In this document: piece by piece, positions 1 to 64,000 of the stretch
Layout: every line of letters starts with the position of its first letter
Numbering within the stretch: the stretch's first letter is position 1
Assembly: GCF_000374545.1 (NCBI RefSeq)
Contig: NZ_KB894590.1
Location: 62,001-126,000 of the forward strand
Reading direction: 5' to 3'
DNA: 64,000 nt
From: Anaeromusa acidaminophila DSM 3853
GTDB lineage: Bacteria; Bacillota; Negativicutes; Anaeromusales; Anaeromusaceae
The notes under the pieces: generated by a model
The model's database searches: none
Told to the model about the DNA's origin: nothing
The model's input: only the letters and a program-made list of their open reading frames with translations
Program-made: the position numbers and the translations under genes

Positions 1-798
1 GAACGTTTAGGTTCTAATTTAGGATTTATGCAAACGGCATTGCTTTTAGGCGGCATTGCCGGTCCCTTGGCAGGCGGAGCGCTGTCGCATGTGTTCGGTA
101 TGCGGATGTCCTTCGTGGTGGCGGCAGCTGTGATTTTTATCGGAACATTGGCTGTGGCGGCTTGGGTTAAAGAACCGCCTCAGACTTCGACGTCCCGGCA
201 GGGAAGTGTCCTTGATGATTTCCGGGAAGCCTGGAACAATAAAACATTGATGCGCATGCTGTTTTTGATGTTCGGAGTACAACTGGTTACATTGGTGTTG
301 CAGCCTCTATTAGCCTTGTTTGTTGCAGAACTTCAGGGAGATCTGGAAGGGGTGGCCTTGACCGCCGGGATTGTTTGCAGTGTCGCTGGTATTGCCGGTG
401 CTGTGGCGGCGCCTTTGTGGGGACGTTTGGGACAGAAAAAAGGCTTTGCTCTTATTTTGCAAATCGCATTTTTAGGAGCCGGGGTTTGGAACGCATTGCA
501 GTATTTTGCGTCAGATATTGTGCAATTCAGTGTGCTGCAAGCGTTATTTGGATTTTTTGTGGTTGGCGTGTTTCCGGCGATTAACACGATTGCCGTCCAA
601 TCGTCGAATGAAAATTTTCGTGGCAGATTGTTCGGATTGACCACGACAGCCAATCAATTGGGCTGTATGACGGGGCCTTTAATAGGTGGATTTATCAGCG
701 CCAGTTGGGGGATAAGGCCTGTATTTCTTTTGACTGCGGGCTTGTTACTTTTTTTGGCTGTGCTGAGCCGAAACGGAAAAATGCATAGACAACAATGA
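1..798 (+). CDS. MFS transporter, C-terminal part (5' end outside window)
   Basis: The reading frame is open from base 1, so the gene begins before the window; the first internal ATG at 28 is not a credible start because conserved transporter sequence (LGSNLGFMQT) runs through it. About 265 residues are visible. They form six or more hydrophobic segments with Gly/Pro-rich turns and a central polar loop after the half-way point, as in the second half of a 12-helix major facilitator exporter. The run GPLAGGALSHVFGMR resembles the motif C region of drug:H+ antiporters, so multidrug or small-molecule export at the inner membrane is likely; the substrate cannot be read. Nothing ties it to the rubrerythrin gene 150 bp downstream. 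Confidence 0.8.
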   Translation, partial: ERLGSNLGFMQTALLLGGIAGPLAGGALSHVFGMRMSFVVAAAVIFIGTLAVAAWVKEPPQTSTSRQGSVLDDFREAWNNKTLMRMLFLMFGVQLVTLVLQPLLALFVAELQGDLEGVALTAGIVCSVAGIAGAVAAPLWGRLGQKKGFALILQIAFLGAGVWNALQYFASDIVQFSVLQALFGFFVVGVFPAINTIAVQSSNENFRGRLFGLTTTANQLGCMTGPLIGGFISASWGIRPVFLLTAGLLLFLAVLSRNGKMHRQQ

Positions 799-947
799 TT
801 TTTTTCATAGATCGGATGTTGTAAAAAAGGTGTTTTTCAGCCTAAGGCGAATCCAGTTAGTAAGACTGTTTTGCGCTATAGCGTCGCAAGCGGTTTCGCG
901 GGAACGGAAACAACCGAACCTGCTAATAAGCGTAAGGAGGAAAAGAA

Positions 948-1505
948 ATGGCTGTGAAAAATGATATGACCTTGGAGTTTTTGCGTTCCGCCTATGGCGG
1001 CGAGAGCATGGCTCACATGCGCTATCTCTGGTGGGGCGATGTCGCCCGCAAAGAAGGTTTTCCTAAGATTGCTAATCTTTTCAAGGCTGTGGCTTATGCA
1101 GAGCAAGTTCATGCAACCAATCATTTTAGGGAAATGGGAGCGGTTGTCAAAGATTCCGCGGTATTTGCGGGAGCTGTTTTTGGTACAGCGAAAACGGTTG
1201 AAAATTTGCAAGGCGCTCTTGACGGAGAATTACATGAGATTCATCAAATGTATCCTGTGTATTTGAATGCAGCGCAGTTCCAAGGGGAAAAAGGAGCGGA
1301 GCGCAGCTGCCATTTTGCGCTGGAAGCGGAAAAAACTCATGCAACGCTGTTTAAAGGGGCTCAAGATGCAGCGAAAGAAGGCAAAGACGTAGGGTATAGC
1401 GAGGTGTATGTCTGTGAAATTTGCGGACATACAGTGACTGATAAGACGGAAGATTTTTGTCCAATCTGCGGAGCAAAAAAAGAGAAATATCATAAATTCT
1501 CTTGA
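948..1505 (+). CDS. rbr: Rubrerythrin
   Basis: Peroxide-reducing non-heme iron protein of anaerobes, 185 aa, cytoplasmic. The N-terminal four-helix domain shows the diiron ligands in the usual pattern (GGESMAHMRY near residue 19, AEQVH near 46, EAEKTH near 125), and a C-terminal rubredoxin-like centre is formed by CEICG and CPICG at about residues 158-176. Start follows a strong AAGGAGG at 932-938. It is followed by a hairpin terminator at 1561, so it is probably monocistronic. With desulfoferrodoxin at 39119 it forms the window's oxygen-defence set. The electron donor is not encoded next to it. Confidence 0.95.
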   Translation: MAVKNDMTLEFLRSAYGGESMAHMRYLWWGDVARKEGFPKIANLFKAVAYAEQVHATNHFREMGAVVKDSAVFAGAVFGTAKTVENLQGALDGELHEIHQMYPVYLNAAQFQGEKGAERSCHFALEAEKTHATLFKGAQDAAKEGKDVGYSEVYVCEICGHTVTDKTEDFCPICGAKKEKYHKFS

Positions 1506-1560
1506 GTAACGTTGTAAAAAAGTTGGTCGAGTGAGCTTGTTTTAAAGAAAAATGAGAATG

Positions 1561-1604
1561 GAAAAGCTTGACCGCTGCAATTGTGGTACAAGCTTTTCTT
1601 TTTT
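1561..1604 (+). terminator. Rho-independent terminator after rubrerythrin
   Basis: A 10-bp stem (1561-1570 with 1589-1598) extends inward through a further ACCGC/GTGGT pairing and is followed by a run of T at 1599-1604. Confidence 0.85.
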
Positions 1605-1643
1605 CTCTGCTAAAGTAGGGTTATCGAATAAGGGAGGTCTTAT

Positions 1644-2501
1644 ATGACAAGAAAAATAACGGTTGCGCAGCGAGTGAAAAACATAGTGCTTATGGGAATT
1701 GGTTCGGTGATTGCCGCCGCAGGGCTGGAAGTATTTCTGGTGCCCAATAATATTATTGACGGAGGTATTGTCGGTATTTCCATTATGGCCAGCTATTTGA
1801 CCGGGTGGTCGCTGAGCGTATTTTTGGTGCTCTTGAACTTACCATTTTTGTACTTGGGATATACGCAAATTGGTAAAACTTTTGCTTTTTCCACCTTGTT
1901 TTCTATTATTTCCTTGGCTTTCTGGGTAGGGGTATTTACGCCCATCCCGGAGGTGACGAACGATTTGTTTTTGGCGGCTGTCTTCGGCGGCATTACCATT
2001 GGCGTCGGTATCGGCATTATTATCCGGCATGGAGGCTGTACCGACGGTACGGAGATGATTGCCATCCTGATGGATAAACGCACTAGCTTTTCTATTGGAG
2101 AAATTATCATGTTCTTCAATTTGTTTATTTTGACAGCGGCTGGTTTTGTTTTTTCATGGGATAAGGCCATGTATTCTCTTGTGACCTATTTTATAGCCTT
2201 TAAAGTTATCGATATTACTTTGCGCGGCTTGGATGAATCAAAAGCAGTTTATATTATTTCCGACCAAATGGAAGACATCCGCGATGCCTTGATGGCGCGC
2301 CTTGGCAGAGGGGTTACGATTCTGCATGCTACAGGCGGCTATAGCAAAGAAGAGAAGCCTGTGCTGTACTGCGTGGTGACACGCTTAGAGGTGGCGAAAC
2401 TCAAGTCGATTGTCAGCGAGTGGGATGAAACGGCTTTTGTAACCATTTCGGATGTCCATGAGGTTATGGGCGGGCGTTTTAAGAAAAAAGCAATCCATTA
2501 A
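1644..2501 (+). CDS. YitT family membrane protein (DUF161 + DUF2179)
   Basis: Integral membrane protein of 285 aa with five or six hydrophobic helices in residues 10-195 and a soluble C-terminal DUF2179 domain (from about residue 205, including the RGVTILHATGGYS-like stretch). This two-part layout is characteristic of the YitT/YpjC family common in Firmicutes. The biochemical role of the family is unsettled, so no substrate is claimed. Start at ATG 1644 follows AAGGGAGG. The gene stands alone between two terminators. Confidence 0.88.
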   Translation: MTRKITVAQRVKNIVLMGIGSVIAAAGLEVFLVPNNIIDGGIVGISIMASYLTGWSLSVFLVLLNLPFLYLGYTQIGKTFAFSTLFSIISLAFWVGVFTPIPEVTNDLFLAAVFGGITIGVGIGIIIRHGGCTDGTEMIAILMDKRTSFSIGEIIMFFNLFILTAAGFVFSWDKAMYSLVTYFIAFKVIDITLRGLDESKAVYIISDQMEDIRDALMARLGRGVTILHATGGYSKEEKPVLYCVVTRLEVAKLKSIVSEWDETAFVTISDVHEVMGGRFKKKAIH

Positions 2502-2514
2502 TTTTGTAAGCGAC

Positions 2515-2565
2515 AGCGGGTTTGCTAAGAGAGATCATCCTCCTTGGCAGCCTGCTTTTTGTTTT
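2515..2565 (+). terminator. Rho-independent terminator after yitT-like gene
   Basis: A long imperfect stem pairs 2515-2529 with 2542-2555 (about 14 bp with one bulge and several G-T pairs), followed by TTTTTGTTTT. Confidence 0.75.
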
Positions 2566-2692
2566 CGCCTGCTCTTTCGGAAAGCGGCGTCAGCGTGGAA
2601 TAAGTCGATGGTTCCTTGCCAAAACGGCAGGGAAGGACGTTGTATTTAGCGAATAGGCATAATAGCAAAATAAGGCGGGGGATACAGAACGA

Positions 2693-3676
2693 ATGACGCA
2701 AAGAATCTTAGAAGTTCAGAATTTGAATATTTCCTTTGGTGAAGGGGACCAGTCTGTTGCTGCGGTGGCGGAATTGTCCTTTGATCTGCGGGCAGGGGAA
2801 GTTGTGGGCTTAGTGGGTGAGTCCGGCTGCGGCAAATCGGTGACGGCGCTGGCTATCATGCGCCTCTTAGAGGAACGGGCGCATGTATCTGGGAAGGTGC
2901 TAGTAGACGGAACGGATGTGTTGACTCTGTCGGAAACAAGGATGTGTTCTTTGCGGGGCGATGCGTTCTCCATGGTATTTCAGGAGCCGATGACGTCGCT
3001 TAATCCAGTGCAGACGATTGGTCAGCAGTTGGATGAGGTGTCATTGCTGCATCGCCAAGTATCGCGACAGGAGGCGCGGGCTTTGTCCGTGGAAATGCTG
3101 ACCAAAGTAGGCATTCCCCGGCCGCAGGCGATTTGCGCGGAATATCCGCACCAATTGTCCGGCGGCATGCGGCAAAGAGTGATGATTGCTATGGCGCTGG
3201 CTTGTCGGCCGCGTCTTTTAATTGCCGATGAACCTACAACCGCGCTGGATGTAACCATTCAGGCGCAAATTTTGGAACTGTTGCGTACCCTGCGAGACGA
3301 GACGGATGTAGGAATTTTACTCATTACGCACGATTTGGGCGTGGTGGCGGAATTATGCGACCGGGTTATCGTTATGTATGCGGGCCAGGTGGTGGAAGAA
3401 GCAGGTGCGGAGGCTTTATTTGACGCGCCTCAACATCCGTACACTTGCGGGCTGTTGCAGTCCATACCTTGGCATGACCGTAAGGAAGAGAAGCTGCAGC
3501 CCATTCCTGGGCAGGTGCCGTCGCTGCATTGCATGCCGACAGGTTGCCGCTTTGAACCACGCTGCCCTCACGCAGAGGCACGCTGTCGAGAATATCCTCC
3601 CTTGCTAGAACGGATGAAGGATGGTCGCTATTGCCGTTGCTGGCTGTATGGAGAAAAGGGGGGAGCGCAGCGTTGA
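2693..3676 (+). CDS. Oligopeptide/dipeptide ABC transporter ATPase (OppD/DppD type)
   Basis: ATP-hydrolysing subunit of a peptide importer, 327 aa. Walker A is GESGCGKS near residue 44, the signature is LSGGMRQR near 157, and Walker B is [12 protein letters not shown] near 178. The C-terminal oligo/dipeptide domain carries the Cys-containing stretch [15 protein letters not shown] typical of OppD/DppD iron-sulfur tails. Its stop overlaps the start of the OppF-like partner by four bases, so the two are co-translated. No binding protein or permease gene adjoins the pair, and an M29 aminopeptidase follows, which suggests peptide use. OppD versus DppD cannot be separated by eye. Confidence 0.93.
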
Positions 3677-4644
3677 AAACGCCGATTTTAGAAGTGAAGG
3701 GCCTAAAGAAATATTTTGATGTGCGCGGTGGTCTTAACGGCAAGGTAGTAGGACAAGTTAAAGCCGTAGATGATCTTTCCTTTTCTTTGTTCGCCGGAGA
3801 AACATTCGGCCTGGTGGGTGAGTCTGGTTGTGGCAAATCAACCGCAGGACGCACGATTCTGCGGTTGATGGAGCCTACGGCAGGGAAGATTTTTTTTGAA
3901 GGCGAAGATTTGGCGGAGCTGGGAAGCACGGCTTTGCGTCGTAAACGACGGGATTTTCAGATGATTTTTCAGGATCCCTACGCTTCGCTAAATCCCCGTA
4001 TGTGTGTATTTGATATTGTCGGCGAGGCCTTAGCGGCTCACGGCTTGAAGGATGCCGCTGCGTTACGGCGGCAAGTGGAGGAAACTCTCGAATTATGCGG
4101 ATTGCCGATCGAATACGGCAATCGTTATCCGCACGAGTTTTCGGGCGGTCAGCGACAGCGAATCGGTATTGCCCGAGCTTTGGCGCTGCGCCCTAAATTA
4201 ATTATTGCCGATGAGCCGGTTTCCGCGTTGGATGTTTCCATTCAAGCGCAGATTCTCAATTTATTGCAAGAGCTTCAGCAACAATTAGGGCTGACGTATT
4301 TATTCATTTCGCATGACTTGTCGGTAGTGCGTCATATTAGTGATCGCGTAGGGGTGATGTATCTGGGACGTCTATTGGAGTGCGCTCCGGCGGAAGAGCT
4401 GTACAGTCGGCCATTGCATCCGTATACGCAGGCCTTGCTTTCGGCGATTCCCGCGGCGAATCCCAAACGTAAACGAGAGCGTATTGTCTTGCAGGGAGAT
4501 GTGCCGTCTCCTGCCAATCCGCCTCCAGGGTGCGCATTTGCGCCTCGCTGTCCTAAAGTTATGGAACGATGCCGCCTTGAGCGGCCTAGGTTACAGGCGG
4601 TGGAGTCGGAACGGCATCTGGCGGCTTGTTTTTTATGGGAGTAA
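3673..4644 (+). CDS. Oligopeptide/dipeptide ABC transporter ATPase (OppF/DppF type)
   Basis: Second ATPase of the peptide importer, 323 aa from the TTG at 3673. That start overlaps the preceding stop (TTGA) and sits behind a GGGGGGAG ribosome site; an upstream in-frame ATG at 3631 lies deep in the previous gene and lacks one. Walker [10 protein letters not shown], signature FSGGQRQR, Walker [13 protein letters not shown] and the C-terminal CAFAPRCP tail are all visible. An insert after the first strand ([20 protein letters not shown]) is typical of OppF/DppF. Forms a heterodimer with the preceding product at the inner membrane. Confidence 0.92.
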
Positions 4645-4686
4645 TACCCGTCCCTTAAGATATTGCGGAAAACAGGAGGAACGATC

Positions 4687-5802
4687 ATGGCGGAAGAACG
4701 TATCGTAAAGTTGGCTGGGAATCTCATTAATTACTCGGTGGAACTGCAGCCGGGCGAAAAGATTTTAATCGAAGTGTTTGACGGCGGCGAAGATCTGGCG
4801 CAGGAGCTGGTAGCGGCAGCGTACAAGGCCGGCGGCGTTCCCTTTGTCAGCGTGAAAAACATGGTGCTCCAGCGGGAACTGCTGCGGCAGTGCTCTTCTG
4901 AACAGGTAGAACGTATTGCTGCTTGGGAAAAAGCGCGGATGGAGGAAATGGACGCATACATAGGCCTGCGAGCGTACTATAACCAGAGCGAGATGGCGGA
5001 CTTGCCGCAAGAGCAGTCACAGCTTTATCAACGTTTGTGGTGGCATCCGGTACATTCGGAAGTCCGGGTCAATCGCACAAAATGGTGCGTGCTGCGTTAT
5101 CCCAATGCGGCGATGGCGCAGATGTCCGGTATGAGTACGGCGGCTTTTCGGGATTTTTATTTTCAAGTTACGAACTTGGATTACTCCCGCCTTGCGGAGG
5201 CGGAAGAACCGCTGCGTACACTTATGGAAAAAACGAAAGAAGTGCGCATCCTGGGGCAAGGAACCGATCTTGCTTTTTCTCTTGAAGGCGTTGCGGTGAG
5301 CAAATCTTGCGGCTTGCGTAATATTCCCGATGGCGAAGTGTTTACAGCGCCAGTGAAGCAGTCGGTAAATGGAGTCATTTCCTACAACTGTCCTAGCGTG
5401 TATCAAGGGGTTACGTTTGCAGATGTGCGCCTGGAATTTTCCCAGGGGCGGATTGTGAAGGCTACCGCCAATCATACGGAGCAATTGAACCAGATCTTGG
5501 ATACCGATGAAGGAGCGCGCTATATTGGTGAGTTTGCGTTAGGCGTAAATCCTCACATTGTCAAGCCGATGGGCGATATCTTATTTGATGAAAAAATTTC
5601 CGGCAGCTTCCATTTCACGCCGGGGAATGCTTATGAAAACACAGACAACGGCAATCGCTCCGCCATTCACTGGGATTTGGTATGCATGCAGACGCCGGCG
5701 TACGGCGGCGGGGAGATTTGGTTTGACGGCCGCTTAGTGCGCAAAGACGGACTGTTTGTTATAGAAGAACTGCAAGGACTGAATCCACAGGCATGGCGCT
5801 GA
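4687..5802 (+). CDS. M29 family aminopeptidase (AmpS/PepS type)
   Basis: Metal-dependent aminopeptidase of 371 aa, cytoplasmic, releasing N-terminal residues from imported peptides. The C-terminal half holds the family's metal-site region: FDEKISGSFHFTPGNAY followed by NRSAIHWDLV. Start at ATG 4687 is chosen because AGGAGG lies at 4675-4680; an earlier ATG at 4663 has no ribosome site. It lies 42 bp behind the peptide ABC ATPases and probably shares their transcript. No terminator was seen directly after it; the next gene has its own promoter. Confidence 0.92.
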   Translation: MAEERIVKLAGNLINYSVELQPGEKILIEVFDGGEDLAQELVAAAYKAGGVPFVSVKNMVLQRELLRQCSSEQVERIAAWEKARMEEMDAYIGLRAYYNQSEMADLPQEQSQLYQRLWWHPVHSEVRVNRTKWCVLRYPNAAMAQMSGMSTAAFRDFYFQVTNLDYSRLAEAEEPLRTLMEKTKEVRILGQGTDLAFSLEGVAVSKSCGLRNIPDGEVFTAPVKQSVNGVISYNCPSVYQGVTFADVRLEFSQGRIVKATANHTEQLNQILDTDEGARYIGEFALGVNPHIVKPMGDILFDEKISGSFHFTPGNAYENTDNGNRSAIHWDLVCMQTPAYGGGEIWFDGRLVRKDGLFVIEELQGLNPQAWR

Positions 5803-5832
5803 AATCATTTTGAGAACAAAAGAAAATTGAAA

Positions 5833-5866
5833 CTGTAACAAATCTGTCACGAACATTTGATACAAT
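5833..5866 (+). promoter_or_regulatory. Activator-type promoter of tolC with CTGTAAC/CTGTCAC direct repeat
   Basis: Two 7-base half-sites, CTGTAAC (5833-5839) and CTGTCAC (5844-5850), are separated by 4 bases and end exactly 10 bases before a TACAAT -10 element at 5861-5866. No good -35 hexamer is present. An 11-base repeat period replacing the -35 is the classical arrangement for PhoB/OmpR-family response regulators. The same layout recurs before the RND operon (7260) and, on the other strand, before the 12859 gene. Confidence 0.7.
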
Positions 5867-5928
5867 AACAGCAATTGAAACTTAAAGAGCAAGAAACGGC
5901 TTTTGGAGTCTGGATTTAGGAGGTACCT

Positions 5929-7185
5929 ATGAAAAAAATTCTTGTCGGAGGCGTGTCCGCTCTGCTTTGCATCAGTTTGTTGGGAACGGTGCATGCGGCA
6001 GCGGCGCCGATGCAATTGTCATTGGAAGAAAGCATTCAGATGGCGCTGGCCAAGCATTATGATTTATCCTACGCAAAAGCAGCCCGGGAAAAAAGCTATT
6101 GGAGTTTGAAAGAGGCAAAAAATAACAAAGGACTTTCCGCTTCTTTTACTCATACCGATACAGTGGCGCAAAGCGTAAATAGCTTTCAAAATAAAGTGGC
6201 GCTGACGCTGCCGGTATATAGCGGCGGTAGCTTGGAAGGGAAAATTAAACAAGCCGAAGAATCCTTGCGTGTTGCGGATTTGGATGTAAATGCGGCGCAG
6301 CAGCAAGTTAAATTGAATGTGGTAAGCAACTATTTGTCTGTTCTGGAGTATCATAAAATTTGGCAAGTAAGCCAAGATACAACCAAAAATTATGAAGATC
6401 ATTTAAAGTTGGTGGAAAACAAATATGCCGCAGGTATGGTGGCTAAACTCGATGTGCTGACCAGTCAGGTAGACTTGGCGAAAGCGCAAGACAGCCAGGT
6501 GCAGGCGGAAAACAACTACCGCAATGCCGTGGCGGCTCTGAACAATGAATTGCAGCTGCCCCATGGTACGGAGTTGGACCTGAAGGATGCCTTTAATGCG
6601 GACGTCTATCCGTTGTCGCTGGAAGAGTGCTTGGCTTATGCCAAAGAGCATCGGCCTGAGATTGCCCAGTATAAGGCCAAAGTGAGCAGTGCGAAGACGG
6701 GGATTGACGTAGCGCGAAGCGGCTATCGCCCTACTGTTGCGCTGTCTGCATCTCAAGGCTGGAATGATGATCAATTTCCAGGCTCCAAAAACAGTAATTG
6801 GTCGGTTTCTTTGACTACTTCATTAAACTTGTTTGACTCTGGTGTAACCGGGGCGCAGGTAGAACAGGCTAAATACAACTTGAATATGGTTAATGAGCAA
6901 AAAGGCAAGGAAGAAGACGCGGTCTTGCTGGAAGTGCGCCAATATTATTTGAGCATGCAGGAAGCGGCCAAGCGAATCGAAACGAATAAAGTGGCGATTC
7001 AGCAGGCGGAAGAAAGCCTAAGCATTCAAAAAATGCGTTATGAAGTAGGCGTGGGCACGAACCTCGACTTGCGGGACTCGGTATTATCTTTAGATCAAGC
7101 TAAACGAGACAGCCTTCAAGCGCTGTATGACTACAATATCAATAAGGCGAAACTGGAGCATTCCATGGGGCGTCCGGTGGAATAA
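5929..7185 (+). CDS. TolC family outer-membrane efflux channel
   Basis: Outer-membrane/periplasmic tunnel protein of 418 aa. A signal peptide (residues 1-24, ending HAAAA) is followed by two repeats of the OEP fold: long coiled-coil helices with beta-barrel strands such as NKVALTLPVYSGGSLEG and SVSLTTSLNLFDSG, each turning into helical stretches rich in Ala, Gln and Glu. Start follows AGGAGG at 5919-5924. It is expected to dock on the adaptor and RND pump encoded next, although a terminator at 7199 separates the transcripts. Matching regulatory boxes on both promoters imply shared control. Its presence shows that the organism has an outer membrane. Confidence 0.93.
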   Translation: MKKILVGGVSALLCISLLGTVHAAAAPMQLSLEESIQMALAKHYDLSYAKAAREKSYWSLKEAKNNKGLSASFTHTDTVAQSVNSFQNKVALTLPVYSGGSLEGKIKQAEESLRVADLDVNAAQQQVKLNVVSNYLSVLEYHKIWQVSQDTTKNYEDHLKLVENKYAAGMVAKLDVLTSQVDLAKAQDSQVQAENNYRNAVAALNNELQLPHGTELDLKDAFNADVYPLSLEECLAYAKEHRPEIAQYKAKVSSAKTGIDVARSGYRPTVALSASQGWNDDQFPGSKNSNWSVSLTTSLNLFDSGVTGAQVEQAKYNLNMVNEQKGKEEDAVLLEVRQYYLSMQEAAKRIETNKVAIQQAEESLSIQKMRYEVGVGTNLDLRDSVLSLDQAKRDSLQALYDYNINKAKLEHSMGRPVE

Positions 7186-7198
7186 GAGGTAAAGACTG

Positions 7199-7235
7199 GA
7201 AAAGCTATGCTTGCGGGGCATAGCTTTTCTTTTTT
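7199..7235 (+). terminator. Rho-independent terminator after tolC
   Basis: A 12-bp perfect stem (7199-7210 with 7218-7229) with a 7-base loop is followed by TTTTTT. Confidence 0.9.
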
Positions 7236-7259
7236 GCTTGACCTGGCGGGGGCATAAAA

Positions 7260-7293
7260 CTGTAACCAAACTGTCACATAATATTGGTACAAT
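7260..7293 (+). promoter_or_regulatory. Activator-type promoter of the RND operon with the same direct repeat
   Basis: CTGTAAC (7260-7266), 4 bases, CTGTCAC (7271-7277), 10 bases, then TACAAT (7288-7293). Half-sites, spacing and -10 distance are identical to the tolC promoter. Confidence 0.7.
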
Positions 7294-7330
7294 AGAACAG
7301 CAAAAGCGAAAAAAAGGGGTTGCGTGCGTC

Positions 7331-8482
7331 ATGCAAAGAAACATGTCAAAAAAACATTATGTAATTATCGGTGTGGTGCTGCTATGCCTGGGCTTAGTTG
7401 GTTACAAGGCAGGCTGGCTGGGCGGAGGCTCTAAAACGCAGGCGGCTCCGGCTATTGCGGTTAAAGCGGTGCAGGTGCAGCAGCAGGATGCACAGATCGC
7501 GTATGAATTTGTCGGGCAGGTTAAAGCCAAGGAAGAAGTTAAAATTATTTCGAAAGTGAGCGGCGTTGTGGTTGCCAAAATGGTACAGGGAGGCGCTGCT
7601 GTTACCAAAGGGCAGCCGTTGTTCCGAATCGACGACAAACAGTACCAGTCGGCTATTCGGGCGGCTCAAGCATCATTAAACAAGTCGCGAGCGACTTTGA
7701 TTAATTCACAGCGCGATCTGGCGCGTTACGAAAGTCTGGCTGCGGTACAGGGCGTTTCGCAGCAAACTGTGGATTCCTACCGCTCCCAAGTGGATCAGAA
7801 TGAAGCCGATGTGGCGATGAACGAGGCTAATTTGCAAGAAGCAATGGAAAATCGAGCAGATACGCTGATTGTATCTCCTGTTGACGGCCGCATTGACGTG
7901 AATGATGTCAGTGCCGGCCAGTTTGCAGTGGCCGGTTCTACTGTTCTGGGCTCGGTTTCTTCTTTGGATCCGGTATGGGTGCAGTTTAGTATGAGCGAAA
8001 ACGAGTACTTAAAATTAGTGCGCCAGGGGAATGGACTCTTGCCGGATTCCTTTCGCAGTCAGCTGCAGTTGGTTCTTAGCGATGGTTCAGTATATCCTGA
8101 ACTTGGGCAGTTGGAGCAGGTGGATAAGGGGATCAACGACACTACAGGTACGATTACCTTGAAAGCGGTGTTTAATAATGCGCAACATATGCTGTTGCCT
8201 GGGCTTTTTGCCAAGGTGGTGGCACCGGGTGAACTGCGTCAAAAGGCGATTTTGGTTCCTCAGCGTGCGGTGAAAGAGATGCTGGACAATACCTTCGTTA
8301 CCGTGGTTACCACTGCTGATACGGCCGAAAGCCGTCCTGTTAAGGTCGGAGAAAAGGTTGGGAATTGGTATATTGTCGAATCCGGTCTGGCTGCAGGGGA
8401 CAGGGTCGTTGTGGAAGGCGTCGACAAAGTGAAGCAGGGAGCTCAGTTATCGGTTGCGCTGCTTTCTCCAGAATCCATTTGA
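7331..8482 (+). CDS. RND efflux periplasmic adaptor (HlyD/MexA/AcrA family)
   Basis: Membrane-fusion protein of 383 aa linking the inner-membrane pump to TolC. An N-terminal membrane anchor (about residues 9-27) has no clear lipobox. Then come the first biotinyl-lipoyl half (VKIISKVSGVVVAKMVQGG), an alpha-hairpin coiled coil (about 95-160), the second lipoyl half (DTLIVSPVDGRIDVNDVSAGQ) and a beta-barrel region. ATG 7331 is chosen with AAAAAGGGG upstream; starting earlier would run into the promoter box. The pump gene follows after 24 bp. Confidence 0.92.
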   Translation: MQRNMSKKHYVIIGVVLLCLGLVGYKAGWLGGGSKTQAAPAIAVKAVQVQQQDAQIAYEFVGQVKAKEEVKIISKVSGVVVAKMVQGGAAVTKGQPLFRIDDKQYQSAIRAAQASLNKSRATLINSQRDLARYESLAAVQGVSQQTVDSYRSQVDQNEADVAMNEANLQEAMENRADTLIVSPVDGRIDVNDVSAGQFAVAGSTVLGSVSSLDPVWVQFSMSENEYLKLVRQGNGLLPDSFRSQLQLVLSDGSVYPELGQLEQVDKGINDTTGTITLKAVFNNAQHMLLPGLFAKVVAPGELRQKAILVPQRAVKEMLDNTFVTVVTTADTAESRPVKVGEKVGNWYIVESGLAAGDRVVVEGVDKVKQGAQLSVALLSPESI

Positions 8483-8506
8483 GAAATAATCTGAGGAGGA
8501 ATCAGC

Positions 8507-11500
8507 ATGGCTAAGTTTTTTATCGAACGGCCGATTTTTGCTATCGTGCTGTCGTTACTCATTACGATTGCAGGTCTGCTGGCGGCAGCGCAGCTGCCTG
8601 TGGCGCAATACCCCAATATTTCGCCGCCAATTGTATCGGTGAGTGCAACGTATCAAGGGGCCAATGCGGACGTTGTTAACCAGTCTGTAGCTCAGATTGT
8701 GGAAGACAAAATAAATGGCGCTGAAGGCATGGTTTATATGTCTTCTACAAGTTCTGACGCCGGTTCCTATTCGCTGAGTGTACAATTTGAATCAGGAAAA
8801 AACTCAGATATGGCATCGGTACAGACCCAAAGTCGTGTCTCGGAGGCAACGCCTGGGCTGCCTGCAAGCGTTCAGGACATAGGGGTGAGTACCCGTAAGG
8901 CTTCGCAGGACACGGCGATGGTGTTTACCCTGTGGTCAGAGGAAAATCTATATGATCGTAATTTTCTCAAAAACTACGGGAGTATTTTTATTATCGATGA
9001 ACTGAAACGAATTTCCGGCGTAGGCGATATTATGGCTTTTGGCGCGGATTACAGCATGCGCATCTGGCTGCAGCCGGAAAAAATGGCGCGCCTTGGAATT
9101 TCTACATCGGAAGTAAAAACCGCCGTGGAAAATCAAAACAAACAGGCCGCATCCGGCAGCCTGGGGCAAATGCCCATGGCCGGAAAGCAGGAGCATCAGT
9201 ATTCCACAAGAGTAAAAGGCCGTTTGGACGACCCCAAAGAATTTGAAAATATCATTGTTCGGGCCCAAGGGGATGGTTCTTTTGTGCGGCTGAAGGATAT
9301 TGCCCGGGTCGAGCTGGGCAGTAAAGAATATACTTTTTCCAGCGAATTGAACGGCCATCCGGCTGCCGGGTTTGCCATCAAACTGACCAGTGATGCTAAT
9401 GCGTTGCAAACGGTGGGCGAAGTTAAAGCAACCCTGGATCGTTTGGCACAAGACTTTCCCGCAGGGATGAAGTATACGACCGTTGTGGACAATACGCGCT
9501 TTGTGGATGAGTCCATTGCGGAAGTGGCCAAAAGCTTTGCCGAAGCCATGTTCCTGGTAGTATTGGTAGTGTTCCTCTTTTTGCAGAGCTGGCGAGCGAC
9601 TTTGATTCCCATGCTGGCTATCCCAGTATCGCTAATTGGTACTTTTGGCGCTTTTGTGCTGCTTGGGTTTACGATTAATACGCTTACTTTGTTTGCAATG
9701 GTGCTGGCCATTGGCCTAGTAGTTGACGATGCCATTGTTGTTATTGAAGCAGTAGAACATCATATGCGCTATAAAGGACTTTCACCTGTCGAGGCTACAA
9801 AAATGGCCATGTCCGAAGTATCTGGGCCGGTAGTAGCCATTGCCTTCGTGCTGGCGTCGGTATTTATTCCGGTGGCTTTTTTCGGCGGCATGATGGGTAT
9901 TTTGTATAGGCAGTTTGCCTTGACCATTGCCGTATCCATGGCTTTGTCGGCGATTGTCGCCCTCTCGCTGACGCCGGCCTTATGTACGTTGCTTTTAAAA
10001 CCCCATGATCCCCAGGCGCATCAAGGAAGACTGGGCCGGTTTTTTGAAGCTTTTAATGAATGGTTTGAACGCAAGACAGAAGGCTATGGACGGCGGCTGG
10101 GCGGGATTATTCCGCGGGCGCGCTTGTGCATTATGCTGCTGGCGGGGCTGATCGGCATGCTGGGGGTATTGTTTTCCTTTGTTCCCAGTTCCTTTGTTCC
10201 AGATGAAGATCAGGGACGCTATATGGTTTCGGTATCATTGCCGGAGTCGACTTCCTTGAATCGAACAGCCGAGTTCATGTCAGAGGTGGTATCGGTCATT
10301 CGCAAACAGAATGGTGTGGACAATGTTATGGCAGTTTCCGGTTTTGATTTGATGGGAGGCACTGCCAAAGCCAATGGCGGTACTATTTTCGTTTCTTTGA
10401 CACCTTGGTCGGAGCGAACCAGCGAACAAACTCAGGTGAAAAATCTGGTCAAGCAAACCTTTGCCAGTGGCGCGCAATTAGCAGGGGGGAATGTACTTCC
10501 CTTCGCGCCGCCCGCCTTGCCAGGCTTAGGCAGCGTAGGGGGTTATACCTTTATGCTGGAAGACCGCAGCGGGGGTACTCTGGAAAATCTGGATGCAGTT
10601 ACAAAGCGTTTTATTGCCGCTGTAAAGGAGCGTCCGGAAATTGCCTCGGCTACGACTACTTTTACCACCGATACGCCTGGGTATGAATTTGAGGTGGACC
10701 GCGCCAAGGCGGAAAAAATGGGCGTTGATGTAAATGATGTTTTCTCGACAATGCAGGTGTTCCTGGGGGGGCTGCAGATTAACGATTTCAACAAATACGG
10801 ACGCAGTTATAAGGTTATTGCTCAGGCGGAGGCCCCTTTTCGCGGCGATGTGGACGCTTTGCGTTATCTCTTTGTAAAAAGCTCCAACAATACGATGGTG
10901 CCTCTGAATACGCTGGTGACGCCGCGCAAAACCAAATCGGCAGCCAATATTACTCGTTATAATGGCTACAAGGCCGTAAAAATCAACGGTACCCAGGCCG
11001 TTGGCTACAGCTCCGGACAGGCCATGACTGCTTTAGACGAAGTAGCCAAGGAAGTGCTGCCAAGCGGCTACACCTATGAATGGTCGGGCCAAAGTCGCGA
11101 GGAGAAGGTTTCCGGAGGCAGAGCTCCGGTTGTGTTTGGTCTGGCTCTTGTTTTCGTCTTCTTGTGTCTGGCGGCGCTTTATGAAAGCTGGAGTGTTCCT
11201 TTTGCGGTGCTGCTTTCGGTGCCCACGGGTATTTTTGGAGCCTTCTTGTTCCAATATCTCTTCAACCAGGAAAACAATATTTATATGCAGATTGGCTTAG
11301 TTATGCTGATAGGTTTGGCCGCTAAAAATGCTATTCTAATTGTCGAGTTTGCCAAGGTACGCTTTGATAAAGGCATGCCGCTTATTGAAGCGGCTATTGA
11401 GGCGGCCAAGCTGCGCTTGCGTCCTATTTTGATGACTTCTTTCGCCTTTATTATCGGCTGCTTGCCCTTGATGATTGCCACAGGCGCAGGCGCTGGTGCG

Positions 11501-11644
11501 AGAAATTCCATGGGGACGGCTGTTGTGGGCGGTATGCTTATGGCTACGGCGTTGGGGATTTTTATCATTCCCGTATTGTTCGTAGTGGTGGAGAAACTCA
11601 CGGCGCGCTTTGAAGCTTGGCGCAGTCACTTTCTGAAACGGTAA
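8507..11644 (+). CDS. RND multidrug efflux pump, HAE1 family (AcrB/MexB-like)
   Basis: Proton-driven inner-membrane exporter of 1045 aa, the usual length for AcrB-type pumps. It starts MAKFFIERPIFAIVLSLLIT, the hallmark first helix, and has two repeats of six helices with two large periplasmic loops. The proton-relay acids are seen in TM4 (IGLVVDDAIVVIE, about residues 402-414), and the TM10-11 region has the conserved Lys-Asn in LIGLAAKNAILIVE. It forms a trimer working with the adaptor and TolC. The start follows GAGGAGG. Likely substrates are hydrophobic drugs, dyes or detergents, which cannot be specified from sequence. Confidence 0.97.
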   Translation: MAKFFIERPIFAIVLSLLITIAGLLAAAQLPVAQYPNISPPIVSVSATYQGANADVVNQSVAQIVEDKINGAEGMVYMSSTSSDAGSYSLSVQFESGKNSDMASVQTQSRVSEATPGLPASVQDIGVSTRKASQDTAMVFTLWSEENLYDRNFLKNYGSIFIIDELKRISGVGDIMAFGADYSMRIWLQPEKMARLGISTSEVKTAVENQNKQAASGSLGQMPMAGKQEHQYSTRVKGRLDDPKEFENIIVRAQGDGSFVRLKDIARVELGSKEYTFSSELNGHPAAGFAIKLTSDANALQTVGEVKATLDRLAQDFPAGMKYTTVVDNTRFVDESIAEVAKSFAEAMFLVVLVVFLFLQSWRATLIPMLAIPVSLIGTFGAFVLLGFTINTLTLFAMVLAIGLVVDDAIVVIEAVEHHMRYKGLSPVEATKMAMSEVSGPVVAIAFVLASVFIPVAFFGGMMGILYRQFALTIAVSMALSAIVALSLTPALCTLLLKPHDPQAHQGRLGRFFEAFNEWFERKTEGYGRRLGGIIPRARLCIMLLAGLIGMLGVLFSFVPSSFVPDEDQGRYMVSVSLPESTSLNRTAEFMSEVVSVIRKQNGVDNVMAVSGFDLMGGTAKANGGTIFVSLTPWSERTSEQTQVKNLVKQTFASGAQLAGGNVLPFAPPALPGLGSVGGYTFMLEDRSGGTLENLDAVTKRFIAAVKERPEIASATTTFTTDTPGYEFEVDRAKAEKMGVDVNDVFSTMQVFLGGLQINDFNKYGRSYKVIAQAEAPFRGDVDALRYLFVKSSNNTMVPLNTLVTPRKTKSAANITRYNGYKAVKINGTQAVGYSSGQAMTALDEVAKEVLPSGYTYEWSGQSREEKVSGGRAPVVFGLALVFVFLCLAALYESWSVPFAVLLSVPTGIFGAFLFQYLFNQENNIYMQIGLVMLIGLAAKNAILIVEFAKVRFDKGMPLIEAAIEAAKLRLRPILMTSFAFIIGCLPLMIATGAGAGARNSMGTAVVGGMLMATALGIFIIPVLFVVVEKLTARFEAWRSHFLKR

Positions 11645-11650
11645 TTTTAT

Positions 11651-11702
11651 AACGAAGCGGTGTTTGCATCCTTGTTTTCAAAGACGCAGACTCCGCTTCG
11701 TT
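11651..11702 (+). terminator. Possible terminator hairpin after RND operon
   Basis: A 10-bp perfect stem, AACGAAGCGG (11651-11660) with CCGCTTCGTT (11693-11702), encloses 32 bases. The nearest T run is about 20 bases further on, so termination is less certain. Confidence 0.45.
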
Positions 11703-11726
11703 CAGCTTTCACTACTGTTCGTTTTT

Positions 11727-11754
11727 TTGCTGTCCTCAAGGCCTATGGTATAAT
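11727..11754 (+). promoter_or_regulatory. Extended -10 promoter of hemolysin III gene
   Basis: TATAAT at 11749-11754 is preceded by TGG (extended -10); a weak TTGCTG at 11727 with a 16-base spacer may serve as -35. Confidence 0.6.
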
Positions 11755-11796
11755 AGAACCTAAGACGGAATGGATCTGCCAAAGGAGGGAAGACCG

Positions 11797-12426
11797 GTGG
11801 AAGAACGTGTGAATGCGATTACGCATGGCTTGGGTGCGGCTTTAGCTGCGGCTGGCTTGATTTTTTTAGTGGTATCGGCTTATGTGTACGGAGGTTTGTG
11901 GCATGTAGTTAGCTTCAGCATTTATGGAGCGTCGCTTGTTTTGTTGTATTTGGCATCTACTTTGTATCACAGCTTTCAGAATGAGAAACGAAAGCATCGC
12001 CTGCGGATATTTGATCATGCGGCGATTTATTTGCTGATTGCCGGTACTTACACGCCCTTTGCCCTAGTGGTGCTGCATGGCTTGCTTGGATGGACTATTT
12101 TTAGTATTGTCTGGGGTCTGGCGGCAGTGGGAATTGTTTTTCAGTTATTCTTTGTCAATCGTTTTAAAAAAACAGCCACTCTTTGTTACTTGTTTATGGG
12201 TTGGTTAATTGTCTTCTTTTTGCAGCCCTTGGCGGCGGCATTGGCGCCGGAAGGCATGTTTTGGCTGGCTTTTGGCGGCGTGCTTTATACTGTGGGGGCT
12301 GTGTTTTATCTGTTTAAACGAATTCCTTACAATCACGCCGTTTGGCATGTGTTTGTCATGGGAGGCAGCGCCGCTCATTTTGTGGCGGTGGCGCAGTATG
12401 TGCTGCCCGTTGCGGTTGCTCCTTAA
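11797..12426 (+). CDS. PAQR / hemolysin III family membrane protein
   Basis: Seven-helix membrane protein, 209 aa. Family motifs are all present: ITHGLGA near the N-terminus, STLYHS near residue 52, DHAAIYLLIAGTYTPF near 72, and the C-terminal HAVWHVFVMGGSAAHF. The conserved Ser, Asp and His residues form the proposed metal site of the family. GTG 11797 is chosen because AGGAGG lies 8 bases upstream (11783-11788); an ATG at 11770 is in frame but precedes that ribosome site. The function of bacterial members is poorly settled, and cytolysis should not be assumed from the name. Confidence 0.9.
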   Translation: MEERVNAITHGLGAALAAAGLIFLVVSAYVYGGLWHVVSFSIYGASLVLLYLASTLYHSFQNEKRKHRLRIFDHAAIYLLIAGTYTPFALVVLHGLLGWTIFSIVWGLAAVGIVFQLFFVNRFKKTATLCYLFMGWLIVFFLQPLAAALAPEGMFWLAFGGVLYTVGAVFYLFKRIPYNHAVWHVFVMGGSAAHFVAVAQYVLPVAVAP

Positions 12427-12449
12427 AAAAATATTGCAAATGAATAGGT

Positions 12450-12493
12450 AAAAAGGCCGTTGAGAAAACTTTTCTTTTCTCAACGGCCTTTTT
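12450..12493. terminator. Bidirectional terminator between convergent genes
   Basis: A near-perfect 19-bp stem with A run on the left and T run on the right (12450-12468 with 12475-12493) serves the hemolysin III gene on the plus strand and the small charged-protein gene on the minus strand. Confidence 0.9.
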
Positions 12494-12508
12494 ATGAGTT
12501 TGTTTGGT

Positions 12509-12859
12509 TTACTTTAACACGGCAGCAACGACGATAGCGGCAATGGCGTTCATTTCATGCTCATGACGTTCGTTCTCTAGACGCTGCCGTTCCTGCCAGG
12601 CTTCTTCGCTTTCATGATGATGGCGTCGCATGGCTTCCTCGTGGCGGCGCTGTTCGGCGCGTTCACGCTCATGACGTTCCCGTTCCATCCGCTCCCGATG
12701 TTCCCGTTCCTGGCGATCATGTTCAAACTGCTCGTCTTGTTGTCTCATTTCCTCACGGTCGTGATGCGCTGGAGAAGCCTCAATCGTTGCGGCTCCAATG
12801 CCAAATTGGATAATTCCTGCCAGAGCTAGAAAGACTGCTTTTTTTGCTATGTTATTCAT
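12509..12859 (-). CDS. Small exported protein, extremely rich in Glu, Arg and His
   Basis: A protein of 116 aa with a clear signal peptide (about residues 1-29, ending TIEASPA). The mature part is about 70 residues made almost only of Glu, Arg, His, Gln and Met in short repeats (HDRQEREHRERMERERH), predicted as one long charged helix, followed by an Ala/Val/Ile-rich tail (MNAIAAIVVAAVLK). A strong AAGGAGG precedes the ATG. It was not recognised as a named family. The layout recalls small periplasmic stress chaperones such as Spy/CpxP only in being exported, helical and charged; no sequence identity is claimed. Its promoter carries the same direct-repeat box as tolC and the RND operon, suggesting an envelope role. 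Confidence 0.85.
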   Translation of the reverse strand: MNNIAKKAVFLALAGIIQFGIGAATIEASPAHHDREEMRQQDEQFEHDRQEREHRERMERERHERERAEQRRHEEAMRRHHHESEEAWQERQRLENERHEHEMNAIAAIVVAAVLK

Positions 12860-12890
12860 GATGAAATCCTCCTTGCGTTTGATTAATCTT

Positions 12891-12924
12891 AGTTTAGCGT
12901 AATCTTGTTACAGCTTAGTTACAA
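12891..12924 (-). promoter_or_regulatory. Promoter of the charged exported protein with the same direct-repeat box
   Basis: Reading the minus strand: TTGTAAC (12924-12918), 4 bases, CTGTAAC (12913-12907), 10 bases, then TAAACT as -10 (12896-12891). Spacing matches the two efflux promoters exactly. Confidence 0.6.
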
Positions 12925-13000
12925 AAAGATGACTGTCAAAACACAAAACGGTCAAAAAAATATGCAAATTATTTTCGATTATCATCAATTTACCCCTTTC

Positions 13001-13027
13001 TTATTTTACCGAAGTAAAGTAAAATAA
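13001..13027 (+). promoter_or_regulatory. Inverted repeat upstream of the amino-acid binding protein gene
   Basis: TTATTTTAC (13001-13009) and GTAAAATAA (13019-13027) form a perfect 9-bp inverted repeat with a 9-base spacer, about 37 bp before the ATG. It could be an operator; no family is assigned. Confidence 0.4.
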
Positions 13028-13063
13028 AGGAGCCGATAAAAAAGACTAGAACGGAGGGTTTTC

Positions 13064-13846
13064 ATGAAACGAATTATTTCTGTAGTATTGTTGCTGGTGA
13101 TGGCAGGGGTGTTGTTTGCCGGGTGTGGCAGTACAACCAAAACGGAACCTGCAAAGAAGAAGATTGTCATTGGCTTGGATGACAATTTTCCGCCGATGGG
13201 CTTCAAAGATGAAAAGAATAATATTGTTGGCTTCGATATCGATATGGCTAAAGAAGCAGCCAAACGACTGGGGATCGAGGTAGAATTTAAGGGCATTGAC
13301 TGGAGTAGTAAAGAAGCTGAGCTGAACAGCAAACGTATTGATGCGCTCTGGAATGGTATGAATATCACAGAAGAACGTAAGAAAAACGTGCTTTTCAGCG
13401 ATCCCTACATGGAAAGCAAACAATTGATCTTTGTAATGGCTAATTCCCCGATTAAAAGCGCTGCTGATCTGAATGGCAAGGTTGTTGGCGTGCAGCAGTC
13501 CAGCATTGGCGAAGAAGTGGTTACCAAGGATGAAAAGTTAAAAGCGACCTTGAAGGATTTCAAAAAATATCCTGACTGCGTAGCCGCCTTTATGGATCTA
13601 AAAACCGGTCGTTTGGATGCGGTTGTGACCGATGAAATTCTTGGACGCTATTATATGTCCAAAGAACCGGGTACGTATATTGCCATAGAGCAGCCCTTGG
13701 GCGAAGTCGGCGTTTATGGCGTAGGCTTCCGCAAGGATGATAAAGAACTGCGCGACAAAGTGCAGAACGTACTGAATGAAATGAAAAAAGACGGAACCTC
13801 TGCGAAAATTTCGCAAAAATGGTTTGGTGCTGATATCGTAAAATAA
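13064..13846 (+). CDS. Amino-acid ABC transporter substrate-binding lipoprotein (SBP family 3)
   Basis: Periplasmic-type binding protein of 260 aa anchored by lipidation at Cys21 (lipobox VLFAGC). The mature part matches SBP_bac_3: an opening strand KIVIGLDDNFPPMGF, then GFDIDMAKEAAKRLG, the WNGMNITEERK segment and FSDPYM. These are polar amino-acid receptors. No permease or ATPase gene adjoins it and a terminator follows, so it must use components from elsewhere or act as a sensor. Start follows CGGAGGG. The ligand cannot be named with confidence. Confidence 0.93.
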   Translation: MKRIISVVLLLVMAGVLFAGCGSTTKTEPAKKKIVIGLDDNFPPMGFKDEKNNIVGFDIDMAKEAAKRLGIEVEFKGIDWSSKEAELNSKRIDALWNGMNITEERKKNVLFSDPYMESKQLIFVMANSPIKSAADLNGKVVGVQQSSIGEEVVTKDEKLKATLKDFKKYPDCVAAFMDLKTGRLDAVVTDEILGRYYMSKEPGTYIAIEQPLGEVGVYGVGFRKDDKELRDKVQNVLNEMKKDGTSAKISQKWFGADIVK

Positions 13847-13853
13847 GATAAAC

Positions 13854-13890
13854 AAACGCCTCCCGTTCAAAAGCGGGAGGCGTTTGCTTT
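13854..13890 (+). terminator. Rho-independent terminator after SBP gene
   Basis: A 12-bp perfect stem (13854-13865 with 13874-13885) with an 8-base loop is followed by a T-containing tail. Confidence 0.85.
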
Positions 13891-14031
13891 GCGTGGAATT
13901 CCTTTTGGCTGGAAGTTGTACTATGAGAATTCTTCGTATATAATAAAAAGAAAAAGATAGTAATGATACGGAGTAGTGTCAGAGACGCAGCATGCGTTTT
14001 CTGGCATTTATTTTTTAAAGGGGGAGTTACT

Positions 14032-14820
14032 GTGAGAAAAAGAACTTGTTTTGGGCTGGTTGGGTTGTTATTGGGATTGCTATTATTGGCAGGTTGCGGA
14101 GGGGAGCAGCCTAAAGGGGCGGCGCCGGTAGAGTTGAACGTATCTGCTGCGGTAAGTATGAAAGACGCGCTGGAAGAAATTCAACAGCAATATCAAAAAA
14201 AGAATCCAAACGTGAAACTCGTCTTTAATTTGGGAGCGTCCGGTTCGCTGCAAAAGCAAATCGAGCAAGGCGCACCGGCGGATATTTTCATCTCTGCGGC
14301 TCCCAAACAAATGGATGAATTGCAGGGAAAGGGGCTATTGCAACAGCAAACTCGAAAGAATTTGTTGGAAAACAAGCTGGTGTTGATTGTACCTCAAAAC
14401 TCCCAGCTGACTATAAAAAGCTTTGAGGAGCTGGCAGATCCCGCTGTTAAGCGTTTGGCTGTAGGCGAGCCGCAAGTAGTGCCTGCTGGACAGTATGCGC
14501 AGCAGGTTTTGAAGAAGCTAGATCTTTGGGAGAAACTAGCGGAGAGAATGGTGTTGGCTAAGGATGTGCGTACGGTCTTAACGTATGTGGAAAGCGGCAA
14601 TGCGGATGCTGGTATCGTGTATAAGACCGATGCGGCGATAAGTACGAAGATCAAAATTATTGCTACTGCTGCCGCAGGAAGCCACCAGCCTATCATTTAT
14701 CCGGCGGCTATCCTTGCCAATGCTAAGCAACCCAAGGAAGCGGAAGCTTTCCTGCAATATCTTTTAAGCCCTGACGCCGCTAAGGTATTTGAAAAATACG
14801 GCTTTGCCATGGGTAAATAA
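14032..14820 (+). CDS. modA: Molybdate-binding lipoprotein ModA
   Basis: Solute-binding protein for molybdate/tungstate, 262 aa. GTG 14032 is chosen with AAGGGGGAG upstream; it yields a lipoprotein signal ending LLLLAGC (Cys about residue 22). The ModA pattern is clear: SAAVSMKDALEEI, NLGASGSLQKQIEQGAPADIF, then the C-terminal YPAAILANAKQPKEAEAFLQYLL. These Ser and backbone contacts hold the oxyanion in known ModA proteins. modB and modC do not follow; the next gene is convergent. Molybdate supply is relevant to the molybdenum hydroxylase at 45535. Confidence 0.92.
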   Translation: MRKRTCFGLVGLLLGLLLLAGCGGEQPKGAAPVELNVSAAVSMKDALEEIQQQYQKKNPNVKLVFNLGASGSLQKQIEQGAPADIFISAAPKQMDELQGKGLLQQQTRKNLLENKLVLIVPQNSQLTIKSFEELADPAVKRLAVGEPQVVPAGQYAQQVLKKLDLWEKLAERMVLAKDVRTVLTYVESGNADAGIVYKTDAAISTKIKIIATAAAGSHQPIIYPAAILANAKQPKEAEAFLQYLLSPDAAKVFEKYGFAMGK

Positions 14821-14835
14821 TCCATAAGCAAAAAC

Positions 14836-15393
14836 CTATGATTCGATAAGCTTGGCAGCGGCGGCTGCTTGGAGGAAGTATTGACACGTTTCCGCGTCAT
14901 GGTTGCAAAAAGTGACGCTTTCTAGAGGCGTATCAAGGCGAAGAAAAAAATCAATGACGGTTTCCAAAAGGATTTGCGCGCAACGGTCTTTGGGAAACCC
15001 GAAAATACCAGAGCTAATGGCTGGCAGGGACAAGCTGCGCAGATTGTAGAGATGTCCTAAAAAGAGGACGTTTTCGACGGCTTGCCGCAGCTTGCGTTCT
15101 TCGTCTCCTTCACCCCATTGAGGGCCAACTGTATGGATGATAAACTTGGCAGGCAGCTGACCGCCGTCGGTGATGACGGCGTGGCTCACAGGAAGAATCC
15201 CAATCTTTTTAATTAGGTCCTGACTTTGTTGCTGAACGACAGAACCTCCAGCGCGGGCAATCGCTAAGGCGGCGCCGCCGCCGTGCCGTAAGTGGCTGTT
15301 GGCTGGATTGACAATGGCATCGGCGGTTTCGGCGGTAATATCGCCTTGCTTAAGGTGCAGCATTTTTCCACGGGGCAGGCGTATCGTCTTCAT
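14836..15393 (-). CDS. Macrodomain protein, ADP-ribose-binding (YmdB-like)
   Basis: A 185-aa single macrodomain. Signature stretches are GDITAETADAIVNPANSHLRHGGG near residue 17, HTVGPQW near 87 and SLPAISSGIFGFPKDR near 120, which shape the ADP-ribose pocket. Members of this branch remove O-acetyl groups from O-acetyl-ADP-ribose or hydrolyse ADP-ribose from proteins; which applies is not visible. An AAAGGAGGAG ribosome site precedes the ATG. It lies 12 bp after the convergently read GH18 gene on the same strand and may be co-transcribed. A Sir2 deacylase, which makes O-acetyl-ADP-ribose, is encoded at 57607, but not in the same operon. Confidence 0.93.
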   Translation of the reverse strand: MKTIRLPRGKMLHLKQGDITAETADAIVNPANSHLRHGGGAALAIARAGGSVVQQQSQDLIKKIGILPVSHAVITDGGQLPAKFIIHTVGPQWGEGDEERKLRQAVENVLFLGHLYNLRSLSLPAISSGIFGFPKDRCAQILLETVIDFFLRLDTPLESVTFCNHDAETCQYFLQAAAAAKLIES

Positions 15394-15405
15394 ATGTCTC
15401 CTCCT

Positions 15406-16425
15406 TTATGGCAGCAGAGGCCAAATATCAGGCGTTTCAAACCCTAAACGCCAGCAGGCCGCTCCGGCTAACTGGTAGGTGTGGATCAGCGCGGTTTTTA
15501 AGGCTAGAGAGTCTTTGTTTTCAACCCAAACGTGATAATATTTGCCGTCTTCTTCATACTCCAAATAAGACAGGCCGTAGTCAGAGCGCCATTGGGGCTG
15601 GATATTGTGCGTCTGCATTACGGCATTTACATCCTCCATAAAAAAGGTTTTCCCTTTAGCGGTTACTTTACCTTGTTCCTCGGCGTGTTCCCAACGTTTT
15701 GTATAAAAGGGGATGCCGAGGAACAATTTATTTGCCGGCACTTCTTGCAAGGTTTTTTTCAGATTTTTTTCCACCCAAGGAAGCGAGGCTACAGGCGCTC
15801 CAGGGGTGCTGGTAGCCCACTGCTCGTCGTAGGTCATGACCATAACATAGTCGACAATCGCAGCTAATTCTTTGCGGTCATAGCAGCGAGACCAAGAGGG
15901 AGTTTCATTCGGGACTGTCACGTCAATCGAGATAATCAGATTTTGCTTCTTCAGCTCTGTTGTAAGGCTGCGAATGAACTGGGTAAGGCGATCTCGGTCT
16001 GCGTCGGCTACATTTTCAAAGTCAATATTGATACCGTCTAAATGGTATTGAGAGGCATAGCTGCTTAGCTGCTGGATCGCTTGCTTTTGCGCAGCAGCCG
16101 AAGCAAGAAACTGCCGAGTCCGGTTTGCGTCAAAACCATTGTCGAATAACGCCCAGACTTGGCAGCCTTTTTGGTGAGCTGAGGCGACATAGCCAGCGCT
16201 GCCTTTGGAGTGAACGGAGCCGGTAGCGTCAGCCAGAGAAAACCAAGTAGGGGATAGTACCTGCAGGCCTTCGCGTACAGGTGCTGTTTCCGAGGTCTCG
16301 GAAAGGCTTTTTACATGATCCCAGGCCAATGTTAACGGCCGTTGCGCCGAGGCTGAGGCCGGCGTTCCTGTCCAAGAAAACAGTAACGATAGAAAAATAA
16401 AGATAGTAGTAATCCAAGGGTGCAT
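15406..16425 (-). CDS. Exported glycoside hydrolase family 18 protein
   Basis: A 339-aa protein with a signal peptide (about residues 1-26, ending ASASA) and a GH18 barrel. The catalytic DxxDxDxE motif is intact as DGINIDFE near residue 145, with MVMTYDEQW and FLGIPFYTKRW further on. The group resembles the YaaH/YdhD-type spore or cell-wall hydrolases that act on N-acetylglucosamine linkages, but no LysM repeats are present here. ATG 16425 is chosen for its AAAGGAG; longer in-frame starts add 30 unlikely residues before the signal peptide. It runs together with the macrodomain gene downstream. Confidence 0.9.
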   Translation of the reverse strand: MHPWITTIFIFLSLLFSWTGTPASASAQRPLTLAWDHVKSLSETSETAPVREGLQVLSPTWFSLADATGSVHSKGSAGYVASAHQKGCQVWALFDNGFDANRTRQFLASAAAQKQAIQQLSSYASQYHLDGINIDFENVADADRDRLTQFIRSLTTELKKQNLIISIDVTVPNETPSWSRCYDRKELAAIVDYVMVMTYDEQWATSTPGAPVASLPWVEKNLKKTLQEVPANKLFLGIPFYTKRWEHAEEQGKVTAKGKTFFMEDVNAVMQTHNIQPQWRSDYGLSYLEYEEDGKYYHVWVENKDSLALKTALIHTYQLAGAACWRLGFETPDIWPLLP

Positions 16426-16650
16426 CGATAAAACTCCTTTCTGGCGATAAGATCTTTGTATCTCATTATACTTGGTTGTATCAGGAAAAAGAATAAGTTT
16501 CAGAATTGCAACCAAGGTCCTACAGGTATTTTCCGTGAACGGGTTACGCGGGTCAGTTATTATTTGGTATAATATACAAAATAATCAAAAACTGTCTTGC
16601 GTATGAGTGGAGGCGGAAAGCCGCGGGAAGAAGGTGAGCTTATCAATTCG

Positions 16651-17772
16651 GTGTTTGCCGTACAAATGAATATTTACTTGACGCTGCTATTGGTAAGCAT
16701 TGCGATTCATGCCTGCCTGAAGCTGGAGCGACGCGAGAGAGGAAACCCGCTCTTCCTGGTGTTATTATTGTTGACCTTGTTGATTCTGGTTTTGGAAACG
16801 TTCAGTGTCTTTTTCGCAGCTCCAGAATATCAACGAGTTGGCGGCCTTCAAAAAATTATAGAAGTACTGGGCTTTGCCTTGGCGCCATTACTTCCTTTTT
16901 GTATTTCGCTGTATTCGCAACAACGTGTTTTTCGCTATGATTCGTCTCAAAACCGAAAGTGGTCAAGATTGAGTTTGCCTTTGTTGCTAAATTTAGTGAT
17001 TGCGACGGTTAGTTACTTCCTGTCCCCGGCGGGGACGGACGTGGCTTATGGAGAAGTCCGAAGCAATCTGTTAGCGTCTTTTTCTTATTTGACGACTGGA
17101 TTTTATTATTTTGTAAATCTTCTCGTGATTTATGTAGGTCGCTGGAAAGTGACGCGAGAAGAAGTGGTGGTATTAGGCCTGCTTTCAGGCATTCCCTTGC
17201 TTTTTTCTCTATTTCAATTGTCGCATTTTATTTGGTCCGGCGTGACGATTGCGCTAGTCATTAATTATGTCTATATTGTTCATAATCAAGCGAAACGAGA
17301 TCCATTGACCGGCTTAGCTAATCGTATGGCCTATGAAGAATATCTGGCTTCCTTTCGTCGGCGAACCGGCAGAAGCCTGGCGGCAATCAACATTGATCTG
17401 GATGATTTTAAACGCATTAACGATTCTTTTGGACACCATGAAGGCGATCATGCACTGCAACTTTTTGCGCGAGAATTGTCGGCTACGTTTGCGGGTAAAG
17501 GCTTGGCTGTACGGTTGGGCGGCGATGAGTTCCTGGTCTTACTTGAGGAAGAACGGCAGGAAGTATTGCAGCAATATGTAGCGAATTTGAAAGAACGCAT
17601 TGAATCGCGCATTAAGGAATGTCAGCTCCCGTATGCCATCCACTTTAGTTATGGACTTACCACGCTTGATGAAGGATATCGCAGCGTACGCGAAATGGTC
17701 GAACATAGCGATGCGCTTATGTATGAAAAAAAGCAGGGCAAAGCGGGCAGGGCGAGGAAAAGACCGTTCTAA
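16651..17772 (+). CDS. Membrane diguanylate cyclase (N-terminal helices + GGDEF)
   Basis: Predicted c-di-GMP synthase. About seven hydrophobic helices fill residues 5-215, then a GGDEF domain starts at DPLTGLANR. The active-site loop reads LGGDEFLVLL and the metal site is INIDLDDFKRINDSFGH, so it should be active. The product-inhibition RxxD site expected five residues upstream is absent (AGKG there). The start is uncertain: GTG 16651 has AAGGTGAG 12 bases upstream, whereas ATG 16603 lacks a ribosome site; a TATAAT lies at 16568. Confidence 0.85.
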   Translation: MFAVQMNIYLTLLLVSIAIHACLKLERRERGNPLFLVLLLLTLLILVLETFSVFFAAPEYQRVGGLQKIIEVLGFALAPLLPFCISLYSQQRVFRYDSSQNRKWSRLSLPLLLNLVIATVSYFLSPAGTDVAYGEVRSNLLASFSYLTTGFYYFVNLLVIYVGRWKVTREEVVVLGLLSGIPLLFSLFQLSHFIWSGVTIALVINYVYIVHNQAKRDPLTGLANRMAYEEYLASFRRRTGRSLAAINIDLDDFKRINDSFGHHEGDHALQLFARELSATFAGKGLAVRLGGDEFLVLLEEERQEVLQQYVANLKERIESRIKECQLPYAIHFSYGLTTLDEGYRSVREMVEHSDALMYEKKQGKAGRARKRPF

Positions 17773-17794
17773 ATGCAAGAGAGCGGCAAATGCA

Positions 17795-17823
17795 TTGTGT
17801 TTGAGGAACATGCGTGCTATAAT
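17795..17823 (+). promoter_or_regulatory. Promoter of tmRNA gene
   Basis: TTGTGT (17795-17800), a 17-base spacer and TATAAT (17818-17823) preceded by TGC. Transcription would begin about 28 bases before the mature tmRNA 5' end. Confidence 0.7.
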
Positions 17824-17857
17824 TATTTGTAAAGTCATAATAACTTCGTTGAAATCA

Positions 17858-18202
17858 GGGGGCGTACTGGTTTCGACAGGGGTGGTTGTGGTATAGGTAG
17901 CGAGCCGGGGTTCCATCTGCCCGTAAGACGGTGGGACAATTTTAATTGCCAACGAAGAATACGCTTTAGCAGCTTAATGCTAACGGGCCAGTTTCTCCCT
18001 CCCGCGGGGAAGCTGTCTCGTCACAATGCGGGATACCTGAAGTCCAATTCTCGGAGGACCCACAGGGAAACTTTATCGAGATAGCGCTGGCGCAGCCTGT
18101 CGTTGGGCGGCAAAAGGGCGAAACCTAAATTAACGACTGCGCTCGGAGACACCTGTATGGCGATACTTCTGGACAGGGGTTCGACTCCCCTCGCCTCCAC
18201 CA
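17858..18202 (+). ncRNA. ssrA: tmRNA (SsrA)
   Basis: Transfer-messenger RNA that rescues stalled ribosomes. The 5' GGGGGCG pairs with CGCCTCC at the 3' end, which continues as an encoded ACCA (18199-18202). The T-loop region GGTTCGACTCCCC is at 18178-18190. The tag frame starts at the resume codon GCC 17948 and reads ANEEYALAA before TAA at 17975-17977, nine encoded residues with the universal ALAA end. Length is 345 nt. It is followed at once by a terminator. Some annotations wrongly call proteins on the opposite strand here. Confidence 0.97.
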
Positions 18203-18221
18203 TTTAAATCCGGAACTAATG

Positions 18222-18248
18222 AAACCCGCGAATTTCGCGGGTTTTTTT
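18222..18248 (+). terminator. Rho-independent terminator after ssrA
   Basis: The stem AAACCCGCG / CGCGGGTTT (18222-18230 with 18235-18243) with a short AT loop is followed by T residues up to 18248. Confidence 0.9.
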
Positions 18249-18435
18249 GCTGTGTAATTTTTGCTGGGATTCGGATGGCTCTACCAAGTAAGATGATTTT
18301 ACCCAAAATAGCAGAAATGGTTGATATATACAAGGGTATTGTTGGATTCGGAAAGAATAATAAAAAATATAGTATAGTTTGGAAAGTAAAATAATGAGTT
18401 GGAGAACAGTCACTTGACTCGTTTATGACAAATTG

Positions 18436-18494
18436 AGCGACACAGGGTAACACGCGCGTTAATGTTATCAAAAAAGGAACGTCCCTGTGTCGCT
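18436..18494. repeat. REP-like palindromic element
   Basis: AGCGACACAGGG (18436-18447) is repeated in inverted orientation at 18483-18494 with 35 bases between. It lies in the 400-base stretch between ssrA and hemB, which otherwise shows only a terminator and the hemB promoter. The core ACACAGGGACGTTCC resembles short dispersed palindromes common in Firmicute intergenic regions; no second copy is in this window. Confidence 0.5.
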
Positions 18495-18525
18495 GGTGTC
18501 GTTTAGCCTAGAACAATCCTTATGT

Positions 18526-18531
18526 TATACT
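18526..18531 (+). promoter_or_regulatory. Extended -10 of hemB promoter
   Basis: TATACT with TGT immediately before it, about 75 bp upstream of hemB; the -35 (TTAGCC at 18503) is weak. Confidence 0.5.
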
Positions 18532-18605
18532 AATTAGTGTTGCGTTAAAATGATAAGCTCATGACCTAAAATATAGTAAGGTCGTTGCTGAGGAGGTATG
18601 GAGAG

Positions 18606-19601
18606 ATGTTTACAGGAAAGTTCCCAACAGTACGTATGCGAAGAAATCGCAGTGATGAATGGAATCGTCGTTTAGTTGCTGAAAATCGATTATCGGTTGA
18701 TGATTTGATTTGGCCTATATTCATACGCGAAGAGGTAGGAGAGCCTGAAGAAATTAAATCAATGCCAGGACAATTTCGTGTAGGCTTGGATCGGTTAGTG
18801 GAACACGTGGGGCCGGCGGTTGAGCTTGGTATTCCGGCAATTGCGCTATTTCCAGTTGTGCCTGGTGATAAAAAAGATGCAATGGGCAGTGAGGCAATAA
18901 ATCCCGATAATATAATTTGCCAAGCCGCGAAGAAACTTAAGCGTGCTTTCCCTGAGATTGGTTTAATCGGGGATGTTGCACTTGATCCATATACAGATCA
19001 TGGGCACGATGGTATTTTGTGTAATGGCTATGTGGATAACGATAGAAGTGTAAATATATTAGCTCAACAAGCGCTTTTACTTGCGAAAGCCGGTATAGAC
19101 ATTATTGCTCCATCGGATATGATGGATGGGCGTGTTGCGGCGATTAGAAGCGCATTAGATGAAGAAGAAATGATTCATACAAGAATTATGTCATACGCTG
19201 CAAAATATGCATCTGGATTTTATGGCCCCTTTCGTGAAGCATTGGGTTCAGGGAAGTCTCTTAAAAATAACAAGAAGACTTACCAGATGGACTCGGCTAA
19301 TGCAGAGGAGGCGTTGCGAGAAGTTGCCATGGATTTAGAGGAAGGCGCTGATATGGTGATGGTTAAACCGGGTCTTCCTTATTTGGATATCATTCAACGA
19401 GTGAAGTCTCGATTTGCTGTGCCTACATTTGCCTATCAAGTTAGTGGGGAATATGCGATGTTAATGTCTGCTATTCGAAATGAGTGGCTTGATCCCAAGA
19501 TTGTTATTGGAGAGAGTTTGCTTGCTTTTAAACGTGCGGGTTGTGATGGTATACTCACTTATTTTGCCTTAGATATAGCAAAACAGTTGCGCAATGAATA
19601 G
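18606..19601 (+). CDS. hemB: Porphobilinogen synthase (delta-aminolevulinate dehydratase)
   Basis: Condenses two 5-aminolevulinate molecules to porphobilinogen in tetrapyrrole synthesis; 331 aa, cytoplasmic. The two active-site lysines are seen in YAAKYASGFYGPFR (Lys200) and MVMVKPG (Lys254). The metal-switch segment reads DVALDPYTDHGHDG, with aspartates where zinc-type enzymes have cysteines, so this is the magnesium-type form seen mainly in Proteobacteria. AGGAGG at 18591-18596 selects ATG 18606. The gene stands alone, away from other hem genes, and is more AT-rich than the efflux region, which hints at acquisition; that is an inference. Confidence 0.95.
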   Translation: MFTGKFPTVRMRRNRSDEWNRRLVAENRLSVDDLIWPIFIREEVGEPEEIKSMPGQFRVGLDRLVEHVGPAVELGIPAIALFPVVPGDKKDAMGSEAINPDNIICQAAKKLKRAFPEIGLIGDVALDPYTDHGHDGILCNGYVDNDRSVNILAQQALLLAKAGIDIIAPSDMMDGRVAAIRSALDEEEMIHTRIMSYAAKYASGFYGPFREALGSGKSLKNNKKTYQMDSANAEEALREVAMDLEEGADMVMVKPGLPYLDIIQRVKSRFAVPTFAYQVSGEYAMLMSAIRNEWLDPKIVIGESLLAFKRAGCDGILTYFALDIAKQLRNE

Positions 19602-19795
19602 GTCAGTGTTGTTCTGAAACAGTTCGGTAAATTTGCAAAACCGGATTGTGAAGCTTGTCCTGAGAAAGTCAATGGCGAGTGAAGCCCTAATGGTTCCTAC
19701 TTTGATTTATGGCGGTATGATTCAATTGAATTTGTACATGTGATTCTGTAGGGTTCCCCTCCATCAATCAAATCCGGATTTTGTCCAAATTATAA
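19602..19795 (+). other. Possible decayed coding remnant after hemB
   Basis: Between hemB and its terminator the same reading frame stays largely open, interrupted by only two stops (near 19679 and 19749), and reads protein-like stretches such as FGKFAKPDCEACPEKVNGE and SPNGSYFDLWRYDSIEFVHV. It was not recognised. It may be a degraded gene or chance. Nothing else was seen here. Confidence 0.25.
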
Positions 19796-19842
19796 AACCC
19801 GCTAATATCTGCGTTTGTTAGGTATTAGCGGGTTCTTGTTTT
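19796..19842 (+). terminator. Rho-independent terminator downstream of hemB
   Basis: A 12-bp perfect stem (19796-19807 with 19823-19834) with a 15-base loop is followed by CTTGTTTT. Confidence 0.8.
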
Positions 19843-19973
19843 GGGGAACAATAGAATTGATAAAGAAATGCTCTTGTTCTATTTTTCGAGAGTATAGCTT
19901 TGGACTAAAGTCATGTTTTTGAACATAAATAGCAAAATAGTGTATAAATTAGTATGAATATGCAAAGCGTTGT

Positions 19974-20002
19974 TTGACTGTTGTTTAAAAATGGATTAGA
20001 CT
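19974..20002 (+). promoter_or_regulatory. Promoter of riboswitch transcript
   Basis: TTGACT (19974-19979), a 17-base spacer and TAGACT (19997-20002), about 25 bases before the aptamer. Confidence 0.6.
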
Positions 20003-20026
20003 GTAAAAAATGAATAAAAACATTGG

Positions 20027-20112
20027 ATGTAAAAGGCAAACTTGCTGAAAAGCAAGGACGCAAAGCCGTGGGTCTAAGGACGGAATGTCTATGATTGCCA
20101 GGTTGCCGGTTT
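20027..20112 (+). promoter_or_regulatory. Cyclic-di-GMP-I (GEMM-I) riboswitch
   Basis: The conserved core is present in order: AAAAGGCAAAC, a GAAA tetraloop hairpin, GGACGCAAAGCC, GGGTCTA, then GATTGCCAGGTTGCC. GGCAA (20035-20039) pairs with TTGCC (20103-20107) to form P1. A terminator hairpin begins 18 bases later. GCCGGTT (20105-20111) could otherwise pair with AACCGGC (20144-20150) inside that terminator, so ligand binding, which favours P1, should favour termination. A chemoreceptor gene lies downstream. Confidence 0.92.
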
Positions 20113-20129
20113 GAATGCTTACTAATGCG

Positions 20130-20157
20130 ACGCCGGTTAAAGTAACCGGCGTTTTTA
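20130..20157 (+). terminator. Riboswitch expression-platform terminator
   Basis: Stem ACGCCGGTTA / TAACCGGCGT (20130-20139 with 20143-20152) followed by TTTTT. Confidence 0.88.
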
Positions 20158-20245
20158 ATTTGCATTTTATCCTAAAGAGTATCAGTATATACTCTTCAAA
20201 ATGGATTTGAGAAAAAGTGAATAGAAATGTTGAATGTCAATGTCG

Positions 20246-20291
20246 ACAGGTGTTTGAAAGAGGAATTCTTTTTCAAATACCTGTTTTTATT
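20246..20291 (+). terminator. Second terminator hairpin in the chemoreceptor leader
   Basis: A 14-bp stem with one G-U pair (20246-20259 with 20269-20283) followed by TTTTATTTT. It lies between the riboswitch terminator and the coding start. An additional short palindrome, AAGAGTAT/ATACTCTT, sits near 20175-20196. Confidence 0.75.
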
Positions 20292-20335
20292 TTGCAAATG
20301 GTACTGACTGGCGAATTTTTCAAAGGAAGGTGAAA

Positions 20336-22417
20336 ATGGTGATGAAGGTAAGGCGGATTTTTCAACCAGGAATTTTTATTATGAGTCGATTCCGCTTAAT
20401 GGCTAAGTTTTTGATGGTGAGCTTAATTTTAGTAGTGTTACTGAGCGTCGCGCTCTTTCAGTTTTTTTCGGGGAATTATGCAAGCAAAGATTTTTCACAA
20501 AAAGAAGTATATGGGGTTGAGTATGCTCAATTATCTCAACGATTAACTAGGCATATTCAAGAGTATTGGTTTTTGCAAAAAGAAGGTGCGGCTAACCTTG
20601 TAGAAGCGGATTTGATCGAGCTGAAAAAGTTAGACCAAACGTATGAACATGTTTTAGATTCTTCTCAAGAAAATAAACAAGTATCAAAGAATATCGAAGA
20701 ATGTGAAGCGTTATGGCATAAAGTCGAAAAAGGAAATACGAATTCATATGAAAATTTGTCAGCGGCGCTTACAACGTTGCATACCAATATCTCTGATAAC
20801 TCCAATTTAACCCTAGATCCGGACTTGGATTCGTATTATTGTATGGATGTAGTGATGTTTCGCAGCCTTGCTATTGCGGAATCTCTATACAAAATTAGAG
20901 AAGTTGTAGCAGCTCAGCCGCCGGAAGGATTATCATACAGTGAGCGGAAAAAACTAATTGCCTTGAGCTCCCAGTTAGCAATTTTGGTTGACACTGTTAA
21001 CACCGATATGCAAACAGGAAGCGAATTTAATGAGGTGAAAGGTCAAAGTATACTGAAAGACATTGGGGTTCCAATAAAAGATTTCACGAAAATCCAAAGC
21101 AAATTTTTAAAGAAGCTTGATGAAGAGCTTGAAAAAGAAAAAGGCTATGTTCAATTGGATTTTCCAGACATTGATCAAGCCATTTCCGCGAATGATCAGT
21201 TGTTTGCCTCCATAGGAGGAGCTTTGTGGAATTTATGTAATGCGCGTGTACTGCAATACGAGCAGCAGGCGAATATAGTCATTATTGCTATTCTTGTTTC
21301 ACTGCCTGTCTTAGCGTATGTATGTATTGCATTAGTTTTATCCATTACTAATGCTGTTTCTATAATTGGAGAGAATCTAGAAAAAATTCAAAATGGAGAT
21401 CTGTCGGTACATATTGAACTGCATTCGCAAGATGAATTGAGTAGTATCTCCAAAGGGATTAATCGAATGCTTGCTCACATGAGAGATATTTTGCAAAGAA
21501 TATCCGCACAGTCAGAAGGGTTGATTATTGCTTCTAAAGAGTTGTCAGTTAGTTCCGAGCAATCAGCATTGTTGGCTGATGATGTAGCAGATGCTACGTC
21601 GCAAGTGTCACGAGGGATAGAAATGCTTTCGGCTTCTACGGAAGAATTAAACGCTTCTGCTGGAAATGTGGAAGCTAATATTGAAAAGATGGCTCTTTTT
21701 TCCGAAGAGGGACGAAGTGTTGCGGAAAATATCAAAGAGCGTGCAGAAACACTAGAGGGAAATGCGCACGCTTCCAGAACAAGGGCAGTTTCGTTATACG
21801 ATGAAATGAATAAAAGTATGCTTCGCTCTATTGATGAGTCCAAAATTGTTGAAGAAATATCCTCTATGGTGGAAGTAATTGCAACTATTTCGAAGCAAAC
21901 TAATTTGTTGGCTCTGAATGCAGCGATTGAAGCGGCGAGAGCTGGAGAAAGCGGCAAAGGATTTGGCGTTGTCGCGGAGGAGGTTCGAAAGCTGGCGGAA
22001 GCGTCTGCGACGGCGGTAGGAGAGATTCAGTCAATGACGCAAGCTGTCCAAAATACGATATCAAAATTGGTGGAAAGCAGCCAAGAGATACTAGGGTTTA
22101 TCAATGGAACCGTAAATGAAGATTATAACTCCTTTGTTAAAGTAGGAGAACAATATAAGGAAGATGCAAAAGCTTTTTTTGATACGACGGAAAATATTAG
22201 CGCTCAATTGCAGCAAGTGTCTCATGAAGTAAAAGAGATATCTCAAGTCATTGAATCGGTCGCTGAAGTGATCTTGGAGAATTCGTCACAAGCGCAAGGG
22301 ATATCGTTGAACACGGCAGGAGTAAGCGAGAAAATGAAGTCGATTCAATCTTCCTCCGTATCGTTGGAACAGATTGCAGGCAAGATGGGAAGTTTGGTGG
22401 TTCAGTTTAAACTGTAA
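20336..22417 (+). CDS. Methyl-accepting chemotaxis protein with large periplasmic sensor
   Basis: Chemoreceptor of 693 aa. TM1 is at about residues 19-42; a helical periplasmic domain of about 270 residues follows with no obvious named fold; TM2 is near 313-340; then HAMP and a cytoplasmic coiled-coil signalling domain with the CheA/CheW-binding tip [22 protein letters not shown] 20336 is chosen with AAGGAAGG just upstream; GTG 20330 and ATG 20342 are alternatives. The transcript begins with a c-di-GMP riboswitch and two terminator hairpins, tying expression of this receptor to the sessile/motile second messenger. Confidence 0.93.
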
Positions 22418-22497
22418 TCTTTAACGAATTGTGATAGCGCCTTCAGTTTCCTGCTTGATGGTCTCGTGAGACTCACTACTTCCAATTGCATGTAATG

Positions 22498-22551
22498 AAA
22501 ACAGCTCCAGGGACTTCTTTTTCTAAAGAAAGTTCCCTGGAGCTGTTTTTA
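22498..22551. terminator. Bidirectional terminator between chemoreceptor and activase genes
   Basis: A stem of more than 20 bp, AAAACAGCTCCAGGGA paired with TCCCTGGAGCTGTTTT, with TTCTTT/AAAGAA continuing inside. The T run serves the plus strand and the A run the minus strand. Confidence 0.88.
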
Positions 22552-23448
22552 AGAATAACTGACAACCTCTAATCCCTTGCAAGCGAGTTTTTCTTTTATC
22601 CCCTGTAATTCGTCAGCTGTGGGCGCTGTAAAGCTCGTAAATGGAAGGCCAAGAGCTTCCATTTTTTCTTTTCCCAGTGTGTGATAGGGGAGGAGTTCAA
22701 TTTTTCGGACTCGCGTTTGCTGAAGCAAAAAGCGGCTTAGTTGTTCGAGGTTTTCATCGTCAATATTGACTTCGCGGATTGCAGGCATGCGAATGACGAT
22801 ATTGTCATTGAAATAGGAGGCCGCTTTGATGTTTTGCAGGATGGTTGTATTGTCTATTCCGGTGAAGTAGCGGTGCTTGGTAGGATCCATTACTTTGAGA
22901 TCAAAAAAGATATGATCTAGTTTTTCAATAATATCTTTGCAGTTAGTGAAGTTGAATTGAGCGCAGCTTTCGACGGCTGTAGCTATGCCGAGGTTTTGGC
23001 ATTGGTTTACTAATGCGCGCAAAGCTTCTTCTTGATAGAATGGTTCTCCCCCGGAAAAAGTGACGCCGCCCCCGGATTCCAGATAAAAAAGAAAGTCTTT
23101 TTTTAGTTGCTGCATTAGAACGTCAATACTCTGACTCTCGCCCATTTTCTGGCGTGCTTTATTGAGGCAGACGGACACGCAGGTAAAGCATTGCTTGCAG
23201 GTTGAAGACGCAAAACGAACCTGATTATCTTCCAGAAAAATCGCACCAGCGGGGCAGTGAGAAACACACTGTTGGCAGTGGGTGCATTTGTGGGCTAGAA
23301 ACATCAATTCTGGATGAGGGGACCAGGATTCTGGATTTGCGCACCAGCGGCAACGAAGCGGGCATCCTTTAAAAAACACGGTGCTGCGGATGCCGTCACC
23401 ATCGTTGACCGATAAGCGTTGGATTTGAAAGACGTTACATGCTTTCAT
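22549..23448 (-). CDS. Glycyl radical enzyme activase (radical SAM, two extra 4Fe-4S clusters)
   Basis: Generates the glycyl radical on its partner using S-adenosylmethionine; 299 aa. The radical-SAM cluster motif is GCPLRCRWC near residue 29. A ferredoxin-like insert adds CTHCQQCVSHCP and CKQCFTCVSVC, as in activases for glycerol dehydratase-type enzymes rather than classical PFL. GGGVTFSGGEP is the SAM-binding glycine motif. ATG 23448 overlaps the end of the partner gene by 14 bases; TTG 23463 would add five residues. The overlap implies coupled translation. Confidence 0.93.
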   Translation of the reverse strand: MKACNVFQIQRLSVNDGDGIRSTVFFKGCPLRCRWCANPESWSPHPELMFLAHKCTHCQQCVSHCPAGAIFLEDNQVRFASSTCKQCFTCVSVCLNKARQKMGESQSIDVLMQQLKKDFLFYLESGGGVTFSGGEPFYQEEALRALVNQCQNLGIATAVESCAQFNFTNCKDIIEKLDHIFFDLKVMDPTKHRYFTGIDNTTILQNIKAASYFNDNIVIRMPAIREVNIDDENLEQLSRFLLQQTRVRKIELLPYHTLGKEKMEALGLPFTSFTAPTADELQGIKEKLACKGLEVVSYS

Positions 23449-25801
23449 AAGTGGTTCGCTCAATGATGGCGTCTTGCGCTTTGCGAGAAAGATTTACGAA
23501 TTGTGTGCTGTAGCCGGCAACACGGACAAGCAAGTCTCGATAATTTTCCGGGTGCTCTTGAGCGCTGCGTAGAATCTCTGGAGAAATGACATTGAATTGA
23601 ATATGAAAAGCTCCCAGTGAAAAATAAGCGCGAATTAAGGAGGCCAGGTTATTGAGGCCACGATTCGTCTCTAACAGAGTTGGCGAGAGTTTCACATTGA
23701 CGAGTGTTCCGCCGCTGTGAATGTCATGGTTGATTTTTGCTGCAGAGCGCATGGCGGCGGTGGGGCTGGTTATATCGGTGCCTGCATGCGGCGAGACGCC
23801 TTCGGTAAGGGGCGTGCCTGCTTTGCGTCCTTCCGGCGTTGCGCCGACTACTGAGCCGGCAGGGATGTAGTTGGAAATACCCATAAAGGCTGAGTTGAAC
23901 TTCGCTCCGAAAATATCGGTGTATTGCGTGATTTCCTTATGATAGAAATCGGAAATTCCTGTGGCGAGAGCGTCAACTTCATCCAGGTCATTGCCGTATT
24001 TGGGACATTGCAAGGCGGCCTGCCGGAGTTCTTCAAATCCGTCCCAGTCCTGTTCCAGAGCTGCAGCAAAATCTTGCAATTTGTACGCTTGGTCTTCAAA
24101 AACAAGCTTGCGAATGGCCGCTAGAGCATTGGCGCTGTCTGCAAGGCCGATGCCTGTGAGCACAGGGCCTAGGCAGTATTTGGCGCCACCCCGGCTGAGA
24201 TCCCGGCCTTTTTCCATGCAGCCGTCCACTAAGAGAGAAAGGTAAGGCCGTGGCACAATTTCAGCATGTACTTTCTGTGCGGTAAGCGAGCCGATGATGC
24301 CGATTTTTATCAAATGAGCCGCTTGGCGAAAGAATAGCGACTTGAATTCTTCGAAATTGGTACTGTCTGCGAGGTTTGTCGCCAAGCCCATTTGTTTGCC
24401 GTTTATGCGGCTGATTCCGCCGCTGAGCGTATATTCCATAGCGGCTGCCAAATTAATATTGACGGCGGACGTCCATTCTCCGACTTTGCGAAAATGGGGA
24501 ACAACGCAGCCGCAATTGCTCCAGTCACGGGCGTCCTCAGGGGAGAGGCCCGCAGCTAAAAGCATTTCCGAGCCGACGCGATCATTGTGGATAGCGGGGA
24601 ATCCTGTCCCGCAGCGAACCAGCTTGCAAACGGCCTGCAAAAATTCGGGAGGACAATTGGGGTGAATGCGAACGCTAAGTCCGGGTTGATGCGTTTTGAC
24701 TCGTTCCGTCGCTTCCAGGCAAAGATAAGATATTTCGTTGGTAGCGTCGCTGCCGTCACGCTTACGTCCGCCCACGGTGAGGTTTTGAAAAGAATTGTAG
24801 CCAGCAAAAAATTGAGCCGTATTGCTGGAAATAGCCCAAACCCACTCGGATAATTTGAGCCAAAGGCATTCGATACGCTCCAGCGCTTCTTCCCGGGTGA
24901 GGAGACCGGCGTTTATATCTTTTTCATAGAAAGGGTACATATATTGATCGAATCGTCCCAGATTTAAAGCCAGTGAATTCTCAGAAAGGATAGAGCCCAA
25001 TTGCGTAAACCATACGCACTGGATGGCTTCTTTGAAGGTTTGCGGCGGATTTTCAGGTACACGGCGGCAAATGGAAGCGATTTCCTCTAGCTCAAGGCGG
25101 CGAGAGGGATCGGCGGTTGCCGCCGCTAATGTGTCGGCTTTTTCCGCATATCGGTTAGCGAGCGTGATGATTCCTTCAGATACAATAATGGCGCTGCGGT
25201 AAAAATCCATTTGTTCCAGTTCATCTGTATTAGTAGGAGAGAGCTTGCGTAGAGCGGCAATCGCTTCGTCACGAAAGCCTCCGAAACCTTTTTGGAAAAC
25301 AAGATCCTGATAATCCGCAGTTACCTCGCCGACGGCGCTGCGCCATTTGGAATCGTTGTCGACAATGCCTGTATCGACGAGTACGCGGGCAGTATCTTCG
25401 TCAAGACGGGCTAAAAAGGTTTCTTCCAGCGACTTTCCTTTCCAATAGGGAAAGATTTCATCTCGCAGAGACTTTTTGGCTTCCGGTGAGATCGTATAAG
25501 CGTCTTGGGTGCGTTCGGCAAAGGTATCCATTTCCTGTTCGACCCATTGCCAGGAATATTCCGGGCAAATAATGCCGCTGCGGCGAAATTCGCCGATGCT
25601 GCCGACGAGGAGTTCTCCCTCAAAGATAACAGGATCAATAGCGTTACAGACCGCTCGAAATGCTTTGGCGCGGCGCAAGATAACGGTTTCTCCTTCCGTT
25701 TCTTTGTGAGAATCTGTAAAAATACGAGCTCGCTCGATGCTAATCGAAGGCGTTGTTTCAATGTACTGCTTTTTTATTTCAGCGATGCGAGGTGTTGTCA
25801 T
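23435..25801 (-). CDS. Glycyl radical enzyme of the PFL/dehydratase superfamily, substrate unknown
   Basis: Radical enzyme of 788 aa. The glycyl radical site is RVAGYSTQFVNLS (Gly763) and the thiyl cysteine lies in NCGCVVPH (Cys432). Dehydratase, lyase and decarboxylase subfamilies usually show Cys-X-Glu here; this protein has Cys-Val-Val, so the general-base glutamate is missing and it should not be called a glycerol, choline or hydroxyproline enzyme. PFL-type proteins have Cys-Cys, also absent. AAAGGAGGAG precedes the ATG. The activase overlaps the 3' end and a GntR/FCD regulator lies 27 bp upstream on the same strand. There are no microcompartment genes. Confidence 0.93.
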   Translation of the reverse strand: MTTPRIAEIKKQYIETTPSISIERARIFTDSHKETEGETVILRRAKAFRAVCNAIDPVIFEGELLVGSIGEFRRSGIICPEYSWQWVEQEMDTFAERTQDAYTISPEAKKSLRDEIFPYWKGKSLEETFLARLDEDTARVLVDTGIVDNDSKWRSAVGEVTADYQDLVFQKGFGGFRDEAIAALRKLSPTNTDELEQMDFYRSAIIVSEGIITLANRYAEKADTLAAATADPSRRLELEEIASICRRVPENPPQTFKEAIQCVWFTQLGSILSENSLALNLGRFDQYMYPFYEKDINAGLLTREEALERIECLWLKLSEWVWAISSNTAQFFAGYNSFQNLTVGGRKRDGSDATNEISYLCLEATERVKTHQPGLSVRIHPNCPPEFLQAVCKLVRCGTGFPAIHNDRVGSEMLLAAGLSPEDARDWSNCGCVVPHFRKVGEWTSAVNINLAAAMEYTLSGGISRINGKQMGLATNLADSTNFEEFKSLFFRQAAHLIKIGIIGSLTAQKVHAEIVPRPYLSLLVDGCMEKGRDLSRGGAKYCLGPVLTGIGLADSANALAAIRKLVFEDQAYKLQDFAAALEQDWDGFEELRQAALQCPKYGNDLDEVDALATGISDFYHKEITQYTDIFGAKFNSAFMGISNYIPAGSVVGATPEGRKAGTPLTEGVSPHAGTDITSPTAAMRSAAKINHDIHSGGTLVNVKLSPTLLETNRGLNNLASLIRAYFSLGAFHIQFNVISPEILRSAQEHPENYRDLLVRVAGYSTQFVNLSRKAQDAIIERTTYESM

Positions 25802-25828
25802 GAGAAGCTCCTCCTTTAGACCTTTGTA

Positions 25829-26497
25829 TTATTCGTGTTGCTTTAGATACTCTACTAACAGGTTGCAAGCCTTAGTCATATGCTTTTTTAGAACTTGCTT
25901 GGCCTTGCGAACGTCCCTTTCGCGGCAGGCGGCAAGAAGAGCGGTATGCTCTGCGTGAGAAAAGTCCTTAAAATCCATTTTGTCGAGGTAGAAAACCAGA
26001 TACCGTGCGACGTTGTTATGCAGCAGATGAATCATATCCAAAAGGCGCAGGTTGCCAGCCGGTTCATAAAGATATTCATGAAAGAGGGAATTGAGCTCGT
26101 TGTAACGAGCCGGGTCGTGGCAAGACGCTTCTTCTTCCAGAATTTTTTCCGCTCGCAGAAAGTCATCTTCTTTCAGTTTGGGAATGGAAAGTGCGAGGAT
26201 ACCGGTTTCCAGCATCATACGAATCTCATAGATTTCAAGGGCTTCTTCCGCGGTCAGGCGAATGACTTCCGCTCCATGATTCGGCAGGAATCGAACCAGT
26301 TTTTCTCCTTCCAAAATTTTTAAAGCTTCACGCAAAGCGCTGATGCTCACGCCAAACTGTTGCGCAAGTAATTCTTGACGCAAAGGTTCGCCAGCGTGAA
26401 TTTCGCCGATCAGGATTTGTTTGCGCAAATGGTTGCTAATGCTTTCCGGGATGGTGATTCTCTTGGTTTTGGTTAAGCTTTTTGATGTGTTCTTCAT
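25829..26497 (-). CDS. GntR family transcriptional regulator, FadR-type (FCD)
   Basis: Ligand-responsive repressor or activator of 222 aa. An N-terminal winged helix (about residues 15-75, with LAQQFGVSISALREALKILEGE as the recognition region) precedes an all-helical FCD domain with metal-ligand-type residues (EIRMMLE, HEYLYE, HAEHTALL). FCD regulators commonly respond to organic or amino acids. ATG 26497 has no ribosome site; a -10-like TATATT on the minus strand ends about 7 bases before it, so the mRNA could be nearly leaderless. It heads the glycyl radical enzyme unit and probably controls it and perhaps the divergent peptidase unit. Confidence 0.9.
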   Translation of the reverse strand: MKNTSKSLTKTKRITIPESISNHLRKQILIGEIHAGEPLRQELLAQQFGVSISALREALKILEGEKLVRFLPNHGAEVIRLTAEEALEIYEIRMMLETGILALSIPKLKEDDFLRAEKILEEEASCHDPARYNELNSLFHEYLYEPAGNLRLLDMIHLLHNNVARYLVFYLDKMDFKDFSHAEHTALLAACRERDVRKAKQVLKKHMTKACNLLVEYLKQHE

Positions 26498-26583
26498 GGA
26501 ATTAAATATAGCACCTATTTCAAAACTTGCAAACAATGTTTCGAAAGTATACAGGATACAATCGTAAATTTCGCAGAAATGAA

Positions 26584-26612
26584 TTGACAGTGACAGGGGA
26601 ATGATTTACTCT
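26584..26612 (+). promoter_or_regulatory. Promoter of M20 peptidase operon
   Basis: TTGACA (26584-26589), a 17-base spacer and TACTCT (26607-26612). A GTATAC palindrome at 26548-26553 lies between the two divergent promoters and is a candidate operator. Confidence 0.6.
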
Positions 26613-26639
26613 AAATCCAAGAAAGAACTCCGCTTTCTA

Positions 26640-26704
26640 ATTCCATAAAACACCGGCAGCGCTGCTTTCCTCTTCTGCAAAGAAGAGAGAAGGCAGTTTT
26701 TTTA
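26640..26704 (+). promoter_or_regulatory. Terminator-like hairpin in leader of the M20 operon (possible attenuator)
   Basis: The leader contains an extended hairpin: CATAAAAC near 26644 can pair with the T-rich GTTTTTTTATG near 26694, enclosing GCTGCTTTCCTCTTC paired with GAAGAGAGAAGGCAG and a TGCAAA loop. It ends in TTTTTTT, 40 bases before the coding start. No known riboswitch class was recognised. Confidence 0.5.
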
Positions 26705-26745
26705 TGGCTTGTTTGCCTAAGAAATTCATAGGGGGAAAACATTAT

Positions 26746-27900
26746 ATGAAAGAAAACAAAGCAGCGTACCAGGTCGTTGACGAGTGCAAAGAAGAGATGA
26801 TTCACCTGTGGGAAGAGCTTGTTACTATGGAAAGCGGACTTTTTTGCAAAACCGAAACCGATGCAATAGGTAGACGCATTGCCTCATTTATAGAAAAGAT
26901 TGGCGGCAGAACCAGGGGCATTAGCATGGATGATGCGCCAGACGTGCTTATCGGCGAATTCGGAGATATGACACAGCCTTTTGTTGTTTTAACAGGGCAT
27001 ATGGATACGATCTTTAAAAAAGGAACTCCAGAAGAACGGCCATTCCGAATTGAAGACGGCAAAGCCTTTGGTCCAGGCGTCTTGGATATGAAAGGCGGCA
27101 TTGTCATCCTTTTATACGCAGTATTGGCTTTGCAAAAAATCGACTATGAAAAATATCCGATAAAAGTAATCCTTGTTGGCGATGAAGAGGTGGGGCATCA
27201 AAAAAGTTCAGCCATTTCAGCTATACAAAGGGAAGCGGTTGGCGCAAAAGCAGCCTTTAATTTTGAGACGGGTTTTGTCGATGGGGGCATTGTTGTAAAA
27301 CGCAAAGGCCTGTATCAATTTATGGTAGAGGTTTTCGGAAAAGGAGCGCATGTTGGAAATGACCCGGAAAATGGGCGTAGTGCGATCAAGGAGATTGCCT
27401 ATAAGGTTCTCGACATAGAAGCGCTAACCGATTGGCAACAAGGAAATACCTTTAATGTTGGCTGGATTGAAGGGGGAACGGTTCCTAACGCAACTCCGGC
27501 GTATGCAAAGATTGTGTGTGATCTGCGTTGCGAGAATCCGGATACGCTGCCTCAAATAAAGCAATCGATTGAGGAAGTGGTTAAGAAAACCTATGTGGAG
27601 GGAACTTCTACAAAGCTAACTCCGCTGATTGAAGCGAAAGCGATGAAGAAACTGGATGCATCGATGGAGCTCTTTGCGTTTGTGAAGAAAATCAGTGAAC
27701 AGGAAGGTTTTGGAACCTTATATCCTAAGGAAGTCGGCGGAGTATCCGACTCGGCATATTTCACTGACCTTGGAATTCCTACGCTTTGCGCGATGGGAGT
27801 GCAGGGGGGACGCAATCATACGATTGAAGAATTTGCTATTGTAGAGACTTTATTTAGTCGCACCAAATTGCTATGCGCCGTATTGCTTGCGCTGGCATAA
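26746..27900 (+). CDS. M20 family metallopeptidase (ArgE/DapE/CPG2-like)
   Basis: Dizinc amidohydrolase or dipeptidase of 384 aa. Metal and catalytic motifs are in order: LTGHMDTIF (His-x-Asp), GPGVLDMKGG (bridging Asp), DEEVGHQ (Glu-Glu) and the final GGRNHTIEEF (His). A dimerisation lid lies between. ATG 26746 has AGGGGG 10 bases upstream; an earlier ATG at 26704 lies in the hairpin's T run. Two small membrane proteins follow within 25 and 18 bp. Together they resemble the E. coli yjiH-yjiG-iadA arrangement, in which a peptidase is grouped with the same membrane pair. Confidence 0.92.
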   Translation: MKENKAAYQVVDECKEEMIHLWEELVTMESGLFCKTETDAIGRRIASFIEKIGGRTRGISMDDAPDVLIGEFGDMTQPFVVLTGHMDTIFKKGTPEERPFRIEDGKAFGPGVLDMKGGIVILLYAVLALQKIDYEKYPIKVILVGDEEVGHQKSSAISAIQREAVGAKAAFNFETGFVDGGIVVKRKGLYQFMVEVFGKGAHVGNDPENGRSAIKEIAYKVLDIEALTDWQQGNTFNVGWIEGGTVPNATPAYAKIVCDLRCENPDTLPQIKQSIEEVVKKTYVEGTSTKLTPLIEAKAMKKLDASMELFAFVKKISEQEGFGTLYPKEVGGVSDSAYFTDLGIPTLCAMGVQGGRNHTIEEFAIVETLFSRTKLLCAVLLALA

Positions 27901-27924
27901 ATAACAAAAAAAATAGGGGGAATT

Positions 27925-28581
27925 ATGATGACGGATTTTGAACATAAGCTGACTTGGCGCGGGTGGTTGTCGTTTGTCTTTATTGTAATTTCGTTCTCTG
28001 GAATTGTTGCCAGTCATCCCGTATTGGGGGCCATGGATTTTCAAAACCTGATTGGAGGCTTTGGCAAGATTGGCGCGGCGGATAGTTTTGTTGGCAAAGG
28101 CGGTACAGGGGCGCGAGACGGCTTTATGTTCGGCTTGACGCTGATCCCAACGGTAATGTTCGCTCTTGGCATGATCCGCGTTGTAGAATCGCAAGGCGCT
28201 CTTTTAGCGGCGGAAAAATTGATACGCCCGGTTCTTCGCCCGCTCATGGGATTGCCTGGAGTTACAGGCCTTGCTATTGTCAGCAGCATGACCAGTACGG
28301 ATGTCGGCGCGGCTATGACGAAGCAATTATACGAAGAAGGGCAATTGACCGATAAGGAACGCAGCATTTTTGTGGCTTATCAATATGCCGCTTCCGGTGT
28401 TATAACCAACACCTTCGATTGCGGAGCGCCGCTTCTTTCTATTGCAGTGCTGCCCATTGGCCTTATCCTGGCTGTGGAGATTTTCGTGAAAATTGTAGGC
28501 GCCAATGTAGTGCGGTTTTACTTGAAGTGGCAAGAGGAAAAAGAAGTTGTTTCTGAATCGGTACAGGTTAAGTCTGCTTGA
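27925..28581 (+). CDS. YjiH-like membrane protein (nucleoside-recognition/Gate domain)
   Basis: Integral membrane protein of 218 aa with four to six helices. It contains the Gate-type stretch GVTGLAIVSSMTSTDVGAAM and ends in a basic and acidic tail. It looks like one half of a two-part transporter similar to E. coli YjiH or the SpmA/SpmB pair. A ribosome site (AGGGGGAAT) precedes the ATG. Its partner is the next gene; the upstream peptidase suggests that the substrate or product is a peptide-like or acylated amino acid. The transport role is inferred, not shown. Confidence 0.85.
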   Translation: MMTDFEHKLTWRGWLSFVFIVISFSGIVASHPVLGAMDFQNLIGGFGKIGAADSFVGKGGTGARDGFMFGLTLIPTVMFALGMIRVVESQGALLAAEKLIRPVLRPLMGLPGVTGLAIVSSMTSTDVGAAMTKQLYEEGQLTDKERSIFVAYQYAASGVITNTFDCGAPLLSIAVLPIGLILAVEIFVKIVGANVVRFYLKWQEEKEVVSESVQVKSA

Positions 28582-28599
28582 TAAGGAAAGGGGACTGCA

Positions 28600-29091
28600 A
28601 TGATGGACAATACAATAGGCGCTACTAAGAGAACGATGTTGGAAGAATTTATTTTTGGAGCGAAGAATGGATTCTATTTAGGGGTAGAGCGGATCTTGCC
28701 TGCCATGATCTTAGCCTATGTTATTATTCTGTTTTTGAAAATGACTGGCTTGATGGCCGTTATTGGGCAAGCTATTTCACCAGTTATGGCGTTGTTCGGG
28801 CTGCCGGGAGAAGCTGTTATCGCTCTCGTGTCTGCTTTTTTTGCAAAAGCGGCCGGAGCGGCCACTGCGGCGACTCTGTATGCAGACGGCGTGATTACCG
28901 CTGCGCAAGCAACCATTCTCTTTCCAGCCACGATTACCATGGGGACGCTTATGGGCCATTTCGTTCGTTGTGTAGTTACAGCCGGGACAAACGCCCGGCA
29001 TCACGCCTTGATGATTGCGATTCCGGTTATTGACGCCATGCTTTCTATGCTGTTAATGAGGTTCTTATTGTCTGTAATGGGTATTGCATAA
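28600..29091 (+). CDS. YjiG-like membrane protein (nucleoside-recognition/Gate domain)
   Basis: Membrane protein of 163 aa with about four helices, including LPAMILAYVIILFLKMTGL and a second-half repeat of GLPGEAVIALVSAFFAKAAGA. It corresponds to E. coli YjiG in length and motif order and completes the pair with the preceding gene, which ends 18 bp upstream. AAGGAAAGGGG precedes the start. A strong terminator ends the operon. Confidence 0.85.
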   Translation: MMDNTIGATKRTMLEEFIFGAKNGFYLGVERILPAMILAYVIILFLKMTGLMAVIGQAISPVMALFGLPGEAVIALVSAFFAKAAGAATAATLYADGVITAAQATILFPATITMGTLMGHFVRCVVTAGTNARHHALMIAIPVIDAMLSMLLMRFLLSVMGIA

Positions 29092-29098
29092 AAATTTG

Positions 29099-29124
29099 AA
29101 AGGTGCGCCGATGCGATATCGGCG
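29099..29124 (+). terminator. Rho-independent terminator after yjiG-like gene
   Basis: Stem GGTGCGCCGAT / ATCGGCGCACC near 29102-29128 with a 4-base loop, then TTTTTT. Confidence 0.88.
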
Positions 29125-29228
29125 CACCTTTTTTATAGAAAGAAATGTAGTATGGACGTAGGTGTAAAGAGGAAGCGCAGGTTTTAAGGCGAATATATGT
29201 TTGTGATACTTAGGAAAGGAGAGCTTAT

Positions 29229-29558
29229 ATGGATAGCATTGCTAAAACACCGCAGCCGCCGTACTATGCCGTTATTTTTACTTCTGTAAAAGGTCCTGAA
29301 GATAAAGGCTATGCGAACATGGCGGAACATATTGCGGCATTAGGAGCAGAGCAGCAAGGATTTCTAGGGGCGGAAAGCGTTCGCGAGGCGAATGGCGTAG
29401 GAATTACTGTATCCTATTGGACGTCCCTTGAAGCGATTGCTGCTTGGAAAAATAACGAACAGCATCAAAAAGCCCAAAAGCTGGGAGCGGATGTGTGGTA
29501 TGATAGCTTTGCTACTCGCGTATGCAAAGTGGAACGGCATGGCTTATTTAAGCCTTGA
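29229..29558 (+). CDS. Antibiotic biosynthesis monooxygenase (ABM) domain protein
   Basis: A 109-aa ferredoxin-like-fold protein of the ABM group: YAVIFTSVKG, an amphipathic helix, QQGFLGAESVRE and the ISYW-type strand VGITVSYWTSLEAIAAWKNN. Family members include heme-degrading monooxygenases and many small enzymes or uncharacterised dimers. No heme-ligand or Asn/Trp/His triad could be assigned, so no reaction is claimed. AGGAAAGGAGAG precedes the ATG. The GNAT gene follows after 20 bp, so the two are probably one unit. Confidence 0.85.
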   Translation: MDSIAKTPQPPYYAVIFTSVKGPEDKGYANMAEHIAALGAEQQGFLGAESVREANGVGITVSYWTSLEAIAAWKNNEQHQKAQKLGADVWYDSFATRVCKVERHGLFKP

Positions 29559-29578
29559 GCAACCAAGGAGGAACTACC

Positions 29579-30001
29579 ATGCACTATCAAGTGAAAACGG
29601 ATTGCGAAGGGATGGATTGGCTTGCTGTGTGCGAGCTTATTAAAGAAGCTGGCTTAGCTGTCCATCCTGTTGAAGTAACGAAAAAAGCTTTTGAAAACAG
29701 CTATCGAGTGGTCTTTGTTTTTCATGACGGGGTGATTATAGCATGTGGCCGGATGATTTCTGATGGTGTTTATCAGGCTGCGGTATATGATATCGCCGTT
29801 TTGCCTGAATACCAAGGGAAGAAGCTAGGAAAGCTAGTTATGGATGAGCTCCATAAAAAGCTAGGCGATATCAATGTTATACTTTATGCAAGTCCCGGCA
29901 AAGAAGCTTTTTATCAAAAATTGGGCTATCGGAAGATGCTGACCGGTATGGCCTACTTTACCGATATGAACCGCATGCGGGAACGTGGATTTATCGAGTA
30001 A
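29579..30001 (+). CDS. GNAT family N-acetyltransferase
   Basis: Acetyl-CoA-dependent acetyltransferase of 140 aa. The acetyl-CoA loop is seen in IAVLPEYQGKKLGKLVMDELHK (motif A, with the Q/R-x-x-G-x-G/A pattern), preceded by the beta-bulge strand and followed by LYASPGKEAFYQKLGY. The substrate is unknown. ATG 29579 has AAGGAGGA immediately upstream; an upstream TTG in frame precedes that site and is rejected. Confidence 0.9.
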   Translation: MHYQVKTDCEGMDWLAVCELIKEAGLAVHPVEVTKKAFENSYRVVFVFHDGVIIACGRMISDGVYQAAVYDIAVLPEYQGKKLGKLVMDELHKKLGDINVILYASPGKEAFYQKLGYRKMLTGMAYFTDMNRMRERGFIE

Positions 30002-30055
30002 AGAAAGACGATACAGGTAAAACGATTTAAAGTTGTCGTAGCTCAAGGGGAGCGG

Positions 30056-30086
30056 AGCGCTAAGACCGAAGTCTTGGCGCTTTTTC
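30056..30086 (+). terminator. Rho-independent terminator after GNAT gene
   Basis: An 11-bp stem with one G-T pair (30056-30066 with 30071-30081), a CGAA loop and TTTTT. Confidence 0.88.
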
Positions 30087-30191
30087 TATGCAGGAAATTA
30101 TTCGTTGTTGCCGAAAGAACATAAAACCAGGCGAATCGTTAAGAGCAATGGCGCTGAACTGCCAAATTCATAATCAAACTGGAGGATGTTT

Positions 30192-30845
30192 ATGCAAAAA
30201 GGTCTTTTTCGCGCCTTAGAAAAGATTGATGTAGTATGCGAAAATGTGGAAACGAAAGAGATCGTGATTTTCTCAAGTTTTATTAAATCTATTGAAAACG
30301 ACTCCTTGTTTATTGGCGTACCGCAACGCGAAAAAGAAGAAATGCATGCTTGTATTGGAGAGTATTTAAAAGCGAGAATTACGACCGAACAATGCGCTTA
30401 TTTTTTTGAAACAAAAGTCGTCAAATACCATCAGCAAGAAATGAAATTATGGGAGCTGGCATGGCCTTGTTGTATGCAACGAAGCCAGCAGCGTAAATAT
30501 GTTAGGGCGAAAACTATTTTGGAAGTAGTCCTAGAGTATATGGATGTAAGGATGCAGTGGCAAGTCATGCGAACCTATACGAAAGACCTTAGTGCAGGCG
30601 GGTTGCAAGCGATTATGCCCTCAGTGCCTCCAGAAGGTTCTAACGTACTGGTCCATTTGTTTTTGACGGAGGAAGAAGTATTAGATCTAAAAGGAGAATT
30701 TGTGCGGATTGAATATCCTAAAACAGAAGAGCAAAAACACTTTGCGTCAATTAAGTTTTGTGAAATGGATAAAAAAATGACGGAGCGAATCGTAAAGTTC
30801 ATTTTTGATAAAGAGGTGGAACAACGGAAGCGGTGTTCTCGCTAG
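30192..30845 (+). CDS. PilZ domain c-di-GMP receptor (YcgR type)
   Basis: A 217-aa protein with an N-terminal YcgR-like beta domain (about residues 5-95) and a C-terminal PilZ domain. The c-di-GMP-binding motifs are intact: RKYVR in the linker near residue 100 and DLSAGG near 133. YcgR-type proteins slow flagellar rotation when bound to c-di-GMP. ATG 30192 is preferred because GGAGG lies 6 bases upstream; ATG 30186 is too close. It is monocistronic and sits beside chemoreceptor genes, fitting a motility role. Confidence 0.9.
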   Translation: MQKGLFRALEKIDVVCENVETKEIVIFSSFIKSIENDSLFIGVPQREKEEMHACIGEYLKARITTEQCAYFFETKVVKYHQQEMKLWELAWPCCMQRSQQRKYVRAKTILEVVLEYMDVRMQWQVMRTYTKDLSAGGLQAIMPSVPPEGSNVLVHLFLTEEEVLDLKGEFVRIEYPKTEEQKHFASIKFCEMDKKMTERIVKFIFDKEVEQRKRCSR

Positions 30846-30899
30846 ATAGGAATTGCTGTTGGTGTTGGACGGAAAGCTAACAATGGATTGTATAAGCGG

Positions 30900-30944
30900 C
30901 AGCTCGTTAATGCTTGCATGTGGCAGGTGTTGGCGAGCTGTTTT
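30900..30944 (+). terminator. Probable terminator after PilZ gene
   Basis: Stem CAGCTCG / CGAGCTG (30900-30906 with 30934-30940) with a large structured loop, then TTTT. Confidence 0.55.
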
Positions 30945-31096
30945 GATTCGCTGGTTTGTTTTAGAAAAAGCTAATGTATACTAATTCGCTAGCAGGAAAA
31001 ATATAGAAAAAGAAGAATAAAGAAAGTGAAAATTAACACAATTTAAAATCTGCTTGTGCATCAACGTACATACAAATTTTTCGAGGAGGAATGAAA

Positions 31097-32791
31097 ATGA
31101 AGATTGGTGCAAAAATTACAGGCGGTTTTTTAGTTGTAATTCTCTTAATGGCCATATCCGGTATTTTAGGTAGTTTCTTGTTAAATCGAATTGCTAATGT
31201 TAGTGATGCATTGCAGGACGTAAACCTGGTCTTATTAGAAAAGACCTATCAAGTTACTATTAATAACGGTTTAAAGGTAGCGGCGGCTCGGGGCTATGTA
31301 ATTACCGGGAATCAGTCGTTTATGGGCGATTATAATAAACTGGTAGATCAGAACAAAGCGCTTTTGGATGAGCTGGAAGCAAAGTCAATTACCGAAAAGG
31401 GCAAACAATTTACGAGAGAAGCACGAAGTCTGGAGGAAGCTTACTCTGCCATTGTATTTTCTAAAATAGTGCCTTTGCGCAAAGAGGGGAAAGTTGAAGA
31501 AGTGCAGCAAGTGATGGCGGCGGAGCTGGCGCCGGCAGCAGTTGCTTCCCGTCAAAAACTCCAAGAATACATTGAATTTCGCAATAAACAGATTAATACC
31601 TCGTTTGAAGAGTCTCAGAATGACATTGAGAGCGCAAAAAAAACAACATGGATTAGTTTTATCATCGCGCTAGTGATTGCAGGAGCTACTACTTTTACGA
31701 TTACTAAAATGATAACAAAACCCTTAACAGAAGCAACAGAACATTTGCGCCTGATGAGCGAAGGAGATTTTTCTAAAGATGTTTCAGAAGTGGTGCTAAA
31801 ACGCAGTGATGAGTTTGGCCTAATGGGCAGAGCTTTTGAAGAAATGACGAAAAATATGCAGCATGTGTTGAAAAATATTGCTCAGTCTTCCGAGCATCTG
31901 GCCGCGTCAAGCGAGGAATTAACTGCCAGCGCTCAGCAATCAGCAGAAGCGGTATCCAATGTAGCTCACTCGATTCAAACCGTTGCCTCCGGGGCGGAAG
32001 AACAAGTGAATGCAGTGAATGAAACCTCCGCGGTGGTGGAAGAGATTTCAGCGACGTTGGAAGAAGTGGCTGCGACGGCTAATGAGATGACAGTGCTTGC
32101 CGAGAAAACGTCCTCCACTACCACTCAGGGGGGAACTTCAGTTGATAAGGCGGTATTGCAAATGTCTTCTGTAGGCCGCGAGGCGAAAGAAGCGCAAAAA
32201 GCCGCGGAAGAATTGAAGGAAGGGTCGCAGCAAATCGGTGAAATTGTAGATTTGATTTCTAATATCGCCGGGCAGACGAACCTTCTCGCTCTAAATGCGG
32301 CGATCGAAGCTGCGCGAGCTGGAGAAGCGGGAAGAGGCTTTGCCGTGGTAGCGGAAGAAGTTAGAAAACTTGCAGAGCAAAGTGAAGCAGCCGCCAGTAA
32401 AATTACGGAGCTGATTATCAAGAATAACGCAAGCATTGGAAATGTGGTTGGCACGATTGATTCGGCAATACGAGTTGTCGATCAAGGGGTTGAGTTGGTT
32501 AATGTGGCTGGCGGGAATTTTAGAGAAATTGGCGAGATGGTCGAAAATGTAACAAAACAAGTGGCGGTTATTTCCAAAGCCATTCATGAAGCGGCTATAG
32601 GCAGCCAGCAAATTGTGGCTTCGGTTCAAATCGTAGAAAACTTGAGTCGCGGAGCGGCTGCGGAGACGCAGACCGTATCGGCGGCATCAGAAGAGCAAGC
32701 TGCTTCTATGGAACAAATTGCTTCGTCTAGTCAAAATTTGGCGAAAATGGCAGAATCCTTGCAATCGCTAATAGGAAAGTTTAAAGTATAA
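31097..32791 (+). CDS. Methyl-accepting chemotaxis protein (4-helix-bundle sensor)
   Basis: Chemoreceptor of 564 aa: TM1 (residues 8-29), a periplasmic four-helix-bundle ligand domain of about 150 residues (MCP_4HB type), TM2 (about 186-208), HAMP, and a signalling domain with the tip [19 protein letters not shown]. The C-terminus has an Ala/Ser/Glu-rich adaptation helix. ATG 31097 lies 7 bases after AGGAGG; ATG 31091 is too close. Monocistronic. Confidence 0.95.
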
Positions 32792-32827
32792 CTGCCTGAG
32801 AATAATAGTTTTCAATGAAAATAGAAC

Positions 32828-32867
32828 GACGTCGACATAGGAAGCGATACAAACCTATGTCGACGTC
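32828..32867. repeat. Perfect 14-bp inverted repeat after chemoreceptor gene
   Basis: GACGTCGACATAGG (32828-32841) and its exact complement (32854-32867) flank 12 bases. The stem is terminator-like but no T run follows. Confidence 0.5.
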
Positions 32868-32970
32868 TCCTGTTGTTTGCTGATAAGATAGAAGCATAGG
32901 AATAGCAATGTTGCTCCTTTTCTTGCGCGTAATTATATTTCATTTTAAGAGTTGGGGAAGGAGAGCGAGA

Positions 32971-34071
32971 ATGGATTTCTTAAAAAGCAGCGTGAGCGGA
33001 AAAATGTTGCTGGCTGCTTTGGGGGCGGCGGTCGGGGGACCGTTATTGTTGGCGTTAACAGATTCGACCGCAATTTTGGCGGGCGGACTTTTTTGGTATG
33101 TGTTTTTCTTGCAATATCAGGCTTTTCGAAAACAAGAAGTGCAAAAAAAACAAATTGCTCAAGAAAAGATGTTGCGAGAAATAAGTTTTGGGTTATTCAA
33201 CAATGTGTTGGAAGCAGATATTAGCGAAAATCGGGTTTTAGGAGAAAACGCCCGTAAGCTTTCGGATTTACTTGGCTTAAATAATTCCGATAACTATGAA
33301 GAAATAATTGAAGCGGTAGTTTCAAAATTAGTGAGAGAGGAATTTCGCGAGGAATACAAAAATAGATTTTCGCGGGAATCTATACTGAAGTTGTACCATT
33401 CCGGGCAGAACAGTTTTGAGTATGAATTTATTGAGCGCTCCGATGGAATTTCCTATGCGTGGGTGCAGACCGCTGTTTGTATTTATCGCTCTTTTGATAC
33501 CGGAACGATACGGATTATTTCTCATGTGAAGAACATTCAGCAAAAAAAAGAAAAAGAACTTGCGATTCTTCAAAAGGCGCAGCGGGATTCTTTGACTAAT
33601 TTGTATAATAAAATCGTTACGAAGGAACTCATTGATGAGTTTTTGATCTCTACAGGCGGCCAGGGAATGCATGCAGTTTATCTCATTGATATTGATAATT
33701 TCAAGTTTATTAATGATCACTTCGGCCATGCTTTTGGTGATGCTGTGCTGTCCAGGGTAGCTGAGAAATTGAATCGTTCCTTTAGAGCTTCCGATATTGT
33801 GGGGCGAATTGGAGGCGATGAGTTTTTAGTGCTTGCGAAAAATGTCGAGAATCGGTCGATTGTTTTGCGCAAAGCGGAAGAAACTTGCAAACATATGCAT
33901 AACTTGCTTAAAGGCATCAGCGGGAACGCCAGTGCGGCGATAAGCATAGGGATTTGTATAGTTCCAGATGACGGAACTGTTTTTGATGAAGTGTATGTAA
34001 AAGCGGATGCAGCTCTTTATGCAGCGAAGAAAAAGGGGAAGAATACGTTTGTATTATATGAAACGCTGTAA
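32971..34071 (+). CDS. Diguanylate cyclase with PAS-like region
   Basis: A 366-aa protein with two short N-terminal hydrophobic segments (about residues 10-50), a PAS-fold region (about 70-195, including FEYEFIERSDGISYAWVQTAV) and a GGDEF domain. The active loop is RIGGDEFLVLA and the metal site is LIDIDNFKFINDHFGH. The inhibitory RxxD site is present as RASD five residues upstream, so product feedback is expected. ATG 32971 has AAGGAGAG upstream; earlier in-frame starts give an unlikely hydrophobic preface. Confidence 0.92.
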   Translation: MDFLKSSVSGKMLLAALGAAVGGPLLLALTDSTAILAGGLFWYVFFLQYQAFRKQEVQKKQIAQEKMLREISFGLFNNVLEADISENRVLGENARKLSDLLGLNNSDNYEEIIEAVVSKLVREEFREEYKNRFSRESILKLYHSGQNSFEYEFIERSDGISYAWVQTAVCIYRSFDTGTIRIISHVKNIQQKKEKELAILQKAQRDSLTNLYNKIVTKELIDEFLISTGGQGMHAVYLIDIDNFKFINDHFGHAFGDAVLSRVAEKLNRSFRASDIVGRIGGDEFLVLAKNVENRSIVLRKAEETCKHMHNLLKGISGNASAAISIGICIVPDDGTVFDEVYVKADAALYAAKKKGKNTFVLYETL

Positions 34072-34100
34072 AAGTTGAGAGTGAAAATAATTATGGTGTT

Positions 34101-34143
34101 AGCCTGTAGGTACTTATTTTGTATGAGTACATGCAGGCTTTTA
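34101..34143 (+). terminator. Probable terminator after diguanylate cyclase
   Basis: AGCCTG and GTACT arms pair with AGTAC and CAGGCT (about 34101-34116 with 34124-34139), followed by TTTTA. Confidence 0.65.
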
Positions 34144-34256
34144 TTGTGTTTTAGAAAAAGTTGTATTATTATATAGTCTAGTGATAAAAACTATCATTGT
34201 TAATTAATTGTTAATTTTTAGGTGTGTTTTTAATGTGCATAGATCTCGAAAGTAGG

Positions 34257-35747
34257 ATGGTGATAAAAGTGATCAATTTTTTTAAAAAAAAGACTCCCTG
34301 TGATGAAGCAGTTTGTATTTTGCAAAACGTTGAGGAACGCTTACAAGGAAAGCCCCATGCCTTTGGGACCTTAAAAGTTGAGTATCCAATACATAAGAGA
34401 ATGTTAACTCAGTTTGAAAAATTGCTAAACAGTGAAGAGAAGATGTCTAGCTCATGTAAGCGCATGCTATCGACAGTTTCTTCGCTAAGCGAATTTGATG
34501 TCCGAATGACTCATTCTGCTTATGAGCTATCGCAGTTTGCCAAACAAATGGCATTAGTCAGTGAATCCAATTTAGCGGTCGTAGAAGAAATAACCGCGAG
34601 TATGAATGATGTGAATGAAACGGTGGAGCAGACTTCATTCAAGATGAAGGAGTTATCTGACTCCTCGAATACGTTGATCCAAAAGAACGATGAAAGTATG
34701 ACGCAAATTGGAGAACTGGTAGATTTAAAAGAACATGTTGTTGAAGACACTAAGAAAATGAGCATTCAAATCGAAGAACTTACCACTATGGCGGAAAACA
34801 TTAGCGAGATTGTGAATGGAGTGGCGGCGATTGCGGAACAAACGAATTTGTTGGCTTTAAATGCCTCAATTGAAGCGGCTAGAGCTGGTGAAATGGGGCG
34901 AGGCTTTGCTGTTGTGGCTTCGGAGATTCGCAAACTAGCAGATAGTACAAAGGAAAATTTACAAAATATGAGGGGCTTTGTAACCCATATTCAAGTGGCG
35001 GCTCAGGGCGGTAAAGAGAGCTTGCTCAATACATTAAGCTCGACTAACTTAATGAATGAAAAACTAGATACCATTTCAGGAACGATTCACGGAAATGTGG
35101 AAATGCTAAAGCATACTGTATTGGAAGTTAATGATATCTCGCAGATGATGGTTCACGTTAAGGAATCGGCGCAACAAGTCAATCAGGCGATGATGCTATC
35201 TGCTTCTGATGCGGAAAAGCTTCATGGCATGACGCAAGATATTCATAAGGATGCGGTGGAGAGCGAAGAAAACGCTAAACAGATTTCTCATATTGATACG
35301 GAATTGAGCGAGGTTGTGCGTGAAATGGTTGCCGCATTAAACGGAGGCATTCATTCTATTTCGAATCAAGACCTGTTGGCCAATTTAAAAAAAGCAAAAG
35401 AGGCTCATGGAAATTGGGTGAAAAATCTCAAGCGCATTGTTGAAGAAATGAAAATATATCCTATCCAAACGGATTCAAAACGCTGCGCTTTCGGTCATTT
35501 TTATCATTCCATTACGATGGAACATGTGGATGTGAAAGCGGAGTGGGCTTCGATCGATGAAATACATGATCAATTTCATAAAATTGGTGATAAAGTTGTA
35601 GAAGCTGTGCGTTTGGAAGACAAAAGCGCTGCGATTAGGCATCTTCAAGAGGCGGAGGAATTATCGAATAAGATCTTTGGGAAAATTGACAATACAGTTC
35701 GTATTATCGAAAGAAAAAGTGAAATTGGAGAAGAAGTGCTGCGATGA
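34257..35747 (+). CDS. Soluble chemoreceptor with C-terminal CZB zinc-binding domain
   Basis: A 496-aa cytoplasmic chemoreceptor: no membrane segment, an N-terminal region of about 90 residues, a signalling coiled coil with tip [19 protein letters not shown], and a C-terminal CZB domain. The zinc ligands fit the 3His/1Cys pattern: [19 protein letters not shown] and [12 protein letters not shown] receptors sense zinc-linked oxidants such as hypochlorous acid in other bacteria. The start is uncertain: ATG 34257, GTG 34260 and GTG 34269 are all close to the AGTAGGATGG stretch. Confidence 0.9.
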
Positions 35748-35784
35748 ATGCTGCCACATAGCGACAATTTTTATAGTTCATACT

Positions 35785-35820
35785 GACGCAGGGGTGTTCT
35801 GACACTTCTGCGTCTTTTTT
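35785..35820 (+). terminator. Rho-independent terminator after CZB chemoreceptor
   Basis: GACGCAG (35785-35791) pairs with CTGCGTC (35808-35814), with an inner GGTGT/ACAC pairing, then TTTTTT. Confidence 0.88.
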
Positions 35821-35988
35821 GAAGCAAAAAATAGGACCAAGGACTGAAACTATTGCAAACGAAAAGGGATTGTCTAAGCTGCCTAGAATAGTAAAAAAAT
35901 GGCTTTTGCACTTTTGGCGCTAGTTCATGCTCTAGTTGAGAGGACTGCGTAGCTAGTAAGCTTATTCTATACCAAGCGGAGGGGTTCT

Positions 35989-37686
35989 ATGTACGACTAT
36001 AAAGGACGCTTAATGAATGCAAGGGTTAACGCCTTTTACTTTCCAGGTTTGTTATCTGCTTTGTCTATTACGGCGAGTATGTTTCTAGATATTGCGATTG
36101 TAGGACAGATGCTAGGCCCAGTCGCTATGGGGGCGGTCAATTTAGCCTTGCCCCTGACCATGGTGTTTAATATGGTATATATGCTATTGGGAATTGGCGG
36201 TGAAGTGTTGGTTTCAGCTGCGAAGGGAGCTGGCAATAAGCAGGAAGCCAATACGTTGTTTTCGTTGAGCATGTTTACCCTTATTGCGGTAAGCATTGTG
36301 ATTATGATTGGAGGTCTTGGCGCTCGAGAGCTGATTGCTTTGACTTTAAGCGGTGGAAATGCCGAGATGGCGCCCTTGGTGTTGCGTTATATTGGCATTA
36401 TGTTTGTAGTGGCGCCGCTGATGATTGGCATTACCAGTATGACTTATTTTGTCAAAGTAGATGCCCTGCCTAAACTTGCGGCAGGAGTTATGGTATTTGT
36501 AAATATAGTGAGCGTTGTCAGCAAGATTTTATACCTTGGACCCTTGCATTTAGGGATTGAAGGGGCGGCATATGGAACTATAACGGGCTTTGTCGCTGGA
36601 TTTTTGCTATTAGTGCCGTATTTGTTTTGGCGCAGAAAAAGAACTCTTTCTTTTGTTCCTCTAGCTGTGAAAGATTTTCGGCGTTTAGGAAATATTATTA
36701 TTGCAGGCCTTCCTTCGGCGATGGGGCAAGGGCTGGGAGCGGTGACAACGTTTTGCACTAATATAGTGATTCTGGATATTGCTGGTAAAAGCGGCATCGT
36801 TGTAAATACGGTCTGCTCTTCTATCTCTATTTTCATTTCTTCTTTTCGCTATGCTGCGACCAGTGCCATGGTTCCCATTGTTGGCGCTCTCTTTGGCGAA
36901 AGAGATTGGTGGTCAATGCATCAGGTGGCTATGCGCATTACTAAAATGGTTATGGGCTTTGTTATTGTTAGCATTTTTCTTATTGAATTGCTTCCTGGTA
37001 ATTTATTGGCGTTTTTCGGAGTTCATGATGCGGCCATTATGGAAATGGGAGTGCCAGCCTTGCGAATTTATGCACTAGGATTTCTATTAAGTTCTTTGAG
37101 CTACATCTTAATGACGTATATGCAGACTACGGCTCGCAAGTTTTTTTCTATTGCCATCAGTGTGGGAACGGAGCTTTTGGCAATTTTCTTTATTTATTTG
37201 CTTGGATATTCATTGGGGAATATTGGAGTTTGGAGCCATACTATTGCAGCGCAGATAGTCTTGTTATTTTTGAGTATTTTAGCGGCTAAATACATTGGAA
37301 AAAAATTTAATGGCAAGTACCATGGTGTTTTTATACATGAGGTGCAGCCGGATTATGTCATGGGCAATTCAATTTATGCGACTCAAGAAGAGGCGGTTGG
37401 CTATACGGACATGATTGGAGAGTTTTTTGCGGCTAAGCAAATTTCACCAAAGGCTATAGGAGAGGCCCAAAAGCTACTGCACCAAGTTTTGATGGATATT
37501 GTGGAGAAAGAAAAGAATCCGCAAAAAACCATTGATATTATGGCATTATTACATGACGGGCATATAAAAATTCGTCTCCGTGACGACAGCGGCTTGGAGG
37601 AATCGTTACAACTGGAAAATGATGAGAGAATTGGCCGTTTGAGTGTGATGGGCTACAATAATACGTATATAAAAATTCCTGTTTAA
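35989..37686 (+). CDS. MATE family transporter with C-terminal SpoIIAB/RsbW-like ATPase-fold tail
   Basis: A 565-aa protein. Residues 1-445 form the twelve-helix MATE fold, a cation-coupled exporter with two similar halves. The last 120 residues are soluble. Their pattern resembles the HATPase_c_2 fold of anti-sigma kinases: a helix (ISPKAIGEAQKLLHQVLMDI), a strand pair ending HIKIRLRDDSG, and a terminal GRLSVMGYNNTYIKIPV strand. The asparagine of the N-box and the glycine-rich loop are not evident, so ATP binding may be lost. MATE proteins are usually about 450 aa, so the tail is a true extension. A GCGGAGGGG site precedes the start. Confidence 0.85.
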   Translation: MYDYKGRLMNARVNAFYFPGLLSALSITASMFLDIAIVGQMLGPVAMGAVNLALPLTMVFNMVYMLLGIGGEVLVSAAKGAGNKQEANTLFSLSMFTLIAVSIVIMIGGLGARELIALTLSGGNAEMAPLVLRYIGIMFVVAPLMIGITSMTYFVKVDALPKLAAGVMVFVNIVSVVSKILYLGPLHLGIEGAAYGTITGFVAGFLLLVPYLFWRRKRTLSFVPLAVKDFRRLGNIIIAGLPSAMGQGLGAVTTFCTNIVILDIAGKSGIVVNTVCSSISIFISSFRYAATSAMVPIVGALFGERDWWSMHQVAMRITKMVMGFVIVSIFLIELLPGNLLAFFGVHDAAIMEMGVPALRIYALGFLLSSLSYILMTYMQTTARKFFSIAISVGTELLAIFFIYLLGYSLGNIGVWSHTIAAQIVLLFLSILAAKYIGKKFNGKYHGVFIHEVQPDYVMGNSIYATQEEAVGYTDMIGEFFAAKQISPKAIGEAQKLLHQVLMDIVEKEKNPQKTIDIMALLHDGHIKIRLRDDSGLEESLQLENDERIGRLSVMGYNNTYIKIPV

Positions 37687-37742
37687 CGTATGGCTAGCAG
37701 ATGTGGCTATAGAATCTGAAAGAATTAAAGGAGAGCGATAGC

Positions 37743-38627
37743 GTGAAAAAACAAGTAGACGTTTGGAAAATGGCGCTTAGTATGTTACTGCTTTTGGGGG
37801 TCATGGCGTATGCTCCGCAGCCGTTGGAAGCATTTAAATTAGAAGTTACCAATAATCAAGATCGTATCATGAATTGTGCGTTGGTGTATTTCGATAGTTC
37901 AGCCAAACGTTGGTCTTGCAGCGGCTGGTATAATGTGCCTGTGGGGGCAACGAAAAATTTTACGATCAGCAAAGCGGTTCAAACTTCTCATATGTACATG
38001 TATGCAAAAGCAGGCAATGCGGAGCTATGCGGCGGCAATGACGCTCCGTATATTACTCGCACGGTGATAAGCAATCAATTTCAGTACTATGACGGCAATA
38101 AATGCCCAGATGGACCTAATTCGCGGTCAGTACATTTTTACAAGTTTGCTATTGATGAGAATGATGCTGTTTCGATAGAGTGGGGAGCTGCGCGGCAACA
38201 GAAACAAAGCGCTGCGCAGAATGGGGGAGGACAAAGCGGCGGTATTACGCAGCAAGAAATGCAAGCGCTTCAATTATTGAATCAAGACCGAGTCAATAAT
38301 GGCCTGGCGTCGCTTAAGGCAGACGCTAAGCTAACGCAAGTTGCCCGCAACCACGCTGCCGATATGGCAAAACAGAACTATCTTAACCATACCAATTTAC
38401 AAGGGAAGTCTCCCTTTGATCGCTTGAAAGCGAATGGAATCTCCTACCGCTTAGCGGGTGAAAATATTGCCTATAATCATTCGCTCGAAGCGATGCAGGA
38501 GGCTTGGATGAATAGTCCCGGGCATCGGGCCAACATTCTTAATGCAGGGTATACTCATGCCGGCGTAGGGCTGTACACTAAAGAGGATGGCGCCATTTAT
38601 GGCGTGCAATTGTTTGCTAGTTATTAA
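37743..38627 (+). CDS. Exported DUF1036-CAP (SCP/PR1) domain protein
   Basis: A 294-aa secreted or periplasmic protein. A signal peptide (about residues 1-30) is followed by a DUF1036 domain (31-145) with paired cysteines, a Gln/Gly-rich linker, and a CAP domain (about 170-294) with LLNQDRVNNGLASL, the HAADMAKQNYLNHTN segment, GENIAYN and HRANILNAGYTHAGVG. The CAP-site histidines and glutamates are present. Bacterial CAP proteins are common at cell surfaces and in spore coats, with no single known activity. GTG 37743 has AAAGGAGAG upstream. Confidence 0.9.
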   Translation: MKKQVDVWKMALSMLLLLGVMAYAPQPLEAFKLEVTNNQDRIMNCALVYFDSSAKRWSCSGWYNVPVGATKNFTISKAVQTSHMYMYAKAGNAELCGGNDAPYITRTVISNQFQYYDGNKCPDGPNSRSVHFYKFAIDENDAVSIEWGAARQQKQSAAQNGGGQSGGITQQEMQALQLLNQDRVNNGLASLKADAKLTQVARNHAADMAKQNYLNHTNLQGKSPFDRLKANGISYRLAGENIAYNHSLEAMQEAWMNSPGHRANILNAGYTHAGVGLYTKEDGAIYGVQLFASY

Positions 38628-38704
38628 TTTGAGATGAGTTTTGTTAAGGGATTGCTGTATTATAAAATCAATGAGGCAAGTGAAGGACGTTCTACCATAA
38701 CTAT

Positions 38705-38748
38705 AAAGGCTCCCGTGTTAAATTGCTTTAACGCGGGAGCCTTTATTC
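38705..38748. terminator. Terminator after CAP gene, also usable by the 27-aa gene
   Basis: AAAGGCTCCCGTGTTAAA pairs with TTTAACGCGGGAGCCTTT with one mismatch-type G-T, loop TTGC. It lies between two convergent genes. Confidence 0.8.
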
Positions 38749-38761
38749 GAAATCATATTGA

Positions 38762-38845
38762 CTAATCAACATATTTTCTCACCATGGCGAACGTTTCGGC
38801 ATATTTTTTAAAGCTTTCCCAAATCACGCTAATCCATTTTTTCAT
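38762..38845 (-). CDS. Tiny amphipathic protein, 27 aa
   Basis: Starts MKKWISVIWESFKK and ends AMVRKYVD, then TAG. A textbook AAGGAGGTGA site lies 7-8 bases before the ATG and a TATAAT -10 lies upstream, so translation is credible although the gene is too short for most callers. The sequence has a hydrophobic and a basic face and no Cys. It was not recognised as a family; a membrane-associated small protein or toxin-like peptide is possible, but function is unknown. Confidence 0.65.
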   Translation of the reverse strand: MKKWISVIWESFKKYAETFAMVRKYVD

Positions 38846-38885
38846 GGTGTGCTCACCTCCTTAGGTTGCTTTCTTCTTTAATTCA

Positions 38886-38891
38886 ATTATA
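38886..38891 (-). promoter_or_regulatory. -10 element of the 27-aa gene
   Basis: TATAAT on the minus strand, about 41 bases before the start codon. An imperfect palindrome ATACACATATGTAT sits just upstream, between the -10 and -35 positions, and could bind a regulator. Confidence 0.5.
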
Positions 38892-39118
38892 CACTGAAAA
38901 TACATATGTGTATCACAAAAACACCAAATTAACTTTTTGACAACAGAAAATTAACAATTATAAATTGAGTGTTCAAATCAATTTGTTTAGTCAGGCTGCT
39001 TTTAAGATAAGCTTGTAAGGGAGAAAAGTTTTGCTTAAATTGTGATTTCAAGCAGGAATTGAGAACCTTAAATAGAAATTACTCTTAGAACACATTAATA
39101 CTCAAGGAGGTAATCAAG

Positions 39119-39493
39119 ATGAGTGAAGTAGTTTTCTATCGTTGTGAAACATGTGGTAATATTGTCGCTCTGATTAAAAATGGAGGCGGACCATTGGCTT
39201 GTTGCGGGCAAGCGATGACCGAGCTTTCGGCTAATTCTACCGATGCGGCACAAGAAAAACATGTGCCGGTTGTGACTAAAGAAGACGGCAAAATTAAAGT
39301 TGCCGTAGGTTCTACGTTACATCCGATGCTGCCGGAACATTACATTGAGTGGGTTGCCTTGGTAACCGAAGATCGGGTAGCGATTCGCTTCTTGAAACCA
39401 GGGGAAGAACCAAAAGCGGAGTTCTGTGAAATGCCTTCCGGTATTGTTTATGAATACTGCAATCTGCATGGCTTGTGGATGGCAAAATTCTAA
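39119..39493 (+). CDS. dfx: Desulfoferrodoxin (2Fe superoxide reductase)
   Basis: Reduces superoxide to peroxide without making oxygen; 124 aa. The N-terminal desulforedoxin centre has CETCG and LACCGQ (Cys10, Cys13, Cys28, Cys29). The catalytic centre ligands are in EKHVPV, STLHPM, PEHYIEW and YCNLHG, the four-His one-Cys set. The start follows AAGGAGGT. Monocistronic with a strong terminator. It acts upstream of rubrerythrin in peroxide removal. Confidence 0.97.
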   Translation: MSEVVFYRCETCGNIVALIKNGGGPLACCGQAMTELSANSTDAAQEKHVPVVTKEDGKIKVAVGSTLHPMLPEHYIEWVALVTEDRVAIRFLKPGEEPKAEFCEMPSGIVYEYCNLHGLWMAKF

Positions 39494-39504
39494 AATGGAG
39501 AAAA

Positions 39505-39538
39505 GGGTCCTTGCGAGAGCAAGGACCCTTTTTTTTTG
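39505..39538 (+). terminator. Rho-independent terminator after desulfoferrodoxin
   Basis: GGGTCCTTGC / GCAAGGACCC with a GAGA loop, followed by nine or more T. Confidence 0.92.
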
Positions 39539-39540
39539 CT

Positions 39541-39898
39541 ATACATGAAATATAAATTGGGCCTAGAAAAGTATGAACAATTGCAATAAATAGAAAGATG
39601 CGAGTCTTGCCTTTTATCAAGAAATTGAATATTACAATTCTTTAGAATAAAAGAGATAAAAGGAGAAAAAAGGCAAATTTTACTTTAAAAATATAAAATA
39701 AAATTAATTTTATCCGCAGCTATGACATTTTAGGGGCGATATGGCTCTTCTCTTTCGTTGCAATACTTTCGCAGTAGCAGTAAACTAAGAATAGATCAAA
39801 TTAAGTTAGTTACTTAATTATCTTATATTGTTTTATCCTGACTGTTTGAAAATACTTAAGGGATATAGTCAGGGTAAGATATAAAAGGAGATGAGAAG
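39541..39898 (+). other. AT-rich leader region before a 29-aa gene
   Basis: These 358 bases hold no gene. The last 80 form a likely hairpin: ATCCTGACT (39835-39843) with AGTCAGGGT (39867-39875), extended by ATCTT (39820-39824) with AAGAT (39876-39880). It ends just before the ribosome site of the next small gene. No known riboswitch class was recognised and no clear promoter was picked. Confidence 0.45.
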
Positions 39899-39988
39899 AT
39901 GGCTTTCAAAATGGGATTAGCAGCCTTTGCATTTATTGCACTGTCTTTTCTAGCGTTAGACCTAGTTCATCTGACCGGCGCAATTTGA
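39899..39988 (+). CDS. Tiny hydrophobic membrane peptide, 29 aa
   Basis: Reads MAFKMGLAAFAFIALSFLAL then DLVHLTGAI and TGA, one predicted membrane helix. AAAGGAGATGAG precedes the ATG, and a strong terminator begins 25 bases after the stop, so this is a self-contained small transcript with a structured leader. It was not recognised. It could be a regulatory membrane peptide or type I toxin-like product; no antisense partner was identified. Confidence 0.6.
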   Translation: MAFKMGLAAFAFIALSFLALDLVHLTGAI

Positions 39989-40012
39989 TCAGTTACCTAA
40001 ATTTTATACATC

Positions 40013-40047
40013 AAAAAAACACCGTCCGTTTTGGATGGTGTTTTTTA
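40013..40047 (+). terminator. Rho-independent terminator after 29-aa gene
   Basis: AAAAAACACCGTCC pairs with GGATGGTGTTTTTT with one G-U pair and a GTTTT loop; the T run is part of the stem and continues. Confidence 0.88.
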
Positions 40048-40124
40048 TTTGCTGGTTGCTTCTTGTATAATGGTGTAAAATGATCTGCAAAGAAAATATT
40101 TTTGGAGCTGAGGAAAGATACATT

Positions 40125-40826
40125 ATGAGCAAAGTAGGTATTGTGGCGACCATAAAGAATATAGCCAGGATTCATACGGATTTTCCAACTAAGTTCGGCG
40201 TTCCCCGCCAAAGCGGATTGACTCCGTTAATGGCTACTATTGTTTTTGAACCGTTATATCGAGATCCTAGCGCCATTCGAGGGTTGGAGGGATTTTCTTA
40301 TATCTGGCTTATTTGGCAGTTCTCTGAGGCGGTTGGCAGTAAAATATCGCCCACTGTGAGACCGCCGCGTTTAGGAGGCAACACCCGTATGGGAGTATTT
40401 GCAACGCGCTCGCCTTTTAGGCCTAATCATCTTGGCCTTTCTTCTGTTAAACTGGAAAAGATTGAGATGCATTCCCAGTGGGGACCTGTTTTGCATGTGT
40501 CTGGAGCGGATATGATCGATAATACGCCGATCTTTGATATTAAGCCATATCTTCCTTATGCGGATAGTCATCCAGAGGCGGCCTCTGGTTTTGCCGCTCC
40601 GCATGAAGCATATAAATTAAAAGTGGTTTTCCCGGAATGCTGGCTTTCTCTTATTCCGGAGTCGTTACGCCAGGGCTTGTGCAGTGTTTTGGAGCAAGAT
40701 CCGCGACCAGCGTATGTTTCGGATTCTGAACGCATTTTTGGGATTCCTTTTGCTGGATTTGATGTTCGATTCATTGTAACCGAGGGCGTTCTTACAGTGG
40801 TGGAAATTGTGCGTCTTAAAGCATAA
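40125..40826 (+). CDS. trmO: tRNA (N6-threonylcarbamoyladenosine37-N6)-methyltransferase TrmO-like
   Basis: A 233-aa protein of the TrmO/YaeB/VirR group, which uses SAM to methylate t6A37 in tRNA. The family motif is GVFATRSPFRPNHLGLS near residue 88, preceded by VRPPRLGG and followed by HVSGADMIDNTPIFDIKPYLPYADS. ATG 40125 gives the expected start MSKVGIVATI; an earlier in-frame ATG at 40080 lacks a ribosome site. Bacterial TrmO is about 235 aa, so this is full length. Confidence 0.92.
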   Translation: MSKVGIVATIKNIARIHTDFPTKFGVPRQSGLTPLMATIVFEPLYRDPSAIRGLEGFSYIWLIWQFSEAVGSKISPTVRPPRLGGNTRMGVFATRSPFRPNHLGLSSVKLEKIEMHSQWGPVLHVSGADMIDNTPIFDIKPYLPYADSHPEAASGFAAPHEAYKLKVVFPECWLSLIPESLRQGLCSVLEQDPRPAYVSDSERIFGIPFAGFDVRFIVTEGVLTVVEIVRLKA

Positions 40827-40829
40827 TGC

Positions 40830-40870
40830 AAAGTGGTCAGCGTTATTTGAGAAATAGCGCTGACCACTTT
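40830..40870. terminator. Bidirectional hairpin between trmO and hydrolase genes
   Basis: AAAGTGGTCAGCG pairs with CGCTGACCACTTT, continuing through TTATTT/AAATA. The T run is short, so strength is uncertain. Confidence 0.6.
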
Positions 40871-40887
40871 GAGGAATGAGCTAAGCG

Positions 40888-41901
40888 TTAGCTTAATTCA
40901 TCGATGCTTTTTAAAAAATGTTGTATCACTTGGCTATATTGACGATGGTTGTCAAAAATAGCAGCTCCGTGCTTGGAGTTAGCGAATAGGTACAATTGGC
41001 TGGGCCCTTTGGTGGCTTGCTGTAGTTCTAGGGACATGGAGGCGGGAATAAGCGTATCCGCTTCACCATGGAGATATAGGATGGGTGTTGTAACGTGGCG
41101 TACGGATTGCAGCGGCGAAGCCTCGTCAAAGGTAGAACGGGAATGAAAGTACGATATAAGATTTGCATACGGCAAGAGAATGCTGGCTACATCTAGCTTA
41201 GCAAGCCAAGGAGCAAGGGAATCCGTATAGGGGGATAGATACTGGCGTACATAGAGAGAGAGAAGCGTTTCAAAATCGGAATACGAGCTGTCGGCAACAT
41301 AGAACGCTACTCGTTTATTTTCTTCGTTAAGCTCTGCGTGCAGTAATGCTGTGGCGGCGCCCATAGACAGCCCGTGAACGCCGATCACGCCGTTCGGTAT
41401 GCGCTGCGCAAGCCAACTGACCCATTGATCTAAGTCGTATTTTTCCAAACTGCCCCAGGTAACGGAATCTCCGCCACTCTCGCCATGGGCGCGCGAATCG
41501 ACCAGTAGCACATTAAAGCCAGCGCGAAGATAAATTTCCAGATAGTATAAGCCGATTGTGCGATTTTCCGTAAAGCCATGCAGAAAAATGACTGTTTTAT
41601 CAGTTGATTTTGCATTCGGAATGAAGGTGCCGGACAAGGAATAGCCAAAAGGAGAAGAAATATGGATGTTCTCCCACTGGTAGCTGGCCGTGCCTTTATT
41701 CATCAGTTGTTGAAGAGAGTTGTGGCGGTTTTGCGTTTTCATTTGCGCAAAGAGGATGCTTGTTTCTTCATAGATTACGCTGCCTAGAAAGAGACCTGCT
41801 AGATTTAGGCAAAAAATAAGCAAGAGCGTCAAGGTGAGAAAACAAGTTTTCCAATATTCTTTTTGTCGTTGCTTTAATTCCCAGTCTATATTTGAATTCA
41901 T
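40888..41901 (-). CDS. Membrane-anchored alpha/beta hydrolase
   Basis: A 337-aa protein with one N-terminal membrane helix (about residues 19-42) and an alpha/beta hydrolase fold facing outward. It shows FLHGFTENR (oxyanion loop), the nucleophile elbow GLSMGAA near residue 190, an acid in GEADTLIP and a histidine in NSKHGAAIF. The nearest group is the S33-like YfhR/Bem46 hydrolases. The substrate is unknown. ATG 41901 has GTGAGG upstream; a start at 41928 adds nine residues without a site. Confidence 0.88.
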   Translation of the reverse strand: MNSNIDWELKQRQKEYWKTCFLTLTLLLIFCLNLAGLFLGSVIYEETSILFAQMKTQNRHNSLQQLMNKGTASYQWENIHISSPFGYSLSGTFIPNAKSTDKTVIFLHGFTENRTIGLYYLEIYLRAGFNVLLVDSRAHGESGGDSVTWGSLEKYDLDQWVSWLAQRIPNGVIGVHGLSMGAATALLHAELNEENKRVAFYVADSSYSDFETLLSLYVRQYLSPYTDSLAPWLAKLDVASILLPYANLISYFHSRSTFDEASPLQSVRHVTTPILYLHGEADTLIPASMSLELQQATKGPSQLYLFANSKHGAAIFDNHRQYSQVIQHFLKSIDELS

Positions 41902-42041
41902 ATGCTGCCTCACAGTAGTTAGTGCCAATCAATAGAAATTACAATTTACTATTTATAATACAACTTTTAGTATGCTCCATGTCAAGGATAGGAAAAAGAA
42001 CTCGGGAAATTATTTTTGCTTGTAAAAAGGAGTCTAAGAAA

Positions 42042-42521
42042 ATGGCTGCTGTTTTTTATTATCAAACCGAGTTGGGCCTTTTGGGCATTGAAGAAAATGG
42101 AAAGGCACTGACTAAGGCGTATTTAGGAAAGACCGAATTGCCGCACGAAGCGGACTTGCGAGAAACCGCGTTGCTGCAGGAAGCGGGACGGCAAGTGAAA
42201 GAGTATTTGGCAGGAGTACGCACAGAATTTACCCTGCCGTTAGCTCCGGCGGGAACGGATTTTCAACGGCGCGTGTGGGCGGCCTTGCAGAAAATACCTT
42301 ATGGCGAGACGCGAACCTATGGCGACATGGCTGTATGTGTAGGATGTCCTAAAGGGGCTCGCGCCGTAGGGCGGGCTAATCACAACAATCCGTTGCTGCT
42401 CTTTATTCCTTGTCACCGAATTGTAGGGGCGGCTGGGGGACTTGTGGGCTATGCCGGGGGGCTGGAGGCCAAGGAATATCTTCTGAAGCTGGAAAGCCAT
42501 GTTGCAGGGGGAATATTGTGA
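42042..42521 (+). CDS. ogt: Methylated-DNA-protein-cysteine methyltransferase
   Basis: Suicide DNA repair protein removing alkyl groups from O6-guanine; 159 aa. The acceptor motif is IPCHRIVG, preceded by PYGETRTYGDMA and the arginine-finger region RAVGRANHNNP. ATG 42042 is chosen with AAAAAGGAG about 11 bases upstream; a long in-frame extension to 41922 is AT-rich and unlikely. The next gene starts inside its stop codon, so the two are coupled. Confidence 0.93.
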   Translation: MAAVFYYQTELGLLGIEENGKALTKAYLGKTELPHEADLRETALLQEAGRQVKEYLAGVRTEFTLPLAPAGTDFQRRVWAALQKIPYGETRTYGDMAVCVGCPKGARAVGRANHNNPLLLFIPCHRIVGAAGGLVGYAGGLEAKEYLLKLESHVAGGIL

Positions 42522-43201
42522 ATCATAGTATTCGAGAAATGCTGGCGGAAATGGCAGAACCGAAGTACCAGCAGTTTGCCGCGTCGTTGTTGCCGAACGT
42601 AGATAACTTGTTGGGGATACGACTACCGTTGCTGCGGAAGCTGGCTCAAAAGATGGCAAAAGAGGATTGGAGAAGGTATATAAAAAGCGAAGATGTTTGT
42701 TATTTTGAAGAAACCATGCTGCAAGGCATGATTTTGGGGTATGCGAAGGCCGATATCGAAGAGCTTCTTTCGTATGTCGTTGATTTTGTGCCGCGTATTG
42801 ATAATTGGTCAATTTGTGATAGCTTTTGCAACGGATTGAAATTTACCAAGAACCATAAAGAGCGGGTTTGGGACTTTTTACAGCCGTACCTAGTATCGGA
42901 ACAAGAATATGAAATTCGCTTTGGCGTCGTTATGTTGCTCAGCTTTTATATCGAGGAAGAATATATCGATTCGTTATTGCTTCGCTTGCATGCGCTGCGC
43001 CATGAGGGATATTACGCTAAAATGGCGGTGGCTTGGGCGCTTTCGCTATGCTATGTGAAATTTCCGGAGCTGACTTTGGCATCGTTGCAAAGCAGTCCGC
43101 TGGATACGTTTACGTATAATAAGGCCTTGCAAAAAATTACGGAGTCGTATCGCGTGGATGCAGCGAGTAAAATCAAAATCCGCAGCATGAGACGGAAGTA
43201 A
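42518..43201 (+). CDS. DNA alkylation repair protein (AlkD-like HEAT-repeat glycosylase)
   Basis: A 227-aa all-helical protein of the COG4912/AlkD type. It shows LPLLRKLAQKM, DVCYFEETMLQGMILGYAK, RIDNWSICDSFCNGLK (a conserved Trp-Asp-Asn surface used for DNA) and AVAWALSLCYVKFPE. GTG 42518 overlaps the preceding stop (GTGA) with GGGGGA upstream. AlkD removes N3/N7-alkyl bases, complementing the upstream methyltransferase. Some short members act on other substrates, so the exact lesion is open. Confidence 0.88.
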   Translation: MNHSIREMLAEMAEPKYQQFAASLLPNVDNLLGIRLPLLRKLAQKMAKEDWRRYIKSEDVCYFEETMLQGMILGYAKADIEELLSYVVDFVPRIDNWSICDSFCNGLKFTKNHKERVWDFLQPYLVSEQEYEIRFGVVMLLSFYIEEEYIDSLLLRLHALRHEGYYAKMAVAWALSLCYVKFPELTLASLQSSPLDTFTYNKALQKITESYRVDAASKIKIRSMRRK

Positions 43202-43231
43202 CTTTCGAGCGATAGTAAAGGGTGAGGGATA

Positions 43232-44167
43232 ATGATTATCAGCGCCAGCAGGCGGACGGATATTCCGGCGCTTTATTCGGAGTGGTTTTTTAGGCGTCTT
43301 CAAGAAGGGCTTGTATATGTTCCGAATCCGCGCAATTCGAAGCGCCTGACGAAAGTAGAGCTTGATCCAGTTGGCGTGGACTGCTTGGTGTTCTGGACGA
43401 AGAATCCGCGGGCTATGCTGTCCAAGCTGCCTGCTCTGGATGCCATGGGGTATCGTTACTATTTTCAGTTTACCCTTACTCCGTATGATCAGAATTTGGA
43501 AAAGAGGCTGCCGCCTAAAACGGAGCTGATAGAAACCTTTAAGCGCTTGAGCGACAAAGTGGGACCGCATCGCGTGATTTGGCGTTACGATCCCATTATT
43601 TTCAGCGAAAAATTTGATGAAGCATACCATTTGCAGCAATTTGAAGCCATCTGTAAAGCTCTTGCAGGCTATACAAAACAGTGTACAATCAGCTTTTTGG
43701 ATATGTACGCGAAAATACGAGGACGCATGAAAATAATGGGATTCCGAGAAGCCGAGGAAACAATGCGAAAGCGGTTTTCGCAAGGAGTTGTTGCCATTGC
43801 CAAGGAGCATAAGCTTGTTGTGGCAAGCTGTTCTGAGCAAGGCGATCTGGCTGCCTGCGGCATTAAGCCGGCTTCTTGTATTGATGCCGCTTTGATCGCG
43901 CAGCTTGCAGGTTATCCTCTGGCAGCGAAAAAGGACGCGAATCAACGAAACGCTTGCGGGTGTTGTGAGAGCATTGATATAGGCGTTTATGACAGTTGTT
44001 CCTTAGGGTGTGTATATTGCTATGCTACGACTAGCGAGGAAAAGGCTTTGCAATTCACTAAGCAGCATGATCCGCATAGTCCCATGCTGTCTGGATACCT
44101 GCGAGATGAAGTTGTGACGGTGAAAAAAACGCTGTCATCTAAAACTGCACAGCTTACTTTGTTTTGA
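43232..44167 (+). CDS. DUF1848 family protein with cysteine-rich C-terminus
   Basis: A 311-aa protein starting MIISASRRTDIPALYSEWF, the DUF1848 hallmark. It has a TIM-barrel-like body (FWTKNPRAML, RYYFQFTLTPYD, VIWRYDPIIFS) and a C-terminal cluster CGCCESIDIGVYDSC followed by GCVYCYA. The spacing suggests an iron-sulfur cluster, possibly radical-SAM-like, but the activity is unknown. It begins 30 bp after the AlkD-like gene with AGGGTGAGG upstream, so it probably belongs to the alkylation-repair transcript. Confidence 0.9.
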   Translation: MIISASRRTDIPALYSEWFFRRLQEGLVYVPNPRNSKRLTKVELDPVGVDCLVFWTKNPRAMLSKLPALDAMGYRYYFQFTLTPYDQNLEKRLPPKTELIETFKRLSDKVGPHRVIWRYDPIIFSEKFDEAYHLQQFEAICKALAGYTKQCTISFLDMYAKIRGRMKIMGFREAEETMRKRFSQGVVAIAKEHKLVVASCSEQGDLAACGIKPASCIDAALIAQLAGYPLAAKKDANQRNACGCCESIDIGVYDSCSLGCVYCYATTSEEKALQFTKQHDPHSPMLSGYLRDEVVTVKKTLSSKTAQLTLF

Positions 44168-44339
44168 TGATTTCTAAAGAGCGGAGAGGTTTTTGTCGTA
44201 GGAGCTGGAATAGTGACTCAAGAAGGTGAAACGCGAATTTTTGCTTACAGCAAATAGTGGAGATAACCGTACTGGCTTGGAATCGCGTAACATCTGTGTG
44301 TGACGTTGATTAGCGGGCCGGGGAAAGGCGGTGAGAAAA

Positions 44340-45071
44340 ATGGATTATACAGGAAAAATTGTCTTGGTGACGGGCGGCGCGAACGGCATCGGCGAAACGA
44401 TCAGCCGGGCGTACGTGCAAGCAGGAGCGACGGTAGTGATTGCGGATATTGACGAGGCTAAAGGGCAACTGCTGGCGCAGGAGGAGCGGATTATTTTTTA
44501 TGCGTTGGATTTGACCCAGGCAACGGCTATACAAGGGCTTTTTCGTTTTCTTGCTGAAACCTATCGGAAAATTGATATTCTCATCAATAATGCAGGGAAG
44601 AGTTGCTTTAAGCCGATAGAAACACTAAGCGTGGAGGAATGGGATGAAGTACTCCATTTGAACTTGCGGGCCTCTTTTATTACAGCGCAAGAATTTGCTA
44701 AGCTGCACCGGCAGGGAACATACGGGAGAATTATTAACATTGCCTCTACTCGTTATTTAATGTCAGAACCTCATTCCGAAGCCTATGCCGCTTCCAAGGG
44801 AGGTCTTGTGGCGCTGACGCATGCTTTGGCCTTGTCTTTAAGCTCCAAGGAGCTTACGGTCAATGCCATCAGTCCGGGCTGGATTGAAACTCGCAGTTAC
44901 GAGAAATTGACGGCGGCTGACCACGGGCAGCATCCGGCGGGACGCGTAGGAAGGCCCGAGGATATCGCACAGGCGTGTTTATTTTTAAGTGATGCTGAAA
45001 ATTCGTTTATAACCGGACAGAATCTTGTTATTGACGGCGGCATGACCAAAAAGATGATTTACATGGAATAA
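44340..45071 (+). CDS. Short-chain dehydrogenase/reductase
   Basis: A 243-aa classical SDR using NAD(P)H. The cofactor motif is TGGANGIG near residue 12, with NNAG near 85. The catalytic set is Ser in INIAST and the Tyr-x-x-x-Lys of AYAASK. An acidic residue after strand 2 (IADID) favours NAD. It ends LVIDGGMTKK, as in 3-oxoacyl-ACP reductase-like members. The substrate is unknown. ATG 44340 is preferred to GTG 44331. It stands alone before a terminator. Confidence 0.9.
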   Translation: MDYTGKIVLVTGGANGIGETISRAYVQAGATVVIADIDEAKGQLLAQEERIIFYALDLTQATAIQGLFRFLAETYRKIDILINNAGKSCFKPIETLSVEEWDEVLHLNLRASFITAQEFAKLHRQGTYGRIINIASTRYLMSEPHSEAYAASKGGLVALTHALALSLSSKELTVNAISPGWIETRSYEKLTAADHGQHPAGRVGRPEDIAQACLFLSDAENSFITGQNLVIDGGMTKKMIYME

Positions 45072-45074
45072 AGA

Positions 45075-45130
45075 AAATCCCTGGGCGATGCGGCGCAACT
45101 TAGCATCTCCCAGGGATTTCAGCGTTTTTA
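45075..45130. terminator. Terminator between convergent SDR and small membrane protein genes
   Basis: AAATCCCTGGGCGATGC pairs with GCATCTCCCAGGGATTT (45077-45093 with 45102-45119), followed by AGCGTTTTT. Confidence 0.85.
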
Positions 45131-45340
45131 ATAGCGATGCGAGACAAAGGTTCGGTATAAGATATAGAGATAGGAGCCAAGAAATACACACCAAAGGAAA
45201 AGCGTATGGCGCAGAAAATATTCGGACCAATACGTTCCCACTAAGATGCCTAGTGAGATCAGGGTGAGTTTTAAAAATCCAAAATCCACGAGGGAATAAT
45301 TTCTAGCAGAACGCAGGGCGCGGTTGAGCCAACGTTTCAT
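45128..45340 (-). CDS. Small two-helix membrane protein, 70 aa
   Basis: Starts MKRWLNRALRSARNYS, a basic N-terminus, then two membrane helices (LTLISLGILVGTYW and LFLWCVFLGSYLYIL) and a basic end. AGGAGG lies 8 bases before ATG 45340; ATG 45346 is too close. It was not recognised. The charge pattern predicts both ends in the cytoplasm. Confidence 0.75.
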   Translation of the reverse strand: MKRWLNRALRSARNYSLVDFGFLKLTLISLGILVGTYWSEYFLRHTLFLWCVFLGSYLYILYRTFVSHRY

Positions 45341-45534
45341 GGTCATCCCCTCCTATAACTATGAAATTTTTAAATGCTAGTGCAAAATATATCTTCTTAC
45401 TTATAGTATACTCTTTTAGACGCGGAGATGGAATAATATAGTAAGAACCTAGAGGGGTTTGTAAAAAGATATAGAAGAGAATATAGGATACGTTTGAGTA
45501 GTTTAGATTAGTTTGCAGATGCAGGAGAATACGA

Positions 45535-47877
45535 ATGAAGCAAAGCGAGAGGATTTATGGAACCCCTCCGGGTATTGGATGTTCCGTTTCCCGGGCGGAC
45601 GCAAAGACGAAGGTGACCGGTCAAGAGGCGTATGCTGCGGACCATTATCCAAAAGGTTGCTTATGGGCCGGAGTAAAGCGTTCTTGCCAAGCCCATGCCC
45701 GTATTGTTTCAGTGGACGTGGAAGCGGCCCTGCAATTGCCTGGCGTGGTGGCGGTATTGACCAGCCGGGATATAGAAGGAAGCAATCGGTTGGGGATTTT
45801 TGAAAAAGATCAGCCGATTTTAGCAGAAGAGGTTGTGCGCTATTACGGAGAGGCGATCGTTTTAGTAGTAGCTGAAACCAAGGATGGATTAGAGCGGGCG
45901 TTGGATGCGATTCGGATTGAATATGAAAAATTGGAAGCGCTTCTAGATTCCAGGCTGGCGTTGTTGCCGGAAAGCCCGGCGATTCACCCTGGACGCGCAG
46001 ACGGCAATGTGCTGCTGCGCGATGAAATTTGCTGCGGTCGTGGTGCAACAGCGCTAGCTGAATGTACATTTACGGTAGAGGTGTCTGTTGAAGTTAACTG
46101 GCAGGATCATGCATTTTTAGAAACTGAAGCGGGAATGGCCAAAGTAGAGGAAGATGGCTCCATTACCCTGGTGGTGGCTACGCAAACTCCTTTTCGAGAT
46201 CGGTTGGAGCTGGGGGAAGCCCTCAAAGTGCCGCCGACAAAGCTGCATATCATGGCGCCGTATCTTGGCGGAGCGTTTGGAGGTAAAGACGGGATTACAG
46301 TACAGGGATTTCTCGTGTTAGCGGCCTTGCATGCCGATGGCCGGCCGGTACGCATGCAATATACGCGAGAAGAGCGCTTTGTGGCCGGTACTAAGAGGCA
46401 TCCGGCGCAGATGACTTATCGCCTGGGGTGTGATTGTGAAGGACAATTGCAAGCTTTAGACTGTGAACTTTTATTTGATACAGGCGCTTACGCCGCTATG
46501 GGCGCGGAAGTATTCGCGTTGGCCATGGAACATGCAGGAGGGCCTTATCGCATTCCTAATGCATGTATTTCCGGTGCTGTTGTTTATACTAATAATCCTC
46601 TTGCCAGCGCTTTTCGCGGCTTTGGCGTACCCCAAGCGGCAGCCGGCGTTGAACAGGCGATGGATGAGCTAGCAAAATGCGCAGGCTATGATCCGCTGGA
46701 GTTTCGGTTGCGAAACGCAGTACAGCGGGGCGGTATAACTCCTGCAGGCGTACGGCTTTCCCAAAGCGTCGGCTTAACAGAATGCTTAAAGAAGCTGGCG
46801 GCGCATCCGTTGTGGACGCAACGCCAAGTATGGCGTGAAGAGGCCCCTGCTTTCAAGCGAAGGGGCGTGGGCATAGCCGCCTGTTATCATGCGGTAGGAT
46901 TTGGACCGATTATTCCGGACTATGCTAATGCTAAACTGGAAATGAAAGCAGATGGCCGTCTGTGCGTCTATGCCGGGGTCGCAGACATGGGGCAGGGCAA
47001 CGTTTCAACGTATTTGCAAATCGCGGGGCATTTGCTGTCTCAAGATATGGAAGAGATGGAATTGGTGCTGCCGGATACGTCTCAAACGCTGCCGTCTTGC
47101 TCTTCGTCAGCCAGCAGGACGACTTTTACCTATGGCAAGGCGTTGGAAGGAGCGGCTGGAATCTTGAAGGAACGCCTCTTGGCGCGGGCCGTGATGCTGT
47201 TTACCTTTCAATTTTTGGAACAAGTGCATATAGATGACTTATTACTTTGTCCGGGAAGGATTGTTCATCAACCGTCGGGGCGGGAAGTGCCGCTGACTTT
47301 GCTGGCTGGCTTTATGGATCCCAGTGAGCGAATGGTTACCTATAGCTATACCTGCCCGGTCAATAAGCAAGTGCCGGAGAGCGGGAAAAAGCTGCGCAAG
47401 CATGGGTTTCCTCATCGTGTTTTCGCTTACGGAGCGCAATTGGTCCGCTTAGAAGCGGACACGTTGAGCGGTGAAGTGAAGGTTTGCGATTTTTTGAACT
47501 GCATTGATGCGGGCAATGTGCTTAATCCGCAGGTTTTTGAACAGCAGATTCAAGGCGGAGCGGCCCAAGGCATCGGCTACGCCTTGTTTGAGGATTTTGT
47601 CTTACAGGACGGGGAAGTGAGGACACGCGATTTTTCAACGTATATTCTCCCTACGGCCTTGGACCTTCCGGCAATGGAAACAGTAACCGCCAGCCTTTAT
47701 GAAGACGACGGCCCTTTTGGCATGAAGGGAGCGGGGGAAATTAGCATTGACGGCGTACTGCCGGCGGTTGCCAACGGCCTTGCTTCAATCACCGGAAATC
47801 GTCTTGCCCAAGGGACGCTTACAGGGGAAAAAGTGCTGGCCGCCTTGCGGCAAGCTGGTTTGGAGGCGGTACGATGA
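45535..47877 (+). CDS. Molybdenum hydroxylase large subunit (xanthine dehydrogenase family)
   Basis: Molybdopterin-binding catalytic subunit of 780 aa. The fold-defining motifs are GGAFGGKDG (about 245), ASAFRGFGVPQ (about 360), GVADMGQGN near 485 and GMKGAGEISIDG near 729, whose Glu is the catalytic base of the family. The enzyme hydroxylates a purine or other heteroaromatic; the substrate is not readable. It is the first gene of a packed run: the 2Fe-2S subunit overlaps it by four bases. AGGAG precedes ATG 45535. It needs molybdenum cofactor, made elsewhere. Confidence 0.93.
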   Translation: MKQSERIYGTPPGIGCSVSRADAKTKVTGQEAYAADHYPKGCLWAGVKRSCQAHARIVSVDVEAALQLPGVVAVLTSRDIEGSNRLGIFEKDQPILAEEVVRYYGEAIVLVVAETKDGLERALDAIRIEYEKLEALLDSRLALLPESPAIHPGRADGNVLLRDEICCGRGATALAECTFTVEVSVEVNWQDHAFLETEAGMAKVEEDGSITLVVATQTPFRDRLELGEALKVPPTKLHIMAPYLGGAFGGKDGITVQGFLVLAALHADGRPVRMQYTREERFVAGTKRHPAQMTYRLGCDCEGQLQALDCELLFDTGAYAAMGAEVFALAMEHAGGPYRIPNACISGAVVYTNNPLASAFRGFGVPQAAAGVEQAMDELAKCAGYDPLEFRLRNAVQRGGITPAGVRLSQSVGLTECLKKLAAHPLWTQRQVWREEAPAFKRRGVGIAACYHAVGFGPIIPDYANAKLEMKADGRLCVYAGVADMGQGNVSTYLQIAGHLLSQDMEEMELVLPDTSQTLPSCSSSASRTTFTYGKALEGAAGILKERLLARAVMLFTFQFLEQVHIDDLLLCPGRIVHQPSGREVPLTLLAGFMDPSERMVTYSYTCPVNKQVPESGKKLRKHGFPHRVFAYGAQLVRLEADTLSGEVKVCDFLNCIDAGNVLNPQVFEQQIQGGAAQGIGYALFEDFVLQDGEVRTRDFSTYILPTALDLPAMETVTASLYEDDGPFGMKGAGEISIDGVLPAVANGLASITGNRLAQGTLTGEKVLAALRQAGLEAVR

Positions 47878-48347
47878 ATGTGTCTTTTGTATTGAACGGT
47901 AAACAAGTAAGCATTGATACGCCGCCGGATCGCAGGGTAGTTGATTTACTGCGGGAAGATTTTGGCTTGATAGGAACGAAAGAATGCTGCGGCGAAGGAG
48001 AATGCGGCGCTTGTACGATTTTAGTGAATCGCTCCAGCCGCTTATCTTGCCTGATGGCGGCGGCGCAGCTAGAGGGTGCGGACATAGTAACCATCGAAGG
48101 CGTAGCGACGGAAGAAAATTTGTCTGTTGTCCAACAGGCTTTTATTGACTGCGGCGCTGTGCAGTGCGGCTTTTGCACACCCGGGATGGTGTTGGCAGTA
48201 CTCGATCTGTTGTATCGCAACCCGCTGCCATCGGAAGCGGAGGTGCGAGAGGGGATTAGCGGCAATTTATGCCGTTGCACTGGTTACCAAAAAATCGTGG
48301 AGGCGGCTTTAATGGCAGCGGCCAAACTGCAGGGGAGGACAAGCTAA
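47874..48347 (+). CDS. Molybdenum hydroxylase 2Fe-2S subunit
   Basis: A 157-aa electron-transfer subunit with two 2Fe-2S clusters. The plant-ferredoxin-like cluster is CCGEGECGAC plus a later Cys near residue 60, and the helical domain cluster is CGFCTPGM and CRCTGYQKI. It begins inside the stop of the large subunit (ATGA) and its TAA overlaps the next ATG by one base, so all three subunits are translationally coupled. Confidence 0.96.
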   Translation: MNVSFVLNGKQVSIDTPPDRRVVDLLREDFGLIGTKECCGEGECGACTILVNRSSRLSCLMAAAQLEGADIVTIEGVATEENLSVVQQAFIDCGAVQCGFCTPGMVLAVLDLLYRNPLPSEAEVREGISGNLCRCTGYQKIVEAALMAAAKLQGRTS

Positions 48348-49174
48348 TGGAGATCCTATTTCCTCGCACTGTTGCAGAAATGCAGGAGCTATTGGCGGTG
48401 CAGCCAACTGGTCGTGTCATTGCCGGCGGCACTGATTTTTGGGTGCGGCAGCGCAGGCTGCCTGCGCCTCCTGTCTTGTTTTCCGCGGAACGTTTGGAGG
48501 AATTGCAGCAGGTTGAAGTACGCAAACATGGTCTTTTCATTGGCGCTGGAGTTACCTATCAGCAGTTGCTGGATCTGCCGAAGCTGGAAGAATGCTTTCC
48601 GGCGTTGCGGCAGGCAATCGCGGTTGTGGGGTCGCCTCCCATACGTCACAGCGCTACCTTAGTCGGCAATGTCTGTACAGCTTCGCCTGCAGGCGATACA
48701 TTGCCGCCGCTATACGTGTTGGAAGCCTCTGTGGAGGTGGCAGGAGAAAAAGGGCGGCGAAGTTTGCCCATTGAGGAGTTTATTGAAGGCCCGGGGCGGA
48801 TTGGGCTGGCGGCCGGCGAGTTTGTGACAGGCGTGCAAATTCCTTGGGCTGAGGAGCAAGTAAGTTCTGCTTATTTTAAAGTGGGCCGCCGCAAGGCCTT
48901 GGCTATTTCAATTGCCAGTTTAGCGGCGCAATGGAAACTGCAAGCAGATAAAACCATAGCCTGCATGAAGCTGGCTTGGGGCAGCGTAGGCCCCACGGTG
49001 GTGCGCCTGCCTCAGGTAGAGGCATTTTTGCAGGGGAAGCCGTTGAACGACGAAGTGTTGCGTCGTGCAGGAGAACTGGTGAAAGACGGGGTAACGCCGA
49101 TTGACGATATTCGCGCTAGCGCGGCGTACCGACGGCAACTGGCAGGTAATTTGCTTCTGCGTCTCAGTAATTAA
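48347..49174 (+). CDS. Molybdenum hydroxylase FAD-binding subunit
   Basis: A 275-aa flavin subunit passing electrons to NAD or another acceptor. FAD motifs are VIAGGTDFWV near residue 25 and IRHSATLVGNVCTASPAGD near 99; a C-terminal CO-dehydrogenase-flavoprotein-type domain follows. ATG 48347 overlaps the previous stop (TAATG), with GGGGAGGA upstream. Only 31 bp separate it from the STAS gene and no terminator is seen, so transcription probably continues. Confidence 0.93.
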   Translation: MEILFPRTVAEMQELLAVQPTGRVIAGGTDFWVRQRRLPAPPVLFSAERLEELQQVEVRKHGLFIGAGVTYQQLLDLPKLEECFPALRQAIAVVGSPPIRHSATLVGNVCTASPAGDTLPPLYVLEASVEVAGEKGRRSLPIEEFIEGPGRIGLAAGEFVTGVQIPWAEEQVSSAYFKVGRRKALAISIASLAAQWKLQADKTIACMKLAWGSVGPTVVRLPQVEAFLQGKPLNDEVLRRAGELVKDGVTPIDDIRASAAYRRQLAGNLLLRLSN

Positions 49175-49205
49175 AAGTTTGTGCAGTAAAGAAAGGGGTT
49201 ATCCT

Positions 49206-49538
49206 ATGGAAATTTCAGTACGAAATGAAGCGACATGTACAGTGATTGCCGTAACAGGACGTCTTGATACAAGAACCGCGCCGGAGTGGGAAAAGCAGTG
49301 CGGCGATATTATTCAAAACGGAGGGACTAAGTTTGTTTTGGATTTGACGTCATTGGAGTACGTCAGCAGCGCCGGGCTGCGCTGCGTTTTGGCGATCGCC
49401 AAGAAACTAAAGGCGTCAGGGGGAGCGTTGGCTCTTTGCGGTTTGTCGGGCTTGGTGCAGGAGGTATTTTCCGTATCCGGCTTTGACAGTTTTTTCCCAG
49501 TGTACGAAACAGCGGAAGAAGCGGTTGCGAATTTTTGA
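49206..49538 (+). CDS. STAS domain anti-sigma-factor antagonist
   Basis: A 110-aa SpoIIAA/RsbV-type protein. It has VTGRLDTRTAPEWEK near residue 20 and the phosphorylation region LEYVSSAGLRCV near 53, with the target Ser in SSAG. In partner switching the unphosphorylated form captures the kinase-type ATPase encoded next; the PP2C phosphatase encoded two genes later would restore it. AAAGGGG precedes the ATG. No sigma factor gene is in the run, so the output may be another protein. Confidence 0.94.
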   Translation: MEISVRNEATCTVIAVTGRLDTRTAPEWEKQCGDIIQNGGTKFVLDLTSLEYVSSAGLRCVLAIAKKLKASGGALALCGLSGLVQEVFSVSGFDSFFPVYETAEEAVANF

Positions 49539-49560
49539 GAATAGCATAGGAGGTAGTGCT

Positions 49561-49977
49561 ATGTCATCGACTACAGCGAGTCGCATTTTTGCGGCGCAAG
49601 ATGAAAATGTACCGGCTATTACTGCCTTTATTACCGAACAGGCGGAACAGGCGGGAGTAAGTCCGAAACGGATTTTGCAATTAGAACTGGTCATTGAAGA
49701 AGTGGTCGTGAATATCTGCCATTATGCCTATGAAGTGCCGCCAGGAGAAGTGGTGATTCGCACCTATTGCGAAGAGGATAAATTTGGCATTGAATTTGAA
49801 GACAGCGGTATTCCTTTCGACCCTCTGGCGGCAGCGGAACCGGATTTGAAAGCAGGCTTAAATGAGCGGGAAGCCGGAGGGCTTGGTATTTTTCTCGTGC
49901 GGCGTATGACCGATGAAGTGCATTACCGCCGAATTGGTGGACAAAATATTTTGGCGGTAGCTGTTTCACGCTTATGA
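49561..49977 (+). CDS. SpoIIAB/RsbW-like serine kinase/anti-sigma ATPase
   Basis: A 138-aa GHKL ATPase. The N-box is ELVIEEVVVNICHYAYE with Glu and Asn, G1 is FEDSGIPFDP, and the nucleotide lid is GGLGIFLVRR, so ATP binding and kinase activity are expected. AGGAGG precedes ATG 49561. It ends in ATGA shared with the binding-protein gene. It presumably phosphorylates the STAS partner directly upstream. Confidence 0.94.
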   Translation: MSSTTASRIFAAQDENVPAITAFITEQAEQAGVSPKRILQLELVIEEVVVNICHYAYEVPPGEVVIRTYCEEDKFGIEFEDSGIPFDPLAAAEPDLKAGLNEREAGGLGIFLVRRMTDEVHYRRIGGQNILAVAVSRL

Positions 49978-50987
49978 AAAAAAGGCTGTATGTAATTTTC
50001 GGGGTTGCGCTTCTGGGACTTTGCCTGCTCTTTTGGCAGAAGCCGGGAGTGGCGGAGGAACAAGAACGTGAAGGCAAGAAGCCTTTTACCTTGATTCTGC
50101 AATGGGTGCCGCAAGCGCAGTTTGCCGGATACTATGTGGCCTTGGAGAAGGGGCTGTACAGAGAAAAGGGCCTAGACGTCCGCATTATCAGGGGCGGAGC
50201 GGATCGAAGCGGCGTGGACTATGTACAACGAGGCGAAGCGGACTTTGCGGTGCTGTTTCTGTCAGGCGCCTTAGCGGCGCGTGATCAAGGCGTGCCGCTA
50301 GTGAATGTGGCGCAAGTTGTCAATCAATCCAATTTAATGCTTATTGGCTGGAAGGATCAGGGGATCGAAAGCGTGCAGCAATTGCATGGCAAAAAGATCA
50401 GTCTTTGGGGCGGCGTGTTTCAGGCTGATTTTCAAAGTTTTTTTGCCGCGAGAGGACTTCAGCCGCAGTTTTTGCCGCAGTACTACTCGGTGAACTTGTT
50501 TATTAACAGAGGTGTTGCAGCTTGCTCGGCTATGCATTACAACGAATACCATGTTTTGTATCAAGCAGGCATTGATGCTCAGCAATTGAGTACGTTTTTT
50601 ATGAAAGACTACGGCTGCGGGTTTCCGGAAGATGGCTTGTATTGCTTGGAGAGTACCTGGAAAGAGCATCCCCAAGAAAGTCGGGCGTTTGCAGAAGCTT
50701 CTCTGGCTGGCTGGCAGTATGCGGCCGAGCATGAAGAAGAAGCTCTAGACATAGTGATGAAGCATGTCCAAGAGGCCAATTTGCCAACGAATCGCGCACA
50801 TATGCGCTGGATGCTGAAAACCATTTTGGCGACCATTATTCCAGAGGGCAATTCTTCCTGGAAGTTGGGCGTACTGGCTAAGGCGGATTATCGGCGAACA
50901 GTAGAGGCGCTGCAATGGCATGGCTTGCTCCGCACCAATCCTTCTTATGAAAATTTTTACCGGGGGATAGGCAATGATGTTCAATAA
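49974..50987 (+). CDS. NMT1/THI5-like periplasmic solute-binding protein
   Basis: A 337-aa binding protein with an N-terminal signal or anchor helix (about residues 5-20). The NMT1/THI5 pattern is LQWVPQAQFAGYYVALEKGLY, then EADFAVLFLSGALAARDQG. Relatives bind thiamin pyrimidine precursors, riboflavin, sulfonates or nitrate. No transporter genes follow; instead it overlaps the sensor phosphatase gene by 14 bases. It may therefore present a ligand to that sensor rather than feed a transporter; this is inference. Confidence 0.9.
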   Translation: MKKRLYVIFGVALLGLCLLFWQKPGVAEEQEREGKKPFTLILQWVPQAQFAGYYVALEKGLYREKGLDVRIIRGGADRSGVDYVQRGEADFAVLFLSGALAARDQGVPLVNVAQVVNQSNLMLIGWKDQGIESVQQLHGKKISLWGGVFQADFQSFFAARGLQPQFLPQYYSVNLFINRGVAACSAMHYNEYHVLYQAGIDAQQLSTFFMKDYGCGFPEDGLYCLESTWKEHPQESRAFAEASLAGWQYAAEHEEEALDIVMKHVQEANLPTNRAHMRWMLKTILATIIPEGNSSWKLGVLAKADYRRTVEALQWHGLLRTNPSYENFYRGIGNDVQ

Positions 50988-52902
50988 ATGGAGCCTTACA
51001 TGGCGGCTGACAGTTCTCATTATGGCGGGAGTCGGCACCATTCTGACAGCGGTGATTGGCTATAGCTATTTTTCAGCCAAACAATTGCTGGAAGAAGAGA
51101 TGATGAAAGAGGCTCAGCATGTAGCGGCAGCGGTCACTTCACGAATCGAAGTTTCTTCAAGGCGCGTGGAAGGCATGGCGCAGGGACTGGCGGCAGTAAT
51201 GGAAGTTATGCCGGTTTCTACGGAGCAGTCCTATCAGTTGATGGAAAAGTTTTTGCAAGGCCAAGAGGATGTGTTTGGTACGGCGGTTGCTTTACGGGCA
51301 ACTAAAAGCCATCCGGTCGGCATCGGAACTTATCTGTATCGCACCTATGGGGGCTTGCAGAAGATTTCGTTAGGATCGGTGCAAGCTTATGAAACAAAGG
51401 ACTGGTATTTACTTCCCGTAGAGATGAAAAGCGCTGTTTGGAGCGAACCCTATTTTGACGAGGGCATTAGCAATGTGTTAATGGCGACCTATTCGGCGCC
51501 TGTTTTTTCTGCGTCTGAGCCAGGTGTCGTGCGGGGGATTGTAACAGGGGATATGTCCCTGAGTATTCTTTCGGAGCTTTTGGAGTCCTTGGAGTTAGGT
51601 CGAGAAAATTACGCTTTTATTATTTCCGGACAAGGGCGGTTTATTGCGCACCCCACTAGCGGCTATGTCATGCGGGAGTCTATTTTCAGCGTGGCTGAGG
51701 ACTTGCAAGACGTCGGGCTGCGCGAATTGGGGCAAAAAATGATTCAAGGACAAAAAGGCTATGTTTCTCATACCAGCAAAGTAAATGGTAAAACCGGCTG
51801 GGTGATGTATATGCCGATCCCTTCTACCGGCTGGTCTTTGGGTATCTTTTTTTCGCGTGATGAGCTTATGGCGCGTGTCTTTGATTTGAGTCGCACCCAA
51901 TGGTATTTAGGGATTGGCGGCTTTTTGCTGCTTTGTCTTGTGGTACTTGGTATCGCCCGTTCCATTACTAGGCCGTTGCGCCAACTCGAGCAGGCTACGC
52001 AAAAGCTGGCGGCAGGAAATTTTGAGGCGACGATTCCGGCTATTTCCGGGCGGGATGAAGTGGCGCGCTTGGCGGAAGCTTTCATGATTATGATCAGCGA
52101 ACTGAAAATTTACATGGAAATGATGCAGGCCACTGTGGCGGCAAAAGAACGCATTGCCAGCGAATTGCGTATCGCCAGCTCCATTCAAATGGGGCTGGTG
52201 CCGAAAGAATTTCCTCCTTTCCCGGAGCGTAGAGAATTTGATCTTTTTGCATTGCTGGAGCCGGCCAGGGAAGTGGGGGGAGATTTTTACGATTTCTTCT
52301 TCCAGGATGAGGAGACGGAAACCTTATATTTAGTGATTGGCGACGTATCGGATAAAGGGATGGGCGCGGCTTTGTTTATGGCCATTGCCAGAACCCTTCT
52401 GCGCTCGTTGGTGCGCGAAAAACGCGAGCCAGGAGAGCTGCTGGAGCGCCTGAACGATGAATTATCCCGCAACAATGAATCCTGCATGTTTGTCACCTTG
52501 TTTTGTGCGGCAGTCCACTTGCCAAGCGGCGCCTGCCGCTACGCCAGCGGCGGCCATTGTCCGCCCATGCTGCTTAAACCAACAGGACAACTAGTGTTTC
52601 TGAATCAAGCTAAGGGACCGGTTATCGGCGGCATGGAAGGGATGCTCTATACGGAAGGAAACTGTTTGTTGGAGACCGGGGATATGCTGCTCTTATATAC
52701 AGACGGCGTAACCGAGGCAGCTACTAAGGAGGATGAGCTTTTTGGGGAGGCGCGCTTAGAAACGGCGTTTTGCACTCGCCCTAAGGCCGCTCCTGATGTA
52801 TTGCTGCGCGAGATAAGAGTGGAGCTGAATGACTTTGCCGCAGGGGCGGAGCAGTCGGATGATATTACTATGCTGGCGTTTCGCTATTGGGGATTGAAAT
52901 AA
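50974..52902 (+). CDS. Membrane sensor phosphatase: Cache-HAMP-PP2C (SpoIIE/RsbU type)
   Basis: A 642-aa transmembrane phosphatase. TM1 (about residues 10-30), a periplasmic double-Cache sensor (about 35-300), TM2 (about 307-330), HAMP (to about 380), a short coiled coil, then SpoIIE-type PP2C with REVGGDFYDFF and VIGDVSDKGMGAALFMA metal-site motifs and a final AEQSDDITMLAFRY. It would dephosphorylate the STAS protein on sensing a periplasmic signal. Its start lies within the end of the binding-protein gene. Confidence 0.95.
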   Translation: MMFNKWSLTWRLTVLIMAGVGTILTAVIGYSYFSAKQLLEEEMMKEAQHVAAAVTSRIEVSSRRVEGMAQGLAAVMEVMPVSTEQSYQLMEKFLQGQEDVFGTAVALRATKSHPVGIGTYLYRTYGGLQKISLGSVQAYETKDWYLLPVEMKSAVWSEPYFDEGISNVLMATYSAPVFSASEPGVVRGIVTGDMSLSILSELLESLELGRENYAFIISGQGRFIAHPTSGYVMRESIFSVAEDLQDVGLRELGQKMIQGQKGYVSHTSKVNGKTGWVMYMPIPSTGWSLGIFFSRDELMARVFDLSRTQWYLGIGGFLLLCLVVLGIARSITRPLRQLEQATQKLAAGNFEATIPAISGRDEVARLAEAFMIMISELKIYMEMMQATVAAKERIASELRIASSIQMGLVPKEFPPFPERREFDLFALLEPAREVGGDFYDFFFQDEETETLYLVIGDVSDKGMGAALFMAIARTLLRSLVREKREPGELLERLNDELSRNNESCMFVTLFCAAVHLPSGACRYASGGHCPPMLLKPTGQLVFLNQAKGPVIGGMEGMLYTEGNCLLETGDMLLLYTDGVTEAATKEDELFGEARLETAFCTRPKAAPDVLLREIRVELNDFAAGAEQSDDITMLAFRYWGLK

Positions 52903-52945
52903 CAGGCGGCGTAATTTGGGCGGCCTGGTGAAAAGGGGAGCCGTT

Positions 52946-54241
52946 ATGAAGCAAAAACAGTCTGTAGAGCTGCAGATACCATTGCATGAGGAGATGCTGC
53001 CGGTCATCGTATGTTGTGCGGAGAACACCGCGCAAGCCTTTGGGTTTGGCAAAGAAGAGCAATTGAGTCTTTCCTTGGCGACGGAAGAGCTATTCGCTTT
53101 TCTCAGCGGCCAGCGGGAAGACGCCGGAGAGATGCAATTTATTTGCCGTCATGGCGGTTATTACTTGGAAGCGTCCTGCCTGTTTCCAAGGCGAGCGCTG
53201 CCGACCAAGGTATTTAACCGGACCGCTAGTATGTCGCTGGATGATGAGGCGTCGTTAGCGGAAATGGGCTTGCTATTGGCAGCTCGTACGGTAGATCATT
53301 TTTGTCTGGAAATGCTATCTGATAATCGCATGGGTTTGCAGCTGCGTCTTGAAAAACGATATCCCCAGGCCATTCCAGAGGAATTTGAAGCGCTTCCTTC
53401 CTTGGGGTTTGTTTTGGCTGAGCCGGAACGGGAAGCTTTGAAGCAGCTTGCCAGAAGGGTGCTGGCGGTTTATGGAGACAGTGCTCCGGAATTTTTTCAC
53501 TACCCCGGTAAGCTTGTGGACATGCTTGGCAGCGGTGAATATGGAGCCGTATTGATGCAAGACGGCAAGGGGCAAGTGGGCGGTGCTTTTCTTTGGCAGT
53601 GCGGCGGTAAAATGGCGGAAGGCTTTGGGCCGTATGTATTTTCCGAACAAGGCGGTATGGCCGTCGCTTTGGTAGAAGGGGCTCTTGCCAAACTGGCTCG
53701 TTCCGGTATTGTGTGCATGACCATGCGGCAGCCGACAGCACAGGCGCCTGCCGGCTATTTTGAGCCGTTGGGAGAAGTAGACTTGACGTCAGTTGGCGGT
53801 GTTACGCAGCGGCATACGGCGTTATATCGACAATTAGAAGAAGACAACGGCATGAGTGTCTTTGCCAATCCGGCAATTGAGGCGTTTTTGCGCCGGCAGT
53901 ATGAGCTTTTGGCATTGCCGCGCAAGCTGCAGCCGGCGATCTACGAAGGGGAAGAGCAATTGGCGGATTCTATTTTGTCTACTCGTTTAGACCGACGCAA
54001 GCTGACTGCTTTTCTGGCGGTATTGGCGCCTGGCGAAGACATGCAAGAAAATTTGGCTATGCATGTGACGGCTTTGCGAAAAGAGAACATCAAGAACATA
54101 TTTTTTGAGCTGGATTTAGGCAAAGCGGCCGAGGTAGAGGCGGCGCCAGCCATTTTAGCTGCCGGTTTTACGCCGCAGTTTGTGTTGCCATGGGGCGGAC
54201 AAGGCGATCTGCTCCTTTTGACGCTGCCGGAGGAGGCTTGA
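52946..54241 (+). CDS. Degenerate RsbW-like ATPase domain joined to GNAT-like region
   Basis: A 431-aa protein. Residues 1-135 follow the GHKL anti-sigma kinase layout (LSLSLATEELFAFLSG at the N-box; EMGLLLAARTVDHF then LQLRLEKRYP at the end), but the N-box Asn, the Asp-x-Gly of G1 and the glycine lid are lost, so ATP use is doubtful. Residues 150-300 and 310-431 have acetyltransferase-like features. It may be a pseudokinase scaffold in the partner-switching run. AAAAGGGGAG precedes ATG 52946. No named family was recognised for the whole. Confidence 0.75.
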   Translation: MKQKQSVELQIPLHEEMLPVIVCCAENTAQAFGFGKEEQLSLSLATEELFAFLSGQREDAGEMQFICRHGGYYLEASCLFPRRALPTKVFNRTASMSLDDEASLAEMGLLLAARTVDHFCLEMLSDNRMGLQLRLEKRYPQAIPEEFEALPSLGFVLAEPEREALKQLARRVLAVYGDSAPEFFHYPGKLVDMLGSGEYGAVLMQDGKGQVGGAFLWQCGGKMAEGFGPYVFSEQGGMAVALVEGALAKLARSGIVCMTMRQPTAQAPAGYFEPLGEVDLTSVGGVTQRHTALYRQLEEDNGMSVFANPAIEAFLRRQYELLALPRKLQPAIYEGEEQLADSILSTRLDRRKLTAFLAVLAPGEDMQENLAMHVTALRKENIKNIFFELDLGKAAEVEAAPAILAAGFTPQFVLPWGGQGDLLLLTLPEEA

Positions 54242-54243
54242 GT

Positions 54244-55356
54244 ATGCAGGGACAAACCGTCAGATGGGAAAACCTGGTTCCTGCGCATATTCGGTCTATT
54301 CAGGCCTATATTCCCAGCAAGCCCGATGATGTGCTGCGGGATATGTTTCATTGCCCGCCAATTCACCGATTGAACAACAACGAAAACGCCTTGGGGCCTG
54401 CCAAGGAGGCGCAGGCGGCTATTGCTGCCTTTGATCCGGCGGCGGCGGCTATTTATCCCAGCGGTGATGCATTTCATCTGCGTCAGCGCTTGGCGCAGAA
54501 CTTTGGCCTGGATGCGGACTGTTTCCTGGTGGGAAATGGCGCTAACGAAGTAATTGCGTTTGTGATTAATGCCTTTTGTCAGGCCGGTGATAATATCATT
54601 ACTGCGGATAAAACCTTTGCCGTCTATGAATGGGTAGCGGAGTTTTCAGGCTATCAGGCCAAGCAAGTGCCTTTGTGCGAGGAGGCCTTCGATGCGCAAA
54701 GCATGCTCAAGGCCATTGACGAGCGAACGAAAATTTTATTTGTGTGCAATCCGAATAATCCTACCGGTACGTACTGGCCGGAGAAAAAACTTCGGGCTTT
54801 TTTGGATGCCGTAGGGGGACGGCAGATAGTTGTCCTGGATGAAGCCTATGCGGAGTTTGTGGAGCAGGAGGACTTTCCTGACGGTATGAAACTGCTTCAT
54901 GAATATCCGAATTTGGTGGTTTTTCGTACTTTTTCTAAAATGTACGGGCTAGCGGGGTTGCGTATTGGTTACTTGGCAGGCTCGCCGGAAGTAGTGAATG
55001 TGATTCGCCGCACCTGTGTAGTATATTCGGTGAACGCTCTGGCTCAGGTTGCGGCCTTGGCTACGCTGGATAATCAGGGAGACCATGTAGCGAATACCAG
55101 GTCGTTGGTGCGTGAAGCGAAGGCTTTTTTGCATTGCGAGCTTACGGCAATGGGCCTGCATCATCTGGCTGGTGAGGGCAATTATATGATGATCCGCCTG
55201 CCGCTTAGTGATACCTTGGCTTACCGTAAATTGATGCAGCATGGTTTTATGGTACGAACGATGACAGGCTTTCGTTATCCCAACCATATCCGGCTTACGC
55301 TGAGTACGCTGCCAGTCATGGAAGGATTTATTAAGGCATTAAAGGCCATTTTATGA
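54244..55356 (+). CDS. HisC-like PLP aminotransferase
   Basis: A 370-aa fold-type I aminotransferase of the histidinol-phosphate group. It shows LNNNENALGPAKEA, the PLP pocket NGANEVI, CNPNNPTGTYW, DEAYAEF, the Schiff-base lysine in RTFSKMYGLAGLRIGY, and a C-terminal Arg in PNHIRLTLST. GGAGGAGG precedes ATG 54244, two bases after the previous stop. No other his gene is nearby, so it may act on another amino acid such as an aromatic one; a housekeeping hisC role is not supported by context. Confidence 0.9.
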   Translation: MQGQTVRWENLVPAHIRSIQAYIPSKPDDVLRDMFHCPPIHRLNNNENALGPAKEAQAAIAAFDPAAAAIYPSGDAFHLRQRLAQNFGLDADCFLVGNGANEVIAFVINAFCQAGDNIITADKTFAVYEWVAEFSGYQAKQVPLCEEAFDAQSMLKAIDERTKILFVCNPNNPTGTYWPEKKLRAFLDAVGGRQIVVLDEAYAEFVEQEDFPDGMKLLHEYPNLVVFRTFSKMYGLAGLRIGYLAGSPEVVNVIRRTCVVYSVNALAQVAALATLDNQGDHVANTRSLVREAKAFLHCELTAMGLHHLAGEGNYMMIRLPLSDTLAYRKLMQHGFMVRTMTGFRYPNHIRLTLSTLPVMEGFIKALKAIL

Positions 55357-55370
55357 AAACATGGTGAAAC

Positions 55371-56741
55371 ATGAAGAGGATAAAGATTTTTTCTAAAGTG
55401 CAGGAGAAGGCGGATTTAGCTTCGCCGGAAGTTGGGCGGACGTTGGTGCAGCTGGCTTTGCCGCTAATGATTTCGCTGTTGTTTCAAAATCTCTATGCTT
55501 TTGTAGATACGGTTTTCGTATCTTGGCTGGGGGATGTGCCTTTAGCGGCTGTTTCCATGGTTGTTCCCTTGATGTATGTTTCTTTGTCCATGGCCAAGGG
55601 AATTTCAATGGGGAGCATCATGCTTATGAGTCATGCCCGAGGCGGCGGCGCGGAAGAACAGGCGGTTCGCATCGCGCGCGGCATTCTGCCGCTGATGGCT
55701 TTGAGCATGTGCGTTTTTCTGCCCTTGTTGGCTCCGACGGTCAATACTGCTTTTTTTAGCGCCATAGGAGCGAATGAAGCCCTCTGGCCGATGATTCATG
55801 CCTTTATCATTTGGCTGATTCCCGGGTTCTTCGTTATGGGCTATGTGATGACAGCGGAAGCGTTCTTTATGGCTCGCGGCGATACATTGACGCCGATGAA
55901 AGCGATGGCCCTTGGCAATATAGTTAATATGGGGCTGGATCCGATCTTGATTTTTTCCTGCAATCTGGGCGTAGCCGGAGCGTCGTTAGCTACGCTTTTT
56001 GGACAAATTGTGGCAGGCGTTTACTTGTATCGGGCGCTGCGGCATTACGACTATGAATTGCCGCAGCTATGCTGGGCTGCCGGTATGCTAGGCGAATGGA
56101 AGCGGATTTTAGGACAGGGTGTTTATATTGCCATGTCCTATATAATTATTCCGGTAGGCCTATTTTTGCTTAATGCAGTGCTGGCGCAGTTTGGCCCTGC
56201 GGCGCTGGCCGCCTGGAATATGATGTCACGTTTGGAAATGCTGGTCATGCTGCCGATCATGGGACTGGGGAACGCGATGGCTACGATGATCAGCTTTAAT
56301 CTTGGGCGAAGAGAATATGAACGAGTGCGTGGCTGTGTGCGTTCTTTTTTTAAGATTTCCTTGGCTGTAGCCATGCCGGTTATGCTGTTATTTGTGCTGT
56401 TGCCGGAGACGGTGCTGGCTTTGTTTCAACCGACGCCGGAACTTCTCAGGCTAGGCTCCTATGCGCTAAGAGCGTCCGGCGTGGCTGGCGTATTTATGAC
56501 GGTAGTTTTCGCTTTGCTGGGCGTAGCGCAGGGGTTGAAGCGTCCGGTGTATATGATGGCGGTGTCAGCTACGCATGCCTTGGGCGTCCGCGTGCCCATG
56601 GCTTATTTTCTCGCTGCTTTTTGGGGCGAAACCGGCGTGTTTTGGAGTCACACGGCGGCTGCGTTTACGGCGGCAATTCTGGCGGGTTTTTTAATTGCCA
56701 AGCTGCTTAGCAGTATAGAGCGGTTGCCTAAGGAGGTATAG
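55371..56741 (+). CDS. MATE family efflux transporter
   Basis: A 456-aa twelve-helix exporter of normal length, unlike the tailed relative at 35989. The first half has LVQLALPLMISLLFQNLYAF and the conserved DTVFVSWLGD; the second half repeats the pattern. It is coupled to H+ or Na+. The gene lies 14 bp after the aminotransferase and 1 bp before the nucleosidase gene, so it belongs to the same transcript and may export a compound made by its neighbours. Ribosome site is weak, suggesting coupling. Confidence 0.93.
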   Translation: MKRIKIFSKVQEKADLASPEVGRTLVQLALPLMISLLFQNLYAFVDTVFVSWLGDVPLAAVSMVVPLMYVSLSMAKGISMGSIMLMSHARGGGAEEQAVRIARGILPLMALSMCVFLPLLAPTVNTAFFSAIGANEALWPMIHAFIIWLIPGFFVMGYVMTAEAFFMARGDTLTPMKAMALGNIVNMGLDPILIFSCNLGVAGASLATLFGQIVAGVYLYRALRHYDYELPQLCWAAGMLGEWKRILGQGVYIAMSYIIIPVGLFLLNAVLAQFGPAALAAWNMMSRLEMLVMLPIMGLGNAMATMISFNLGRREYERVRGCVRSFFKISLAVAMPVMLLFVLLPETVLALFQPTPELLRLGSYALRASGVAGVFMTVVFALLGVAQGLKRPVYMMAVSATHALGVRVPMAYFLAAFWGETGVFWSHTAAAFTAAILAGFLIAKLLSSIERLPKEV

Positions 56742-56742
56742 A

Positions 56743-57540
56743 ATGTATTTGGGAAAAGTCATTGCTTTAGTGTTAGGTTTGTGGCTGACGGCGGCCGCAC
56801 CTGCTTGGGCCCAAGAATCTTGCGTATTAATTCAAGGGGCTATGGATATGGAGGTTCGCACCTTAGTAGAACAACTGGAGGAGCCGCAAACCGTAGTGCT
56901 TGCCGGCTGGACCTATTGGCAGGGACATATTGGCTCTCAAAAGGTAGTGGTTTCGCAAACTAAGGTGGGGACTACCAATGCCGCAGCGGCGACATTGCTG
57001 GGGATTCAGCGGTTTTCCCCTACGGTGATTGTCAATCAGGGGACGGCTGGAGGCTATCCGGCTTGGCTGCATAAGGGGGATTTGATTATTGGAGAAACCA
57101 TTACCAATGCGGGAGCCGTTAATGTGGCCAGACGGGAGGCTGGACAGGGGATTGAAGTGCGCGAATGGACGGTGCGCGATGAATTTGGTCCGGTTCGCTG
57201 GCAAAGCGATGCTCGCTTGGTACGCTTGGCAGAGGTTTTAAGCAAAGATTATACCCAAGGGCGGGTACATAAAGGAACAATTTTTTCCAGTGACCGCTGG
57301 TCGCGGGAGCTGGATTATATAGCGTATTGGCAAAAGAAAGAAAATGCCTTGGGGGAAGAAATGGAAGCCGCGGCTAGTGCGCAGATTGCGGCGGCGTATC
57401 AAATCCCATATCTTTGCGTGCGGGTTGTTTCCAACAATGAAGCTGCCCGGGAGCCCTGGGAGCCGGTGGAAGCCGAGCGCTTAGCGAGCGGCTGCCAAGA
57501 GTACATTTTTAAATTGGTGGCAGCTTTGCAAAATCGCTGA
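56743..57540 (+). CDS. Exported nucleosidase/phosphorylase superfamily protein (MTA/SAH nucleosidase-like)
   Basis: A 265-aa PNP/UDP-fold protein with an N-terminal signal peptide (residues 1-23, AAPAWA). The body has VLIQGAMDMEVRTL, SQTKVGTTNAAAATLLGI, NQGTAGGYP and the catalytic-type EEMEAAASAQIAAAYQIP, where MTA/SAH nucleosidases have MEGAA followed by an acid later (RVVSNNEAA here instead of SD). Substrate release of a purine base in the periplasm is plausible but the altered acid leaves the activity open. AAGGAGG precedes the start. An imperfect hairpin overlaps the stop. Confidence 0.82.
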   Translation: MYLGKVIALVLGLWLTAAAPAWAQESCVLIQGAMDMEVRTLVEQLEEPQTVVLAGWTYWQGHIGSQKVVVSQTKVGTTNAAAATLLGIQRFSPTVIVNQGTAGGYPAWLHKGDLIIGETITNAGAVNVARREAGQGIEVREWTVRDEFGPVRWQSDARLVRLAEVLSKDYTQGRVHKGTIFSSDRWSRELDYIAYWQKKENALGEEMEAAASAQIAAAYQIPYLCVRVVSNNEAAREPWEPVEAERLASGCQEYIFKLVAALQNR

Positions 57541-57567
57541 CGATTCGCAGCGATTTAACGAATATGC

Positions 57568-57573
57568 TATGAT
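57568..57573 (+). promoter_or_regulatory. Extended -10 of sir2 promoter
   Basis: TATGAT preceded by TGC, about 34 bases before the sir2 start. No convincing -35. Confidence 0.45.
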
Positions 57574-57606
57574 AAAAGAAAAAATGAGTGGAAAGAGGGG
57601 CTAAAC

Positions 57607-58329
57607 ATGCTTCCTGTTGAACAACTGCAAGAAATCATTTCGGCATCGAATAATATTGTCTTCTTTGGCGGCGCGGGGGTTTCTACGGAGAGCGGCATTC
57701 CGGATTTTCGCAGCGTAGACGGTTTATACAATCAGCGCTATAAATATCCGCCGGAGGTTATGCTCAGCTATACCTTCTATCGGGAGCATACAGCAGAGTT
57801 TTATGATTTTTATCGGGAAAAGCTGCTTTGTCCTACGGCTAAACCGAATGCCGCTCACTTCAAACTGGCGGAGTTAGAGGCTGCGGGAAAATTGAAGGCG
57901 GTCATTACGCAGAATATTGATGGTTTGCATCAAATGGCCGGCAGTAAGACCGTGCTGGAGCTGCACGGCTCGGTAAAGCGAAACTATTGTCAAAACTGTC
58001 ATGCCTTTTACGATGATGCGTTTATTCTGCAAAGTACGGGCGTTCCTACATGCGAATGCGGCGGCGTGATTAAGCCGGATGTGGTTCTCTATGAGGAAGG
58101 CTTGGCGCAGGAAACCATGCAGCGTTCCATGGAATTTATCGCCAAAGCGGATGTGCTGATTGTAGGAGGCACTTCCTTAGTGGTGTATCCGGCAGCCGGG
58201 ATGATCGACTACTACCGGGGACGCCAGTTGGTGCTAATCAATCGGGGCGCGACGCATTCGGATAAAAAGGCGAAGCTGTTGATTCAAGAGAGCATTGGAG
58301 AGGTATTAGGGCAGATTTCTCTTTCCTAA
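57607..58329 (+). CDS. cobB: NAD-dependent protein deacylase, Sir2 family
   Basis: A 240-aa sirtuin. GAGVSTESGIPDFRS near residue 22, TQNIDGLHQ near 100 and the catalytic His in LELHGS are present. The structural zinc site is CQNC and CECG. It removes acetyl or other acyl groups from lysines, making O-acyl-ADP-ribose. GAGGGGC precedes the ATG. The ThpR gene follows after 22 bp. Confidence 0.95.
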   Translation: MLPVEQLQEIISASNNIVFFGGAGVSTESGIPDFRSVDGLYNQRYKYPPEVMLSYTFYREHTAEFYDFYREKLLCPTAKPNAAHFKLAELEAAGKLKAVITQNIDGLHQMAGSKTVLELHGSVKRNYCQNCHAFYDDAFILQSTGVPTCECGGVIKPDVVLYEEGLAQETMQRSMEFIAKADVLIVGGTSLVVYPAAGMIDYYRGRQLVLINRGATHSDKKAKLLIQESIGEVLGQISLS

Positions 58330-58351
58330 AAGGGGTGAAAGGAGAGCGGCA

Positions 58352-58924
58352 ATGCGGCTCTTTGTTGCGATAGAACTTCCTGAAATGGTGCGGACAGCTC
58401 TTGGAAACGTGCAGCAGCAGGTGCGCAAGCAAACGATTAAGGGACGATTTTTTACCGAAAGCAATATGCATTTGACGCTGTGTTTTTTAGGCGAGACGAA
58501 GCCGGAACGGGTCCAGGAACTAATGCTGTTTTTGCAAGAAGCAGCCGCGTTAGGGAAGGCGTTTCCTTTGCATTTTGCTAGACAACTGCGCTACTTTGGA
58601 ACGGAAAAACCGGCCAGAGTAGTTTGGGTTAGCTTACATGGGGAGCTGAAGCCGCTGCGAAAACTGCAACTTCTTGTTGCAAGAGCCGTAGAAAAGGCTG
58701 GCCTGCCCTTGGAAGAGCGTCCATATGTTCCACATATTACGTTGGCCCGTAATTGCGTATTTTCGGCCGAGGTGCTGTTGACGCAAGGGAAGATTCAACT
58801 TTCGATGCCAAGACCGCCCGAATTTGAAGTGTCAGGTTTTTCGCTAATGATAAGTGAACAGGTAGATGGAAAAAGGAGTTACCGAGCGCTGGACCGCTTT
58901 GTATTTCCTAAAGAATGTAAATGA
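58352..58924 (+). CDS. thpR: RNA 2',3'-cyclic phosphodiesterase (2H family, ThpR/LigT)
   Basis: A 190-aa 2H phosphoesterase. The two catalytic His-x-Thr motifs are HLTLCFLG near residue 42 and HITLAR near 127, both intact. Family members open 2',3'-cyclic phosphates or join 2'-5' RNA ends; the in vivo role is unclear. AAAGGAGAG precedes ATG 58352. It probably shares a transcript with sir2 and ends at a strong terminator. Confidence 0.93.
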   Translation: MRLFVAIELPEMVRTALGNVQQQVRKQTIKGRFFTESNMHLTLCFLGETKPERVQELMLFLQEAAALGKAFPLHFARQLRYFGTEKPARVVWVSLHGELKPLRKLQLLVARAVEKAGLPLEERPYVPHITLARNCVFSAEVLLTQGKIQLSMPRPPEFEVSGFSLMISEQVDGKRSYRALDRFVFPKECK

Positions 58925-58968
58925 AAACGAAGGCAAACCGGTAGAGAAACCGGCTTGCCTTCGTTTTA
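58923..58968. terminator. Bidirectional terminator between thpR and PAS-GGDEF gene
   Basis: AAAACGAAGGCAA(A)CCGGT pairs with ACCGG(C)TTGCCTTCGTTTT with an AGAGAA loop. It overlaps the end of the minus-strand gene. Confidence 0.88.
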
Positions 58969-60465
58969 CTTCTTCTGCTCTTCCTGCGTCTTGGGAGGGG
59001 CGAAACAGATATGCGTTTCCGGATCTGCTTTGGCAGCGTACATGGCCGAGTCGGCGCTCTGGATGATTTCATCGACGGCATTGCCGTTTTCAGGATAGGT
59101 GGCGATGCCAACGCTAGCGGATACTTGCAGCTGATGCCCTGCAAAGGAGCAAGGCTGTTCGATTAGCTGCAGCAGTGATTCCGCTAGTCCGGCTAGGCTG
59201 TCGCGGTCCTTAATTTCCGGCAATAAAACAACAAATTCATCGCCTCCTTGGCGGCAGACCGTATCAGATTTGCGGATGGCCTTTCGGAGTCGTTGGGCAA
59301 TGGCGCAAAGCAAGGCGTCTCCAGCATCATGACCATAGTTGTCATTGATCGGTTTGAAACGATCTAAGTCGATGAAAATGATACCTAATTGTCGATGATA
59401 ACGTCTGGCCAGAATTAAAGCCTGCGCTGCTTTTTCCAAAAACAGCACCCGATTTGGTAAGTTCGTGAGATAATCATGATGCGCTAAGTAGCGGATTCGT
59501 TCTTCCGCTTGGTGACGTTCCGTAATGTCGAGGAACATGCTGACATAATAAACAATCTCATTGTTTCTATCTAAAACTTGAGCGATGGATAGCATTTGAG
59601 GGTAAACTTCGCCATTTTTACGGCGGCTGACTACTTCACCTTCCCAATGGCCCTGTTGGTGGATAATTTTAAGCATATCGCGGTAAAAAGCGCTGTTTTG
59701 CTGACCCAGAAGGAGCATCATCTTTTTTTCACCAAGGACTTCGGCTAAAGTGTAACCGGAGATACGGATATAGGCGTTATTGGCGGAGACAATACGGTGT
59801 TGTGCGTCTGTTACCACGATGGCCACCGGGCTGGTGTCGAAAACCGTGTGAGCCAGGCGTAAAGAAGCTTCTTCACGGCGACGTTCGGTAATGTCTTCGA
59901 CAACGATTACTACGCCGCTGGCTTTTCCTTCCTGATCTAAAAAAGCGCGGCTGGCTGCGCGATACCAGATTGTGGTTCCGTTGGGAAGTTGATGGCTACG
60001 TTCGGCGAAGACCGGTTGATAAGGGTGACGCAAAGCTTGCTCGAAATTTCGTTTGCTTTCTTCGCGCATGTTTGGGGCTAAGTAGAGGCAATAATCGGTG
60101 CCCAGCACTTCGGCAGGGGATCTTTGAAATAGATCAGCGACGCATTGGTTGGCATAGAGAATATTGCGCTGCGAGTCCAGTAATAAGAGGGAGAGTCCGG
60201 AACTGTCATAAATGGCGCGTAACAGAGATTCCTGGCAAGAAAGTTTTTCATTGGCCCTGTGGGCTTCGGCGAGGGCTTGGGTTAAGCGTCGATGCTCTCG
60301 CAGCAGAAAGAAACTAAGTAAGGTTAAAAGCAAAGCAAGCAAAATGCCTGTAAAGAGCAGCCAGTCGTCATTACAAAGATAAACAAAAGTTAAGGTGAAA
60401 AGGAAAACGAAAAAAAGAGCAAGGAAAAGAGAGTTGCGTTTAAACGGTATGGAAAAATAGCGCAT
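58966..60465 (-). CDS. Membrane diguanylate cyclase: two PAS domains + GGDEF
   Basis: A 499-aa protein with two N-terminal membrane helices (about residues 10-55), a short coiled coil, PAS1 (about 80-200), PAS2 (about 205-325), both closed by DITER motifs, and GGDEF. The active loop is RQGGDEFVVLLP, the metal site IFIDLDRFKPINDNYGH, and an inhibitory RKSD lies five residues upstream, so it should be active and feedback-limited. ATG 60465 has AAAGGAG 7 bases upstream; ATG 60471 is too close. Confidence 0.94.
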   Translation of the reverse strand: MRYFSIPFKRNSLFLALFFVFLFTLTFVYLCNDDWLLFTGILLALLLTLLSFFLLREHRRLTQALAEAHRANEKLSCQESLLRAIYDSSGLSLLLLDSQRNILYANQCVADLFQRSPAEVLGTDYCLYLAPNMREESKRNFEQALRHPYQPVFAERSHQLPNGTTIWYRAASRAFLDQEGKASGVVIVVEDITERRREEASLRLAHTVFDTSPVAIVVTDAQHRIVSANNAYIRISGYTLAEVLGEKKMMLLLGQQNSAFYRDMLKIIHQQGHWEGEVVSRRKNGEVYPQMLSIAQVLDRNNEIVYYVSMFLDITERHQAEERIRYLAHHDYLTNLPNRVLFLEKAAQALILARRYHRQLGIIFIDLDRFKPINDNYGHDAGDALLCAIAQRLRKAIRKSDTVCRQGGDEFVVLLPEIKDRDSLAGLAESLLQLIEQPCSFAGHQLQVSASVGIATYPENGNAVDEIIQSADSAMYAAKADPETHICFAPPKTQEEQKK

Positions 60466-60587
60466 AGACATACTCCTTTCCGGCGGCAATAACGATGAGT
60501 TTATACTATATGTTCCGGATTTATCGAGAAAAACCTTCTAGCGTATAAAATGAGATGGATCTTTGTAAAAATAATTCGATCTAGAAG

Positions 60588-60616
60588 TTGACAAAAATGA
60601 TGGATCGTGGAATAAT
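60588..60616 (+). promoter_or_regulatory. Promoter of trpBA T-box transcript
   Basis: TTGACA (60588-60593), a 17-base spacer and AATAAT (60611-60616), directly before the T-box leader. Confidence 0.7.
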
Positions 60617-60637
60617 ATGAATCAATATGATAAACCT

Positions 60638-60900
60638 ATGAGCAAGAAGAGTAAGAATCATTGGTTGTACTCAGAGAGTCGCTAGCTGGTGAGAATGCGA
60701 TTGCAAAGATGATTCCGAATGGACTTGCGAGGGAGGCCCGAAATCGAAAGAGAGTAGGCGTCTACGGGGGCCCTGCCCGTTAGCAGCTGGGTGCATATGT
60801 TAGTATGCAAAACGAGAGGACGATTTATCGTCAATTTGGGTGGTACCGCAGAAGCTTAGAGCTTTTGTCCCTTTTTAGGGGACAAAGGCTCTTTTATTTT
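60638..60900 (+). promoter_or_regulatory. T-box riboswitch, tryptophan specifier
   Basis: Stem I has the AGTA side of the specifier loop (near 60650), the distal CAGAGAG and GGTGAGAA elements, and the 3' specifier side GAATGGAC, placing codon UGG (60720-60722) for tRNA-Trp. The T-box sequence TGGGTGGTACCGC is at 60839-60850, where uncharged tRNA would pair through GGT/ACC bulge contacts. The competing terminator is AGAGCTTTTGTCCC paired with GGGACAAAGGCTCT (60858-60894) and T-rich tail. Uncharged tRNA-Trp should turn on trpBA. Confidence 0.95.
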
Positions 60901-60932
60901 TGCCGATTATGAGAAAAAGGAGAATGAAGAAC

Positions 60933-62117
60933 ATGAGTAAAGGAAGATTTGGGCTTCACGGAGGGCAATATTTGCCGGAGACGCTGATGAATGCAGTACT
61001 GGAACTAGAGGCGGCTTATAAACACTATAAAGAGGATCCGGAATTTGTCGCGGAACTGACAGAGTTGTTTAACGATTATGCAGGACGCCCATCGCGCCTG
61101 TATTATGCAGCGAAGATGACTCGAGATTTAGGGGGGGCTAAAATTTATCTCAAACGAGAAGATCTGAATCATACAGGGTCTCATAAAATTAACAATGTGT
61201 TGGGACAGGTTCTTTTGGCCAAACGCATGGGGAAAAAACGGGTTATTGCCGAGACCGGCGCAGGGCAGCATGGCGTGGCGACAGCCACGGCGGCAGCCTT
61301 AATGGGGCTGGAATGTGAGATCTATATGGGCAAAGAAGATACCGAACGACAGGTGCTTAACGTATATCGCATGGAGCTTTTGGGTGCTAAGGTTCATGAG
61401 GTGACAAGCGGTACGCAGACTTTAAAAGACGCCGTCAACGAAACATTACGAGAATGGACAAATCGGGTAGAGGATACGCATTATGTGATGGGATCGGTCT
61501 TGGGACCGCATCCTTTCCCGACCATTGTGAGAGACTTTCAAAGCATCATCGGCCGTGAGGTCAAGGCGCAGATGCTGGAGAAAGAAGGCAAGCTTCCGGA
61601 TGCGGTGCTGGCTTGTGTGGGCGGCGGCAGTAATGCGATGGGTTTATTTTATGATTTTATTGAAGATAAGGATGTGCGTTTGATTGGCTGTGAAGCGGCC
61701 GGGCGAGGCGTAGATACGGCGGAAACCGCAGCGACGATGGCTACCGGGTCTGTCGGCATTTTCCACGGGATGAAATCGTATTTTTGCCAGGACGAGTACG
61801 GGCAGATTGCGCCGGTTTATTCGATTTCCGCTGGCCTTGATTATCCCGGCGTAGGACCGGAACATTCGCATCTGAAGGATTTAGGGCGGGCGGAATATGT
61901 GCCGGTGACTGACGATGAAGCAGTAGAAGCCTTTGAATATCTGTCTCGCACGGAGGGAATTATTCCAGCGATTGAGAGCTCTCATGCTGTAGCGTACGCT
62001 ATGAAACTGGCGCCGACGCTGACTAAAGACAAAACCGTGGTGATTTGCCTTTCCGGGAGAGGCGATAAAGATGTGGCCGCCATTGCACGTTATAAGGGGG
62101 TAGAAATTTATGAATAA
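60933..62117 (+). CDS. trpB: Tryptophan synthase beta chain
   Basis: Joins indole and serine to give tryptophan; 394 aa, PLP-dependent. Lys85 in HTGSHKINN carries [11 protein letters not shown], the phosphate loop GGGSNAMG and the C-terminal SGRGDKD are present. This is the canonical TrpB1 type, which works with TrpA. ATG 60933 is chosen because AAGGAG lies 10 bases upstream; ATG 60924 is too close. A Trp T-box controls it. TrpA overlaps by 8 bases. Confidence 0.97.
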
Positions 62118-62889
62118 GTTAAATCAGGCCTTTGCCAAGGGAAAAGCCTTTATTCCTTTTGTTACCGCAGGCGATCCGTCGCTGGAGGTGACGGAACAGC
62201 TTGTATTGCAGATGGCGGCAGCGGGAGCGGATCTAATTGAATTGGGGATTCCCTTTTCCGACCCTGTCGCCGAAGGGCCGATCATTCAGGAAGCGGATGT
62301 TCGCGCCTTGGCGGCGGGAACGACGACCGATAAAATTTTCGAGATGGTTGGGCGAGTTCGCAAGACCTGCCAGGTACCGATGGCTTTCATGACGTATATC
62401 AACCCTGTTTTTACGTACGGAGCGGAACGGTTTTTGAAAAATTGCCAAGCTGTCGGCATTGATGCGCTGATTGTTCCCGATATGCCGTATGAGGAAAAGC
62501 AGGAATTGCTGCCGTTTTGCCAAAAATACGATGTGCGCTTGATTTCCATGATTGCACCGACCTCCAACCAGCGTATCCAGACTATCGCCAACGAAGCCGA
62601 AGGCTTTTTGTATTGCGTATCTTCCATGGGCGTTACCGGAGTGCGTCAGGAGCTGGGAAATCACGTGTCGACGATGATTCAGACGGCCAAAGCAGCAAAA
62701 GATATTCCCTGCGCTATAGGATTTGGAATTTCCACGCCCCAGCAGGCTGCCGCGATGGCCGCTGTATCGGATGGAGCCATTGTGGGCAGCGCCATTGTGA
62801 AAATCGTAGCTCAGCATGGACAAGATTGCGTGCCTCATGTAGCAAAATATGTGTGTGAAATGGTGCAGGCCGTAAAAGCAGTACAATAA
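62110..62889 (+). CDS. trpA: Tryptophan synthase alpha chain
   Basis: Cleaves indole-3-glycerol phosphate to indole and passes it to TrpB; 259 aa barrel. The catalytic Glu is Glu44 in [11 protein letters not shown]. The position of the classical second acid (Asp60 in Salmonella) holds Glu in [19 protein letters not shown] and GFGISTPQQ complete the phosphate site. It overlaps trpB. trpE, D, C and F are not adjacent, so they lie elsewhere or are absent. Confidence 0.96.
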
Positions 62890-62910
62890 GAGAATAAGAA
62901 AATATATACA

Positions 62911-62947
62911 GGCGGCGTTTGGATACAATTCCAAGCGCCGCTTTCTT
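62911..62947 (+). terminator. Rho-independent terminator after trpA
   Basis: GCGGCGTTTGGA pairs with TCCAAGCGCCGC (62912-62923 with 62930-62941), one G-T pair, followed by TTTCTTC. Confidence 0.82.
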
Positions 62948-63023
62948 CATTGTGAATCTCTTGCACATGTTAAAGGTTGCTAGTAACATAGAAAGTAAAC
63001 ACATTGCTGCGAGGAGAATGAAT

Positions 63024-64000
63024 ATGGGACGGCTGGAAAAAGACTTTTTAGGGGAACGGGAGCTGCCGGAAAACGCATACTACGGCATTCATACGTTGCG
63101 CGCCATGGAAAACTTCGCAGTATCCGGTGAAAAAGTGCATCCGGAGCTGATTTGCGCTCTTGGCGTCGTGAAACAAGCGGCGGCGGAAAGCAATATGAAG
63201 CTGGGGCGGCTGGAAGAACGCCTGGGACACGCCATTTTTCAAGCGGCTGACGAGGTTGCTTCAGGACAATGGCAAGAGTTTTTTTTGGTGGACGCTTTTC
63301 AAGGCGGCGCAGGCACGTCTACTAATATGAATGTAAACGAAGTCATAGCTAATAGGGCCATTGAAATTTTAGGGGGCGTTAAAGGCGACTATAGCCTGGT
63401 GCATCCTCTGGATCATGTGAATATGTCACAGTCGACAAATGACGTCTATCCGACAGCGCTACGTATTGCGGCTATCAGGCTGTTGCTGCCGCTGGCGGAA
63501 GCTTGCGCCAACCTGCAAGGGGCCTTGCAGCGCAAGGAAGAAGAATTTGCCGGCATTCTTAAGCTGGGACGCACAGAGATGCAAGATGCCGTACCGATTA
63601 CCGTTGGTCAGTCTTTTTCGGCGTGGGCGGAAGCTATCAGCCGTGATCGCTGGCGTCTTTATAAAGTCGAAGAGCGCCTGCGCAAGGTTAATCTGGGCGG
63701 TACGGCGGTCGGCACTGGCTTGAATGCTCCGCGCAAGTACATTTATATGGTAATTGAACGGTTGCGCAGCTTGAGCGGCTTGGGGCTGGCGCGCGATGAA
63801 AACGGCGTAGACGGAACGCAAAACGCCGATGTTTTTGTAGAAGTGTCAGGCTTACTTAAAGCTTGCGCTGTAACACTCCAGAAAATCAGCGGCGACTTGC
63901 GGCTGCTTTCCTCCGAGCCCTTCGGCGAGCTGCGTTTGCCGCAGCTTCAAGCTGGGTCCTCCATTATGCCGGGCAAGGTCAATCCGGTGATGCCGGAAAT
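63024..64000 (+). CDS. aspA: Aspartate ammonia-lyase, N-terminal part (3' end outside window)
   Basis: About 325 codons of a fumarase/aspartase superfamily protein that converts aspartate to fumarate and ammonia. It opens MGRLEKDFLGERELPENAYYGIHT and continues with FQGGAGTSTNMNVNE, HVNMSQSTNDVYPTA and the signature GSSIMPGKVNP near the window end. The first two and the active-site Ser of the signature loop distinguish it as aspartase rather than fumarase. ATG 63024 lies 7 bases after GAGGAG; ATG 63018 is too close. It is probably monocistronic after the trpBA terminator. Confidence 0.94.
   Translation, partial: MGRLEKDFLGERELPENAYYGIHTLRAMENFAVSGEKVHPELICALGVVKQAAAESNMKLGRLEERLGHAIFQAADEVASGQWQEFFLVDAFQGGAGTSTNMNVNEVIANRAIEILGGVKGDYSLVHPLDHVNMSQSTNDVYPTALRIAAIRLLLPLAEACANLQGALQRKEEEFAGILKLGRTEMQDAVPITVGQSFSAWAEAISRDRWRLYKVEERLRKVNLGGTAVGTGLNAPRKYIYMVIERLRSLSGLGLARDENGVDGTQNADVFVEVSGLLKACAVTLQKISGDLRLLSSEPFGELRLPQLQAGSSIMPGKVNPVMPE

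Follow-up and report, generated by a model that had tools for sequence, protein, structure and literature searches.

The window analysed here, a 64,000-nucleotide stretch of the Anaeromusa acidaminophila DSM 3853 genome (G000; contig NZ_KB894590.1, positions 62,001 to 126,000), encodes a chemoreceptor with Pfam HAMP and MCPsignal domains (open frame 20330-22417, likely start ATG 20336). A c-di-GMP riboswitch, followed by two terminators in series and then the chemoreceptor gene, was confirmed at this locus, with the following features:

19974..20002, + strand: sigma-A-type promoter, TTGACT-17 nt-TAGACT (sequence scan; score 12.1)
20025..20110, + strand: c-di-GMP-I (GEMM-I) aptamer (RF01051, 85 bits, model 1-87 of 87)
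20105..20110, + strand: GCCGGU, the 3' edge of the aptamer and 5' half of the predicted antiterminator (pairs with 20132-20137 in nascent-transcript folds)
20129..20153, + strand: terminator T1, the expression platform, whose 5' arm holds the other antiterminator half, 20132-20137 (terminator scan, folds)
20159..20244, + strand: T1-H2 spacer (searches for a promoter, second aptamer, conserved leader peptide and recurring antiterminator negative)
20245..20285, + strand: terminator-like hairpin H2, followed by TTTATTTT (terminator scan, folds; retained in G002)
20336..22417, + strand: chemoreceptor gene (HAMP, MCPsignal), with ribosome-binding site AGGAAGG just 5' (sequence, frame, Pfam)

Transcription would start near 20009. 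A scan of 19500-20700 returned five terminator-like sites, against 0.9 ± 1.1 in shuffled sequences. Both T1 (an 11-bp stem plus T tail, computed dG -16.3 kcal/mol) and H2 (an AU-rich 18-bp stem well 5' of the ribosome-binding site, computed dG -23.0 kcal/mol) were found by the scanner and by folding, and their stems are separated by 91 nt. This agrees with the first-pass annotation, which had described two successive terminators about 90 bases apart. For the best-placed stems, the terminator score was 18.5 for H2 and 14.4 for T1.

Within the genus, the same receptor is found in G002 alone (96% identity over the N-terminal part), with weak matches only in G001 and G003. More distant receptors, 49% identical over the N-terminal part, occur in G163 and G164, which belong to another family; no c-di-GMP-I aptamer was found in the searched stretches of their loci. 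The G000 and G002 leaders are collinear from 19920 to H2, and the two genomes are unrelated 5' of 19920 (112/260 sites differ). Genes for a glycyl radical enzyme and its activase lie 3' of the receptor in convergent orientation in both genomes. The receptor, its leader and the enzyme genes are thus kept as a group in both genomes, next to different upstream neighbours. In the window, the glycyl radical enzyme, a member of the PFL2-3 family, and its activase occupy 22549-25801 on the - strand; the glycyl radical enzyme does not reach the cut-off of any named enzyme type shown (for choline lyase, it scores 727 against 1050). Its substrate may be what the receptor senses. The 5' neighbour of the leader is hemB (ALAD, 18585-19601), for which 53-base DNA matches were found in G001 and G003 and none in G002; a full DNA-level match is absent from all three of these same-genus genomes.

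Between G000 and G002, the promoter stretch 19974-20010 carries 1 substitution in 37 positions, and differences amount to 4/86 in the aptamer, 8/86 in the spacer, 3/50 in H2 and 7/272 at fourfold sites of the gene. The H2 hairpin is kept in G002, with one pair improved (G-U to G-C) and one broken (U-A to C-A). Immediately 3' of H2, 13/23 sites differ and 31 indel bases are present: the stretch from H2 to the ribosome-binding site has been replaced in G002 and is 31 bases longer. The overall divergence is too small for any claim that selection keeps H2.

The aptamer match is strong. At 20025-20110 (+ strand), RF01051 scores 85.0 bits (gathering score 35; E 2.5e-15) over the full model, bearing out the proposed cyclic-di-GMP riboswitch identity. 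In the parts of the Bc1 riboswitch study used here, G20, A47 and C92 (Vc2 numbering) are given as the ligand contacts for c-di-GMP rather than cGAMP (PMC11218506). By eye, the bases at what are probably these positions look kept in the RF01051 alignment.

To follow the switch logic, transcripts of increasing length were folded. Minimum-energy folds contain the pairing 20105-20110:20132-20137 when the transcript ends at 20138, 20140, 20143 or 20147, and lack it when the end is at 20120, 20128, 20153 or 20158; in these growing-transcript folds, the antiterminator GCCGGU holds the T1 5' arm until the T1 3' arm is transcribed. The pairing takes in what is, by Vc2 numbering, probably the ligand-contacting C, so ligand binding and antitermination should be mutually exclusive and the predicted sign is OFF. 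Thus, c-di-GMP is predicted to switch the gene off at T1, a prediction supported in silico, where the alternative pairing upholds the earlier claim that the aptamer edge competes with an antiterminator. The duplex energy of the aptamer 3' edge with the T1 5' arm is not better than that of shuffles (103/300 as good). In the minimum-energy fold of the full T1 leader without ligand, T1 is formed, and antitermination must therefore be kinetic. An antiterminator is clear in some of the other c-di-GMP-I leaders of the genus and missing from others, including several paralogs, so the OFF sign does not extend to all of these leaders.

Taken as a whole, the leader probably combines a c-di-GMP-I OFF riboswitch that acts on transcription with a second intrinsic terminator 3' of it. 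The elements, the order in which they stand and the alternative pairing are seen in silico; the direction of the ligand response is a prediction. Without c-di-GMP, 20105-20110 would pair with the T1 5' arm and polymerase would pass T1; with c-di-GMP, the same bases would be held within the aptamer and T1 would form. Polymerases past T1 would then meet H2, which most likely stops a constant fraction of transcripts at any ligand level and would keep receptor expression low; we infer this constancy, and the efficiency of H2 as a terminator.

The first-pass annotation held that either a further promoter or another antitermination signal was required within 20158-20300, and proposed a covariance search for a second aptamer there. 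The best promoter score in 20140-20330 (8.8) is that expected from shuffles (8.7 ± 1.9), the upstream promoter scoring 12.1. Besides the RF01051 aptamer, none of 4227 Rfam families matched 19900-20400, an interval that contains 20158-20300, beyond chance, relaxed E-values included. An antiterminator for the H2 5' arm does not recur: 292, 73 and 313 of 500 shuffles were as good or better in G000, G002 and G163, respectively. A complement to the H2 3' arm in the G000 spacer is better than average (17/500 shuffles as good), and is absent in G002 (331/500) and G163 (346/500); the G000 complement may leave some room for an H2 antiterminator. A required second promoter or antitermination signal between the terminators is therefore not supported. 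Nor is it needed, since intrinsic terminators leak and polymerase can pass T1 and H2 with no extra promoter. A leaky second terminator suffices to explain read-through of H2 and is the simplest answer.

Several other candidate elements in the spacer were rejected. Small frames with ATGs at 20201 and 20227 were considered as a leader peptide, and both ATGs are lost in G002. The stretch 20175-20196 was considered as an RNA hairpin, of which one pair is broken in G002, and as a DNA operator, for which arms of at least 8 arise in 41/2000 shuffles. Similar stretches at 11 fetched loci comprised 8 in long open frames, 2 that are this leader and its ortholog, and 1 outside a long frame; with 8 of the 11 inside long open frames, no regulon is indicated. 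ANTAR antitermination, for which the consensus is two hexaloop hairpins before a terminator, was considered and dropped: one small hexaloop hairpin was seen by eye at 20235-20248, and no second. The genome encodes one ANTAR protein.

The closest competitor to the riboswitch with a leaky second terminator is that H2 acts as an attenuator under regulation of its own and predates the riboswitch; the receptor would then be expressed only when low c-di-GMP coincides with a second signal that opens H2. This is unlikely but has some comparative support. The G163 and G164 orthologs show a promoter, a leader of ~80 nt, a 23-bp hairpin with a T tail and then the gene, with no riboswitch in the leader; this relative gives the sole hint, and a weak one, that H2 may be an older and separate attenuator. 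These leaders and the window spacer have in common TGTCAATG just before the hairpin and AAAAAGT-AATA, and the spacer alone aligns to the G163-type leader with a similarity of 136 against 100 ± 12 in shuffles (2/500 as good). Weaker relatives, L097 and L098, also place a hairpin between promoter and gene, that of L098 being recognized by eye after the hairpin scan missed it. However, the leader similarity weakens once the hairpin is included (22/500 shuffles as good), no sequence common to H2 and the G163 stem is evident, and no H2 antiterminator recurs in G000, G002 and G163. Several of 15 further homolog matches inspected are without such a leader hairpin, and the G000-G002 differences in the spacer exceed those at the fourfold sites of the gene (8/86 against 7/272). 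General enrichment of leader hairpins before chemoreceptors was likewise not shown: hairpins of at least 14 bp lying at most 60 nt from the start precede 7/79 chemoreceptors and 8/145 other genes, which is no clear enrichment, and 8/80 and 7/144 once a misfiled G163 ortholog is moved. Because such hairpins are not clearly commoner for chemoreceptors, the greater age of H2 stays a hint. The fuller evolutionary version, in which H2 and the spacer form an old attenuator with its own trigger and the riboswitch was placed in front later, making a two-input AND gate on the chemoreceptor, is less likely still.

It is improbable that the receptor is transcribed from another promoter within the spacer, with the riboswitch transcript mostly separate. 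Such a promoter would bypass T1, and a weak candidate exists (TTTATC-16-TATACT at 20166-20193), but it accounts for the score of 8.8 that equals the shuffle average and drops to 6.0 in G002; its transcript would still meet H2, and in G163 the promoter likewise lies 5' of the hairpin. A role of H2 in stabilizing or processing the mRNA leader, rather than as a terminator in the cell, fits its AU-rich 18-bp stem well 5' of the ribosome-binding site, but is likewise improbable given the T tail and a terminator score above that of T1.

The combination of a c-di-GMP-I aptamer with a second strong hairpin is rare among related leaders. The genome contains 8 c-di-GMP-I aptamers, and G001, G002 and G003 contain 8, 9 and 5. 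Among 29 leaders of the genus, this one included, a second strong terminator-like hairpin precedes the gene only here and in the G002 ortholog, and no paralog leader has one as strong as H2. An additional hairpin is present within the scanned 260 nt of four other leaders; in three of them it is weak (-3.6 to -6.7 kcal/mol), and in the fourth (-15.3 kcal/mol; G002 at 1890176) it falls past the probable start of the gene. A rough motif count over loci L001-L121, a partial census of the genomes searched, gave 64 distinct aptamers, of which 59 have a readable downstream frame; the five without a frame were left out of the hairpin count. By a loose rule, 10/59 leaders have at least two hairpins, and 4/59 have two that each reach -12 kcal/mol or lower: this locus, the G002 ortholog, L031, whose downstream frame is 632 nt away, and L063. 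The last, in G017 (another family), carries two strong hairpins, separated by 14 nt, upstream of a gene whose product looks secreted.

Other arrangements were also observed. At L050 (G040), two near-identical c-di-GMP-I aptamers stand in tandem, each with its own terminator-like hairpin. At L087 (G000:C9:61315-61400), just beyond the left edge of the window, no terminator was detected between a c-di-GMP-I aptamer and a short frame, so this aptamer may act on translation. L072, L079, L082 and L087, in four genomes of the genus, share a similar long leader in which a hairpin with a T tail immediately precedes the gene of a 243-residue ABC-type ATPase; this place had no Rfam match in L087, the one of the four searched. 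Similar aptamers are present in three plasmid records, where the downstream genes are other ones or unlisted.

A published system with the same layout is Bc1-mcpE of Bacillus thuringiensis BMB171, in which a c-di-GMP-I aptamer and two terminators precede a chemoreceptor gene. In the sections of that report drawn on here, each of the two terminators stops transcription in vitro, although full-length RNA is also produced; no promoter lies within the leader; in vivo, T2 is the stronger of the two and masks the response to c-di-GMP; and a dual terminator in one expression platform is described as rarely seen (PMC11218506). The two leaders have in common the aptamer class, two serial intrinsic terminators and a chemoreceptor 3'. 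In the leader analysed here, no internal promoter scored above shuffles. They probably differ in the sign at T1 and in the length of the gap: in Bc1, c-di-GMP unfolds T1 and the terminators are 28 bp apart, whereas here c-di-GMP is predicted to favour T1 and the gap is 91 nt (PMC11218506). In Bc1, a zinc regulator also binds the stretch that separates the two terminators (PMC11218506). The two leaders are compared by layout, without a claim of common descent. Cd1 of Clostridioides difficile also has a c-di-GMP-I aptamer; its report sets an OFF member against an ON member and describes a weak or absent P1, and the portion used here makes no mention of a second terminator (PMC9262584). Among titles and abstract starts in the open-access literature, no further dual-terminator c-di-GMP riboswitch was found besides Bc1 (PMC11218506). 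The description of tandem chemoreceptor control as unusual thus holds insofar as the layout is rare, but it is not without precedent.

With Bc1-mcpE already published, the main contribution of this locus is one more instance of a rare layout. Its occurrence beyond the Bacillus cereus group suggests a recurring arrangement rather than an oddity confined to a single species group. It also offers a test bed for the question raised by Bc1, namely what effect a ligand-controlled terminator has when a second terminator follows. Should H2 be an old attenuator after all, the leader would form an AND gate, combining low c-di-GMP with a second signal, on a chemoreceptor adjoining a glycyl radical enzyme.

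Follow-up and report, generated by a model that had tools for sequence, protein, structure and literature searches.

A MATE-family exporter with a predicted, catalytically degenerate SpoIIAB/RsbW-fold tail, from a Bacillota clade of MATE-GHKL fusions

Partner switching is best known for the control of sigma factors. Modules of this kind with non-sigma outputs exist as well, and to our knowledge none of those described has an exporter as its output. A literature search on MATE proteins combined with HATPase_c_2, SpoIIE or STAS, with subscription papers mostly outside its reach, returned no description of a MATE-GHKL fusion. Transporters joined to a STAS protein have been described: SLC26/SulP transporters carry a C-terminal STAS domain (PMC8256260), and in MlaFEB the STAS protein MlaB sits on an ABC transporter (PMC7367683). 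The non-sigma switch proteins SypA and BtrV are also discussed in PMC8256260. Here we describe a MATE protein with a GHKL-type tail, encoded within a 64,000-nucleotide stretch of Anaeromusa acidaminophila DNA (the window), and the clade of fusions to which it appears to belong.

The gene at 35989–37686 (+ strand, ATG start) encodes 565 residues, which the open reading frame, Pfam and AF2 together resolve into a MATE exporter and a C-terminal pseudo-GHKL domain. The MatE family (PF01554) matches the open reading frame in two stretches (E 7.4e-23), giving the two MatE repeats. The transporter part, residues 1–440 (35989–37308, + strand), weakly matches the MATE structures 4lz6/5c6o in the PDB, with BH2163 and PF0708 as solved homologs, as well as the FepA model. 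In the full-length AF2 model (pLDDT 85.2, pTM 0.83), residues 7–439 form an all-helical core and the GHKL domain sits after the last membrane helix, presumably on the cytoplasmic side, as general MATE topology would place it. The product is thus read from sequence as a MATE-family exporter, with putative cation-coupled export of a drug or metabolite. Tail-less MATE proteins of the same genome are about 440–456 residues long, so this one is about 110–120 residues longer, in agreement with the roughly 120 extra residues that an earlier note on this DNA had reported.

That note had also assigned the tail (residues about 455–565; 37351–37683, + strand) to the anti-sigma-kinase fold. Taken alone, the 125 residues after position 440 gave no useful family match in Pfam or NCBIfam, and a tail profile built from five orthologs only reached SpoIIAB in the PDB at E 0.26 by sequence, which is not significant. 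An AF2 model of the tail (pLDDT 85.8, pTM 0.79) has the order strand-helix-helix-strand-strand-strand-strand. Foldseek searches of the PDB with this model returned anti-sigma chains (SpoIIAB, RsbW, UsfX and Rv1364c) at every one of ranks 1–18, the best at E 5.7e-7 and TM 0.77, in keeping with a SpoIIAB-like fold; the closest structures were 1th8, 1tid, 1l0o and 6m36/6m37. The motif IRLRDDSG falls within the third strand and the loop that follows, where the G1 box is expected.

Profile comparison points the same way. The five ortholog tails aligned with 13 fused GHKL tails, taken from other Bacillota MATE proteins, over 107 columns (hhalign probability 96.9, E 1.5e-10), with a score of 62.8 against a best score of 27 among 200 column-shuffled controls. 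The fused MATE tails in turn matched operon RsbW kinases at E 2.9e-17, and a joint tail profile searched against the PDB recovered SpoIIAB and RsbW (E about 6e-6). Direct hhalign comparison of the window tail with the operon kinases gave no signal, so sequence homology depends on the fused tails as intermediates. In an 18-row tail alignment (A4) HATPase_c_2 matched 12 members with E values of 1 or lower, the best being 1.4e-14; the window tail was not matched at that threshold. Thus hhalign, AF2 and Foldseek each identify the tail as a predicted GHKL domain; because intact GHKL tails were among the sequences aligned for the AF2 model, the evidence from fold and that from homology overlap in part. 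The earlier note had staked its reading on structure prediction and fold search of the tail. Both returned a GHKL fold, and its reading of the fold survives.

We next consider how widely this architecture occurs. Orthologs with the same tail are present in three other genomes examined of the genus, and in metagenome-assembled genome records labelled Negativicutes, Sporomusaceae and Megamonas; across the class, 5 of 250 sampled genomes and 2 of 91 genera carry it. Searches of the class and then the phylum with a full-length family profile retrieved further long MATE proteins with C-terminal domains of this kind, of which 16 fusions were analysed (L060–L063, L068, L102–L109 and L140–L142). Five were scanned whole: HATPase_c_2 was significant in L060 (1.2e-11) and L061 (3.2e-13), and weaker, under the curated cut-off, in L062 and L063. 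Several candidates were set aside. A Listeria match covering 87% of the query is an ordinary 1353-bp MATE gene, the match running past its stop; the long HATPase reading frames of L143, L145 and L147 are SpoIIE-GHKL proteins, L144 is a GHKL protein without MATE, and L146 contained no MATE fusion.

A maximum-likelihood tree built from the MATE parts alone (69 rows) unites every one of the 16 fusions with the window-type proteins in a single clade (support 100/99). The window group is nested within it, beside L061/L062 (97/92), a join that, like some others in this tree, links long branches and is less certain. Most simply, the tree and alignments suggest a single fusion event, after which the catalytic site decayed along several lineages, with the window protein a probable decayed member of the clade.

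The decay is evident in the N-box helix, LHQVLMDIVEK (residues 497–507; 37477–37509, + strand). Alignments of the operon kinases preserve EE...N with no exceptions, whereas the window tail has lost all three residues, with Q499 in place of the catalytic Glu and D503 in place of the Mg-binding Asn; in its orthologs the first of these positions is Q or K and the second D or E. RDDSG is partly retained, with DDSG (residues 532–535; 37582–37593, + strand) at the G1-box position; neither the ATP lid nor the G2 helix expected after it is present. The 16 fused tails show a graded picture: the catalytic Glu is present in 15 (Asp in L141), and the Mg-binding Asn is kept in five (L060, L061, L109, L140 and L141) and lost in 11. 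The least decayed fused tail found is that of the MATE-GHKL protein at 5714–7432 of L140, whose kinase site looks intact (EE...N, RDD, GGLG). A membrane-bound tail that is still active as an anti-sigma-type Ser kinase and has a STAS protein as its substrate would fit the SpoIIAB fold, and would fit the retention of the N-box Asn in those five relatives and of the G2 motif in L140. For the window protein it is very improbable: in this protein and its orthologs alike the Glu and Asn are substituted and the lid and G2 helix missing, and there is no STAS gene within 8 kb of the window gene. With these elements gone, the window tail is almost certainly not a kinase, judging from sequence.

The tail is nevertheless maintained. 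Its dN/dS is 0.08–0.13, against 0.06–0.08 for the MATE part, indicating purifying selection; together with the lost catalytic residues, this means that the domain is kept, but not as a kinase. Among orthologs, the first strand and the final hairpin are the most conserved parts, and the N-box helix is poorly conserved. The C-terminal hairpin, RLSVMGYNNTYIKIPV (37636–37683, + strand), carries a G-x-N signature common to the fused MATE tails, and its end, MGYNNTYI, is invariant among orthologs. One reading of this pattern is that the tail is a leftover GHKL fold that meets no switch protein and, the operon link having been lost, serves only the dimerisation or stability of the MATE protein. The degenerate N-box, the missing lid and G2 helix and the absent operon partners all suit it, as does a conservation maximum that lies away from the nucleotide pocket. 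We regard this as unlikely, while giving it real weight, since the tail is under strong purifying selection in different genera and its MGYNNTYI end does not vary, which would suit a binding surface equally well.

The neighbourhoods of the fused relatives connect the clade strongly to partner switching. At least one SpoIIE, STAS or RsbW gene lies near 15 of the 16 fusions, up to about 8 kb either side; L060, the exception, has none over that range. Within 1.5 kb, a distance that partly cuts off long SpoIIE genes, switch genes accompany 9 of 16 fusions against 1 of 48 ordinary MATE loci (Fisher p 3.7e-6), the 16 being not fully independent (L104 and L105 are nearly copies of each other, and L068, L102 and L141 are close to one another). 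In L061 the order is MATE-GHKL, a 268-residue protein, Cache-HAMP-SpoIIE-GHKL and STAS, and in L140 it is STAS, an unknown gene, MATE-GHKL and SpoIIE. The SAG phosphosite is kept in all 12 STAS domains aligned. Directly upstream of the MATE-GHKL gene of L060, the sole one without switch genes nearby, is a phosphopantetheinyl transferase gene (1412–1987).

Several of these loci also encode amide-forming enzymes. By Pfam, a fusion of STAS to an NRPS-type Condensation domain directly precedes the exporter gene in L068 (3102–4697) and L102 (5252–6844); a third, in L108 (1355–2947), is separated from its MATE-GHKL gene by an NRPS module (AMP-binding, PP-binding and Condensation; 2963–6595). The STAS phosphosite is kept in the STAS-Condensation proteins. 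L141 (8541–10145) and L142 (4787–6391) each encode, directly before the exporter, a 534-residue protein with an N-terminal STAS domain, which from its length and position is probably the same fusion. In L106, a sugar-transfer-associated ATP-grasp protein and a GH3 acyl-amide synthetase are encoded between the MATE-GHKL and SpoIIE genes (2041–5845), and a GNAT protein is found in the L103 neighbourhood. Beside SpoIIE in L104 (10744–12183, between SpoIIE and RsbW) and L105 (3073–4512) is a gene for a 479-residue protein with a weak, sub-threshold match to GCS2 (glutamate-cysteine ligase type 2).

The window gene itself has no STAS, PP2C or RsbW gene within 8 kb, and no partner-switching gene was seen near its orthologs L019, L021, L071 and L072. 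The earlier proposal that MATE exporters are tied to partner switching is strongly supported by the relatives, but the gene's own locus shows no such tie. Its neighbours instead encode a GGDEF protein (diguanylate cyclase), a chemoreceptor-like protein and a CAP-domain protein. These neighbours, together with the absence of switch genes near the orthologs, would agree with a different binding partner for the tail, whether a ligand or a protein, such as a chemosensory component. The neighbours of the orthologs vary across genera (L021, L071), so no partner is consistently linked, and we consider such a role quite improbable.

Elsewhere in the window, a second, tail-less MATE gene (55371–56741, + strand; Pfam) lies, as the earlier note had described, in a partner-switching run. 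From 49101 to 57540, on the same strand, follow STAS, RsbW, an NMT1-type binding protein, Cache-HAMP-SpoIIE, a 441-residue protein, a HisC-like aminotransferase, the MATE gene and an MTA/SAH-type nucleosidase, and between 49483 and 57540 neighbouring genes are never more than 15 bp apart. The first five of these (49101–54241, + strand), assigned by Pfam and hhalign, comprise the switch genes, the substrate-binding protein and a pseudo-GHKL protein: in hhalign, the N-terminal part of the 441-residue protein aligns with RsbW kinases (89%, E 2e-6), with no match in the reversed control, so a degenerate GHKL domain may sit there rather than on the second MATE. A related run occurs in L147, where SpoIIE-GHKL and STAS accompany a 36% identical homolog of the 441-residue protein and an aminotransferase like that at 54190, assigned by the start of its sequence. 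In the MATE-only tree the second MATE falls outside the fused clade. The earlier note had cited both the fusion and the operon as linking MATE transporters with the kinase fold; both are real, but the two genes belong to separate MATE lineages and represent two separate links, not one system.

Beyond the observed architecture, fold, clade membership, motif loss, neighbourhoods and selection, the explanation we favour, and think likely on balance, is that this exporter derives from a Bacillota MATE-GHKL clade whose members most likely act as an output of SpoIIE/STAS switches, and that its pseudo-GHKL tail is retained for non-catalytic docking or conformational control. In the fused relatives, the phosphorylation of a STAS protein would be governed by a sensor SpoIIE phosphatase together with an RsbW kinase; in some of them a STAS domain joined to an amide-forming enzyme would take the place of the STAS protein. 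By docking on the exporter's GHKL tail, this STAS partner would switch transport, or the coupling of enzyme to exporter, on or off. In the window protein, nucleotide binding and the operon partners would have been lost and the domain retained by selection, acting on behalf of a partner encoded elsewhere. Against this explanation counts the lack of partner-switching genes near the window gene and its four orthologs. The lid region may also be part of the SpoIIAB-SpoIIAA contact, so in a tail without a lid the canonical STAS interface may be damaged. We infer, with reserve, that docking of a STAS protein by the window tail itself is possible, somewhat short of probable, and that a STAS partner may control transport. 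A bolder version is more doubtful still: that the clade's fused tails, often pseudokinases, are phospho-regulated STAS docks, that through the STAS-condensation enzymes the SpoIIE/RsbW switch physically couples amide synthesis to export, and that the window protein represents a branch in which this system has decayed.

That an exporter clade carries the GHKL half beside SpoIIE, STAS and RsbW genes suggests that export is regulated directly, at the post-translational level, and because most fused tails lack the catalytic Asn we predict a docking role for them. The condensation, NRPS, GH3, ATP-grasp and GNAT genes linked to the fusions suggest small products. Compared with ordinary MATE exporters (PF01554; FepA, MepA and NorM, with the BH2163 and PF0708 structures), the protein is alike over residues 1–440 and differs in that its additional C-terminal residues make up a GHKL-fold domain and place it in a separate clade of fused MATE proteins. 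The tail resembles the SpoIIAB/RsbW anti-sigma factor kinases (GHKL, HATPase_c_2) in fold and in the order of strands and helices; unlike them, it has its N-box Glu and Asn replaced, is missing the lid and G2 helix, and is fused to a membrane transporter, with no sigma factor known. SypA/SypE and BtrU/V/W likewise use a phosphatase, a STAS protein and a GHKL kinase to control a non-sigma output, and the MATE-GHKL arrangement is apparently an undescribed variant of partner switching. Its nearest counterparts among transporters are SLC26/SulP and MlaFEB, likewise joined to one half of a STAS/GHKL signalling pair. The GHKL-tailed exporters mirror them: those systems carry the STAS half, whereas the window exporter carries the GHKL half.

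Follow-up and report, generated by a model that had tools for sequence, protein, structure and literature searches.

A Predicted Partner Switch Linked to a Conserved Pseudokinase-Aminotransferase Gene Pair in the Negativicutes and Related Firmicutes

Partner switching is known chiefly as a controller of sigma factors, as in the RsbU-RsbV-RsbW system of the general stress response in Bacillus subtilis. The SiaABCD system of Pseudomonas aeruginosa, in contrast, is a partner switch that acts on a diguanylate cyclase. Here, we describe a locus found in a stretch of 64,000 nucleotides (hereafter, the window) of a 3.48 Mb genome. Like RsbU-RsbV-RsbW, it encodes a STAS protein with a phospho-serine, an RsbW-like kinase, and a PP2C phosphatase with the same predicted reaction logic, and on sequence grounds we assign its switch to the RsbU/V/W type. 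It differs in that no sigma factor is linked to it, its sensor is an extracytoplasmic Cache domain together with a binding protein, and its genes are embedded in a metabolic operon beside a protein, here called G5, in which a domain of the kinase fold, predicted to be a pseudokinase, is joined to a GNAT-like part. SiaABCD shares with this locus the membrane-bound HAMP/PP2C sensor and the small operon, and its enzyme output, independent of a sigma factor, is also the model favoured here; unlike SiaABCD, the conserved unit lacks a diguanylate cyclase, and the candidate output is G5. Identity with SiaABCD itself was rejected, since the phosphatase scores only 76.2 bits against the SiaA equivalog NF038263, whose cut-off is 700 bits.

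An earlier note on this DNA had described eight tightly packed genes, and the open reading frame map and the Pfam and NCBIfam searches agree: all eight are present at the coordinates given below, on the plus strand, and no gap between them exceeds 43 bp. The first encodes the STAS switch protein (49206..49538; Pfam STAS and alignment), whose phospho-acceptor motif is EYVSSAGLR; SSAGLR, with the phospho-acceptor serine, is kept in 12 of 12 aligned sequences. After a gap of 22 bp follows the RsbW-like serine kinase KIN (49561..49977; Pfam HATPase_c_2 and alignment), with intact N, G1, and G2 boxes: E46, E47, N51, D81, and G106-G109 are invariant in all 10 aligned sequences and G83 is found in 9 of them. 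The gene for an NMT1/THI5-type solute-binding protein with an export signal (49974..50987; Pfam NMT1 and topology) overlaps KIN by 4 bp and, by 14 bp, the gene for a dCache-HAMP-SpoIIE (PP2C) sensor phosphatase (50974..52902; Pfam dCache_1, HAMP, and SpoIIE). In this phosphatase, the Cache domain is bracketed by two transmembrane segments, and the metal-binding motifs are intact, with GGD-YD, GDV--KG, and SDDITM all retained in the alignment. In other words, the full partner-switching set that had been proposed from the STAS, kinase, and PP2C genes is present with all its catalytic and acceptor signatures. G5 (52946..54241, with an ATG at 52946; profile comparison) lies 43 bp further on and overlaps by 4 bp the gene for a HisC-like PLP aminotransferase (54238..55356; Pfam Aminotran_1_2 and the HisC model). 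The last two genes encode a MATE exporter (55371..56741; Pfam MatE) and an exported MTA/SAH-nucleosidase-like phosphorylase (56743..57540; Pfam PNP_UDP_1). The NMT1 protein and the nucleosidase each have a single N-terminal hydrophobic segment.

G5 matched no Pfam or NCBIfam family, and its profile matched no solved structure. Its relationships emerge from profile comparison: the N-terminus aligns with KIN (hhalign 95.3%), the full length aligns with HATPase-GNAT proteins (99.6%), and 11 of the 22 members of the G5 family reach HATPase_c_2 singly at E values of up to 0.1. The position of the ATP-binding asparagine (N51 of KIN) is occupied by F in 12 members, Y in nine, and H in one, so that the asparagine is replaced in 22 of 22; the G1 aspartate is also lost and the GGLG motif is altered, and both glutamates are kept in all 22. 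By these residues, the N-terminal domain of G5 is a predicted pseudokinase. The HATPase-GNAT fusions, which are about 500 amino acids long and are encoded beside RimK-GH3 ligases, resemble G5 over its full-length profile; they differ from it in that their HATPase part receives an ordinary HATPase_c_2 score, whereas the ATP-site residues are lost throughout the G5 family. The GNAT-like part of G5 matches stand-alone GNAT-like proteins weakly (54.6%), its acyl-CoA motif is not recognisable, and GNAT activity is uncertain. An AlphaFold model of G5 made from two near-identical sequences had a pLDDT of 37.

To see how widely this arrangement occurs, it is useful to state the sample first. Full-length relatives of G5 are present in 14 of 381 Negativicutes genomes (counting that of the window), in three of 399 genomes of an evenly drawn phylum sample besides the window's own, and in six of 113 genomes of a second class, one of which is common to the phylum sample. 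This gives 22 G5 loci with mapped neighbourhoods in 13 genera, from two classes of Firmicutes and a further group; the order of the host is represented in the genome collection by four genomes of one genus. A contig scan also returned a relative on SAAJ01000041.1, from a Negativicutes metagenome-assembled genome, apparently the same contig as one already in the set (G001). The HisC-like gene directly adjoins G5 in all 22 loci, and molybdenum hydroxylase subunits and a MATE gene lie near the pair in most of them, some loci being cut by contig ends. This conservation of the neighbourhood is far above chance. The earlier note had proposed a switch joined to metabolic and export genes, and the linkage is indeed conserved among relatives, where co-occurrence extends beyond STAS, kinase, and PP2C. 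The comparison suggests that G5-HisC, together with the molybdenum hydroxylase and the MATE exporter, makes up the conserved unit, and that the switch is a variable attachment to it. A literature search found no description of the G5-HisC locus, although this absence is not proof that none exists. It should be mentioned that the HisC-like protein scores 286 bits against TIGR01141, above the cut-off of 276.55; a histidine operon was nevertheless considered improbable, since no his genes adjoin it and a higher-scoring HisC, also above the cut-off, is encoded elsewhere (C9:20088).

The molybdenum hydroxylase changes the view of where the operon begins. Its three genes (45535-49174) overlap one another, run in the same direction as the others, and stop 31 bp 5' of the STAS gene: an XdhA-like molybdopterin-binding subunit (45535..47877, plus strand; open reading frame, curated-family scores, and conservation beside G5-HisC), a 2Fe-2S subunit of the XdhC/PucE-like type (47874..48347, plus strand; open reading frame and family search), and an FAD subunit (48344..49174, plus strand), the start of which was placed from the FAD_binding_5 match and an ATGA overlap. 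They rank among the most conserved neighbours of G5-HisC, distant relatives included. The operon start at STAS, as drawn in the earlier note, does not hold with this trio immediately upstream and travelling with G5-HisC. Because these genes accompany the pair even in distant relatives, the predicted operon is likely to comprise eleven genes (45535-57540). An Rfam scan upstream of the XdhA-like gene gave no match.

By its sequence family, the enzyme belongs to the xanthine dehydrogenase superfamily. The XdhA-like subunit scores 540.6 against the XdhA/PucD equivalogs, whose best cut-off is 783.65, and a xanthine dehydrogenase proper was rejected because the enzyme stays below the cut-off of every curated equivalog. 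Its closest solved relative is nicotinate dehydrogenase. It shares with this and other molybdenum hydroxylases the three-subunit Mo/FeS/FAD architecture, and XdhC- and MocA-type maturation factors are encoded at loci of some relatives, in the second group; the enzyme differs from known molybdenum hydroxylases in missing all curated equivalog cut-offs for known substrates. The likeness to nicotinate dehydrogenase would suit a catabolic or detoxifying role, in which an N-heteroaromatic compound is hydroxylated, transaminated, and expelled by the MATE protein while the switch senses the substrate, and MATE pumps are often efflux pumps. The other genes at the relatives' loci fit synthesis better. 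Many loci carry additional genes for GNAT-like proteins of about 340 amino acids, FabH-like proteins, and an acyl-CoA ligase, and one (G315) carries an NRPS and a phosphopantetheinyl transferase. We therefore regard catabolism as rather improbable; because of these acyl-CoA ligase, FabH-like, GNAT-like, and NRPS genes, the locus is read as being of the biosynthesis type, and would mark an uncharacterised small-molecule pathway in the Negativicutes and related Firmicutes. The host genome also has a GNAT-AMP-ligase fusion (C19) and a FabH-GNAT pair (C1), both unlinked to the locus.

How often, then, does the switch accompany this unit? A PP2C partner-switching module lies within about 10 kb of G5-HisC at 13 of 22 loci, in 9 of 13 genera. 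From the five SpoIIE genes in the window's genome, the chance of a nearby SpoIIE gene is about 3% per locus. Linkage in 8 of 12 genera has p ~2e-10, or ~1e-6 at triple the SpoIIE density (the final count being the 9 of 13), and because these values count genera, they control for relatedness in part only. The position and the make-up of the module vary. In the window and in G003, STAS-KIN-NMT1-SpoIIE is inserted between the FAD subunit and G5; in G315, the same four genes lie directly upstream of G5, and in G316 and G317 they lie downstream of HisC. Elsewhere the sensor itself is different: G795 has a dCache-HAMP-SpoIIE protein without NMT1, plus KIN; G297 has a 5TM-LYT-SpoIIE protein with STAS, a PF04392 binding protein, and a separate STAS-KIN pair; and G750, G787, G825, and G838 have 5TM-LYT-SpoIIE with STAS, where a HATPase domain is fused to the phosphatase (by Pfam in G838, by reading in G750, and as judged from length in G787 and G825). 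At least three sensor versions thus occur, namely Cache with NMT1, 5TM-LYT-SpoIIE with the PF04392 protein, 5TM-LYT-SpoIIE-HATPase, and Cache alone. The sensor types are scattered over the G5-HisC tree, with LYT-bearing Negativicutes placed between two NMT1 clades. The divergence of the module correlates with that of G5 and HisC (r = 0.99), a correlation that vertical descent alone could produce. No module was found at the loci of G395 and G512 or on the cut contig of G840. Six loci from the Negativicutes lack a module beside the pair, and three of these genomes carry an orthologous one in trans (G308, G309, and G312, with KIN also found in G312).

The occurrence in trans bears on the output of the switch. 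A module unlinked to the presumed pathway, as in these three genomes, is what might be expected if the output were transcriptional, that is, if KIN, as an anti-sigma factor, sequestered a sigma factor that is encoded elsewhere and transcribes the operon; this would follow canonical RsbU/V/W logic, and KIN is weakly similar to the RsbW and SpoIIAB models. However, its scores are far below the cut-offs of both (37.5 versus 145 bits and 29.4 versus 135 bits, respectively), no sigma factor was found among the scanned genes neighbouring the loci, in line with the absence remarked on earlier, and the pseudokinase domain of the same fold beside the switch is left unexplained. On balance, we consider a transcriptional output unlikely, though it is the main competitor of the scheme favoured here. 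An enzyme output is plausible, because G5 contains the predicted pseudokinase domain; control of the pathway without a sigma factor is favoured, and G5 is likely to be the STAS target.

On the input side, the binding protein had been described as lacking a transporter and overlapping the sensor phosphatase. The overlap is the 14 bp given above, and no ABC permease or ATPase was found among the scanned neighbouring genes. In fold and family, the protein resembles the pyrimidine-binding NMT1-type proteins ThiY/THI5 (3ix1, 4nmy); unlike them, it is linked to a phosphatase and not to transporter genes. An importer of thiamine precursors was rejected, with no linked transporter genes and no TPP riboswitch found in the 64,000-nucleotide window. 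Of the 381 Negativicutes genomes, eight encode a strong orthologue, at about 50% identity or better, and every one of these eight belongs to the 14 that carry G5; the hypergeometric probability is 3e-13 when genomes are counted and 3.5e-6 when genera are, the four NMT1 genera all falling inside the six G5 genera out of 102. Wherever this sensor-type NMT1 is present, it is placed between KIN and SpoIIE. Since the solved relatives of the family include transport binding proteins, it could be argued that the protein serves an ABC importer built from genes elsewhere and that its position is incidental to signalling. This we find very improbable: two permeases and an ATPase are encoded next to a distant homologue (33%), whereas no transporter genes are near the sensor-type protein, which is confined to G5 genomes and to that one position, and in other Negativicutes NMT1 is fused directly to GGDEF-EAL outputs. 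A sensory role is preferred.

In G001 and G002, which are sister species, NMT1 is missing and no more than a few tens of bases separate KIN from SpoIIE; in the alignment, the initial NMT1 codons run straight into the final bases of the gene, so that the deletion is clean and leaves the SpoIIE start in place. Because the phosphatase is retained after this loss, the NMT1 protein appears to be dispensable and may modulate the phosphatase rather than be essential; in other versions of the switch it is replaced or absent. A literature search found no description of a SpoIIE sensor coupled to a binding protein, again not proof of absence. As for the Cache domain, R126 of PctA marks the arginine position of amino-acid-sensing dCache domains (PMC10104139). 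In the dCache domains examined here, in an alignment read by eye, K, S, Q, or T stands at this position, which makes an amino-acid ligand less likely.

From these observations we propose the following scheme. The NMT1 protein would bind a small molecule outside the cytoplasm, which might be an N-heterocycle or the very product that is exported, and, once loaded, would act on the phosphatase at the dCache domain. The PP2C domain would then dephosphorylate the STAS protein, in the direction of signalling that we infer, and the unphosphorylated STAS protein would pass between KIN and another partner, for which G5 is the most probable candidate. Because G5 keeps the RsbW-like fold and the two glutamates and has lost the ATP site, its pseudokinase domain could provide a docking site at which STAS is not phosphorylated, and could thereby gate the acyltransferase-like part and the pathway, the product of which, possibly the ligand of the switch, would leave through the MATE pump. 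We put the chances at about even that this is a biosynthesis-type operon carrying its own ligand-gated partner switch, with G5 as the most likely second target of STAS. The wider proposal, that STAS docking to a pseudokinase within an acyltransferase-like protein gives ligand gating without a sigma factor, served by interchangeable sensor phosphatases across the Firmicutes, is more tentative and, at present, doubtful. A conserved locus of this kind, where the switch turns up again and again next to a single gene pair while its sensors change, would clearly exemplify partner switching put to metabolic use, and G5 offers a concrete and testable candidate for the route from switch to enzyme.

Finally, the 3' end of the operon deserves a comment. 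The nucleosidase had been counted as an operon member, and the gene is indeed adjacent in the window; its adjacency is restricted to the window's genus, and it is better seen as a genus-level addition than as part of the conserved unit. Because a Sir2 gene begins 66 bp beyond it and a strong terminator-like hairpin lies at 58924-58967, the transcript could extend past the nucleosidase.

The gene for the NMT1 solute-binding protein has been cleanly deleted in two sister species (L042:6690-6830 and L043:7570-7680), in both of which a short remnant of it persists between the genes for the RsbW-like kinase and the SpoIIE sensor phosphatase. In other Negativicutes, the NMT1 binding domain is joined to GGDEF-EAL in one protein (L080:6202-8742 and L082:6382-8826), a fusion by which NMT1 appears to serve as a sensor in these bacteria as well.

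HATPase-GNAT proteins of about 500 aa, resembling the pseudokinase-GNAT-like protein of the operon, are encoded at two other loci (L052:7638-11703 and L053:7932-12079), each adjoining an 855-aa protein. At L052, this neighbor is a RimK ATP-grasp/GH3 fusion, and the pairing suggests a further regulated amide-ligase locus. In the relative genome G068 (C100:24062-28723), the GNAT-like gene occurs twice in tandem, one copy having an in-frame TAG, close to a split XdhA gene (molybdopterin-binding subunit); this arrangement may reflect duplication or an assembly fault.

Convergent with the operon, a minus-strand ORF (window 58966-60489) reads as a PAS/GGDEF-type protein. The neighborhood comparison showed that it also adjoins the operon in two genus members; it is outside the conserved unit. 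An Rfam search of the window found a T-box leader (60629-60875, 116.6 bits) with an ORF downstream at 60900, a tmRNA gene (17858-18202), and a c-di-GMP-I riboswitch (20025-20110, 85 bits) upstream of a large plus-strand ORF (20330-22417).
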